This document shows, piece by piece, positions 1-64,000 of a stretch of 64,000 nt of DNA. Location of the stretch: positions 1-64,000 of the forward strand of contig JALLLT010000006.1 of the NCBI GenBank assembly GCA_025266875.1, given 5' to 3'. This stretch comes from Fennellomyces sp. T-0311 (taxonomy: Eukaryota; Mucoromycota; Mucoromycetes; Mucorales; Lichtheimiaceae). The position numbers were made by a program, and so were the translations under genes. Numbering within the stretch: the first letter of the stretch is position 1; each line of letters begins with the position of its first letter. The notes under the pieces were generated by a model that saw only the letters and a list, made by a program, of their open reading frames with translations, was not told the DNA's origin and made no database searches.

Positions 1-273
1 AAGTAATGCCTGATTTATTTCATATGTTGAATCATCACTTTAAATAATAAAAGCTTATTCTCGAGGGGTTGGATCATTGACATGGTTGTAAGGCACATGA
101 ACCGCCGTGGTAACCAGGGTTATGTGGGTTTCACTAAGATAGGCAAGGTTATTACGATGAACGCATGTCGAGACAGGGATTTGGCTGTAGATCGGAAAAT
201 TAAAGTAATCCGTTGTCAATAAGCAAACAAGGGTAAATGATGCATAAGCCATAATCATGTTGTGGATACAACA
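1..273 (-). repeat. LTR-like dispersed repeat R1, copy 1 (cut by window edge)
   Basis: This stretch matches 16461-16913 at roughly nine bases in ten by eye, once a solo LTR inside the second copy is removed. Read on the minus strand it starts TGTTGTATCC at position 273, which resembles the TGTCGTATCC start of three other LTR families in the window. It is therefore probably an LTR in minus orientation. The other end lies outside the window, so no target duplication can be tested. Confidence 0.5.
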
Positions 274-997
274 ATGGTGTCATTTGTAATCCTACGTGTA
301 ACGACTATGACATGAGTAATGCAGACGACTATGTGAATATATGTGAGTCATGCTGGGATCCAAACGCGGTGAGTAATTCTCATTTAACAGCGCGTTACTG
401 TGCAGATGACGAAGTATCTCCGACAACCTGTCTACAAAGGGAAATGAAAGGAAGTCCGCCAAGAAATGGCTGTGACAAGATAGACAGGATACCACGAGTG
501 GTAGTGGATCAACTAACTGTAACGCGATAATATAGATAGTAGCCGTTGTGTCTTGTGCTTTTGAAGCAACTGAATATATACCATTCAACAAGCTCGAATG
601 GCTTGGGTCAGCTTTGCGTATTTCAAGCTGGATCATCTCCGCTGGTTAATAGAACCGATGCTTTTTCTTTTTACCAAGCCATACTTGTATTACCTGCGCC
701 CATCTTCTGACAATATAGCCTGAAGTTTCTACCTCCATTCATTTCCCATTGGCAATTATCATTGTCATGACATGTGCCGCTCACAACAACAATAATAATA
801 AAACAATATTGAAGAATGCGCCTTTTTTTACATGCCTCAAATTCAGTGTTTGCCTCTTACTAATATCTGTTTCAACCAATGTAGAACCATTTTACACCAG
901 TATCACCATTTTTATGCTCGACATTGTCACATTGAGCTAGATTTCCCGGATCTTTGCTACTTTTACGCTAGTTGCACCTAAGCCATTGCATCATTTC
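274..997. other. No gene recognised; AT-rich repeat-derived sequence
   Basis: Short ORFs occur on both strands but none has a recognisable domain or a plausible exon chain. The stretch lies between an LTR-like repeat and a transposon end, so it is probably decayed mobile-element DNA. Confidence 0.5.
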
Positions 998-1120
998 GAG
1001 TCAGGTTTTGAGTACGAGTATTCGAGTTTTTCGGGTATTTGACGAGTACGAGTCAACTTTTTTCAGGTCGAGTACGAGTCAGTAGATACCCGACTCAAAA
1101 ACCCGAATGGAGAACCCTAG
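998..1120. repeat. Transposon-end-like block with CGAGTACGAGT repeats
   Basis: The block contains several copies of the short motif CGAGTACGAGT and CGGGTATTTG-like words, and ends in GAACCCTAG. Clustered short subterminal repeats of this kind are typical of hAT-type transposon ends. A similar CGAGTCGAGTATCGAG block occurs at 24895-24980, next to an hAT transposase relic. No partner end or target duplication was found here. Confidence 0.4.
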
Positions 1121-1251
1121 AAACGAGTGATGTCTATCGTTATGGAGCCGGTCCATAACGGATAATGATAAGCTAAGTGATAGCTGTTGACACGCGTTCA
1201 TGATAACGTCTATGACAATATGCCAGATATGGAAGATATGTCTGCATGAGT

Positions 1252-1455
1252 GAGTTTTACCAAAAAGGAAAGTAAGAGATAACCGTTCCGAGATACTGAT
1301 CAGTGATTATGTTCATGTTGGATACAACACTTGGGCCAATGCTCAAGATCGCAAGACAATTTCTGCACGCATAGAACGCAAAGCTGGTTTTCCGTCATGT
1401 GTTGGTTTTGTGGATGGTACCCACATTAACTTTTCACAACGACCAACCCAACAAG
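1252..1455 (+). pseudogene. PIF/Harbinger (HARBI1-like) transposase, 5' fragment
   Basis: The frame reads without a stop from about 1252 and contains GFPSCVGFVDGTHINF, the region around the first catalytic aspartate of DDE_Tnp_4 transposases. It stops making sense exactly where CACAGTGG begins at 1456. The rest of the same protein resumes at 13245 with GEVYFNRKSQYAMN, after the duplicated AAG at 13242-13244. Joining the two sides with one AAG keeps the frame and gives the expected family spacing between the VDGT and YFNRK motifs. The N-terminal part before 1252 is missing or unrecognisable. The pieces are thus one transposase gene split by the CMC element. Confidence 0.8.
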
Positions 1456-2161
1456 CACAGTGGGAAAACTTTCCGGTTCGGCTCTGTCTTGACACGTAGT
1501 GTTATCGATTTATCCGGCCTCGGCCATATTTCCTTTAGTTTAAGAACACAATGTCAGCCCATCATAATATTCCACTCATTATATTACACTTTAGTTTATG
1601 AACTTGAGGGCTAGTTTTACATTTTAGCTTTCCTGCCAACCTCTCCCCCATTTTTAAGCTCTATCTATGCTATGTCTAGCGGAGAATCGGTCTTCCAGAC
1701 AAGTCTTTTACACCTTATGATGCAATCCTTACCTAACCGACCTTATTTCTTCTTCCGTTCATCGATCTAAGGAAATTAGCGCATATTAATAGCGCAATAT
1801 ATATATGAAAACAATACGGAAAATAAAAGGAAAACAAGAGTATTCTCTGGGCAAAAAAAATTTGAAGAACCCAATCAAGGAGAAATTGTGAGGATTCAAA
1901 CATTACGCGTGACAGTCTTCCCCAGTGAAATCCAGTAAAGTGTGGTGATTACACGGTAAGCCCTGGTTATGCTCCGTTCGAACCAGGCTTCACGGAGAAG
2001 TACCTAAAGTATACGGAGTTTTACTAGAATTTTCGGTAATACTAAGGTTTTTTCATGTTCTCAGTGATTCATGGTTCTTCTACGTAAGTACCAGTCCATT
2101 TTATGAAGCAAAACGGAGGAATACGGGTAGTAACCGATCTAATATAATGGCGTTTAATCTT

Positions 2162-5100
2162 TCAAATTCCTGTGGTTACTCCTAAATCTATGCTATTTTG
2201 CAACATGTTTTCGTACACGTAGTAGAACTGATTTTGTACAGTTGGTGATTCCAAGACTCCTACAGCACAATTGATACAAGTAGCATCGCAAACGTACAAG
2301 CGCCCTTCAGATCCAAACGTGCCGTTACCACGCGGGTAACCATAGTCGGATAGTTCTGTTTTAGTCGCAACGCGCACCAGGCATAGAATTCTTTCATCAG
2401 CTACGGTGTAACGAAATTTCTCGGCCCCTCTTCATTTATGCTACCTTCCCCTTTTTTGGCACGCACTTGACCTTTGTATTGACCTTCATTTAACTATATG
2501 GTGCATCTGCACTTGATGTATCTCCTTTTTCTCGTTCTGATCTTCCCAAGCTACCGACCTATTCTATTATATGGTGCATCTGCACTTTCGTTTATCTTCT
2601 TCCGCACTCGGATCTCTTGCTAGTTGTAATTCCTATCTAACCCACCTTTTACTTCCGGCATAGCCCGATGTATCCACAGTCAGCATATCCACAGAAACAT
2701 ATAAATACCCTTGTTGAATCAAATGAAATAAAGCAGTTAACTTGACCTCAATTATCTTGATCATACCTTTCAAAGCCCAAGACAGGAGCTTATATCTGTA
2801 TTTGATTAACTCACCTTTTCTATTTCTCTATATTTCAACCTACTTTGTGGACCCTGTTTCACACAGAATTACCTTACACAAACAATTTCCTTTTACAACA
2901 ACGGTACACAATGAGCTTATACCAGATTGTGAGCCCCGTGCTACTTACCAGCATATTTGTGAGAGAAAATGAGTATAATTTTTTCAAAGAAAGCTTTTTT
3001 TACATCCTTTCCAGTTACATTGGCGAAATGTGCATACTTGTCGACAGGCAACGTGAGCTTCACATACGTTCCATGTTTTTTAGTACAAAGTGGTAAGCAG
3101 CAGTCATAAGTTGCATCCCGAAGATAAAGTCGTCTTCCAACTGTGATATCATTGCAAAGTTTAGGTACATTGGCCGGTGACAGATGTCGTACACGTCCCC
3201 AAAACCTTCTGAGATAATACATAAGGTTAATTTCTGGATAGTCATAGATTGACATTGACGATAAATGCGGCCCCCAAATTTCTGGTGCACCTGGATAGGT
3301 GTCAACAAGGTGTACTGTAACATTTGATTTTGAAGATTTTGGGCACTGTGCTGACTTGTCATCAACTCTATCCACGTACTGCTGTGCTGCTACTGCAATT
3401 AGCTTATTCCCAGCATTGACACCTGGAGCTTGAGTAGATTTAATCTTGCGATCAAAAACACCAACAGCTCTTTCCATGCATCTTGTTCCATATCCATGCA
3501 AAGGGCCAAATTGACGAATTATCTCCGGAATATGTCGGAGGTAATGCTGGTTGACGGTATACTGGTGCACAGGAAGGTTCACACGTGCGAATTCATGCCA
3601 TCTCTTTATACACCTATTAATCGTTTGTAAGTACATATAAACGTTCAATTTAATGATACTGAAAATTCTTCATACATGGTAATTTGATCTATTGTGTCGC
3701 TTGTTTGCTTCCGCGAAAGCGAAAGTGCACACGCCTTGGCAAGATTGGCTAGTGCTTGAATCGCTGTGTCATTACAGCTATGACTATGTCGCTCAAGTTG
3801 ATCAATGACTATGGTAGGTACAACGTATATAAGCAAGTCAATATAGTCCACTGCACGTGTATCTCGCATTCGAGTCAGAACATCTAACAGTAGCTATTAT
3901 AAATACAGAGACGCGACTTTTTCTCTTACTATAAGCATGGAATGAGCACTCACCTGTGATCCTTCCATCAAACGTTGCCGGCCATGATACCATTGATTTC
4001 TTGATTGTCTTGCTGACGGAAGCTTGTTGCGATTTGAACATTAAATATGGCGTGTTTAAGATAGGATTGCTGATCATCGCCCACACTTGAGGTTCCACAT
4101 TACATCCAAAGATATGCATTTCATCGAGGCCAAATGAGAATGGTCCTTGGAAAGAGTCAAGGCGAGCGAATGGAGATGGTGATTTAATGTTATGAGCCTA
4201 CGTGTGAAGTATAATATACTAAATGCCTTGGCGTAAATAACATATATAATTGACTTTTCTAAATACTTACTATATCACTGTACTTGTAGTTTCCTTTGGT
4301 TCGTAGAGGGTCGAGATCTATATGTCCAGGAAAATAACGGCCATATCGTGGGCGAGCATTTCCATTGCTTTTTCCAGCCTTTCGGCGATTAAAAGAATTG
4401 GCACTTTCTGATCGAACGGATTCTATTAAGCAAATTCGGCAACTGAAGGTAGACTGATGACCGCTATGATGTGCAAGTGAAGCAGTCCCAGGTATGTCGC
4501 TAGTAGCCAGGATCAAGTGTGCTTTAAATGATCTTACTTCATCATCATCACATAGAACATCCATTTCAACCGTTTCCAAAACCCAAAGTTCGTTCAATAA
4601 AGGTGCAAGGAAAGAGTCCAAGTTGCCACCCTTGGATGTTGTTGGAATAATACATACCTGGATCATGTTTTGATCACGATAACTAATAAAAGCGGTAGTT
4701 TTGGATTTAATGTAAAGCAACAAAAGCACTCATTGTAAGCGCTAATTACCATTGATGTGGATCGAAGTTTAAAACGACCAAATGCACAATAGTCATCGAT
4801 ACAGTGCTGTGAATAAAAGGTTGAAAGCCGTCGACATATAGAATCAGGCCAATATCATGAGGCCCCCATTCTTGCGCGCAATTCAAAGCCTTGCCATGAA
4901 ATATGTCACTGATTACACCGGTGTGCCGCATATTTTTCGGTGATTGTAATTTTTTCTCGTCGCTTCATTTGAAATCAATGACGCAAGCTGGTCCGAAAGA
5001 GGTAGATATTGCATAGTAAAGTACGACTTCTTTTGAACTGCACCGCGGTATCTTGCTTTTGACATTTCAGATTGGGGCAGTTACTAGCTTCATCATCATC

Positions 5101-5910
5101 TAGGAAGAGATGACATCCACTACTGCAAATATCATATTCTTGCTTGGCTACCGGATACAGTGATGTGAGAAGGTTCTCTGTCAGGTATGGTGAAAGGAGA
5201 GTGATGAATTCTTGGCATGGGTTGGTTATATCTAAGCGGTAATATAATCAGAAAATACTCACTTAACATAGATATAAATATATGAACTTACCGAAACCTC
5301 CGCGTAACGTTATAACCCAATTAACAAATTTTACCAATCGTTCGTATGCTGAACGTGGTATATTAAAGTCTTCAATGACCTTAAGAAGATCCAAACTGAG
5401 TAACTCCGATGTGGAGAGGTGTGGGATTTCGGTATCGATGAACACCTCCTTTCGCTCAGTGCCATCTGCCAATGACGTGTTGCCTGCTGTGCTTTGCGGA
5501 CTCGTGCTTTCGAGCTGGGATAGCGTGGAATCTTGATTCTCGTCAGTCGGGCAGATGAAGCTGGTTGGATCTTGATCATCTATATCAAAATCGTAGCTGT
5601 CATCATGATACATGTCGTAATGGCAAGTATCTTCATTGTTGTAGCCCTCACTGATTGTTGCAGTGGCGTCTACGGTGGAATTTATAATGGAGCGATGCTT
5701 TGTTATCCTATTATAGTTTATGCCCAAGGTACGCTTTCTTATACTTGGATTTGATTGATTCGAGTAGGGCACGTCAGCTGTATCCACACGTTCACGCGTT
5801 CTCGTCTGGTTCTCCACGACTTTCCAGTGGTTTTTTTCGAAACAACTAGTTTCGTGGCTCTTTAACTTTCTTTTAGTGTATGATCCACCACAGTAGCGAC
5901 ACCTCTTCAT
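2162..5910 (-). pseudogene. Tnp2/Plavaka-type transposase of the CMC element
   Basis: The gene starts at MKRCRYCGG (5910), a CxxC zinc-finger-like N-terminus followed by an acidic linker. The exon at about 5224-4930 has a CSSGCHLF motif. The next part (4931-4746) has HTGVISDIFHGK and LILYVDGFQPF, a hallmark block of Tnp2/Plavaka transposases. The part at 4662-4259 contains LDSFLAPLLNELW and HSGHQSTFSCRIC, typical of the catalytic core. The stretch at 4119-3838 has FGLDEMHIFGCN, and 3630-2950 holds the C-terminal core. The exon at 2420-2162 joins in frame through a GTAAGT donor at about 2950 and a TAG acceptor near 2420. At least two frame changes, near 5075 and near 4935, are not explained by obvious introns, so this copy is probably inactive. 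Exon limits are approximate. Confidence 0.72.
2421..2950 (-). other. Unusually long (about 530 bp) intron of the CMC transposase
   Basis: Other introns in the window are mostly 45-80 bp. This one holds LTR-promoter-like signals on the plus strand (TATAAATA near 2701, AATAAAG near 2727). It also has a direct repeat of 20 identical bases at 2495-2514 and 2568-2587. It may contain an old retroelement insertion, but I could not define ends or a target duplication. Confidence 0.4.
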
Positions 5911-5975
5911 CTTGTAAGTCGAGTTTAAAAGTGGAGGCTGATCAGGATTGTTTTTTTTATTTACATGGTATGTAA

Positions 5976-6120
5976 GTCCACCGCCGCAGCATTCTGATAA
6001 CGTAAGTATAAACAGGTTATTGGTACTCCACCGCCGCAGCATTCTACACGGTAAGTACGAACGGAACTCCACTGCCGCAGCATTCTGCACAATAAGTACG
6101 AACAACACTCCATCGCCGCT
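5976..6120. repeat. Minisatellite between the two divergent CMC genes
   Basis: Four tandem units start at about 5976, 6026, 6067 and 6108. Each begins CTCCACCGCCGCAGCATTC or a close variant, with periods of about 50, 41 and 41 bp. Three units contain GTAAGTA-like or ATAAGTA-like words on the plus strand. The array lies between the start of the minus-strand transposase (5910) and the plus-strand companion ORF (6177), so it overlaps the presumed shared promoter or 5' leader. Confidence 0.75.
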
Positions 6121-6176
6121 GCATTTGTCTTCATCTCTTTCTATTTTCTCATTCTTTGCTTATCCCAAGTATAACC

Positions 6177-6878
6177 ATGCCACCCAAGAATGCCAGGAAG
6201 CCCAACATTAAAGAAGATATTGTGGAACTGCAAAGCCAGTTGAAGGCTCTGAATGAAGATGTCCAGCTTATTTATGGGACGGTCAACGTTATCGAATCCG
6301 CGATAAAGAAGATATTGGAAGCGCAAGAAGAGCAGCATGAAAAAACTATGTCAATGTTCAGCGATTTCATTGAAAAATCAAGACCGACTACAGCCATTGG
6401 TGAAAGTGGCGGTTGCAATGAAACTAACCACACACCAAGCACAAAAAAGGTTATACCAGCGCCTCGTGTTTACAAAGAAGTTGAAGGCAAAACCAAGGGT
6501 TTTACTCTAAAGATTGTCAAGGATCATATTGTACAATATGTCATCAAGGAAGCTAATAAAGAACTGACCGATCCTGAGGCAGAAGCACAGTACCAAACGA
6601 TGCACGATGAGCTTAACATCGCTCTAAACGTACTGGAGTCTCGAGTCAAGAAGGCAATTACTGACACGACGTCTGAAGAAGATCGATATGAATACCAGTC
6701 AGACGAGTCCATTGTCGATATGAAAGGTTACACATGGGGATCACGAAGTTTGGCGAGGTTTCGTGATATTGCGATCAGGAGCTTTGAGGATATGGTACTG
6801 GAAGCAACAGGAGTTGATCTTTCAGTATGCGAAAGCCACTGGGCTTCATCGCACATGTTAGAAGAAACATGGAACAAC
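6177..6878 (+). pseudogene. CMC companion ORF, 5' part (interrupted)
   Basis: The ATG at 6177 opens a frame starting MPPKNARKPN. The protein has a coiled-coil-like segment at residues 10-60 (EDIVELQSQLKALNEDVQL), a charged middle part and a segment with TGVDLSVCESHW near the break. The frame runs into a retrotransposon LTR at 6879 and resumes at 12638 after the ACAAC duplication. The restored ORF would be 304 residues with a highly acidic C-terminus. I recognise no known family. Its divergent position 0.27 kb from the transposase start, inside the same transposon, suggests an accessory or DNA-binding function, which is inference only. Confidence 0.7.
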
Positions 6879-7272
6879 TGTCGTATCCTGACATACCAGT
6901 CATCCATTGTCTACAGACCTTTCCATCTCAGCCTTTGTTACATCCGTTCCTTTATTTCGACATCAACAACCGCACAGTTATCTATTGGCCTGTTCACTGG
7001 CTTGTGTGTCAGTGAGACCTTGATCTGGGTTCAGACTTCAAGAAGGACCATTCACGTTAACTCAGTCTCTGCATGATTATCCGCTCCTTCGTAATAAGGC
7101 AGTATGGTCATTAGGGATTACGGCGATAACACGGATTCGGCTCTGATAGAAAAGCATTCACCTTCTCCGTCCCGACTCATCATCATTATAAATAGAGAGT
7201 AGTTCTCTTCAATAAAACATTATCTTATTTTTGGTCTCGTCATTTGAAGCTTTCCAATTGAGCGATACCACA
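6879..7272 (+). repeat. 5' LTR of the chromovirus
   Basis: Begins TGTCGTATCC and ends GATACCACA. It contains a TATA box (ATTATAAATAG near 7187-7197) and an AATAAAAC signal near 7211, which fit a U3-R-U5 layout. It is identical to 12239-12632. Confidence 0.95.
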
Positions 7273-7352
7273 TTTTTTTTGACGAATTCTTTTGAACTCT
7301 ACTCTAAACCTTTTTTACATACCTTACCTTACCTTTTCTTCCACCTCATATC

Positions 7353-10300
7353 ATGTCTGAACATTCCACGAACTCCATTTCGGTTCAAGAAGATGCTGGT
7401 CAAGGCATTGCCGATCTGAGAGCGGAGTTGGCTCGTGTAACCCGCGAATTTACCAATGCCGTTGCTTCCGGGAATGGTAATGCTCAAGAACTTCAGGCCC
7501 ACATGGTTCGGTTGCAAGAAGCCATCTCCTTTGCCGCTGCTGCCCAAGCTGTTTTCGCTCCTGCTGTAGCCGCAGCTTCCGTTCCTGATTGTTTGGGTCG
7601 TGCACCGTCTAACCTGCCATGCCTGCAATGGTCTGGTTATGTGTGGAAACCATCGGCGTCCACTTTTCCCACTTTAGACGATTGTCTTACCAAGTTTGAA
7701 GATGTCGTTTATAGTGATGGCTGGGATATTGACAAGTCTTGGCCACGATTCCTTCCTATGTTGCTCTCCCCTGAGCATCGTTCTTGGTTTGCGGTTAACC
7801 TTGAACCGTACACCGATAGGCCCTGGTCCTTTGCTCGCTCCCGTCTGGTCGAAGATCTGGATGTTAATGAAGCTGATCGTGTAGCGGATTTGACAGATCA
7901 GTTGATGAGTGTACAAATGCGTTCGTCGGAGACTGTTGCGCTTTTCACCGCCCGCTTTGAGAAGCTCCGCCGCGATGCCAAAGCCGATGACAACTTCGTT
8001 ATGGTGAACAAGTATATCGATGCCCTCTTACCTGACCTTCAAGACCGGGTGTATACTGCTCGTGCTGGTTTGCCGTCGCACCAGAAGAACACTTTGGCTG
8101 GTATTTCCTCCCTCGCTCTCGCTCTGGAGAAGGGCGTCAATAAGGCTCGCTCCCGCAAGGCCAATCGGACTCGGGACTCCGCTCCTTCCTCTTTGGGGGA
8201 TGATTCCTCCTCTGCTGCCGCTTCTTCCGGTGGTTCGTCGTCTCGTAGAGATGGCAAACGCCGCCGTGTGGAGAGACCCTCGCAATTCTGCGAGCTTCAC
8301 GGGAATGGTAGTCATGACACCAAGGACTGCAAGGTACGAGCTAAGGTTCTAGCTCAAAGTTCTTCGGTTGGTTCGAGTGCAAGCATGCACAACCCCTTCC
8401 GGGCCTCGTCTTCTGCTGGCTCATCTTCGGGCTCATCTTCGGGCTCTTCTTCGGGTTCGTCAGGACCCTCATCTGCATCCTCATCTTCCTCTTCTTCTGC
8501 TGGTGCCTCGAGACGTGGCAATACCTGTCACAAGTGTGGTGCTCCTTGGCGACATGGGCACAAGTGCCAAACATTGGCGATCCGTTCGTCTGATGTTGTG
8601 GAGTCCGAGCCTCCTGCTCCTCCTAAGAAGAAGGATGATGATGACGACGATTTGGACATCGTCATGGGTGATCTGGACCTCGCGGTTGGTCCCTGTACAG
8701 ATTGTAAGTCTACACAGTCTTCACATGAGTTTTCTTTCGAGAATACACGCTCATATTACATTCCTGTTTATCTAGAAAAACACAAGTTCCTTGCGCTCCT
8801 TGATCCTGGCGCGACACATAGCACTGTTTCCTCGTCGCTGTGTAAGCAAATGGGTTGGCAAGTGGAGCCTCGGCCTGGTCATGTGCATACTGCACACAAA
8901 GGGACTCTTGTACCTAGATTAGGAATTACAAAGAATAAATTACTTATTTCTTGCAATGACAAAGCTATCTACCATCACTTTGAAGTGTTCGACTTACATG
9001 GTAATGCTGATATTGCCATTGGCAATGACATCAAACATCACTTTGGTATATACATTGGCAATCTTCCTTATTGTTGGCACAGACCAGGAGTTCCCAGAGA
9101 TCCTCCTACGATGCCAGATGAGTATATCCCAAATGCCAGTCCAGCGGGTAGCAAGGAACAGCAGCAATCGTTTCTCGATGCTCTTGCCCCATACCTGGAT
9201 GCTAACGCGGCTATACCAAAGGATGCCTATTGTACGATGCCAGAAGCAGTGGTACGTTTACCCACTCCTGCAGGGAAAGTTGCATACCGCTCGCCATACC
9301 GAGTTGCAGATGCACTGAAACCAGTTCTTCGGAAACAGCTGGACGAATGGTTAGAAGCTGGGGTGATCGCAGTATCTCCTACTTACACACCATTCAACAG
9401 TGGCTTGACTTGTGTCCCCAAACGCGATCCAGTCTCTGGCGAACCCATTGCGTATCGTTGGTGTATGGACGTACGGCACATCAATGTCATGCTCGATGAC
9501 TACAACTTCCCTATGCGCGATATACCTTCCATCTTTTCCTCATTATCTGGTAATACGGTATACAGTGTCTGTGATGTGACCGCAGCTTTCAATACCATGC
9601 CAATAGCAGAAGAGGATCAATTCAAGCTCGGCATGATTGTCGATAAGACTTGCTATATCTGGAAGCGTGCTTGTTTTGGATTGAAGATCCTTCCTCAACA
9701 ATGGAGTGCTTTGCTGACTAAGTTGACGCACGATCTCCCATTTGTGCAAACCTATCTCGATGATTGCATTGTGGCGTCGCCAGATCTGGAGACACATAAG
9801 TTGCACGTCATTGAACTGGTGAAAAGATTGACATCCGTGAACCTTACCTTGAACAGGAAGAAGTGTCACTTTGCACAAAAGTGTGTGTACTTGTTGGGAT
9901 TCCAGATCTCGTCTCTTGGTGTCGCACTTGACCCTCGAAAGGTGTCCAACGTGCTTGATTGGCCTAGACCTCAGACAGGTCGCGATGTGCAGAGCTTTCT
10001 TGGCCTGTGCAATTTCTTCCGCTCGTTCCTACCACGTGCAGCAGAATTGATGCGTCCACTTGATCAGTTACGAAACGCTCGCTCTCTGGATGGTCTCTGG
10101 ACTATCAAACACACCGAGGCATTCGAACGATTGAAGGAAGCACTTTCACGCGCACCTGTTTTAAGCAACGTGGATATGAAGCATGAGCTTCGTCTTGCTA
10201 CAGACGCTAGTTCAACTTCCATTGGAGGAATGCTGTTCCAAGTCATTAACAATCAATATCGTTACATTGGTTTCGTGGCTCGAGCACTCACCTCTAGTGA

Positions 10301-12098
10301 ATCCCGATATGGAACTACAAAGCGTGAATTGTTGTCAATCGTCTACTGTCTACAGAAATGGCGTCAGTGGTTGTGGGGTACACGTAAACCTTTCACGGTT
10401 TACACCGACCATCGCGCGCTTACGTTTCTTCATACCCAACCGGTTGCAAACCAGATGATTATCAATTGGTACGATGTCATTGGCGATTATTCGTTTCGAG
10501 TAGCGCACATTCCTGGCATTATGAATCTGCTGCCTGATTACTTGAGTCGTCTGTTCTCGCGTCCGTTGGAAGAAAAAGACAAAGACCCTGCCACGAGTGG
10601 CGATGCGCCTTCTTCAACAGACGCGCAGTCACCTGCGTTACGTATGAGTCAAGTGACCAATACTGTTGATATGATCACCCCTCCGAATGAGGCACGATCC
10701 GGACTTCTCGAAGAAGCTCACCTTCTTGGACATTTCGGTGCCGATGCTATTGTCAACGCACTTCACGATGACGGTCTTCACTGGACTAACATTCGCAAGG
10801 ATGCACTGAACACAGTGGCCAGATGCCCCGATTGCCAACGCTTCAACATCGGGAAACATGGTTACCATCCTTTGAAACACGTGAAAGCTGACAGACCCGG
10901 AGATCATTGGGCAATCGACCTTGGCGACTTCAATGTTGTCAGTGACCGTGGTAATGCTTATTTACTTGTCATGCTGGATATATTCACACGTTTCGTGGTG
11001 TTACGAGCTATACCTGACAAATCAGCTTCCACCATCGCGTATACTTTAGTTGACGTGTTCTCTTTGCTGGGCTATCCTATGGTCCTTACGCATGACTGGG
11101 GTACAGAGTTTCACAACTCTTTATGCAAACTTCTTGCTAAAGCCTCTGGTTACGAGCTACGCTTATCTTCAAAGTATCATCCGCGCGGGAATGGTGCCGC
11201 CGAGAATGCTGTAGGAATTGCAAAGCGCACTATCATCAAGCGATTACAAGGAAAGAACACTGAATGGGATCTTTTTGTGTCCAGTACACAAATGGCGATG
11301 AATTGTCGTCATACCAGATTGCATGGTTCTCGTCCTTTCAGCGTGATGCTTGGCCGTAAGCCTAATGGTTTCCAAGACTATACCGGTGTTCAGCTCGGAT
11401 CAGCCTCTTCATCCTCTAAGGATGCTAAGGCCCTGATGCAACACATCGAGGATTGGGAAAAGGTTGTCATTCCTGCTATCAGCGCTCGCATGGATGCTGT
11501 ACGAGCTATTGAGAAAAGTAAGTTCGACAGTCAGAACCGCATTATTGATGGTTTCCCTATCGGCAGTAAGGTCATGATCAAGAACATTGCAAGAGCGGCT
11601 AAGACCGATCCTCTTTATGTTGGCCCTTACACTGTCTATGGTATTACCAAAGGGGGTAGTTATGTTCTTTCTGACACTACTGGGGAATTGCTGTCAAGAA
11701 ACGTTCCACCTTCGCACATCAAGCAAATCTCACCGGATTCCACCGTACAATCCGACGACACATACGAGATTCTTGCAGTCGTGGATCACAAACTTGACAG
11801 TAACAACCAATACCTATACCGGGTACGTTGGAAGGGATATGATGATCCTAATGAAGATACTTGGGAACCTACCGATCACTTCAATAGCTTGGATCTCATC
11901 CAACAATATTGGAGTCGACGTGCGACCGCTCCTACTGCCAATAACAAACGTAGACGTGCTGATGGGACCAGTACAAAATCGCGAGCTAACAGCTTCTCCA
12001 TGACTTCTGCTCACAGTCATATAGAAACACGCTCGTCAAAGCGCAGACGTGTTGCCGCAGCCAACACTGCCTCCAGTATAAAATCAAAACGCGCTTAG
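7353..12098 (+). CDS. Gag-Pol polyprotein of the chromovirus (1581 aa)
   Basis: One uninterrupted frame encodes both Gag and Pol with no frameshift between them. Gag capsid-like sequence fills residues 60-260. A CELHGNGSH motif near 312 and CHKCGAPWRHGHKC near 391 look like zinc knuckles and flank a Ser/Gly repeat linker. The protease motif is LLDPGATHS near 487. Reverse transcriptase has CDVTAAF and YLDD (near 800). RNase H has LATDAS and YTDHRAL. Integrase has a His-His-Cys-Cys zinc domain (HLLGHF to CPDC, 1122-1160) and catalytic AIDLGDF, THDWGTEF and GAAENAV. A chromodomain (RVRWKGYDDPNEDTWEP, about 1470-1521) ends the protein and probably directs integration to particular chromatin. The ATG at 7353 is the first one after the 5' LTR. 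Confidence 0.96.
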   Translation: MSEHSTNSISVQEDAGQGIADLRAELARVTREFTNAVASGNGNAQELQAHMVRLQEAISFAAAAQAVFAPAVAAASVPDCLGRAPSNLPCLQWSGYVWKPSASTFPTLDDCLTKFEDVVYSDGWDIDKSWPRFLPMLLSPEHRSWFAVNLEPYTDRPWSFARSRLVEDLDVNEADRVADLTDQLMSVQMRSSETVALFTARFEKLRRDAKADDNFVMVNKYIDALLPDLQDRVYTARAGLPSHQKNTLAGISSLALALEKGVNKARSRKANRTRDSAPSSLGDDSSSAAASSGGSSSRRDGKRRRVERPSQFCELHGNGSHDTKDCKVRAKVLAQSSSVGSSASMHNPFRASSSAGSSSGSSSGSSSGSSGPSSASSSSSSSAGASRRGNTCHKCGAPWRHGHKCQTLAIRSSDVVESEPPAPPKKKDDDDDDLDIVMGDLDLAVGPCTDCKSTQSSHEFSFENTRSYYIPVYLEKHKFLALLDPGATHSTVSSSLCKQMGWQVEPRPGHVHTAHKGTLVPRLGITKNKLLISCNDKAIYHHFEVFDLHGNADIAIGNDIKHHFGIYIGNLPYCWHRPGVPRDPPTMPDEYIPNASPAGSKEQQQSFLDALAPYLDANAAIPKDAYCTMPEAVVRLPTPAGKVAYRSPYRVADALKPVLRKQLDEWLEAGVIAVSPTYTPFNSGLTCVPKRDPVSGEPIAYRWCMDVRHINVMLDDYNFPMRDIPSIFSSLSGNTVYSVCDVTAAFNTMPIAEEDQFKLGMIVDKTCYIWKRACFGLKILPQQWSALLTKLTHDLPFVQTYLDDCIVASPDLETHKLHVIELVKRLTSVNLTLNRKKCHFAQKCVYLLGFQISSLGVALDPRKVSNVLDWPRPQTGRDVQSFLGLCNFFRSFLPRAAELMRPLDQLRNARSLDGLWTIKHTEAFERLKEALSRAPVLSNVDMKHELRLATDASSTSIGGMLFQVINNQYRYIGFVARALTSSESRYGTTKRELLSIVYCLQKWRQWLWGTRKPFTVYTDHRALTFLHTQPVANQMIINWYDVIGDYSFRVAHIPGIMNLLPDYLSRLFSRPLEEKDKDPATSGDAPSSTDAQSPALRMSQVTNTVDMITPPNEARSGLLEEAHLLGHFGADAIVNALHDDGLHWTNIRKDALNTVARCPDCQRFNIGKHGYHPLKHVKADRPGDHWAIDLGDFNVVSDRGNAYLLVMLDIFTRFVVLRAIPDKSASTIAYTLVDVFSLLGYPMVLTHDWGTEFHNSLCKLLAKASGYELRLSSKYHPRGNGAAENAVGIAKRTIIKRLQGKNTEWDLFVSSTQMAMNCRHTRLHGSRPFSVMLGRKPNGFQDYTGVQLGSASSSSKDAKALMQHIEDWEKVVIPAISARMDAVRAIEKSKFDSQNRIIDGFPIGSKVMIKNIARAAKTDPLYVGPYTVYGITKGGSYVLSDTTGELLSRNVPPSHIKQISPDSTVQSDDTYEILAVVDHKLDSNNQYLYRVRWKGYDDPNEDTWEPTDHFNSLDLIQQYWSRRATAPTANNKRRRADGTSTKSRANSFSMTSAHSHIETRSSKRRRVAAANTASSIKSKRA

Positions 12099-12226
12099 AC
12101 ATGACTTTTTTGCCCATCATTTTTCCCACTGGGTTTTTTTTTCCGGGTTTTTCTAGTCATTGGTATGCTGTTTATCCACAAGCGTAGGGACCTACAACAA
12201 TCCTTTTTCATACGGTTGTTTCGTCT

Positions 12227-12238
12227 GGAGGGGGGCAA
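12227..12238 (+). other. Polypurine tract for plus-strand priming
   Basis: GGAGGGGGGCAA directly abuts the 3' LTR start TGTCG at 12239. This is the position and composition expected of the retroelement polypurine tract. Confidence 0.85.
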
Positions 12239-12632
12239 TGTCGTATCCTGACATACCAGTCATCCATTGTCTACAGACCTTTCCATCTCAGCCTTTGTTA
12301 CATCCGTTCCTTTATTTCGACATCAACAACCGCACAGTTATCTATTGGCCTGTTCACTGGCTTGTGTGTCAGTGAGACCTTGATCTGGGTTCAGACTTCA
12401 AGAAGGACCATTCACGTTAACTCAGTCTCTGCATGATTATCCGCTCCTTCGTAATAAGGCAGTATGGTCATTAGGGATTACGGCGATAACACGGATTCGG
12501 CTCTGATAGAAAAGCATTCACCTTCTCCGTCCCGACTCATCATCATTATAAATAGAGAGTAGTTCTCTTCAATAAAACATTATCTTATTTTTGGTCTCGT
12601 CATTTGAAGCTTTCCAATTGAGCGATACCACA
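12239..12632 (+). repeat. 3' LTR of the chromovirus
   Basis: Identical to the 5' LTR in length and sequence. It is followed by the target duplication ACAAC at 12633-12637. Confidence 0.95.
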
Positions 12633-12637
12633 ACAAC

Positions 12638-12850
12638 AGATGCAAGACGAAGTCCCCAACCAAGGCCAGCAAGTGCAAGCATGATGGGAGGGGCTCCAAG
12701 AGCCAAAAGCATCCAGAAAGGCATGTATGGTTTGAGGAGCCTGAATCGGAAGGCGATAACGAGGATGACTATCTGAATGTCGCGGAGAGTACAGATGACG
12801 AGGAGAGAGTCAGTGACAATGAGTGTGTCGATGACGAGAGTGACGAGTAA
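12638..12850 (+). pseudogene. CMC companion ORF, 3' part (interrupted)
   Basis: Directly after the duplicated ACAAC the frame of the 6177 ORF continues for 70 codons to TAA at 12848-12850. It encodes a basic stretch and then a Glu/Asp-rich tail with repeated DDE and DNE words. Polyadenylation-like AATAAA follows near 12981. Removal of the retrotransposon and one ACAAC gives 915 nt without a stop, which supports a single ancestral ORF. Confidence 0.75.
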
Positions 12851-13241
12851 TATCCACGTTTGAAGATAACACAGTCGAAAGCACAAGAGCTCGGATGCGA
12901 TAATAATGTCCCTGATCTGTAGTATTTTTTTAAATGAATGTAACTGTAGATAGTATATGTACTATGTGGTAGTGTTATTTGAATAAAAATATCATATATT
13001 ATAGCGGAAAGCTACTTTATACTCTTTATACTAGTTCTATGTATTATAGTAAACATCAGTTCTATAGCTGTGGCACCCGTACATATTTCGGTACGGTTCT
13101 TCCCCGTTTTCACAGGTTCCGTTTTGTTTAGTTTTCCCTGGTTCAGTTTTGTTCAGGTAAAGTGACCAAATCTACGTGGTTTTTACCGAACCGGTGAAAA
13201 CCGATTTCAACCACGATTTACCAGCCGTATTTTCCACTGTG

Positions 13242-13828
13242 AAGGCGAAGTTTACTTCAATCGCAAATCGCAGTATGCTATGAACGTTCAAGTCATTTGT
13301 GACGACAAGTGCCTGATAAGAAATATCTGTTGCGGATGCCCAGGATCTATGAGCGACGCCAGTGTATTCAGTCAGCACTCTCTTCCAGGATTATATCCTA
13401 ACAATTATTTTTCTGAAAACGAGTACTTGATTGGTGACTCAGGATATGGGCTTACCACGTGTCTTATGACACCATATGGTAGCCCAGCAGTCAAGTCAAA
13501 CAAGGACAATGAAGTATTTAACTTCCAACATGCATCAGCTCGAGTGGCAGTCGAAAATACCATTGGCATACTGAAAGGAAGATGGCGCTTTCTAAAGCAC
13601 GTCCCTTTGCAGTTGAGAGACAAAGCAGAGATAGGTAAGTTGAACAGAATCATTGTTGTGACATGCATTCTTCATAACTATCTCTTGCGGCGAAATGATG
13701 AATGGGATCTGGATACTGAAAAAGAGAATGAAAGGAATGAACATAGTACATCATTACCTTCGTCAGATGCAGAAGGAAAACGTGAACGCTTAAAAAACAT
13801 TGTAGTAAAGTTTGTATCTAGCCAATAA
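13242..13828 (+). pseudogene. PIF/Harbinger transposase, 3' fragment
   Basis: The frame begins after the right end of the CMC element with GEVYFNRKSQYAMN and ends at TAA 13826-13828. It contains GSMSDASVF (second catalytic Asp region), GDSGYGL and VAVENTIGILKGRWRFL (catalytic Glu), all characteristic of DDE_Tnp_4/HARBI1 proteins. It continues the 5' fragment at 1252-1455. The 3' end lies 23 bp from the stop of the convergent SANT gene, the same convergent layout as in the intact Harbinger at 18626-22028. Confidence 0.87.
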
Positions 13829-13851
13829 AGCTTTTTATTTAGTTGAAAGTA

Positions 13852-15451
13852 TCAACGACTGTCATACATGTCTTCAATTATTTCTTTCGCTTCATTCTTA
13901 GCCATTCCAAGCTTCAGCAACTGAATGAAATGCTCGACTTTTGATGCGCATCTTTTCTCTAATATAAGTTTCTTCTTTACATCAAGTTTTTGGCGCTCAA
14001 GCTTAATGCGATCCTTTTCTATGGCGTAGTCTAATTTGCGCCTCTCCACCTGATGAGCTGCATAAACTGCAGTGAAGTTTTTACCAGTAGGTACATTATC
14101 TTCATCATCACCTTCATCCTCTTCCCCATTTGAGCTTTCTTCTGTGTCTCCTGCACTACTTTCTTCAGGTATTGGTGCTGGAGTTGGTGCTGGGTATCGC
14201 TCTAAGTACCAGTCAATTACGTCCTCAATGTTTTCTTGAGTTACTTCTTCATATTGTTCGTAACTATCTTCATGTTGCTCGTAGCTATCTTCCAGTTGCT
14301 CGTAGCTATCAGACAGTAACTCGTAGCTTTCAAACTGTGGCTCGTCGATATCGGGTTGTTCCAAAGCAATGAAGGAAGCTGGCTGATCGTTCATAGGAGC
14401 AGCTTCAGTGTCGGCTACTGTCACTGTCGTTGTTGATGCATTTGCTGAAGCTGGAGCAAATGTAGCTACATGCGTAGTGAAAGATCTGGGCACACCAGCA
14501 TGGAGGACAGTGCTTGGGTTGATGTTCTCCCTATCACCAAAGATAGGATCCATCTCGTAATAGTAGTAGCATAAAGCATTCATCTTGTCGACAATAGTAT
14601 GAATGCCTTTCTTACGTTCTTCATCGGTAACCTCTCTTCCATATCCAGAACTATTCAGCAAGTTACGCGCAGCAGTGTATTGCTTTTTGTAGCTTTCAAA
14701 GCGGCTTTTCGTCCTTTGAGCGTCCCAGTCAACACCAGTTGCCTCTTTGATTGCCTTGCTCATTTCACTGAATGCAGCTATCTTTCTCATTCTCTTGATC
14801 AACCCTGGTGGTCCCGCATTGCATGCACCCGAGTGCATTTCGAAGTTTTTAATGACTGATAGCCAATCCACCATCACTTTACACACTGTGATATTCTCAA
14901 ATAAGATCAGACGTGAAAGTGCAAGACCGAATTAAAGATCTTTTTATTGATGACAAACTACTCAGATATTTATATTGTTGAAGCGGTCGGGATGAACGCT
15001 TCTTGGTGATGTTCCAAATCCATGTTTAGGCGGCGATATAGGACGAGCGTCCTGTTAAGTAACTTATCCATGTTTCGAGTAAACTCGATGAGTCCTTTGA
15101 TGTCCTAATCTAGATCAAAGTAGTTTTGGACAGATGTTGGCAGAAACTGGACCAATGGATGACGTACGGTTGGTGCCGTCGAAAGAACGAATAGAATGGA
15201 TGTGTCTGAGACTGAAACAAGAAGGCATTCTCTGTGGGAAGGTATAGGATACGACACACACTTTCTTGGGCGTAGAAACTTTCGAACCCTTATAAAGATT
15301 AAAAGACAAAATTAGAGTACACCATACTTTTGCTTAGTGATATATTTGCTAAGAGACATATTCATACCACTCTATTAAGCGCTTCTATAACAGTATCGGT
15401 AAGTTCTTCAGTTTCATCATTGGTTGCATTAATTTTTTTTGGTCTAGCCAT
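13852..15451 (-). pseudogene. Harbinger SANT/Myb-like accessory gene, interrupted by a solo LTR
   Basis: Exon 1 is 15451-15368 (start MARPKKINATND). An intron follows at 15367-15289, and exon 2 begins GSKVSTPKKV at 15288. The LTR at 14887-15256 cuts exon 2 and duplicates CACAC. Skipping it with one CACAC leaves a continuous 381-codon frame to 13852. The N-terminal half has a DWL...W-type SANT/MADF-like helix pattern (TGVDWDAQRTKSRFESYKKQY). A heptad-like DSYEQ repeat lies in the middle, and a basic, helical C-terminus follows (KLERQKLDVKKKL). In PIF/Harbinger elements this second protein helps nuclear import and DNA binding of the transposase. The start resembles MPRPKK of the intact copy at 21309. 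Confidence 0.78.
14887..15256 (-). repeat. Solo LTR in the SANT gene
   Basis: On the minus strand the 370-bp unit starts TGTCGTATCC and ends AATATCACA. It has TATAAATA and AATAAAA in the order expected of an LTR. The 5-bp duplication CACAC is present at 14882-14886 and 15257-15261. No internal retroelement sequence remains, so it arose by LTR-LTR recombination. Confidence 0.9.
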
Positions 15452-15671
15452 GTCGAAAACAAATAATAACAAAAGCCTAAATTTTTTGACGTGTCTGTGC
15501 AAAATAGGATCGCGTAGTTCAATCTCAGAAACACAAGTCACAATTTCAACAAAAGCGCTTTTATTCATTAAAAAGCCGGTGCAGGAGACGCTTTTAATTT
15601 TCGCTTTTATTCGGAGTAAAAGCACTTTTCTGGCCTCAAAAAAGTGAAAATTTGCAACTGTGAAACCTCCT

Positions 15672-15859
15672 AATGACTAAGTTAACCTGAATGGTCCCTC
15701 TTGAAGTCTGAACCTAGATCAGATCTCACTGACGCACAAGCCAGTGAACGGACCAATAGATAACTGTGCGGTTGTTAATGTGGAAATAAAGGAACGGATG
15801 TAACAAAAGCTGAGATGGAAAGGCATGTAGACAATGGATGGCTGGTATGTCAGGATATG
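15672..15859 (-). repeat. Truncated LTR fragment related to the chromovirus LTR
   Basis: Reverse-complemented, this stretch matches about the first 185 bases of the 394-bp LTR with scattered substitutions and small gaps. The remainder of the LTR is absent. It is an older relative of the intact element. Confidence 0.88.
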
Positions 15860-16460
15860 AAAGGCTGTTCTTCTCAGCAGCTTTTCTTCAAGCGATATGC
15901 GTAACGATGTACATTTTGCTTGATGTGTCACTATAGCTCTACACTTTTTCAAAATGGCTTGCTTTTGTATCATATGAAGTGCATTTCAACTTTAAGTATG
16001 ACTTTTAAAATTGTGAAACAAAGTACATCATTAGCTTAAGGATAGCCTGAATTTAACGCTTCGATGCACCAACAGTAAATTCCAGATAAACTATAGATAA
16101 AGCATCACTTTATGACTCCCACTAACCAGTTTGTTTTCTGGGACATAAAATGATACTGGTGAAATCGATGTTGCCATATATCCCCTATGTAACTAATTTG
16201 TATACAGAACTATATATTTCTTAATAAAATGTATATCACTCAAGCTACAAGATATTGTAGAAGTTTCAATGAATGGGAAATAACAACAGGGGGTGCAGGG
16301 GCCTCCCCGCCGGGGGTTTAGGGGCAGGCCCCCAACGAGCCGCTGGAAATGGAGCATGAAGGTATTGACACGAAGCATAGCAGAGGGGCTCAACTCCAGA
16401 TGTGCGTAATGGACTAAGGCTCGTATTTTATAATAAATAAAGGTAAGTGATGAAACTCAA
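15860..16460. other. No gene recognised
   Basis: AT-rich sequence with one GC-rich patch near 16290-16345. The small ORFs lack domain signals. It lies between LTR fragments and is probably repeat-derived. Confidence 0.5.
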
Positions 16461-16913
16461 GTAATAACTGATTTATTTCATATGTTAAATCATCACTTTA
16501 AATAATAAAAGCTTATTCTTGAGAGGTTGGATCATTGACATGATTGTAAGGCACATGGACCTCTGTGGTAACTAGAGTTATGTGGGTTTCACTAAGTGAA
16601 GTGTTTGGTGTGGTTATGTGTGTGTGCGGACGAAGTAATTCGTGAGACTCTTTATAGGAGAGATTTATTCTGGAAAAGAGAGAGAAAAACACAAATTGAA
16701 AATAGTCTATTCTTAAGCTACCACATGTTACACCAGATACAACTCATTTGTCTCCCGATACCACTGGATACGACACTAAGATAGGCAAGGTTATTATGAT
16801 GAACACATGTCAAGACAAGGATGTGGCTATAGATCGGAAAATTAAAGTAACCCGTTGTCAATAAGCAATAAGGGTGAATAATGCATAAGCTATAAACATG
16901 TTGTAGATGTAGT
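16461..16913 (-). repeat. Dispersed repeat R1, copy 2
   Basis: Matches 1-262 on both sides of a 179-bp insertion. Left part 16461-16596 corresponds to 1-156, and right part 16776-16913 resumes the match. R1 copy 1 therefore shows the unoccupied state of the insertion site. Confidence 0.85.
16597..16775 (-). repeat. Solo short LTR inside R1 copy 2
   Basis: On the minus strand it begins TGTCGTATCCAGTGGTATCG and ends CACTTCA, 179 bp long. CTAAG is duplicated at 16592-16596 and 16776-16780. The empty site, with a single CTAAG, is seen in R1 copy 1. A second copy lies at 24213-24392. Confidence 0.93.
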
Positions 16914-18149
16914 GAGAGAGTTATTAGAGATAGAATAGGTGGCAAGAATAGAATTCGTTGAGAATCTGAATAATTGTCTGTCCTTTATTATGGATGAACT
17001 CTCTCTCTTATATACCTTTTACTGGAGATTCTAATATCCGTTCCTGGATAAATGATACTTGGTCGAAGACATATCGGGTTGCGTGTTCATCTTATGTTTT
17101 ACCGACGACGGCAGATATCGACTCCATGTACTCTGTGATATGTGCATGTCCTGTAGAACATCATTCAGCTTTCTTGAAACCGGTGTAAGGTAATACCGTT
17201 CATATCTTAGTCATCAATACTCTTCCAGAGTGTTCGTCTGATGGAATGTGCTAGAATGGATGTTTGACCGATCTCCATTGTGTGCATACATGTAGTGGTT
17301 CACCACAGTAGATACAACATCTCACACCACAGTGAGTTGGTGCAATGATAACTTTATAAAACAAAAAAAAAGAGGATAACAACAGTTGTGGTGAAACAAC
17401 CACAAATGATAATAATAGAAGATATTTCTTATTGGATAACACATATCGGTTCAACATCATCACGAAGTGTACTTACATAGTAACTTGTCTACATGGATTA
17501 AAAATTACACCTTATGAACAAATGGGATAAACTTAACAGGACATAGAATTGACCCCAATATAGCAATGGTGTGTTGTGGGGTTGATAAATAGTAAGGTGA
17601 GGCAATAAAGACGAATCCTTTGAGACACAGATTTATTTCTGAAAATCAGAACAACTTGCTTTCTATTATTACGATGGTTCTTTTATACTCGATCGCTTCC
17701 TTCGATTCATATGACAGATTTGCATCATAAATTCTCTTAGTACCTCTTAGTACTTCTTAGTGTCTCTTAGTGTCTTTTAGTACGATCGAAGTAACGGAGT
17801 ATTGACAGATCGACGCTAACAAATTTGGTAACACATAGGTGACATATTCTCAATTTGGACTTCTTTATCGGACTTAGTCCTTGGACACCACAAATGGGGT
17901 CATTACACTGCGTGGCCGACGTCAAAGGTATTCTCAGATCCGCATGATCAGAACAAAGGAAAGGACCCTATACGTCCTTCATCCATTCAGATAATTCTGA
18001 AAATGAAACACTATCTAAACTGCCATCGCTGATTCAATATACAAAAAGATATAAAAGCATAGAGCGTTGCATTCAATAAAGCATATCTGGAAGTTCAAAG
18101 ATACTTTTATAAGTCTCTTTTCATTCTTTGTACCGTTGATTCACTTTAA
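16914..18149. other. Repeat-rich stretch without genes
   Basis: Contains R2 copy 1 (17120-17307). It also has a region at about 17572-17835 that starts TG and ends CA and might be another LTR, although no matching target duplication was found. An LTR-promoter-like block lies near 18050-18080 (GATATAAAAGC then CAATAAAGC). No credible ORF is present. Confidence 0.5.
17120..17307. repeat. Dispersed repeat R2, copy 1
   Basis: Matches 23690-23875 over about 187 bp, including the shared words CATCAATACTCTTCCAGAG and GTGCTAGAATGGATGTTTG. Confidence 0.88.
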
Positions 18150-18625
18150 TAGTGATTGAAAAGTGCCTCGACTTTACAGACACTTTATAACTGAAAAAAA
18201 ACCAACCTTTGGCTTACTTAATGTGGTGCTTCATGAAAAACCATCATATAAAGAAAAAAGAGCTATAACAAGAATCCTTCATCTCGAGAAGTGTGCTTGA
18301 CAGAGTGTGCCTATGTATGCAGCCGCCCCTTTTTTGATTAGGATGCACAATGTCGAAATGGAATGGAGTGGCAGTATAGCAACAGTAAGTCGTGTGGTAA
18401 AATTGAGTTGTACAGGAAATATATGTGGTCGAGCAGTACTATATGTGGTGATTAAAAATTCGCACCTTGTGAAGACCTAATATGGTTGACCTGTTTTTGA
18501 TATTCTCGAACATTGAGCCTGAATTCCATTTAATGGGCACCGAGAGAAAAAACGTTGCTAAAGAAGTGCAAAGCTGGAGGCATTTATACACCATTTGCGA
18601 TGTCGAATTGCTGGTTTGCCTCACT
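18150..18625. repeat. Dispersed repeat R3, copy A left part
   Basis: Matches 22881-23365, for example GAAAAGTGCCTCGAC, CCAACCTTTGGCTTACT and GATGCACAATGTCGAAATGG. It stops at the ACT duplicated by the Harbinger insertion and continues at 22029. Confidence 0.9.
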
Positions 18626-18829
18626 AGGGGGTCTCAAACCTCAATTTTTTAAAAAAAAACTTTTTGTTCCCAACTTTGAGCGGATGTTGAATGTAGCCAA
18701 TCATATTATAGATAATTGTTCACAACTTTGAGATCCTTTTTTTTTTTGGCAGCGGATGTTTTCAAATGTTTTGATCTCAAATTAGGACAGGCCCATACAT
18801 TTTCCCTCTCTACTTTAAACTTGTTGAAT

Positions 18830-20191
18830 ATGCCTAACCGTTCAGACCGTCAAGAAGCTCTCGAATTTCTCGAAAATCAATTGCTTGCCGAAGCTTTGAT
18901 CGAATCCATCTTTGACAGCAGTGATGACAACAGTTCTGAGAGCACTGACAGCGAGTATGGGCATTCTGACAACGAGGCAGATATCGACAAGGACATAGGC
19001 AGTCAGAAAAGCGACAGTGACATGGACGATGAAGATGATGTGATTGGCGACATTACGTCGACACACACTGTATACGCCATAATCGAAAGCTCGCGATATA
19101 TGATACCCAAGTGTAAACGATCGATACCGATCTCGAACTTTATGACAGAAGTTACGTTCGCTCTTCCAGAAAGGCAGTTTAAACAGCACGCACGTATGTC
19201 GAAGCAGGCGTTTTATGCGATTCTAGATCTTATTCAAAATGACAAGGTCTTTCACAATAATTCCAACAATTCTCAAGCACCAGTAATGCACCAATTTATT
19301 ATTGCATTATATCGGTTTGGAATGTACGGCAATGCTGCATCAACTGGACAAGTAGCTACACTTTTCGGTGTCGGTGCTGGCACTGTTGATCTTTATACAA
19401 ACCGTGTAATTGTGGCGCTACTCCGCATACGTAAACATGTGGTTTATTGGCCAATGGAAGCAGAGAAAGTCCAACTCAAGGAAGACAACCAAAGCATCGC
19501 AGGATTTCCCAATTGCATCGGTCATGTAGACGGTACTGGTATTGTTCTTGCCTTTTCACCTGCTGAAAACGGTGAACAGTACTTTACCCGGAAGTCTCAG
19601 TATGCACTGGCTGCAATGCTCGTTGTCGACGCCAACTTGAGGATTCGTTTTGCAGATTGTGGTTTCGTTGGATCCGTCCATGATACTCGTGTTTGGCGCA
19701 ACAGTGACCTTGCCCTTCATCCAGAGAAATATTTCCAAGGCGATGAGTATCTTCTTGGCGATAAGGGATACCCTTTATGCAAGGAAATTATTACACCGTA
19801 TAAGGAACCAAGAGCAAGCCAAGGCACAAACCCAAAGTTCAACTACTATCTGCCCACAACACGGGTCCGCGTCGAGAATACCATTGGTGTTCTCAAAGGG
19901 CGCTTCCAAAGCTTACGTGGACTACGGATCTTGATTGGCAAAGGAAAAAGCAGCAAGGTCGACCATGCAAGAGCTGTTCTATGGTTTAACGCATGTGTCG
20001 TGCTTCACAACCTGCTTGTCGATGATGAAGATTCTCTGCAATTCCGGAATGAAGATGTTGTGAACGAGCAGAGGTTGGACGAAGAAGCAAACCGATCATA
20101 TGAAGCACGCGACTTTGGACAATTCTTCGATACTCCAGAAGTCAAACGCGAGTACATCAAAAGCAGAGTATTAGAGTATATGAATGAATAA
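18830..20191 (+). CDS. HARBI1-like DDE_Tnp_4 transposase (453 aa)
   Basis: The start at MPNRSDRQEALEFLE (18830) is preferred over an in-frame upstream non-AUG extension because the upstream part is low-complexity leader. The N-terminus is acidic (residues 25-75). A helix-turn-helix-like region around 160-190 (GMYGNAASTGQVATLFGVGAGTV) precedes the catalytic core. Catalytic residues lie in CIGHVDGTGI (Asp), GSVHDTRVWRNSDL (Asp) and RVENTIGVLKGRF (Glu). The frame is intact. It acts in the nucleus to cut and paste the element, with the convergent SANT protein as probable partner. Confidence 0.93.
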   Translation: MPNRSDRQEALEFLENQLLAEALIESIFDSSDDNSSESTDSEYGHSDNEADIDKDIGSQKSDSDMDDEDDVIGDITSTHTVYAIIESSRYMIPKCKRSIPISNFMTEVTFALPERQFKQHARMSKQAFYAILDLIQNDKVFHNNSNNSQAPVMHQFIIALYRFGMYGNAASTGQVATLFGVGAGTVDLYTNRVIVALLRIRKHVVYWPMEAEKVQLKEDNQSIAGFPNCIGHVDGTGIVLAFSPAENGEQYFTRKSQYALAAMLVVDANLRIRFADCGFVGSVHDTRVWRNSDLALHPEKYFQGDEYLLGDKGYPLCKEIITPYKEPRASQGTNPKFNYYLPTTRVRVENTIGVLKGRFQSLRGLRILIGKGKSSKVDHARAVLWFNACVVLHNLLVDDEDSLQFRNEDVVNEQRLDEEANRSYEARDFGQFFDTPEVKREYIKSRVLEYMNE

Positions 20192-20260
20192 ACACTTAGA
20201 TTCTGATTTGCAGGTTTTTGATGACTCTAATAACAGCTTTGTAAAGCAAAATTTATTTAT

Positions 20261-21309
20261 TTATTCGTCACGTCCCTTCTTTTGCTTCAGTTTCTCGAGC
20301 TCAATCTGAAGCATAAGAGATCGTTCTTGAGACTCTTGCATCCTTGCATGGATCTGGTCTCGAAGCAATTGCATTTTTGCCGACTCGGTCTCTGCCCGCT
20401 GCCTCATCTTTTCCCGTTCCATTTCCATCTTCTCCTTCTGGATCTCCATCCGCATTTCGCCAAGACGAACGAGGGACTCGGCAACAGTCGTTGGTGTAGC
20501 TTTGCGTTTCTTCGACGAACGTCGTGCTATTGAACCGTCTACTGTCGTCTGATCGGGATTATCAGCCACGACTTCCACAGCCGATTGGTCGTCATGGCCA
20601 TCAATAGTGTGGCCGTGGATGCGAGCGACAGTGCTCGCCACACGTTGCTCAATATCCTGCTCAGCATCGGTAGTTGGCTCACTGGCTGGTGCATCAAGCA
20701 GAATCTGTGCTGCCTCCTCATCGAGATCATTGTTGTCTGTCGAAGTGCGGTAGGGGGGGTTTGACTTTGCGCCTTTGTATGCAAATTTGTTGTATTCCTC
20801 ATAACAAGACATAATCTCCTTGATCTTGTCTAGTATGTTAAAGAAGTTCATATTAGTAGATGAAACTAATGGTTTGAATACTTGCGCCTTCACTTACCGT
20901 TTGTAGTAGCAGGAACAGCTTTATTACCATTATCATCATCACTGTCGATACCTTCACCAGTAGCACGGATGAAGTCCTTGACCTTTATATAAGCTTGTTC
21001 CAATGCCTTGACTTTTGAACTGACTTGGCTACCGTTGATATCAACGCCCTTTGCTCGCATTACTGCAGCGATATCATTGCAAACCATCTTTTTCGATTTT
21101 CCTCCATTCTTCTGTCCACCTTGATATGCCCAGTATAGTCGTCCGGCATTATCTCCCAATACCTCCAGCAGAATCTGAAGGCTGGACACAGTCCATGAAA
21201 AGTATGTCGATGGGCTGGGTTCTTCTCGATTCGCTACAGAGGCAGTTGGCAATTGCATAGAGCTAACGTTGTGCTCGTTGATTGAGGCGTTCTTCTTAGG
21301 TCTGGGCAT
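20261..21309 (-). CDS. Harbinger SANT/Myb-like accessory protein (326 aa)
   Basis: Two exons, 21309-20898 and 20829-20261, are joined across a 68-bp intron (GTAAGT donor, TACTAG acceptor). Splicing keeps the frame (TTNDKIKEIM). The start is MPRPKKNASINEHN. The first exon has a trihelix/SANT-like segment with three Trp/aromatic-rich helices (FSWTVSSLQILLEVLGDN, LYWAYQGG). A Lys/Arg-rich nuclear signal and a long C-terminal coiled coil (LGEMRMEIQKEKMEMEREK) follow. In this superfamily such a protein assists transposase nuclear entry and end binding. Its stop is 70 bp from the transposase stop. Confidence 0.88.
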
Positions 21310-22028
21310 CGTAAAAAAGCTTGAATGTGATGTAGAGATGCTTTACTTCAAACAACCAAACCAACAGTTTATATATCTTTTCAAAAAAAAAGTCTAGAAT
21401 CTCTTATACAGATATACTATCGATATAGCGGATGTGAAATTCTATGTATACAGACGTTAAATCTGCAAGCTGAGATATGTATGCACACTTATCTTCCAAT
21501 CGTAAAGATGTGTCTTCGTCTAGAATAATGTTTGATTTCGTGATCAAGTCTTGATGATGCCTGGTTGGATAAAAAAAAAATTGAAACTGACTAGTAGGAC
21601 TCAGATACATCATAGTCAAAACCAATAGTTTATATTAGAACTCGTACAGGAATGTGGTTGGTGTTGGTTTTGTTAAATAGCTGTCTGACTTGTGAGCCTG
21701 TGCCACTTTTCGGTACGTAATATAAGGTTTTGTTGCATACACCTTATTATGCAACCAGAATAGCTGCTAATTTTAACTGTGAAGTATTCATAGCTGTGTA
21801 GATGTAAAAGACATAGGTGTTTGATGCTTTCCATTTGCTTTGGCTATCTCAACTATCGACTTTGTTCACAGGAAGTTCCGACAAATGTTCCACCGCAAAC
21901 CATCTCCCAGTACTGGATTTTCAAGTTCCATGGAACTTTGTATCTCAGCCAATCAGAAGTCTTCCTCGCGGAACTTAAAGCTCCATGAAGTTCTCAGATT
22001 TTGAAGTTCCAGAGGTTTGAGACCCCCT

Positions 22029-22089
22029 ACTGTGTCACTTTGGCTTTTTGTACTTCTTGGTTTTTCTTTGTTGCTTGCAGCAATTCGCC
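22029..22089. repeat. Dispersed repeat R3, copy A right part
   Basis: Continues R3 after the Harbinger insertion. TACTTCTTGG and TTTGTTGCTTGCAG match 23366-23425. Confidence 0.88.
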
Positions 22090-22291
22090 TCTGCCTTTGG
22101 CATGCGGAATTACAAATAAATGAGGGGGTGTGGTAACTTTTTGTGGGGATTTGCCTATTTTTTGTGGGCTTTGCCACTGAAGTGTGAGCCCTATTTCCTT
22201 GTTCCGTAGTCACTATTCTATTTGTCAATTTTGTTACCCCGTCTCGTGCTGCCACTTATAAATTTAGCCCAATCTACTGTATCACTATATC

Positions 22292-22460
22292 CTAGGGCTC
22301 TAAATACGGGCGGGCAGGCCCGTGGACCGCCCGTTTTGGCCCGGCATTTTCGGGCATCGGGCCAGGAAAGCTGTATGAAGGTGGGTGCCCGAACGGGCAC
22401 GGTCCTATATAGCGGCCCGCCCGTCGGGCCACTGGCCCGACCGAGTGCCCGAATGTGAAG
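22292..22460. repeat. GC-rich transposon-end-like block, left
   Basis: Starts CTAGGGCTCTAAA and is filled with GGGCCCG/CGGGC words, unlike the AT-rich surroundings. The inverse of the same start ends the block at 23580-23690. The two may be the ends of one hAT-like element, but no target duplication was found. Confidence 0.5.
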
Positions 22461-22880
22461 CATATGTATTTTCTTTATGAAACGTCCATCTAAATGGCCC
22501 TTGTTATATATGTAATTTGATTCTATCAAAACCGTGTATTGCAAATAAAGATTAATCAACTAAGTATACATCTTTAATATGGAAAGATTTGTCAAAAGGT
22601 TGAGCAGTTTCTACAATGATCCGGTTACACAATGATTGGTGTTGATGGGCCAAGTTGCGACAATGAAAGGCTGCTACGTCAATTAGCACTATTCAAACTG
22701 CCTGCAGCACGCTAATCCGCAAATGTCTTAGAACTTGGATAGGATCAGTATTAGTGTGAAAGGGCTATGTGTTCAAGCAAAGATAATTTCCAGCTGGCAT
22801 TGTGTAAGCAGAAGTAAAACGCGAAGATAAAGTGGATCAGTATAATGATAGCTTTATTACACGAAAAAAAAGGATAACAA

Positions 22881-23425
22881 TAGTGACTGAAAAGTGCCTC
22901 GACCATACAGACGCTTTATTACCGAAAAAAACCAACCTTTGGCTTACTAAAGGTGGTGCTTCGCAGAAAACCATTGGATAAAGAAAAAAGAGCTACGACA
23001 AGCATCCTTCTTCATCTTGAGTAGTGCGCTTAAAAAAGTGTACCTATTTGAAAAACAATAAGGGTGGCTGTGTATGCACCATTACAGTATGTACGCAGCC
23101 ACCCTTTTTTGATTGGGATGCACAATGTCGAAATGGAATGGAGTGCCGGTAAAACAAAGCTGAGTCATATGGTAAAATTCAGTTGTATGGAAAATAAATA
23201 TGGTCGAGTAGTACTGTATGTGGTGATTAAAAATTCGTTCTGAAGCAATATGGTCGACCTGAATTCCATTTGACGGGCATCGAGAGAAAAAACGTTGCTG
23301 AAAAAATGCAAAGCAGGATGCATTCCTACGCCATTTGCGATGTCGAATTGCTGGTTTGTCTCACTGTGTCGCTTTGGCTTCTTGTACTTCTTGGTCTTCC
23401 TTTGTTGCTTGCAGAAGTTCTGCTG
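22881..23425. repeat. Dispersed repeat R3, copy B (unoccupied site)
   Basis: Second copy of R3. It differs from copy A by many point changes and an extra stretch near 23050-23095, and lacks the Harbinger insertion. CTCACTGTGTC at 23360-23370 is the empty target. Confidence 0.9.
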
Positions 23426-23579
23426 TTTCAAAAAAGTGTGTGCAAGATAGCGATTACATGATCTAATACAATAAAGATGACTTTTGCCCAAACCTTATAT
23501 TTCGATAACACAAGGCAGAACCCCATTTCACTTCTACATTAGTCATTGCTGCATTAAGATCGTTTACACTGTAGATTTC

Positions 23580-23690
23580 ATCGGGCGGGCCACTTTAATT
23601 TGGGCTCTTGTAATTTCGGGTTCGGGCAAAAGACATGGCCCGGCTGAACTGGCCCGATGCCCGCCGGGCATGGCCCGTTTAGAGCCCTAG
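23580..23690. repeat. GC-rich transposon-end-like block, right
   Basis: Ends TTTAGAGCCCTAG, the exact inverse of the 13 bases at 22292-22304, and shares its GGCCCG-rich composition. R2 homology starts directly outside it. Confidence 0.5.
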
Positions 23691-23875
23691 ACTTCATGTA
23701 CTCGGCAGTAGGTGCTTGTCCTGTAGAACATCCTTCAGCTTCCTTGAAACCAGTGTAAGATAGTACCGTTTGGATCTTAGTCATCAATACTCTTCCAGAG
23801 TGTTCATCTGATGAAATGTGCTAGAATGGATGTTTGATCAATCTCCATTATGTGCACATGTAGTGGTTCACCACA
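23690..23875. repeat. Dispersed repeat R2, copy 2
   Basis: Matches 17120-17307. Its left edge coincides with the end of the GC-rich block, suggesting an insertion or recombination point. Confidence 0.85.
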
Positions 23876-23969
23876 TAGAGTATTCAATAACTGTACAGTT
23901 GTTGAAGTCGTAATGACAGTGGATATAAACAAGGGCTAAGGAAAAGCATGTAGCCATAAATGATGATGT

Positions 23970-24660
23970 ATGTCAGGAATACGATACTATGCCATCGCGA
24001 CAGACATGGATCCGTGTCTAAAGTTCCGTTGGTGGGGATCTTCCGGTTGGGAGCAGCAATGGATCACCTTTGGCAAGAAGGCTGTGCAGATCCGCTGGAG
24101 TGAAGATTACCAACCTCGACCCACAGCAGATGACGAGAACACCGAAGCAGCTTTAAAGCTGATGAAGAAGCACAGGATGGAGGCTGAGGCATTGGACGAG
24201 CTTAAAGATTACTGTCGTATCCAGTGGTATCGGGAGACAAATGAGTTGTATCTGGTGTAACATGCGGTAGCTTAAGAATAGTCTATTTTCAATTTGTGTT
24301 TCTCTCTCTCTTTTCCGGAATAAATCTCTCCTCAAAAGAGTCTCACGAATTACTTCGTCCATACACACACCTAAACACACCTAAACACTTCAATTACACT
24401 ACAGAGCGGAATATGCTGCCTCAATTGGAGGTCAAGGCTACCGAGCTTGAGTACTGGAAGGGCGACGCAGCCCGATAGCCAAACCTTTTCCGGATGGCTC
24501 GCCATTACTTGGCCATTCCTGCAACGTCCACACCGTCCAAGCGATGCTTCTTTTTAGCGTGTTTCTGGCTGCTGTGCAACTGGAACAGCTTGGATCCTCG
24601 TGTTTTGCAGGAGTTGATGGTGATAGAGCCATGGGTGAGATTCCAAGATTCGCTTTGAGA
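23970..24660 (+). pseudogene. hAT-family transposase C-terminal relic
   Basis: The frame at 23970-24212 encodes a stretch like the region before the hAT dimerisation domain (DMDPCLKFRWW, then a charged helix). After a solo LTR insertion (24213-24392) it continues RAEYAASI, then shifts frame to LEYWKGDAAR. This is followed by a TAG, then NLFRMARHYLAIPATSTPSKR and LDPRVLQELMVIEPW, the classical hAT C-terminal dimerisation signature. At least two frame changes and one stop make it non-functional. A block of CGAGT repeats at 24895-24980 may be the corresponding element end. Confidence 0.82.
24213..24392 (+). repeat. Solo short LTR in the hAT relic
   Basis: 180 bp, starting TGTCGTATCCAGTGGTATCG and ending AACACTTCA. 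It is nearly identical to the minus-strand copy at 16597-16775. ATTAC is duplicated at 24208-24212 and 24393-24397. Confidence 0.93.
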
Positions 24661-26172
24661 TAGAAAGTACTTTTTTTTACAAAAAATAATTTTTTTTCAC
24701 TTTCTAGCTTATTTTATAACCGCCTTGCATTTGTACATGAATAAGTCTATTCATGGATGATACTGACACACGCCTTTAGTAACCACTCTGTAAATAAAGC
24801 TTAATTATCAAGTGCAGCTATACATTACTGTCCATTTGCTATATATCCCGGATGCATCCACGTATATGTATTATCTTGTACATATAACTGGTCGAGTAGA
24901 GTTAGGTATTTCCAAAAAAAAAAACCCTCGAAGACACAACGAGTCGAGTATCGAGTTAGGCACGAGTATTCGGGTATGTTGGCGAAGCCTACTCATGATA
25001 TATAAAATTGGACACATTTGGCAAAGCAACTAGCAACAGATCACCTTATTTCAACTCGTGCAAACACCTATCTGATTTAACAATAGTATCGAATATTTCT
25101 ATTAATATAAGCAACCCGAGTATATGTTGCTTTAGGTCATACAATTACTGGCATAATTAAAAAGAATATCATGCTGAACAGAAGTCGGCACCCAATTTCA
25201 GATTTTTTACTGGTCATGTTGTTTGCTAGTTAAATATAACAATTTGGAAGCTACAAAGCTAGACCAGCATGAGTTTCAGATTGTGCAAACTATACAACGA
25301 TAACCAGCTCATAGTGGGCGCCAGTATTCATACCACATACGTATATGAACCAAATTAAGAAGCCCAGATATCTCTCTGCTATCTCAAACATTCAAGGATG
25401 GCAGGTTGAAATGTGTTGTCTCTGATAATGTAACTAACCAGACGGGCACATAGGTCTTGGTCGACTAAGAAATGATGAGTGGCTTAAATGGGCTTTGGAG
25501 CCACAACGCAACACATCGTATTATACCAGTGCCATCCACAATGTACATCCAGATTACAAGATCAATATCCATTATGCAATGTATTGACAGAATTCACACC
25601 TGTGGATGTTGCCAGTAACAAATGAATTGAAGATCATGGCATAGTCGAAGAAGCATTAGCAATGGTGAGCAGTACATGTCACTTCCTTTTGGCCTATTAA
25701 TCACTTTATACCAATATATCAATGTCGACGGCATTTGATTGATCTACTAAAGATCCACTCAGAAACCTTTGATGAACCAGTGTACGAGTAGCAAAACGTT
25801 ATGAAAGGTCAAAGCGTATACTATATTCTCTGAATTGACACTTTGGTTTATACTGGCCGGACGAAGTTCAAGACCCGGCATTACAAGTTCAAGTCAATAC
25901 GCTCGATGTTTGCAATCTTAGTTTTAAGAAGGAAACTGCTATTTCTGCATACAGACACTTCCCTTTCGATGACATCGCATTTGAGCGAATGAATAATAAA
26001 TCATTATGAAAGCAATCTAATAGTGCTAAAACTATCACCATTGCCCATCCTCGAGAAAGCCACGACAGAGAGTGCTTGATATGTTTATGGCAAAGTGAGT
26101 GGATTCGACTATAGCATCATATACCTGGATCAGCTGCTCAGATTTAAAGCTACCCTTCCAGACCAGCGACGT
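24661..26172. other. No intact gene; scattered coding-like fragments
   Basis: CGAGT-type transposon-end repeats lie at 24895-24980. Plus-strand stretches at about 25455-25590 (GLGRLRNDEWLKWALEPQ) and 25832-26010 (YWPDEVQDPALQVQVNTLD, FPFDDIAFERM) read like protein but are broken by stops. I recognise no family. A decayed gene is the simplest explanation. Confidence 0.4.
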
Positions 26173-26817
26173 CTAGCATCGTGTATCAATACTTGACTTA
26201 CTATTAATTATGCAGTAATAATTGTGGCAGAACATCTGCACACCCACATGCTTCATCTTCCGCATAATTCTCTTCCCAGGTGCCATCTTGTACATAATTT
26301 GAGAAAACCGTAACAAATTTGGCAACTGAAGACGACTTTGTTCAGCAGAAACTGAGACATTTTCAGTACCAAGAGCCTTACTGTTAACCAACGATGGTGC
26401 TGAATTGTGGGCTAGTCTATTGCAAATCATCAAAAAGCAATTACTGAATAGCCATATTACCTTATATTCTCATACACAAGAAATTGTTCGGTATTGAATT
26501 TGGGCTAGATATCTTTGAAAATCTTTTGCATCGGGTACTATAAATGAACGAAGACTCTTCGAGGTTTGCAGGGTAGCATGTATATTACTAACGTACGTAG
26601 CATTGTATTGTATCGACAGGAATTCACTGGAGGCTTGTATAATTATGAGCTTTGTATATGTGTTTGATAAGGACATACGATTGATAAGGCAGCTCATTGG
26701 TGCAACCGTATAGTATATCCGGCGGATGGCGATATCATACAGACCATGAGGGTATATGCTATAGACGACGAACATCAATGTCCTCTTTGTGAATTCATGG
26801 CTACGATATGCAAGCAT
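26173..26817 (-). CDS. Hypothetical gene or relic, function unknown
   Basis: Minus-strand reading from 26817 gives a 115-codon stretch (start MLAYRSHEFTKRTLMF). A further exon-like block ends FLVYENI before a GTAATA donor near 26465, and splices to LAHNSAPSLVNSKALGTENV, which runs to 26173. A one-base shift is needed near 26500, so the gene may be broken or have an unseen intron. There are no recognisable domains. Confidence 0.3.
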
Positions 26818-26840
26818 CTGCTCACGTGGTCACAATTAAT

Positions 26841-26942
26841 CATCATCAGTGGGTATAAATAGAAAGAGGTTTAATAAAACATCTTTAGATTACATTTCGG
26901 TCCTGTCTTTAGACGTCTATTTGACCTTCGGAGAATACAACA
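26841..26942 (+). repeat. Probable 3' part of an LTR
   Basis: GTATAAATAGAAAGAGG, TTAATAAAACATC and a TTTCGGTCCTGTC-like word follow in the same order as in the chromovirus LTR, and the block ends AATACAACA. The upstream end and a target duplication were not found. Confidence 0.4.
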
Positions 26943-27009
26943 GTATCGTGAGTTTAAAATCAAAGAGACGTTACATTCACAGTGAAAAGAGCACATTGCC
27001 GTAGATACT

Positions 27010-33664
<6,655 letters not shown>

Positions 33665-33747
33665 TTTTCCGGATGGTGCAGTAAAGTCAAAAGTGTCTTC
33701 TATATATATACAGTTTATACGCACGTTTCTATAAATATTTCTATAAA

Positions 33748-35356
33748 CTATTGACGCGCCCGTGCTCCTGAGCCGTAAAATTTGCGAAGTACACCTTGAT
33801 ATTCGAACGGTAGCATTGGCGGTTGTCGAATACTGAAAGCTTCCGCAGGATTAACTTTTGAAGGTAACCATATACGGAATCGCGCATGATCAAATAGTCC
33901 TGCAACAGCGACCCAACCGATGCTGGAAAATGCAAGGTCTACCGATGCACGAGATTTGTGTATTCCATGGACTGACAGTAGGTTTGGTATCGGCTCGAGA
34001 GGGCTATCTTGTAGCTTGATTGTCTTTGTAAGATGCGGTACCATTGGTGTGAATAACGTAAACAGTACAGGATCGCTGGCTTCCACAACGTCTATTCGAA
34101 CAAATGGATCCAAAAGAAGCGATTTACCTAGCAATATTATATTAGCAAGAGAAATAGGTGTGTCAGCATTACGCACCAGCTTCTAACCGAAATGTTATGG
34201 GTTTGAATTCTCCATGGCGCATTAATTTTTTTTGTTCGCTAAAGGGCATCAGATGGATCAACTGTTGATCGTTCACTATTCCAGGTGTATCGATCAAGTA
34301 ACGTTCTCGTTGCATCCGGTAAGATGAGTCATCTTGCTGATGGCCCATATGGAGCGCATGGAATGGTATGCGTAACGTTCCCATAGTGGTGCCAGGTACT
34401 GGTGAGCTAGTAATGGCATGTTGCTGTCGGTTGCTTTTACTTGCCCGCTGAGCAAGTATCTGATTCACAAGCGCAGATTTGCCAACATTGGTACAACCCA
34501 CCAAATACACGTCGTCGGTGGGCAGTCGTTCTTGATCAATGCGCCGCAGCAGACCCAAAATGCCCCAGCCCTTTTTCGCACTTACAAGCGACACACCACA
34601 AATCTGCTGCGTAGGAAATCCAAGTTGTTTCAAATACTGCACAATCCAATCGCGTATACGTTGTTCGTGTCGTCGGGCGCGTTCGGGTAACATATCGACT
34701 TTATTGGCAGCAATCAAAATGCGCGCTGATGGATTGTCTCGCAGAAGATTCGGCAATTGATGGCCAAGTGAAAACGGCAGATCGCCTAGGTCCAACACGG
34801 CGACAATGAGTGGGTTTCGTTTCGTCTTTAGAAATTCAAGCGAGCTGTATTGCTGAGTAGCACGAAGAAATTCGGGTGAGGTTTCCGTGGTGATATGGTT
34901 GCGATGCTTTAATGCATAGCAACGCTGACATACGATGGGTTTCTTTTTTTCCTCCTGTTCTTGCTGAACGTCAACTTGATCGTCTGCAGCTTCACCTTCT
35001 AAAAGAGCACGGATCTCTGGATCAAGAGCATTGACAGCTGCTTGGAATTCCGCATTGCTCATTGACTTGTTGCTACGTTTTCGTTCTGGACTAGGTTCTT
35101 CAGCTTTAGTGTTGCTAAAGTAACCAGGTTTGCTTGAATCATGCGATTGGAATGGTGCACCGCAGCCTGGACAATCGACTATAATCGATGCTTGTGTGGT
35201 GGTTGACAATGATCGTGCTGGTGTTGTTGTCAGCAGAGGTTGAAGATGTCCATCCCTTCGGGATAATCTTGGTTGAAGAAAAGAATGCGAACATGGGACT
35301 GATCGTCGAGCGATTGGTAATAACCGTAGCCTTGTCAAAGTTGCCACACGTTTCAT
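33748..35356 (-). CDS. GEP3: Mitochondrial YqeH/NOA1-type circularly permuted GTPase (519 aa)
   Basis: Two exons, 35356-34177 and 34127-33748, are separated by a 49-bp intron whose removal gives LEAGKSLLLDPFVRID. The start MKRVATLTRLRLLPIARR is an Arg-rich mitochondrial presequence, so 35356 is preferred over the longer frame. A zinc finger is formed by CPGCGAPF and CQRCYALKH. GTPase motifs occur in permuted order: ANKVDMLP (G4), SAKKGWG (G5), GCTNVGKSALVN (G1) and DTPG (G3). The family assists small-subunit mitoribosome assembly. The 3' end faces the ARO1 3' end across 83 bp. Confidence 0.9.
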
Positions 35357-36615
35357 TTTAAAGTTGTACCGGAAACAAGTCCCTGCCATGAATAAATTTT
35401 GCAGCAATGTGTGTAACATCCAACCGACCAGTGCCGCTATAACTTTCCAGTTTAAGCAAGGTACGTTCCTTTCACGACTCTTTTTAATTGAATGTATCAA
35501 ACATCCTGGATTGTGACTATACGTAACTTTCTGGTAGTTCGTCTTGCGCACTCGCTATATTTTATGGTAGTGTGTGTTTACCAACGTTCCTGATTGGTAA
35601 GTCTTGGAAAGCTCTTTGGAATTATGCTACAGAACTTTTAGGAAATTGAAATGCAGTATATATTTAGTGCGCTAACAACTTCCATATATAATTGTTGCGC
35701 CATTATGCCGCGACGTTGGTATATTACAAGGCTAGCTAAGTACAAAATGATGGGATCGAATCATGATGCATGCATGTATGCCAAGACCCTATTTACAGCC
35801 GGACGTGAAAATTTACAATTCTTATCTCATTAGTTGGAGAAACAACTCTTCTGGTGATGATGAATGGGCGTAGGGGATTAGGAATTGTCATTGTCAATCA
35901 AGATATGAAACATAAGGGTGAGTTAGTATAAATTAGTATACGTCTGTATACGATAGCATTCCATCATACGTCACAGGCGCTTGTGTATTGTCGTCAGGGC
36001 TTTTACGAGCATCAAGCTTGAAGTAAAATAAATCTGTCGTTTTGGTGTAAAAATTCATAGTATCAAATGTAGTACAGCTCCTAAGATAATTAGTAACTAT
36101 GGAGCTCGTTTATTGGTTTTATGTAAGTTACCAATTCTGAAAGGCAGCTACCTCCTCTGGGTACCGAAAAAGAGAAAGATCAAAATACAGGCATTGTGGC
36201 TGCGCGCTAGGTTGTCATGGTAAATAGAAGGAAAGCTTCTGCATCGCAAATTGGTGACTATAATATGTAAGTGATAGCATCGTTTGATGAGACATATAAT
36301 CGGGCGAATAGATTGTCAACCGAAACATACGATCCGCTTTTATCTGCTCGACTTCAACTTTTAACCTTTCTTCTGAAGTGTTCCTGTTCCCACTTGCTCA
36401 TTCCCGGTTTATTCATATGAGACTGTTAGTATAGAATTGCACAATGACTCAGCACTTTTGAGTACGAGCTTCTCCACCTTGTTGCTACAGTTATTGAAGA
36501 AATCAACGATGCGCGATTCAGCAATATCGAAATGACAAACATTGCGCGTTCGATCTCAGAAGGGTACTATGTATGAGAAATGTAAGATTGCTAGATCAAT
36601 ATCTAGAACTATCCA
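35357..36615. other. Intergenic region, no gene recognised
   Basis: AT-rich sequence between the GTPase promoter and the 3' end of the next minus-strand gene. It has only short ORFs without plausible exon chains. Confidence 0.5.
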
Positions 36616-38344
36616 TCAGTTGTGACATACAACTTCACCCCCGTCATTCGATTGCGTGAATACTGGCGGCAACTGTGTAAGCTTGATGAGGGGCCGATTA
36701 GGACCAATCAATTGCATTCGCCACATTTTTGAAGAGGTAAGCCAGTTGAAGATATAGAAGTACAGTTTGCCTAGTTCGCTGCATCAAAGTATCATCCTTA
36801 ATTCAAATGCTATAATATAAATACAAAACATGCAACTTACCTCGTTTGTAGAACGAAAAGTTTGCAAATTAACGATAGTAGTGCTTGAATGAGGGTATGT
36901 AACGAGGGCTCCTGCTTTTTTCTGACTAGTAAGCATTGTTCATAAAGTGAAAAATATACCCATTGCAATCTTGTATATCTGATCTTGGTCAGGAGAGCTA
37001 TCCATTTCTTCACACAATTGGTTGCGCCCATCTTTTTCGTGTACAAAAGTGCTTTTGTCTTGTTGTGAAACGTCTCCAATATCCATCTGAAAGTCATTAA
37101 TATTTTCAACTATAGTTTTGAGTTGCTCTTCTGTTGGCAAAGCAGCAGCATTGTCAACCAAATTCTGGAGCTTGCTCGTTGCAGACGGATCCTTGAAGGT
37201 CTCATCCATTGGCGGCACCTATTTCGAGAAATAAGTATACAAGTACTTATAATATGCAGCCTTAACAGATAAATCTACGTGGAGATACTGATTTAGACAT
37301 CACCTCGAGAGTTCGATAGGTTATCAGTAGCAGCGGCTGAGGGCCGAAGAGTCTCTCGGTGGCGCTACTTCTCGGTTTTCCTGCATACATGCCATCAATA
37401 CATCGTCACTGCAAAGGAACTTGTAGAGCGATCGCAACGGATCAAACTTCCCGGATTCCTGCATTGCGATAAAGAAAAATTAATGGTGTATACGTGATCA
37501 ATGTCAAAGGATCATACACTAATTCAAAGCAAGTGAATTGTTTGCGTTTGAACCGAAAGCAAAGCGAGCTGGTCTTCATAAAGACTTACGCCGGCATGAT
37601 CGACGATATTAATGAAGTTGTCGTGAAAGAGGTGCTGGTCCACAAACTAGTGGAAAATAAAGCTTGAGTGTACTTGCATAAGGCACGCGACTTCGATTTA
37701 CCTTCCCCGTTTCGATAATGACTGTGTAGGACGCAAAGTCACTCAAAGGGACCGTGGTGTCCGTCACCACAGGAGCTGCTGAACGCGGCTGACTATTCCG
37801 CGGTCCCACAGGGTTCAGGATCATCTTGTTAAGAGACTTAGCTCTTTAGTCTCTTTATCCTGTTGCTGCAGAAACCTACATATTTTTTATCCTTTGTGGT
37901 CAGGCAGAAATCGACGTTCAGCTCATGGCCTGTAGGCATCGTGAGCATACTCAGGTACTTGAGCTTGAAGAATGGTTGAAATTACGATGGGTAGGAGCTC
38001 TGTCTGATGCTGTTGCAGGTGTGTACGTCGCATTCATAAAGCTGTAGAGGCTAATACCATGATAGCATGGAGTGAAAGTGATCAAGTACTACATGATCGT
38101 TTAGATGGGCACAGTGTGTTTTTAATCACCTTCCCATAGTCCTTACTTTGCCGCCCGATGTGAATCTACGGATGTGTTGGTACTCAAGCGGGATTGAAAC
38201 GTTACAGAGCGTCAAATGAGTATAAGCCTGACGCATGGGAGTTGACTTTCTGTAGCGTTTTAGATGCTGTCCAGAATTTTCTTGTTCACTGTATCGTCCA
38301 ACGAAGATTTCAGGCTTGCGCTTGGACAGAGTGCGGTCGCCCAT
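36616..38344 (-). CDS. Hypothetical multi-exon protein, family not recognised
   Basis: Exon 1 runs 38344-38147 (MGDRTLSKRKPEIFVGRY to RRFTSGGK) and ends at GTAAGG. Later exon-like pieces join in phase: LKYLSMLTMPTGHELNVDF; ILNPVGPRNS to VIIETGK (37824-37700); FVDQHLFHDNFINIVDHAG; ESGKFDPLRSLYKFLCSDD; VPPMDETFKD to IAM (37218-36959); then helical C-terminal pieces ending VVCHN at 36616. The several short exons joined by good GT-AG signals in phase argue for a real gene. The order around 37280-37380 is uncertain. I find no motif that suggests a function. Confidence 0.5.
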
Positions 38345-39888
38345 GACAATTATATGTTATTTGGAAACTTATATACGCATATACAATTCACTGTAATGTA
38401 GTAACAGTATACAAATTATTAGAATCTTTATGCTTGGAATTTTTTCTTCTGGAAAAAGAGGATCAACATTCTGAGATAGCTAGATAGTTCCTACAGGGAA
38501 TCAAGCCATAAAGTTAGCTTCTCAACGCAGAGTCCAAATATCATGAGTGGTGACAGGGTACAGCACCACAAAAGATAAAAGCAAAACGTTACGTTAACTT
38601 GTTAGGACGGTACGTCTCCGGGTTTCTGCAAAAAATGCCCCGAAAAGGAAGGTACCTTGGTTCTGTGCAGATCATCATGTGGTGTCCTCAGCACAGGTTC
38701 TGATGGGCTCAAATGCACGGTTCATGACAAGACAAACGATGTAAGCATGCTTAAAGCATGTCCAGGAATTCGGCAAGGAATATGGTATGGTTAGCCAGTC
38801 AACTGTTCGTTAAAGCGATCCTTTGTATATAAGTTAGCTTGGTTGCAGATGGGGGATCTTCGCTTTTGTTCAATTTTATACATCTATATGTACTCTGGAA
38901 AAGACGTGACATAAATCAAGTTATTGTCCGTTGTTTAGCTTAGAGTTGTATATGAAAGTGAAAATGTACCTATCACGAATGATGTCATCGTTCACAATAA
39001 GCAAAAGAACTTTTGGTTGAGAGGGGATGATGTGAACGCCCGTCTTTGAGACACTATATGAAGGAAACAAAATGTGAATGATGTGCGTCTATCAAGAACC
39101 TTATTACAGGTGGCCAAGCGGTATAAGATACGAAAAAATAGTAATCATACATGAGGAAATGGCTCTTCTACAGGATCAAATGGCACTTGTTGTCCATAAC
39201 CTGTACAATCATAAAGCTCTATTTCTAAACACCTTCGGAACATATTAAAGGGATCTCAAGTTTAGGGTGATAAGATTCGGCTGTCAACAAATCAACGGCA
39301 CAGAAGCGGCGCTGTCAGTGGACCATATCAATCTTAAAATTAACATTAAACGGAAAGGTTTACCACACAATTTATAACTATGCTGTAGGGTTTCCGTTAT
39401 TAACAGTAACAGCTATTCATTCCTCAAAAGTCATAGCCAATAATGCTATGGTGCTAATAAAGGAGTGTCATCCAAAGGAGGTAGAGAAGGAGCCGTGGGT
39501 TAGTCTTCAAGAGCAAAGAGGCAAGTATAAATTGCATAACTATTCACTAGCACATTCGGAATTTCCAGCGAACCACCCATGGTACTGGGATTGGTGGGCT
39601 CCGATGTAACGCCACAGAAACCGCATTCTTCTTTCTCCTTAAGCTAACTATAAATATATAGTTCCCTGAGCTCCTATATGGGACTTATACATGTTGATTA
39701 TTAAAGGTATTGTCGTTTAATGGTTTTCTGATATTAAGACACGTTATTTTAAAGTGTGCTAGTGTTGTTACAATGCTTGATTGTTTCCAAGCGATGAGGT
39801 CCCGACATTAGCGGATCCAGAATAATTATACAAAATTTTATGCGCGTCAAGAAAAAAAAACCTTCCTTCTTTTTGGCGATTGATCACA
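38345..39888. other. Intergenic region, no gene recognised
   Basis: About 1.5 kb of AT-rich DNA between two diverging genes, with no ORF above background. A TATAAATATATAG word near 39650 is followed by no recognisable gene. Confidence 0.5.
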
Positions 39889-41401
39889 ATGTCATATCTT
39901 CCTGATGATCTCAGAATCGTTGCTGGCTACGTGGAAATTGATACAAACGATGTAAATGATATTGAAATGAAGGACACAGCCATTGAGGAATCGATCTCTA
40001 GCACGGATCAGCAAGTGTCAACTGAGAAAGTAAGAGAAACAAGGGCATCCATACATCTTCTGACTTGTTTTCCGATAGGCGCCCGCCGCAGAGCCTACGG
40101 AAGAGACTATCGCGGAAGTACCCAGCTCAGAATCGGCTGCAGTAGACAGTATCGACACAGCGATCGCCCAGAGTCAGCAGCCGGATGAAAAGGCCGTGGA
40201 TGGATATGAGAGCAGCGACCTGTCTTCTTCTTCAGAAGACGACGACGATAATGATGACGATGGTGTTCAAGAGTTAGAATCAGACGCTGATGACGATATG
40301 GGTGGAAAAGAAGAGTCAGGTCCTCTACGAACGAAAAACGAGCTGGTGGAGATTATCATTGACGCCCCCGACTTCCAAATCACACCAAGTACCGAGTTGA
40401 AGCCTATAGGTACCATTGACGAGATTATTGAAAACGTCATTGTCGTTCACAGCTATCCAGACATGGCAAACACCGTCTTGGATATGGGAACACTGTTTGC
40501 GTATCCTGATAGAACATTGATGGGCGAGGTATGTGGCCAAAGTTTGAGGTAGATTGCTGCATCGATACTGATAGCTATTCAAGGTCTTTGAAACATTCGG
40601 CCCTGTAGTACGGCCATATTATTCGGTCAGATTCAATTCGACTGACGAAATAGACAAGGAAAAGGCAGTGTTGGGTGCGGAGATATCGTTCGTGCCATCA
40701 TACGAGCGTACGCAATTGGTTTCTGTTGAGGAATTGAAAAAGAGGAAGTACACCGATGCGAGCAATGTATATGATGAGGAGATCAGAGACGAAGTAAGTT
40801 GCACGCCATTCGCGTAGAAAGAAGATTAAGTTCTGTACTAGGAAGCTGAGTTTTCCGATGATGAAAAAGAAAGGGAATTTAAGCAAAGTATCAAGAGGAA
40901 GAAAAAAGCGTATGTGTAATTGTATGGTAGGATGTAGCTTGGACTGACTTTTTGCATAGATCTAAGGCCAAAGCCAAGGCCCCACCAGATCAAAAGGTAC
41001 CCAGGTACGATCCATGTGATTTCGATCACGCCTTGGCAGCTTATGAGAGTGGATCTGGACGGCGAGTACAAAGTTATGCGGATCTTGCCGATGATACCCC
41101 AGGTCTTCCAAAACCTAACGATGTGCCGTGGTACATGATGGGTGCTTCCGCACAACAACAGCAGCAGCCTCAGGTAGCACCACAGCAACCATACGTTCCA
41201 AAGCCCCCGATTCAGCCGACACAGCAACCATCAACTGGCGCATATCAATCACCAGCCGAATTGGTTAGCGCATTGCTAAAATCAAATAGTGCAACGATTC
41301 CAAACTTATCAGCATCTGGATCTTCGTTTACGACAGAGAAGAAGACGAGTTCCGTACGGTCACTATTCGACAGCCCACCTCCTTCATCCAAGGGAGCGTG
41401 A
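39889..41401 (+). CDS. NAF1: H/ACA snoRNP assembly factor NAF1 (436 aa)
   Basis: Five exons: 39889-40029, 40079-40528, 40584-40793, 40842-40909 and 40960-41401. The N-terminal third is acidic and Ser-rich (SSDLSSSSEDDDDNDDDG). The Gar1/Naf1 beta-barrel follows, recognisable as IGTIDEIIENVIVV, TLFAYPDRTLMGEVFETFG and PYYSVRFNS. A basic linker (KRKKKASKAKAKA) and a Gln/Pro-rich C-terminus complete the protein. NAF1 binds the pseudouridine synthase Cbf5 in the nucleus and is later replaced by Gar1. The ATG at 39889 has a good context (ATCACAATGTC). The gene converges with MPH1, with 162 bp between stops. Confidence 0.9.
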
Positions 41402-41563
41402 TCTTTATTATTGTAAATAACGCATGCATGATATACCTTGCTTTTTTCTGTATCATCACATAGTAGTACTTAGACAAGATAAAATTCAATGTCATCATCT
41501 GTTTTATGTACAAATTTACAGTATTTACAGGAAAGGAAGAGGGGGCATATCCAAAACGCATAG

Positions 41564-44500
41564 CTACTCAAAATCATCGGAGAACTGACAGATGTCATCC
41601 GTCTTCTCCTCGATGCCAGATGTACCAGTCTCTTCCTCATCTTCATCATCATCTTGAGCTTCCATCCATTTGTCTGCTTGAAATTTATCGAGCCATGTCT
41701 TTCGTCGATAATTGCCATGAAAAGCGGATCCAGTGGGTTGACTCATCAAACTCATTCGATATATATCACGCTGTGGCGTTGATGACTCCGATGTACCTTC
41801 ATCATTAATAAATGAGTCATCCAGTTTGCTGTCACCTTCATTTTCTTCATCCCCATCATCGTCGTGACCAGATCCCATAAGTTCTTCATCCGAACTTTTT
41901 TCCGCTTCCACATCTAAGTAGGGATTTGGATCTAGCCGTCGGCGTTGTCGTTGATGACCTTGGATCGCTCGTTTCATGACAGGTGATGATGCCGAGGTTT
42001 GGCCTATGTCTCCGCGGATAATATCACTATCTTCGGTTGCTTCGATTCGTCTTCGTCGTCGCTTTCTCGTTATGGCAAGTGATGATAGAGAGGTCGTGGA
42101 TGATGGCTCATGTACTGGGGTACTAGCCATACTTGAATGATGGGATCCCTCGTCATCGGCTTTATTTTCGAGCAGATCGTAGAACGAGGTATCGTTAATA
42201 TCAGCATCAGCAGTTGGAAAGTCATCCGAGGGTATATTGATCGGTTCTCGTGCTTCTGTTGCGTCATATACTCCCGCTGAAGAGTACATCTTGTTGTCAT
42301 CCAACTCCATCTTTGATTCCGAATGGTAATTCATGGGAGCTTCTTCGTTATGAACTTGCTGTACCCCTTGATGGATTGTCAGATGTTCATCAGATATTTT
42401 TGCTCGGCATTGAAGCTCCTTGAGTTCCTCTCGACTGTGATCATTGTTGAGTTCAGGATTTACTTCGGCAATATTTTTATAGTTTTCCTCAATTTGATCC
42501 AACAGATCAAAGTCGAAGTCGTCATCGTCATCAAATGGTGGTGTCGAAGGTGCGATTGGTGATGGTGGTAGCGCAAATGTTGCGTAAATCCAGTCTTTCG
42601 CATCATCCAACTTCAAGTTCTTAGCGCGTGCACGTAGCACTCTCTGGGCTTCATCGCTAGCCTTTGGTTTGACCGCCAACCATTTCAACATGCTGGCACT
42701 TATCGTTAGCTCGTCTGCTTCTTCCTTGCCAAGTTGCTTGAATGCGAACGGCTCCATGTTGATATAATCATCAAAGTTGGATTTGGCTGGTGTATCACGT
42801 GTCTCCGTGATTCTTTGCGATCGTTTCAGATGGAGAGGTAAAATGTCGTCAAAATCGTCCAGCATCATATCGTGATCCCCATCGCGCTCGTACGAATCAG
42901 AGCGACTAAAACGATTTTCCAACAGCAAAAGATCTTCGCATTCCTCCATCCACGAGTCTCCTTTGATGTAACCATCGTGCAGAGCAGGTACCTGGTTATC
43001 AGGCTGTGTTAAGTCGCTTCGTTCGTACATAGAAACATCGCTTTTTTGTCGCTGCAAATCCACTACCGCTTGGCCTGACCTTGGTATGTCGCTTGTCTGC
43101 CGAACTAGCATAGATGTACTATCGTCGTATCGCGGGATCAATGATCTCTCCTTCATAACGCTATCTGTTAGAATAATCGGTTCTGTGTCGCTCAATACAG
43201 TAATCGATCTTTGCGAGCTCGTTATCATTATCGCATCATCCTGGTCTTTTTCTGTTGACAAGTCGTTGGCGTTGCTAAGCAGCATTGAGGTGATATGACG
43301 TTGGTTGCTACGGACGGGAATTCGATTCGCAGTATTGGTGGGGTACATGGTGTCCGTGTTGTTACGGCGAGGCAGTATCAGTACGTTCCCGACCTCAGGT
43401 ACTGATTCTTGAGTAGCACCGTCATTACCATGCAAAATGCGATGTTCAATCTTCTTTATCAGATGAACAAACTGTTGAGTACGACGGGAATGGCCCACGT
43501 GGTGATGCATTGATACATGAATATTCTTGGGTAGGTGTCGTCGGATACGGTTTTGTATCGGTCGTTTCGGCCAGAAACGCTCCATCGCCTCGATTGGTGT
43601 GCTAACACCAAGCCGTTGCAGAAACAATGACTCCACTTCTTCCAATAATGTACCGTCTGCGTTCACCGCTTTTGGAGCAGGCTTGTTACGACTTTTACTC
43701 GACGTCGAAGCAATATAGGCACCGATAGCGAGTCGCTTCTTTCGCCATACTGGACGATAGTTTTCAGGTAAAACGCTCGGGTTTGGTTTGAAGTACTGAA
43801 TATTACCGCCTCTTGTGATTTGCCTCTGCACAAAGTCGTATGACTCCTTTGCTTGCTTATACTTTCGCTCCTCAGCTTCTGTCATCAACATGACGCATCG
43901 TCCTTTTCGCTTACGACCTGTACGGCCCATACGTTGTAACTGTATACCGCCCATAAGTTCGGTTTTCTCATGGTATTGCTTTGTTTATACATACCAGACG
44001 AAGTGGAGAGCTTTGAGAATCGTAGCAGATAATCAAGTCGACTTCACCAATATCGAGACCTTCTTCACCGATGCTTGTGGAAACCAGGACATTGATATCA
44101 CCGTTTTTAAACTTTCCAATGATCTGAGAAGAGGATGAGCAAGAGCGCCCTAGATAATACAATAGAGTACATACCTCGTTCTGCTCACGCTGATTAAGGC
44201 CCTTTCTCCCATTTTTGCCGTCCGATTGGCCGACAAACTGAGAGCATTTGACCATCGGCTCGTGCTCTGACAGGTGCTTTACAATTTCATTCACAGAGTT
44301 ACGAAATGTTGAGAACACAATGATACGGGTACTGGTGCCTTCTGGACATTCACTCAGATGTTCCAGGACAATATGCAAGAGCCGTTGCTGCTTTGGATGT
44401 GCCACAAATCCTGGTAGCTTTCGTTCCGCCTCCAATCTCTCGGTGATGCGCTTGAGGTCGAAATTGCTCATAAGGTTCATTTTTTCTTTTGATAGACGTT

Positions 44501-45914
44501 TACCGGAGTCCAACGTGGCCTGGAAATCTCGTCGCATATCTTCTATAGTATCCAGGAACGGCCCGGCACCGTGCTGACACAAGAGATCGTAGGCGCGACT
44601 GATGGACTGTGCAATACTGAAATCAGTATGGACCATGGCCTTTACTGCATTGTTAAAGTTGCGTGCATTTGCTGTGAAATTGCGTTGAGCCGTCAGCAGC
44701 TGGAATGGTGTGTTGCGCTCCACATCCGTCGAATAGATTGCCTGGAACCGTGAAAGTCGTCTCAGGACTGGTTCAAATAGTTTCGTGCGAAAATCCTTTA
44801 TAATTTCGGGGATGATACCTGTCGCACCTGCCATGTAATCGAGCTTGACCACAATCGTCTGTATGTTCTTTCCGTGGGAATGTGCCTGGATATCCATCGA
44901 TTCCTCTGTGCGTATCTGGATATTGGTGATACGCAGGTTGGTGATCACCGACTGGACATTCGTAACATTTGTGCCTGGTGTAGCCGTCAGTGCAAGAACG
45001 CGGAACTCGGATTGTCGCTTTGCAATCAGTTTGACCACTTCGGTATACGCATAGCTTCCTTGTGCCTTATGGGCTTCGTCGATTACAAGACAAGCAACCT
45101 TTTCGGCAGGACAGATGCGCGACTGAAGATCGTTCTGCATGACCTGTGGTGTCAGGAAATAGACGCGTTTACTATTCCACAGGGTTCGGCGTTTCTCCTT
45201 GGAGGTTTGACCAGTCATTTCGACTGTGTCAGACTGTGGGATACCACATATCTCGAAACATGCTTGAATCTGCTGAGTAACAAGCGGGCGTGTGGGTGCC
45301 ATGAACACGATCTTTGAGTGCGGAAACCAACGGTAGTAGTTATACATGACCACAGCAGCAATGAAAGTTTTGCCTAGACCCGTTGGCAAGGCAACCAACG
45401 TATTGTTGAACAAGGCCTTCGTGACAATATTCCACTGATAGAGCCGTACCGGATAGTTGACAGGGTAAATCCACGTTGGCAGTGCTTCTGCATCGAATTC
45501 ATGGGCACATGTCGCATGAGGTACTGGTGGGGCCGGTGCCTCGGGTGGCTCCTCGTCCTCTAGTCTTCGCGATGGTAACAGCTCGCTCTGCCATTGTCGG
45601 ACAGGTGCCGATTGTGTTGCAGTTGGTTGTGCAGACGACGACGACGCAGCTGTTGCTGAAGTGTTTGGTGATGTAAAGAAACTTGTAAGCTGCTGTTGCT
45701 GTTGTCGTCCTTTGCCTTTGTTCCTGCTGGCTTGCTGTTCCACCGCTTCAGTCGCGCGAATCAACTCGGCATCGTCGAAATCGTCGAAATCCTCAAATTC
45801 GTCATCGATGGTAATTGTTGGTGCATTATTTCTCTCCTCTGTTTGCTTTTCAATCTGCTCAACAGCAGCTGCTAGGAATGCATCGTCGTCGTCAAAGCCG
45901 AAAGAATCATCCAT
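41564..45914 (-). CDS. MPH1: MPH1/FANCM-type DNA repair helicase (1431 aa)
   Basis: Two exons, 45914-43995 and 43939-41564, are joined across a 55-bp intron. The splice completes helicase motif VI, SPLRL-LQRMGRTGRKRKG. The N-terminus is acidic with a LTSFF motif resembling PCNA-interacting peptides. The SF2 core has ALPTGLGKTFIAA (Walker A), MAPTRPLV, VIDEAHKAQG (DEAH box), LTATPG and STSIGEEGLDIGEVDLII. About 780 residues after the core are mostly low-complexity and acidic. The family remodels stalled forks and D-loops in the nucleus. The start codon lies only 111 bp from the stop of the neighbouring FATP gene. Confidence 0.93.
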
Positions 45915-46025
45915 CAATGAGTGGACTTGTGAAATGTTTGAGATAACGCGAAAGAAGGAGTTTGACGCGTTTCCCCGCAGCACGCGACATATTTGATTAC
46001 TTTATTGAGACAATAATGATTGAAA

Positions 46026-48527
46026 CTACAGCTTAACCTTTCCACGGCTAACAAGGGCATATTCTTGTTGACCAAACGGAACGTATGTCTTATTCTGAGC
46101 CCAATAGATCTGCTCGGTGACCTTTGTAAGATCGATGCCTTGATCACGCAGCTCGACCTTTTGCTGCTTGAAGGTCTGTGTCTTGTTCAGAGATGGCATG
46201 AAGCGCAGGAAAATGGGGACAGCGTAGCGTGGCAAACGCTTGGACAAGTAATTGTGAAAGTCTGCAAAGTCCAGAGACGTATTGGGCTGCAAAACAATGG
46301 CGGCCATACCAGCACGGCCTTCGTGATTAGGAACCTTGACACCAAAGATGTTGGCTTCAGCAATGCCTGGATACTCGGACACTACTTGGCCGACTTCGGT
46401 GGTCGCTACGTTCTCCGCATGCCAGCGGAACGTGTCTCCCAATCGGTCTCCAAAGTAATAATGGCCGTCTTTGTCCAGAATGATCAAATCACCGCTACGG
46501 AAGTACATGTCTCCTTTCTGCAAGACATTGCGCAGGATCTTCTTGTTCGTGGCCTTCTCGTTACCGTAATATCCCGTAAATGGAAGTTCAGCGTCAGGAT
46601 CCAATCGTGTCACCAATTCGCCCGGTTCTCCATAGTCACACTAGTAATCGAAATTGAGTTTTTCCTTTTCCTTGCGGCATATACCATCGATGCGTACCAC
46701 TTGACATAATCCATTTTTGCCTCGGATAGGCTCTTCAGTGATCGGGTCAATGCGAATTAGCTTGGCGGTCCGCATCAACATCCGTATCAACGTGCCACCC
46801 TGTCCAATCGCTCCAACCCCAAGCTCTCCCGTATTGTAATTGAAGAATCCTCCCACGCCTATATAGCAATGGATGAGTATTTCGAGAAAAAAAAAAGAAG
46901 GCTTAGAATAATCCCCACCTTCTGTAGAGCCGTAGAATTCCAGTATATGCGGGACGTTGAATCGTTCTCGAAGTTTTTTCCACACATCCGGACGCATGCC
47001 ATTACCGAACGCCAGCCGGATCGAATGCTTGTTTTCCAACGGATGTGGTTCTCGGTTCGTAAGGTATCGACACAACTCGCCGATATACTAAGTCGGCACG
47101 TTAGGTTGGATTGGAAACTCGACAGATGGCAGTAAACGATGAAGGCTTACATGGAAGACCGTGACATTGTTGTTGTAGCAATCATCCCAGAAATGGCTTA
47201 CTGAAAACTTCCTGGCAAGAACGACCTTTCCTCCGCCGACGAGCATCGAGCCAAGCGACACGTACACTAACATGCATTTAGTACCTACTGCGTATATTGC
47301 ATAATTAGGGACCCTTACATCCCGAGCTATGATATAATGGTAACACCGTATACGCAATGTCATCCGGAGTGATTTTGGAGAAGATAGCACATGTCCAGAA
47401 AGTTACTATAGTTCATATGTAAGATTTTTTTCGCGGTATCTATATTGGGACACTCACAGCTCACACGGTAGTGAGGAGCCACTGCCGCTTTCGGCATACC
47501 CGTTGTGCCACTGGCAAAGGAGGTTAGGCTTAAGCAAGGTGATGACAAACAACAATATGGTCTTACCTGGTGTAGATGAGCAGGGCAGCGTCTGTGGGAC
47601 CAATGTTCTTGAGATAGGCCTCATCTGTGTCTGCACTGCTGTAAGCTGAGAGCACCTCCGTTGTCAACATTGGGAATTCCTCTGTGTGACCTTCACCAAA
47701 GCCGTACAATGCAACCCCTAATTCTTTGGCGCCGGCAGCTATCGTGGCAACTTGGCGTACATACACGGGGTCAAACAGGAAAAGTTTGGTTTTGGCAATA
47801 TTGATGCAATGCAACAGCGATGCATCGGCCAGACTCGTGTTGATCAGCGATGGGATCGCGCCAATCTTACTGATCGCAAGCAAAGAGATCAAGAAGGTTG
47901 GGTGATTCTGATGCATCATACACACGACATCTTTTTATACCAACATGTAAGTGGACTTTGCCGTTACCTTTGCCTTGCGCTTCCCCTTTACCTTTCGGTT
48001 TGACGTTTTGTGACAAAAGCCAGTGTGCCTAGTTTAATCCTATTTGAGAACCGATGCCCATGGGAACCAGATTATTCAACCTACCAAGCGATTGGATGCT
48101 GCAAGTTTTCACACACACCAAATAATGAGCACAACTGCAGCCACGGCAAAACTGTCGGGATGCACTCACCTTCTTCCAACTGCCGAAACGTATACGTTTC
48201 TCCTTCGAAAATCAAAAACACACGGTCCGGATCTTCCTTGGCTCGTTCCTTGAAGCGGTAATAGATGTGCATTCTGTCTTCACGCTCGCCTCGTCTGGAC
48301 CTATATACACAGTTACCATGGTGCTGTTATTTGCCAAATGAAGGAAGCTTACTTAGAGAATATCTTTATCAGTCGCCAAATTCGGCCGAAATCTTTTGTT
48401 ACGGAGAAGCGCGAGTCGAGGTACATAGTACCAAGGACAGCGGCAGCAAGCGTTGCTATGGGGAATGCTTATTGTTAAACTTGTGTCCCGGGCATTTGTT
48501 TGCTGCTGCAATATTACCGGGATCCAT
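46026..48527 (-). CDS. FAT1: FATP/very-long-chain acyl-CoA synthetase, paralogue A
   Basis: Many small exons. The first is 10 nt (ATGGATCCCG, from 48527), splicing to ATLAAAVLGTMYLDSRF, an N-terminal membrane anchor. A 14-nt micro-exon lies at 48085-48098. The AMP-binding signature is IYTSGTTGMPKAA, and the FATP motif is GDRLGDTFRWHAENVATTEV. The intron after the PK of the P-loop, present in the other three copies, is absent here. Its C-terminus is RGKVKL. The enzyme activates fatty acids to CoA esters and may aid uptake at plasma membrane, ER or peroxisomes. It is the most diverged of the four copies and lies 137 bp from copy B. All exon joins I checked are in frame. Confidence 0.88.
48085..48098 (-). 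other. 14-nt micro-exon of FATP paralogue A
   Basis: CATCCAATCGCTTG on the minus strand, flanked by TTGCAG and GTAGGT. It encodes SNRL with split flanking codons. The same exon occurs at 50773-50786, 54894-54907 and 58085-58098. Confidence 0.85.
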
Positions 48528-48664
48528 TGGGGCAGCCACACAAACAACAGTAAGGAAAGAAGAAAGGAGAAAGAATGCGAAAAAGTCTCCCCTTAACTTC
48601 ATTCGGGGTAATGCATATTACAATCGATCACTCACGTGCTACATGACTATCACTAGTGTAACCT

Positions 48665-51216
48665 TTACAGTTTGACGTTTCCAGATACAATACGTGCATA
48701 ATCCTCGGCTGTAAACGGAACATACGTCTGATTCTGAAGCCAGTACAACGGGAGTTGATCCTCTGGAACTTTGTCAATCCCTTGCTCGCGAAGTTCCACC
48801 TTTTGCTGCTTCATGGTACCAGTCAAACCCATCGATGGCACAAAACGGATAAATAGCGGGATGGCATACTTCGGTAAGCGATCCGCGACATGCTGATAAA
48901 AGTCAGCAAAGTCCACCGTCATTCCAGATTTCAAGATTAATGCCACCATGCCTGCACGGCCATCATGCTTAGGTACTTTGACACCGTAAACGTTGGCCTC
49001 TGCAACAACCGGATGCTTCACTACTACTTGAGAAACTTCTGTAGTTGCCACGTTTTCTGCGTGCCATCGGAAAGTGTCACCCAATCGATCCAAGAAGTAG
49101 TACATGCCGTCGGAATTCATCTTGAGCAAATCTCCTGAACGAAAGTAACTAAATCAACGTTAGCTTCTATACTTTTCCGAGAAAACGTTTCCTCCTACCA
49201 GTCGTCCTTTTTAAAAACGCCGGAAATGACCTTTTTGCTGGATGCATTGCTGTTCTTGTAATAACCACCGAAAGTTGCCCGACCGCCTTGACTATCCATA
49301 CCAATAATCATTTCACCGGGCTCATCATACTTGCATTCAATACAGAAACCTCGCTTGTTGCGGAGAGGCTCTTCTGAAATTGGATCGATCTTGATTATTT
49401 TAAGTTCAGAGCGCAGAAACCGAATAAGCGGACCAAAGTGACCAACGGCACCTGCACCGCACTCGTTTTGATTGTAATTAAATGTACCACCAGGACCCTC
49501 AGTGGCGCCATAAAATTCCGCGATGTTCTTCACTCCAAATCTACAACCGATTTAAATACTCCAGTGTTTTCCAGAAAATCCATCTACCTTTCTCGGAATT
49601 GGTTCCATAGCTCCGGGGGCATGCCATTCCCGTAAACTGTATGAACTTTGTGCTTATGTTCGAGTGGATGGGGTTCCCGATTCATTAGGTAACGGCATAG
49701 TTCGCCAATGTACTACAAAAGTATATTTTTTAAGCAAGAAAGTACGTGCGTGTACATATTGAAGATACTTACAAAGAACATGGTGACATTGTTGTTATAG
49801 ATGTCATCCCAGAAACGAGTAATTGAGAACTTTCGAGCGAGGATTAGCTTTGCGCCTACATTAAGCGTTTGATGCACAGTAAAATACACTTTTCCAAATA
49901 TGTTAGAACTGAACCATAATAACATAGTATGTATTACACTTACATGCTGCACTATGATATAGCGGAAGACAGCAATAGGATACATCATCCTGCGTAATTC
50001 CGGACAGTACACTGCTGCCCCAGATAAGTCCGTTGAGACGAGCATGCTGCACAATTGCTGCCTGGGCGATACACGAAAAAATATTATTTTTCACGAAACT
50101 GCTTGTGCATACGTGTTTGTTTGTTTACTACGTACCTTTGGTAGCCCCGTGGTGCCACTATGGTAAAGTTATCACTCACAAGTTAGTGTATTGAAAGGTT
50201 GTATCGGTGTCTGTTAATTTGTATCATATATTTACCTGGTATAGATCAAAAGACATGCATCAGATATACCAATGCCTTTGATCAGCGACTCATCAGTATC
50301 TTGGTCTGTATATGACTGAAGAACAGTAGGTGTCAGTGCAGGGCCAAGTGCAGACGTCGTGTTGCTATCGAATTCTGTCGATTCACCATATGCAAACAGT
50401 GAAACACCTGTATTGCGAGCTGCATCCGCGATGGTAGTAACTTGGGTTTCGTAAATTGGATCAAACAAAAAAATACGAGATCCAGCAACGGTCAGACAAT
50501 GCCGAAGAGCATCTTCTTGGAGATTGGTGTTGATTAATGATGGTATAGCACCAATCTTCATGATCGCCCACAAGGCAATGAAGAACGTCGGATGATTTTG
50601 TTCCATCATACATACGATATCTATTTCACCTTGCTCAGTGTAAAACCGAATACGAGCAATTTTTTTAAACGTTACCTTTGGGTTTCACATTTTGTGCCAA
50701 GAGCCAATGCGCCTATCCATAACGTAGTTAATACTATTACGTAGCATAGTTATTGCGTAGTGCAGTGAATACCAATCGGTTGGAAGCTATAGGTATTCCA
50801 GTGTGAATTACCCAATTTATACGACGAAGCACCAAGTACATGATATGCATACCTAATTCAAGCTGACGATAGGTGTATACTCGTCCTTCAAAGGAAAGAA
50901 ACACACGATCTGGCATGGATTTAGCTTTATCACGAAAGTGATAGTATAGGTGGCCTTTGTCTTCACGATCGACTCGTCTATTCCTAGAAAAAGTATTAGA
51001 TGGAGCATTTACTTTTATATTTGGGGTATATTCTTACTGTGCCATAATACTCAGGAAGGCCTAGATCTGCCTTAAGTCTCTGCGAATTAATAACTTGGAA
51101 TCAAGATACATGCCACCAAGAACGGCAGCTGAAAAAGCAGCTACGAATTATGTTATGTATTACTGGCATATTGATTCCGAAAGTAAGAAACGTGCTATCA
51201 TACCAAGTACTTCCAT
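48665..51216 (-). CDS. FAT1: FATP/very-long-chain acyl-CoA synthetase, paralogue B (in-frame TAG near the N-terminus)
   Basis: Starts ATGGAAGTACTTG at 51216, splicing to AAVLGGMYLDSKLLIRRDLRQI, then meets TAG where the paralogues have Trp or Arg. The following codons stay in the family frame (AFLSIMAQ) and splice to NRRVDREDKGHLYYHF. A 14-nt micro-exon lies at 50773-50786 and a 22-nt P-loop exon (SGTTGLPK) at 50136-50157. Downstream exons (FGVKNIAEFYGATEGPGG, YFLDRLGDTFRWHAENVATTEV, SGNVKL) are intact. Translation from the Met just after the TAG would give a protein without the membrane anchor. Otherwise it is a young pseudogene. Confidence 0.85.
50773..50786 (-). other. 14-nt micro-exon of FATP paralogue B
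   Basis: CTTCCAACCGATTG, flanked by TATAG and GTATTC. It is the same length and phase as in the three paralogues. Confidence 0.85.
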
Positions 51217-52777
51217 ATTTCGTGATGAAGTAACGTGTAAAAGGGCTTCCACTTCACTATTTAAATACTAAACTAAATTGAATGACAATACATTTATTAT
51301 CTGTTCTAAGCATCTTTTATACGAAAGACGATCGTAGCTCCGTTTATACTTTTCTTTCTCACATCAATGTTTATTTACGCTGACAGATCTTTTTTGACGT
51401 GATGGTTGTGAGTCCATGCCCCAGGAGGAACCCAGCTGACATTGATTCAGTGGTACATACCCCTAAAAAGATGACCTGAACACATTTTTGTCCCTTTACG
51501 TAACAGTTCAATCCCAGGCGCATTTTTGAGCCGAAAATACGACGAACCTCAGTAATCAAACTACTTTGACAAGTGGAACCCTTGTGTCATGTTTTTTTGT
51601 CTTCGATTTCGCAAACCACTAACCTTTAATTGCAGCTTTGTCTGTTCTTACTTGGCTATGTATTTCTATAAGATTTGTATTTAACATTACTGAAGTGTGC
51701 TAATGTCATAGTATCAGAAAGTAAGCCTTTTTCCTTTGACTAATACACAAAACGATATACATGTAAAGAGCATACATACATTAGTACTTTGGTCAAGTCC
51801 ATAGCGCGCTTTTACCGTTTTGTTCTAGGAAAAGAAACTGGTGGTGCGTAATCTGGATTATCATTTCTACTTGTCATTAGAAAACACTATTGTGCTTACA
51901 CCAGAAGTTGCTATATCATTGATTTTATATTATTCAGCACCAAAATAAAAATACAAAATTTCCACCGGTGACCCCGTGGGGCTTCTAACTCAAGAAAGTA
52001 CAAGAAAAGAGTAATACAATTCCTTGCTAATATGGCAATAGGTAGCTCATTTCGGGCTACTTTTCAGGCGTATACGTAGGACGCGGAGTCAAGATAGTGA
52101 TGGTTTGAGTTACTCAGCAGAATCTTAAGTAATTGCGGTAGAAGGTGCCCAAGAGCGTATGACTACATTGGATTCGACGGAACATAGTCATGTGCGTTAA
52201 AATTTATTAATGGTAATCGGGTTACCAATCACTATTACGTATACGCAGGGATTTGAATAACATTACTGTGTTTACCCGTATATAATGCACAATTATCTGT
52301 AACGGATAGGCTCGATAATTGAATATGTGTGCCCTCCTTGCTCCACCTGATGGTGTATCCCATAGTTTCGTCGTGCTAGTCAAGGAAGTCTATATTACCA
52401 GGGTAGCGCTACACTGCAACACAGCACGGAGAAGAAGGAGCGGTCGCCATAGAGAGGAATGACTTCAGTCAATACGATGGCAGCGTTAGGCCCTAATGTA
52501 CAGATACGTTGACAATGAAGATATGATACATAATATCTTTGTCACATGGTTATACTGCAATAATATGGAGATTCTACGTGTGCTTCAGCCGATAAGCTTT
52601 GTGATATGGCATCTGGGCAGCAGTTTAAAATAAATGAATGGATACTATACGTATAACAAGTTGAGTCATTTACGGCTACTTATTTAGTCACTTGTTGTGT
52701 ATACATAACCAGATTTTAAAATTAAACCTTATATTTAAGATATTCTATTCTGTGATAATAAAATTCTTGACAAACTT
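51217..52777. other. Spacer between FATP paralogues B and C, no gene
   Basis: 1.56 kb without a convincing ORF. A 62-codon minus-strand frame at 51371-51559 has no domain or splice context. The spacer is much longer than the 137 bp between copies A and B. Confidence 0.5.
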
Positions 52778-55345
52778 CTACAGTTTAACTTTTCCAGCGC
52801 TAATACGGACATAATCCTCGTTTGTGAATGGAACATAGGTTTTGTTTTGAAGCCAATAGATAGGCTGCTCGTCTTGGGGAACTTTGTCAATTCCTTGGTC
52901 ACGGAAAACCATCTTCTGTTGCTTCATGGTACCGGTCAAATTCATTGAAGGTACAAAGCGAATGAAAAGAGGGACCGCGTATTTGGGCAAACTTTTTGCG
53001 AGGTGCTTATAGAAGTCAGCGAAGTCCCAATTTGTATCAGGTTTGAGAATCAGTGCCACCATTCCTGCACGACCATCGTGGGCAGGAATTTTGATTCCGT
53101 AAACGTTGGCTTCAGCAACACCGGGATACTTGGCTACCACTTGAGCGACCTCGGTAGTTGCGACGTTTTCGGCATGCCAGCGGAAGGTGTCTCCGAGCCG
53201 ATCCAAGAAATAGTACATGCCCTTTGAATTCATCTTGAGCAGATCGCCTGAGCGGAAGTAACTATAATTAAGGAGGGTTTATATTAGCAAAGCATAGGGG
53301 ATTTACAGCTACGCATAGTAATAGTGTAACTTTACCTGTCGCCTTCCTTGAACACATTGTACAGAAGCTTTTTCTTGGTAGCTTCCGGATTTTTGTAGTA
53401 CCCGTCGAATTTCTTGCGACCACCTTGTCCATCCATTCCAATCAACAGCTCACCTGGCTCATCATACTTGCATTCAATACAGAATCCATTCTTATCTCGG
53501 ATAGGCTCTTCCGTAACTGGATCCATCTTGACAATCTTTAGGTCAGTGCGGAGAAAGCGTCTGACCAAAGGACCTAGGTGTCCAACAGCACCAGCACTGT
53601 AGGCATTTTGATTATAATTGAACGTGTTCCCAGGACTCTCCGTTGCTCCATAAAACTCGGCAATGTTCTTGATTTCAAATCTATATCTTGAATTGAGCAA
53701 CAGCAATCTTTAAGCTTAATATAGTAAGCAAAGTACCTCTCTCGGAACTGGTTCCATAGCTCAGGAGGCATGCCGTTACCGTAGACGGTATGCAACTTGT
53801 GCTTACGCTCCAATGGATGGGGTTCCCTGTTCATTAAGTAGCGACACAACTCACCGATATACTAAAGCCCAATTAAAATATCGGAAGTATATATATATAT
53901 ATTTGAATCTTACAAAGAATATGGTAACATTATTGTTGTAAATGTCATCCCAGAAACGAGAAACGGAAAATTTGCGTGCTATGACCAATTTGGCGCCGGC
54001 ATTGAGTGTAATATGTGTAGCCATAAACACTATCAACGATTTGTTAATATCCTGCTTTCCCTTTCATGCTATATTGTTCCTATACGTACATCCGGCGCTG
54101 TGGAAGAGTGGGAGACAGCAGTATGATATATCATTTTTGGTAATTTCACACATTATCGAGTTGCCCCACATGGATCCATTGAGACGCGCATGTTTTACAA
54201 TTGCGGCCTATTACCCAACATAAAAGTAGATAAACATAATTTGCGTACAAAAGGACAATGCTTATCATACCTTTGGCATACCCGTAGTACCACTATATAT
54301 AATTTATGCAATTTTAAATCAGTAATTTATTCTTTGCCAAAGATTGGTTATACACAAACCTTGTGTAGATGAGTATTCCAGGATCGGCCATAGTAACACC
54401 CTTGATAAGCGCCTCATCTGTATCAAGATCGGGGTATGATGAAAGTACATCATGACTCAATACCGGTCCAAGTGCCGATGTTGTCTCGTTGCTAAGCTCC
54501 GTCGCTTCACCGAATGCATAAAGCGATACGCCAGCATTGCGAGCCGCATCCGCAATTGTTGCCACCTGTGCCTCGTATACGGGATCAAACAAAAAGATAC
54601 GGGTTTCTGCGATGGTCAAGCAGTGTAGCAAGGAGCCTTCTTGCAAGTTGGTGTTGATCAGAGATGGAACGGCTCCGATCTTCATGATAGCCCAAAATGC
54701 AATGAAAAACGTAGGATGATTCTGCTCCATCATGCAAACGATATCTATTTATTTTTCTCGTATTAATGGAAACGATGCTTTGAATTCATTACATTTCAAA
54801 TTACCTTTCCTCTTCACATGTTGCGCCAGTAACCAATGTGCCTATATTACTGATAAGTAAACGACATCATCCGAATGTGTTGTTCATACCTACCAAGCGG
54901 TTTGAAGCTATAGTAATCGTTGTAATAGTTAGGATTATCCCGCATCCATTTTTATCTTAGTTTATGTAGCGCAATACCTGTCTCAAGTTGTCTGTAAGTA
55001 TACTTGTGTCCTTCAAATATCAAAAACACGCGATCTGGTGTTGCTTTAGCCTTTTCTCTGAATCGATAGTACAAGTGTATTGTATCATCTCGCTCCGCCT
55101 GTTGATGTCTATTCAATCTCGTGAGTAACAGCAAAAATAATTACGATGGAATTTTACTGCTATTTACTTTGCCAACGCAGTCTTTACCGACCGAAAATGC
55201 CTTAGATCATTTCGGATCGAGAACTGGGACTCAAGATACATCCCACCAAGAGCGGCGGCAGCAGCCACAATACCTATAAATCCGTGTTACTAGGATCAAC
55301 TTGTTTAAGACGGTATCAAAAGTTCCCTTTACCTAGCGTCGACAT
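52778..55345 (-). CDS. FAT1: FATP/very-long-chain acyl-CoA synthetase, paralogue C
   Basis: The first exon is ATGTCGACGCTAG at 55345, splicing to an Ala-rich anchor (AAAAALGGMYLESQF). The 14-nt micro-exon is at 54894-54907 and the 22-nt P-loop exon at 54271-54292. The long exon 54733-54360 covers the adenylate-forming N-domain (MMEQNHPTFF, PSLINTNLQ, FLFDPVYEAQV). Later exons give WDDIYNNNVTIFF, NREPHPLERKHKLHTVYGNG, EFYGATESPG and DRLGDTFRWHAENVATTEV, ending GKVKL. I found no frame break. Closest by eye to paralogues B and D. Confidence 0.9.
54894..54907 (-). other. 14-nt micro-exon of FATP paralogue C
   Basis: CTTCAAACCGCTTG, flanked by TATAG and GTAGGT. It preserves phase between the ...RQLETG exon and the AHWLLAQHVKRK exon. 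Confidence 0.85.
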
Positions 55346-56022
55346 TTGACCGGAAAACTGAAACAAAGAGATGTAAAGAAGGACAGAATAAAATGCTGTT
55401 CTATTAAAGTGATATAGGTGGTACAAACATTTTCCTGCTATGTAAGATGACTTTGATCGGGAAAACTGAGGCAATTCCGTTTATATTTTCATTTCTCACG
55501 TAGACTTTGAGTTCCCTTTACTGTTGAAATACCTGATATGGGTAGAACCACGTAATAGTATTCGTCACAATGTTTAATAATTTTAACAAATATCGGAGAC
55601 AGAACGCCGTCATCATCAGTGCATATGTATTATTAAGCAGTTAAGTTCGTTACTGCTGAGTTGCTTTATGTATAAGAGCCCAAAACACTATTGTATTTCA
55701 AGAAATAGCTTTATAAAACGCCAATTTTTTGTTAAAACAATGATATTATCACTCAATTAGGTCACAGAGATGATTTTACATACAGCAACAATATCAAGGA
55801 TTGGCAAAGCTACTATAACTTTGGTGAATTTTGAAACAGCATTTAATAATCGACTGATGGAGGCAGGCTTCCCTGATTTGCTTTTTACGTAATCACAACT
55901 CATATCAGCTTGTTGGAAGTTGCTCTCTTGTTGAGGGTGATAACTAATATATATATATATGCTCTGACATAAATTATTTAAATATTTTTCCTCAAGTGAT
56001 ACAACGTATACAATAAAATTCA
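55346..56022. other. Spacer between FATP paralogues C and D
   Basis: 677 bp, AT-rich, with no gene seen. It holds the promoter of C and the terminator region of D. Confidence 0.5.
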
Positions 56023-58509
56023 TCACAATTTAACTTTTCCGTTAGCAATGCGAGCATAATCCTCGGTTGTAAATGGAACATAGGTGCCATTCTGGAGCCA
56101 GTAGACTGGTTTCTGGTCTTCGGGAATGGCATCAATTCCTTGGTCACGGAAAGCAACTTTCTGCTGCTTGAAGGTACCAGTGATATTCATCGATGGAACA
56201 AAGCGGATAAAAATAGGCACAGCGTACTTGGGCAACTGTTTTGACAGATGCTTGTAAAAGTCTGCAAAGTCTATAGTTGTGTTAGGTCTCAGGATCAGCG
56301 CCACCATGCCAGCACGGCCCACGTGGCCTGGAACCTTGACGCCATAAACATTTGCTTCCGCCACTGCTGGGTATTTGGCAACAGCTTGTGAAACCTCAGT
56401 AGTAGCCACATTTTCCGAATGCCAGCGGAATGTATCGCCCAATCGATCCAAAAAGAAGTACATGCCATCCGAATTCATCTTGAGCAAATCGCCCGTCCGG
56501 AAGTAACTAATGTTAAAGATTAATGCATAAGAAATGATGTCGCGTGTCACTTTACTTACATGTCATCTTTTTTAAGCGCATGCTGGATGATCTTTTTGCT
56601 GGTGGCTGATTTATTCTTGTAGTAGCCATCAAAGCGGGCACGGCCACCTTGGGCTTTCATACCGATCAACATTTCACCTGGCTCATCATAGCCGCACTCG
56701 ATACAGAACCCGTCTTTACCCCGAAGTGGCTCTTCTGAAATTGGATCGATTTTGATGATCTTGACTTCCGAGCGAAGTGTGGAACGGAGTAGTGGGCCAC
56801 AGTAACCGACAGCCCCAGCTGAGAACTGATTCGTGTTTAGGTTAAAGATGCCACCAGGACCTTCGGTTGCACCGTAGAACTCGGCTATCTTTTGAATTCC
56901 AAATCTATTGTTTATGTTAATAAATTTGAAGATGTTAATAAAATAAAGAACTATACCTATCACGGAATTGGTTCCAGATCTCTGGTGGCATGCCGTTGCC
57001 AAAACAAGTATGCACCTTGTGTTTTGTCTCCAAAGGGTGTGGGTCACGGTTCATCAAGTATCGACACAATTCGCCAATATACTAAACATCTTGAAAGTTA
57101 AAAAAGGAGAACAAAAAGGTAGATAAACTTACGAAAAAGATAGTGACGTTATTATTGTAAACATCATCCCAGAATCGGGTAACAGAGAACTTGCGTGCAA
57201 GAACCAATTTAGCACCGATATTCAACGTAATGTGTGTAGCCATGTATACTAAATTAAATGAATTTAGAAAGTAGCACAGTTGACACTTTTGTATTACATA
57301 CACGCGGAGCTGTGATAGAGTGGAAGACAGCAATAAGATACATCATCCTTGGTGATGCCAGAAAGTACCGTTGAGCCCCAGATGACACCATTAAGACGTG
57401 CGTGTTGTACTACCGCTGCCTATGATGAATGTTATTTAGAGTCATACCAGAATTATACGTCAACGAATTTGCTTACCTTGGGCAAGCCAGTAGTACCACT
57501 ATAGGTCATAGGAATTTAGTAAATCTTGCCTTGCGTGAGAAAAACTAGCATACCTGGTATAGATCAGCCACGCAGGATCCGACACACCAACGCCTTTAAG
57601 CAAAGACTCATCTGTGTCCTCGTCGGAGTAAGGAGCCAGGGCATTAGGGGTCAAGGACGGACCAAGGAGGGATGTACTTTCCTCAAATTCCGTTGCTTCA
57701 CCATACGCATACAGCGAAACACCTGCAGCACGTGCTTCCTCAGCAATGGTGGAGACCTGTGATTCATAAACGGGATCAAACAAAAAGATTCGGGTATCCG
57801 CCACCGTCAGACAATGCAAGAGTGCATTTTCTTGCAAATTCGTGTTGATCATTGAAGGAATGGCGCCAATCTTCATAATAGCCCACATTGCAATATAGAA
57901 AGTAGGATGATTCTGCTCCATTATACAGATGATATCTATATTATCATGAATATTAGTAAATTGCAGTAGAATGACCTTTTTTTTCCACCTTTGGGTTTAA
58001 CGTTTTGTGCCAAAAGCCAATGGGCCTATTTTGCATGAAAGTCAGTGTCAAAAATTTAGAGTTTATAAGGAGTTCGGAATATACCAAGCGGTTCGAAGCT
58101 ACGCGTGAAGAGTTAGTATCCAAGTGCGCGGTGGGAAGTCATAGGTTTAAGACGTTTACCTAGTTCGAGTTGTCTATAGGTATATGTACGTCCTTCAAAG
58201 ATAAGAAATACACGATCCGGTGTCGCCTTTGCCTTGTCTCTGAAGTGGTAATACAAGTGCATTTTGTCCTGGCGTTCCACGCGCAGATGGCTGATGAATA
58301 CTTATATTAGTAAGGAGGAGTGTTACTGCTTTCAATTGCTTGTACTTGATTAGCGCGGTGCCAACGGCACGGAAATGAGTCAAGTCATTTGCAATCGAAT
58401 ACTTGGCGTTGAGGTACATGCCGCCAAGAACGGCGCCTGCAAGGGGAGCTGTACCGACACATTAATATCATCTAACAGCACCAAGTTCCGCATGCTTACC
58501 GATGACCAT
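56023..58509 (-). CDS. FAT1: FATP/very-long-chain acyl-CoA synthetase, paralogue D
   Basis: The first exon is ATGGTCATCG (10 nt) at 58509, splicing to APLAGAVLGGMYLNAKYSIAND. The exon at about 58266-58165 holds MHLYYHFRDKAKATPDRVF. The 14-nt micro-exon is at 58085-58098 and the 22-nt P-loop exon at 57477-57498. The N-domain exon is 57921-57554. The C-terminal part carries EFYGATEGPGG, YFLDRLGDTFRWHSENVATTEV (Ser where the others have Ala) and ends NGKVKL. No frame break was seen. It lies 320 bp downstream of the pacC stop on the same strand. Confidence 0.9.
58085..58098 (-). other. 14-nt micro-exon of FATP paralogue D
   Basis: CTTCGAACCGCTTG, flanked by CGTAG and GTATAT. It is the same size and phase as in the other three copies. 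Confidence 0.85.
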
Positions 58510-58829
58510 TGTGAAGTAAAGAGCTTATGGGGAAGAAGAGCAATGTAAAAAATGTACGGGGTAGATTTATGGAAATCCAAAAGCCAAGCATCACCATGCC
58601 GACAATTTTTCCGTTTGGGTAAACTCACACGAAGCACTCAACATCCCCGGCCTTATGTCTCTCTTTCTCACGTCGCCTAAGCAGCCACGAATAGAGAAAA
58701 ATGCATGTGCTTCGATTTATTCAGATTCTTTGCAAAAGAAATAAAGAAAAAAAAACTCAATCTTGAACTATACAAAAACTGGAGAGGGGAAAATAAATGC
58801 GATGTCTGACGAAAGGAAGGGCGAGGAAT

Positions 58830-60679
58830 TTATTGCACTGACACGGTTCCTGTGGTGGCTGTGCGTGAAGGAGTGTTACACACACCACTGTTGCTCTTGT
58901 AAGCGTCGTTAATTTGCTGACGAATAAGCTGCAACAGAACACGGTGACGCTGGCTCTCATTGGATTTGGCATTGTTTGGTTTGCTACTATTGGGTTTGGC
59001 GCTGCTCTTCTTATTCAAGTCAGGATACAGTGATGATTCGTCGTCGTTGGATGGGACTGATGGTTGGTCTTTTTGTAAGCTCATATCCGACATATTGCGA
59101 GTAATGATATCCATAGCGTCCTGGGTCTTTCGGGAGATCTTGACCTCTGGTTTTTCTTTACTTGGCTTGTTTTCCTTGATCACAACTTCTGGTTTGATCA
59201 CTGATTTAGTCCGTGGCGACGAGATCGTATCCTTGCCATTGAACACGTTCAGCATCGTCGCCAACTTCTTCTTTTCTGTTGAGGATACATTGCGCTTGCT
59301 CGGCGTAAATGATTGCGCCGCATCAGCCTTGTCTACTTGTCCTTCACTGGGGACCTTGTGTGTTCGGGTTGGAGACGGATTGTGGTTCATATAGTTTATC
59401 GTAGTGCGGACGTCGTGGTCGAAATTGGTTGCTTGGATATTAGGTACTGTCACATAATGATCGCGTTGACTGACGAGCATTTCGTTAGGATTGTAGCCTT
59501 GCTGCATGGCCATCATCATGTCCGTTGGGTTGGCCATCAGCTCACTGTACAAACCAACGTCGTTTGGCATAGGGTTGGAGCGCACGTACATGTCGTGCTC
59601 TTGTTGGGAGGGGTATAATCCTCCTACCGCTGTCGGTTGTGCTGCAGCGGGATCGTACGAGGATAGCATATGATGAGTACTGTTGTAGCAACCAAGCCCA
59701 TACATGTCGGTTGCTCCAGTGGTTGCGGCATCCGCCATCATCGTGTCGTCGCTAGGTGGAATGTTCTGTGAAAGACGCTCCAGCCAAGCATTGATATCGG
59801 CCAGTTCCTGATCACTGGTCACATTGACACTGAGGTCAGCTGGGCTCACTGCACCAGTGTCGAGCATGCCTTGCAGTACATTCAGCTGATCGGCAACACC
59901 TAAAGTGAAAGTTCCCGTTGACTTAACATATATATATATATAGAAAAACACCCAGTCTTAAAATATACCTTGGTTATATTCAGGTGCATCCATCGACGGG
60001 AAGATCATGTTGGAGATAAGTTGATCGGGGGTGTGCTGTTGGTCGTAGGTGGGCATGTTGTAGAGGTGTTGTGAGGGCATGGTCGGCGGTTTGCGGCCGT
60101 AGTCGTTAAAATGATCGGAGGCGGATGTAGCAGGGGATATGCTGTTGCTATGGTGATGGATCCAACTGTTGTCATCTTCCGAGTAGATGCTTTGTGGCGG
60201 TGATACAGGCACGCCGGCGGTGCTGCGGTCATTGATGGGTGAAAGCAGGCCCATATCGGGCTGTCTCGGTGGAGTGAGCGGTTGCATAATTTTCGAGGAT
60301 GGGCGGCTGTTATTCGTTCGCTCGTCGTTGTGGATTTTCTCATGTTTCTTCAAGTCCTGCGGACGTTTGAACGATTTGTCGCAAAACTAATAGAAATGGG
60401 TTAGAAAGGCGGTGTGTGTGTGGGCTAGAATAGGCTAGAACATACATTGCAGTGGTGAGGTTTCAGAGGGACGTGCACCCGCAAATGACTAGTGATGTGG
60501 TCCCGCTTTACGACACTGACATCGCATTGCTCCCAATGACATGTCAGACATAGATTTCCGGTGGATTTGCGGCCGACGTGATCGTTTGTGAGATGGCTGT
60601 ATAACAATTCGGCATCTGTGTAGGTCTTGGCACAATTGGCCCAGCGACAGGTGAAGACGGTGGATTCCGTAAAGTCCAT
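58830..60679 (-). CDS. pacC: pH-response zinc-finger transcription factor PacC/RIM101 (573 aa)
   Basis: Three exons: 60679-60446, 60386-59969 and 59899-58830. Splicing of the first intron completes the third finger ([23 protein letters not shown]). The three C2H2 fingers begin almost at the start ([22 protein letters not shown], then [23 protein letters not shown]) and match the PacC/Rim101 type that reads GCCARG sites. The rest is low-complexity with a conserved-looking block ([16 protein letters not shown]). One YPDL motif near residue 508 fits the YPXL/I site bound by PalA/Rim20. In known fungi the protein is activated by proteolysis at alkaline pH and then enters the nucleus. The N-terminal extension before the fingers is only about 10 residues, shorter than in ascomycete PacC. 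Confidence 0.9.
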
Positions 60680-60715
60680 AGGTGTTGTGGTGAGAAAGAA
60701 AAAAGAATGTTAAGT

Positions 60716-60721
60716 GCCAAG
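60716..60721 (+). promoter_or_regulatory. PacC-type GCCAAG site upstream of pacC
   Basis: GCCAAG lies 37 bp upstream of the start codon. Complementary copies (CTTGGC) occur at 60822-60827 and 60909-60914. Autoregulation is plausible, but the 6-bp motif occurs often by chance. Confidence 0.35.
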
Positions 60722-60839
60722 AAAAAAAAGCGACTGGTTCTGTATCGATGTCTGCGTGTGTGTTCGGACAAGTGCTATATATATATATGAGAGACAAGTT
60801 GAAAAAATAGGGTCAAGTGGTCTTGGCATTCACTCAGCA

Positions 60840-63800
60840 TGCATTCAGTGGCGGTCCTTTTAGAGGTTGTACAACAGTGGCTGGTGATTCACTGTGAAAC
60901 AATCTGTCCTTGGCCTTTTTGCGAGTGCTTCTCAACCATCCTGCCCTTAACGCACTGTATGCCATCGACTCGCTTCATGCCTTGCTGGTGGCGACGAAGA
61001 TGCACTTTCCATCTTTGGAAGCCCAACGCTGCCGCCTTGAATGGACCAATCTCGGGTGCTCCCGGGAGTTACAAGGCCGGAATATCGGTATCCCTTTATA
61101 CAGGATATCTCGCGAGGGTCTTTATGAACAAAATTACGCAATTACCTAAAAAAAGATTGCCATGGCGTTTGTGTCGTTCCCGTTCGATGGTTAGCCGGGT
61201 GTGTCGCCGTGTGGCACCAGGGTTCATTTGGCGTTGATTTTCTTTTTTGGTCAGTCGATGCCATATGATATTATCCAGCTTCACTCCTTCCTCGAATTGA
61301 TATCAGATCATGGAGTAGGCTTCTGAATATAAATGCAAAGGAGTAGTGTCGGGTTATCGTTTTTCATCTGTGCCCTGGATACGGAGGTACTTGGCACAAA
61401 AAGTGCGCGTTCATACATTACATCAAATGCTCTACTGCTGTTATTGGGTTCGCAATAACATTCTCAGGGATGGATCCGTCGCAACGTGCAGTCGATCAAA
61501 GCGAGTACCGGTACTTCTTCAGCTTCCTTCGAAAGCCGAATTATGATATCAAATCCTCAGATAGTAGCAATGCATACATTCTGACAGCAGTATACGTATG
61601 ACTCTTGCACGCCTTTTTCAATTGCAACGCTAGGCATCCATTTGTTTTCGTTGATAGCTTAGCTATGTGAGAACTCTTGGCTTGTTTAGACATAATTGTG
61701 CTGGTCGCAATGAGATCATATCGTTCCTCATTCTTATTTCGCCTGTGTAACATTGCCATCAACAGTCGGATGATTAGTCTACCCACTGTTATCCATTGAT
61801 ATTGTGCAGACAGGTCTGGCGGAGACCGCCACAGCTTCCTGATATAACGACACGTGTAATAGCCACAATGACGTATAGCCACACTACAGTTTCATAAGTA
61901 GCCATGGTTGGTAACTGTAACGATCGGTTCCTGTTCTGCGGAAAAAGTTATTCCTTTGACTACCCCTGTCACGGGGTGTTTGCTTTAATTAATAATAGCT
62001 CAGAAAAAAAAACACAATTAAAAGGTGTCATCGTCCGTACTAGCATTTTGCATACCTGTTGGGTACAATTGAATAGCAAAAGCAACGGTGTTTTGGAAAA
62101 GAAAAGGATTCTGTGATAGGGAAGTTCGGCGCTGGGCCCGCCATTACAGACGTGCTTTATTTTCTTGGCAAGGCTACGCGTGGTTGCTGGAAGTTGATCC
62201 GGCAAAAGAGTTGAAAGTATGTCATGCAACCTAATACGGTTGTACATATTAAGCGGTTACACATACCTGGCCACGATGACTGTGGCGGTTTGTGTTTAAT
62301 AATGATAAATATATGCGATGGACGTTGCAACAAGACAACAATAGCGGAAGTGCGACGATCAAATATTCTATAAATATACTTTTGTTACTGTCCGAGTGAG
62401 AAAAAAAGCAGATCATTTCCGCATACCTGAACCAAGTGTAACTGCTGCGCAAGATAAACTCTTGGCGAGTAAATAAATACTGAGCGACGTTTTAAAATAC
62501 ACCATCCGCAAACCAGATATAGCCAGACAGTTTAAAAAAAAGTCTGCGTGATCCGTTTTGATCTGATCTTTTGATTCGTACCAGAATTTTTTTTTTGGAA
62601 CGCTGAACTTGTCAATCGGAATCACTTTTTTTTTACCTAACCCATTGGGAATAAGGTGTGGTTGTTGTGCTCCCATGCAACAAACATTTGCTCTTTGCAA
62701 GGTTTCGGCAAACAAGTGGGCCCCTTCCCCACAGCTATTCACTTTACAGCTCCGATCCAGTGGGTCTTGGCAGGAGAGCGATCCATTCTGATCACAAATC
62801 AACTTTGGCTTAATGGATCTCGGTACAACACAGCCAGATAAAAATAGTAAAGGAGAGGTACAGTAAAAAGCTGTATTTAGACGCTGAATTCAAGCAGAAT
62901 TGGCATTCACAAGCGAAAGCATCAGGACAAAAAGATTTAGCTGCAAGCAAAACTAGAGGTGCTGCCTACCAGCAATAGGATTCCTTTCTTTTCATACTCA
63001 AGCTGCTCCGACTTTGCAGTTAGAGCGGGTACTATACCTTGTGACTACATTTATTGTTCCGAGATGTATGTTAATATCAAAACATGAGACAGACACATGA
63101 TCGCTGTCAAAGGTGCTATGTATATCCTTTCTACATACATGCACAGATGAGCTCACCCATGCATGACGATCAATAAGTAATTGACGATACGTACGAACAT
63201 CAAACTTTGGTCTCAATTCCTTTATCGACGGAATTATGCAGTTTCAAGTACCACCAGCTTATAGTGAAGCTGAGGATGCTGGATAAATGGAGACGGTCGA
63301 TAGATAAATCCGGTATACACCATAAAGGGGTAAACTGAGCGCTGAGGCGAGAGAGGCAAAGTGTGGTAATAAACAATAAGCTGCCAAGAATAAACATGAC
63401 ATTTCATGCATCTAATGTAAAAAAAAAGTAGAGCATATGAAAGCAATTCTGTATACCCTGATCGAATCCTAGGAGCACGTGCCATCACTACGACCATGCA
63501 TTCGCATAGCACCTTGTCCCAAAAAGCTAAAAACGTTAAGCTGATGCAATGATCTCTTGTGAATATTTCTATGATAAGTGTTTATACCCTCTTCAACGAA
63601 ACGACTATATGCCTGTTCATAATAATAACTAAACCTGATTGAATGTCGGACACGGTACTAGATTTAGTAGTTAATACAGTCGTTTCGTTCGGCGTACAGG
63701 TGGTGGGGAGGCAATGAAACCATAAGATACGTAAGGCTTAGACGTATCACTTATATTAAACATACCTAAATATAAAATACGTAAATAAAAGAGCTATGAA

Positions 63801-64000
63801 AGCAGCTTCCTCTTGCAAAAGTGTACTCAATCTGGATACAATCGCACATGTTGGAAATAGAGATAAAATGAAGTTGTCTCCACTACTACTACCATCGTAG
63901 AAATGGGATATCCAAAATCAACACCGTGGTTACTCCGGAAAAAACATGAAACATATTGGGACGCAGTTTTGTTTATCCCGAGTTGCGCCATAAACAATTA
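60840..64000. other. Intergenic region, no reliable gene
   Basis: A plus-strand frame at 60839-61237 and a minus-strand pair at 62413-62802 and 61969-62247 (HDILSTLLPDQLPATTRS) look mildly protein-like. They have no recognised domain or consistent exon structure. The remainder is AT-rich with short ORFs only. Genes with very short exons could be missed. Confidence 0.45.

Follow-up and report, generated by a model that had tools for sequence, protein, structure and literature searches.

How the genes of several mobile elements come to lie in pieces inside one another near the end of a contig is the question raised by this locus of Fennellomyces sp. T-0311, which we addressed in a window of 64,000 nucleotides (the whole stretch of DNA analysed). 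Our analyses indicate, with a probability of about 96%, that mobile elements inserted here one after another, each with a target duplication, and so formed a nest (Table 1). All relatives discussed below come from the window's own genome (45.6 Mb), and domains were assigned with Pfam. Stacked transposons are common and the phenomenon itself is already known; the present locus is a clean example of it.

Table 1. Features of the nest and of its flanks, in window coordinates.
Feature	Position	Strand	Remarks
LTR family F, 211-bp part	1119-1329	-	abuts Harbinger at 1330
PIF/Harbinger-type element, right-hand part only	1330-15671	+	collinear with four relatives
Harbinger pieces	1330-1455, 13242-14886, 15257-15671	+	
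Harbinger transposase, 5' piece	1330-1455	+	GFVDGTH, first aspartate of the DDE core
CMC/EnSpm (CACTA-like) element	1456-13241		ends CACAGTGG...CCACTGTG; AAG at 1453-1455 and 13242-13244
Putative solo LTR C, 425 bp	1490-1914		in CMC element; TG...CA; 4-bp duplication GTCT
Putative solo LTR D, 494 bp	2407-2900		in CMC element; TG...CA; 4-bp duplication ACGG
CMC transposase region	2941-6159	-	several exons; N-terminal zinc-finger-like motif; tnp2 match 4262-4729
CMC companion ORF, first part	6177-6878	+	234 codons; interrupted at ACAAC
Ty3-type chromovirus, family A, full-length	6879-12632	+	ACAAC at 6874-6878 and 12633-12637
Chromovirus LTRs	6879-7272, 12239-12632	+	identical at 394/394 bases
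Chromovirus gag-pol frame	7308-12098	+	RT, RNase H, integrase, chromodomain
CMC companion ORF, last part	12638-12850	+	acidic tail
Harbinger transposase, 3' piece	13242-13828	+	starts at AAG duplication 13242-13244
Harbinger Myb/SANT-like gene	13852-15451	-	split by solo LTR B
Solo LTR B, 370 bp	14887-15256	-	in SANT gene; CACAC at 14882-14886 and 15257-15261
Floor, older repeat	15672-16436	-	contains first ~190 bp of an LTR-A-like LTR (15675-15863)
Putative solo LTR E, 179 bp	16597-16775	-	duplication CTAAG; strand suggested by GGATACGACA end
Solo-LTR-like insertion G, 323 bp	17570-17892		in floor repeat; TG...CA; duplication AATGG

Exact target duplications frame the seven insertions that have two sides, namely the CMC element and LTRs A, B, C, D, E and G. 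The preliminary description had recognised three of the interruptions (the Harbinger transposase by the CMC element, the companion ORF by the chromovirus and the SANT gene by LTR B) and had claimed that removal of the insert restores an open frame in each host; these insertions are real and the frame restoration holds for all three genes. Past the junction the rejoined Harbinger frame stays open for 194 codons, whereas the two alternative frames close after 12 and 18, the companion ORF resumed at 12638 is open for 70 codons (45 and 14 in the other frames), and the rejoined SANT gene is open over 344 codons; of the nine frame-and-offset combinations tried, it alone has no stop ahead of the junction and a long open frame behind it. 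Natural host copies of the same genome cross all three predicted junctions, all four close Harbinger relatives being uninterrupted at the AAG and CACAC sites and all four close CMC relatives at the ACAAC site, as the comparison proposed in the preliminary description had anticipated. Since such uninterrupted copies exist at each of the three sites, the insertions are more than chance. Two more sites within the CMC element, those of LTRs C and D, are empty in C2, the sole relative readable there.

The window begins at base 1 of its contig (C139) and its layers are repetitive, as might be the case if repeats of separate origin had been wrongly joined during assembly; misjoins are nevertheless unlikely to give exact duplications at both ends of each element plus restored host frames, and at the three sites the relatives of the host elements stay collinear to the left as well as to the right. 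We regard an artefact of this kind as highly improbable. Even less credit can be given to the view that the inserts are native cargo of a compound transposon moving as one unit. Gene capture by DNA transposons occurs, other genes being acquired in this way, but none of the four close Harbinger relatives and none of the four close CMC relatives carries an insert at the site, and the insert families are found at other places of the genome.

The lower of the two DNA transposons in the nest of successive insertions is a PIF/Harbinger-type element, whose 5' part and left terminal inverted repeat (TIR) are absent from the window and either lie beyond it or were lost. Its 3' transposase piece matches positions 19-158 of the DDE_Tnp_4 profile (E 6.8e-31), and the uninterrupted relative L009 (about 2.8 kb) covers positions 1-158 (E 2e-35). 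The second gene, for which a reading by eye makes an intron near 15290-15366 probable, scores 18.6 bits against Myb_DNA-bind_3 in the window and 21.4 bits in L009, the curated cut-off being 23.6. The right TIR reads AGGAGGTTTCACAGTTGCAAA as its reverse complement, and both relatives read at both ends, L009 and L010, have TIRs and 3-bp duplications (ATT and AGT, respectively); the duplication of the window copy cannot be checked because its left end is absent. The element resembles PIF/Harbinger in its DDE_Tnp_4 transposase, TIRs and, in the relatives, 3-bp duplications, and its second gene is putatively Myb/SANT-like, whereas the target duplication of this superfamily is usually quoted as TWA and the window copy is broken and devoid of its 5' part.

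Within the Harbinger transposase lies the CMC/EnSpm element. CAC...GTG ends with a 3-bp duplication are present both in the window (AAG) and in C2 (ATA), a relative of about 5.1 kb, and these two copies are the only ones on which the duplication was checked on both sides; the copy on C79 has its left side cut off, and no left end was found where we looked for it in a copy on C110 (L070). One exon of the transposase matches tnp2 (Transposase_21) at 26.3 bits (E 5.1e-6) for a cut-off of 28.6, the exons being unspliced, and the exon translations show CRIC and HYLRH, which are candidates for the C(2)C and H(3-4)H motifs expected between the second D and the last E. A published account gives EnSpm ends as CAC...GTG with a 3-bp duplication (PMC12730594). 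The ends, the duplication and the putative tnp2-type transposase liken our element to fungal CMC/EnSpm (CACTA) elements.

It differs from them by its second gene. The severed ORF drew attention to a conserved and unnamed companion gene of the CMC elements, which is the less ordinary part of an otherwise ordinary nest. It stands head-to-head with the CMC transposase at 24 of the 25 places tested, a natural full-length copy is present at L040:1501-2412, and it is apparently under purifying selection; the searches made retrieved no recognisable relative outside this genome. We tentatively suggest, at somewhat less than even odds, that it encodes a new accessory transposition protein, with a long helix (likely a coiled coil), a conserved domain made up largely of helices, and a tail rich in acidic residues. 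Facing the zinc-finger/tnp2 transposase, with which it possibly shares one common promoter region, the protein might be a TnpA-type DNA-binding or transposase-regulating partner.

The element that severs this gene is a full-length Ty3-type chromovirus. Its polyprotein, profile-searched in three pieces, carries RT, RNase H and integrase followed by a C-terminal chromodomain (E 4.7e-10); the LTRs have TG...CA ends, and a polypurine stretch precedes the 3' LTR. The domains in a single frame, the 5-bp duplication and the polypurine stretch are those of Ty3-type chromoviruses; a difference is that neither family A nor family B has a TGG primer-binding start directly past its 5' LTR. LTR B, also TG...CA, occurs elsewhere (C158) as a pair of identical LTRs about 5.3 kb apart. 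Solo LTRs arise through LTR-LTR recombination, and the solo state of LTR B presumably has this cause. Further copies of LTRs C and D are listed elsewhere in the genome; C, D, E and G are putative LTRs by their TG...CA ends and duplications. LTRs C and D, as well as the LTR floor beneath Harbinger, had been overlooked in the preliminary description.

The order Harbinger, CMC, chromovirus, with solo LTR B later than Harbinger, is supported by the containment of the elements, and divergence agrees with it. By three-point estimates the window branch diverges by 1.9-2.4% for Harbinger and by 1.6-2.0% for CMC, LTR B differs from its nearest copies at 5 of 370 positions, and the two chromovirus LTRs differ at 0 of 394; divergence parallels the nesting order, weakly for the two DNA transposons, whose ranges touch. 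The same order had been given in the preliminary description, together with the claim that each insertion is datable, of which relative order and upper bounds stand and absolute dates do not, a clock being absent. Thanks to the empty counterparts in the same genome, no clock is needed to put several transposon waves of a mucoralean mould in order. The junctions, duplications, empty sites and containment order are demonstrated here, and cut-and-paste or integrase transposition with loss of LTR interiors would have produced them. The history very probably ran as follows: a two-gene PIF/Harbinger element would have entered an old floor repeat with an LTR-A-like LTR, a step deduced from the single flank that remains; a two-gene CMC/EnSpm element then struck the Harbinger transposase; LTR B struck the SANT gene and LTRs C and D the CMC element, all three being now solo; and the full-length chromovirus with identical LTRs struck the CMC element, severing the companion gene.

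A possible addition to this history is that the chromodomain steered the chromovirus into this transposon island. Some chromoviruses are steered to heterochromatin, and the element does carry a chromodomain. A crude proximity test was made on five families among the matches listed (27 of 118 for Harbinger), the window's places being excluded, places less than 9 kb apart merged and contig ends ignored. Among these matches, the number of places close to another family exceeds expectation for LTR B (8/35, 3.4 expected, p 0.016), Harbinger (7/26, 2.7 expected, p 0.013) and CMC (7/32, 3.1 expected, p 0.030), but the excess is weak for chromovirus family A itself (6/33, 3.2 expected, p 0.09) and absent for LTR D (4/35, 3.2 expected, p 0.40). 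Targeting is a rather doubtful addition to the successive insertions. Insertions within insertions have been described in plants and other genomes (PMC6911290), and the present nest, alike in this respect, differs by its mucoralean mould host and by two DNA-transposon layers amid LTR elements.

Both borders of the nest are themselves made of repeats. The preliminary description had set its start at 1252; this position, near which the ORF starts, lies inside LTR F and not in Harbinger. LTR F, whose whole length is about 415 bp, is another young LTR family. Of its 93 candidate places 40 were scored, at least 39 others being at 97-99%, and three pairs lie about 5.57 kb apart; an LTR-F element probably struck the Harbinger 5' part, its far side falling outside the window. 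On the right, Harbinger ends inside the LTR-A-like LTR, and 7 of 7 fetched floor relatives (at least 40 places) run through the whole LTR; the right flank differs from them at 1 of 3 bases. Since the floor LTR and the youngest layer are of the same type, activity of this LTR lineage probably both preceded and followed the two DNA transposons. The flank is further broken by two more putative LTRs and a repeat: LTR E sits in a repeat of which an uninterrupted copy lies at 1-267, and insertion G is missing in two relatives (L082 and L084), both of which read AATGC there.

Nested transposons are textbook knowledge, and the nest lying in the first 64 kb of the 1,362,703-base contig C139 is ordinary in kind; the preliminary description of it is correct, and the nest is deeper than was described there. 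Base-by-base inspection of every junction confirmed the three insertions already named, each with exact duplications at both ends: the CMC/EnSpm (CACTA-like) element in the transposase of a PIF/Harbinger-type element, chromovirus A in the companion (the second CMC gene), and solo LTR B in the Myb/SANT-like gene of Harbinger. With the insert and one duplication taken out, the host frame resumed past the insert in all three genes, as had been claimed, with 194 open codons in the Harbinger transposase (the other two frames stop after 12 and 18), 70 in the companion (the others stop after 45 and 14) and 344 in the SANT gene.

Insertions of the nest, in window coordinates
Feature	Position	Flanks and remarks
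CMC element	1456-13241	AAG flanking both sides
Solo LTR C (putative)	1490-1914	TG...CA; GTCT flanking both sides
Solo LTR D (putative)	2407-2900	TG...CA; ACGG flanking both sides
Chromovirus A	6879-12632	ACAAC flanking both sides; LTR pair identical over 394/394 bases
Solo LTR B	14887-15256	CACAC flanking both sides
Repeat, about 0.97 kb (tentative)	16437-17408	7-bp AT-rich repeat at ends; holds LTR E
LTR E	16597-16775	CTAAG duplication; splits the repeat
Insertion G	17570-17892	AATGG duplication; interrupts the floor

The refutation test proposed with those insertions was a search for uninterrupted relatives, and the whole genome (45.6 Mb, 182 contigs) was covered. A junction-spanning Harbinger query matched 118 places, the window's two pieces counted in, and among the scored candidates (150 of 169) the four closest other relatives, at 96, 95, 93 and 89% identity, all cross the junction. 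In the DNA of all four, window base 1455 joins 13242 and 14886 joins 15257 without insert, and nothing is shared at either site beyond the duplicated bases and one or two chance bases. The companion query gave 43 matches. Leaving out the window itself, the top four (three at 97, 97 and 96% over 234 residues, the fourth at 82% over residues 1-188) likewise all join 6878 to 12638 in their DNA without the chromovirus. Therefore, the inserts are not native parts at these sites. A CMC relative on contig C2, about 5.1 kb long with the duplication ATA, moreover lacks two stretches of the window's CMC element, both repetitive: seven of nine other matches span 1490-1914 end to end, and 13 of 65 span 2407-2900. 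We read these stretches as putative solo LTRs C and D, which had been overlooked.

On the left side, the element had been said to start at 1252, which is wrong: Harbinger relatives match the window from 1330 onward only, and 1119-1329 is 99% identical to the young LTR family F, found at no fewer than 39 other places among the matches listed, where three pairs of copies show a spacing of about 5.57 kb. In the relative L009, Harbinger continues about 660 bases further left to the TIR, and this stretch encodes the N-terminal portion of an frame of 423 codons. Since LTR F terminates in CA exactly at Harbinger's first base, the likeliest reading is that another insertion interrupts the 5' part of Harbinger; the far side of LTR F lies beyond the window, and so removal of the left part by a deletion keeps some probability, smaller than that of an insertion. 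Two more repeats lie left of LTR F at the contig end, at 274-1120 and 1-276, the latter recurring at 96-98% in at least 26 other places among the matches listed.

To the right of the Harbinger end (15671), 15672-16436 matches a repeat (at least 40 places among the matches listed) in which 7/7 fetched relatives run on through a complete chromovirus-type LTR; the right end therefore sits inside an older LTR-A-like LTR, the floor, about 9% different from young LTR A. A target duplication of Harbinger there is plausible, short of proof because the 3-bp flank reads AAT in the window versus AAA in the relatives L084 and L085. Besides insertion G, the 0.97-kb repeat tentatively interrupts the floor as well; the filled site of the putative LTR E has an uninterrupted counterpart within the window, at 1-267.

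By containment, the floor LTR came first and Harbinger, inside it, next; the CMC element, LTR B and probably LTR F followed, and the three insertions inside CMC (chromovirus A and LTRs C and D) came last, containment giving no mutual order within either group. Divergence agrees with this layer order. Three-point estimates, made by hand from pairwise differences and varying with the relatives used, place 1.9-2.4% on the branch of the window's Harbinger copy, measured over 13242-14881, and 1.6-2.0% on that of its CMC copy; as these ranges touch, the Harbinger-before-CMC step rests on containment. LTR B shows 5/370 differences to its nearest relatives, whose own LTR pair is identical, and the pair of chromovirus A shows none. 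Of the insertions called datable, relative order thus holds from containment, while the divergences are upper age bounds, not dates. Behind the 5' LTR, families A (7273-7300) and B (locus L073) carry a T run and a common CGAATTC, with no TGG primer-binding start.

A natural uninterrupted companion copy has 304 codons (L040:1501-2412). Loci were available for 30 of the 43 matches, amounting to 25 distinct places including the window (five loci duplicate a neighbour's place), and the transposase N-terminus was also matched at 29/30 loci, or 24/25 places, head-to-head in each, L050 being the exception; the weakest of these matches have E of about 1e-4 to 1e-5. With dN/dS of about 0.19 between families (C2 versus C161; 0.26/1.34, near saturation), and of 0.15 (window versus C2) and 0.38 (C96 versus C145) from few changes each, the companion is apparently under purifying selection. 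It matches no Pfam family or solved structure convincingly. Single-sequence and profile searches of 5.8 billion proteins, which detect only relatives with common short exact words and also returned no diverged copies from the same genome, found, apart from the protein of the window itself, four proteins from Fennellomyces and no recognisable relative outside the genome. The structure model predicts a long helix (11-67), a domain modelled with confidence (about 90-238) and, after it, a tail in disorder; judged solely by where it lies and how it is built, the companion may play a TnpA-like role.

Beyond the nest, a second Harbinger-type element (18716-21342) has an open plus-strand frame of 491 codons matching DDE_Tnp_4, and two minus-strand frames without Pfam match. 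A host gene beside the nest (28347-33664) is an AROM-type multidomain shikimate-pathway gene, with EPSP synthase, shikimate kinase, dehydroquinase and shikimate dehydrogenase domains in 29468-33661. Several tandem gene copies, about 68% alike in DNA, occupy 46026-58268, and the one exon examined (48668-49153) matches AMP-binding_C.
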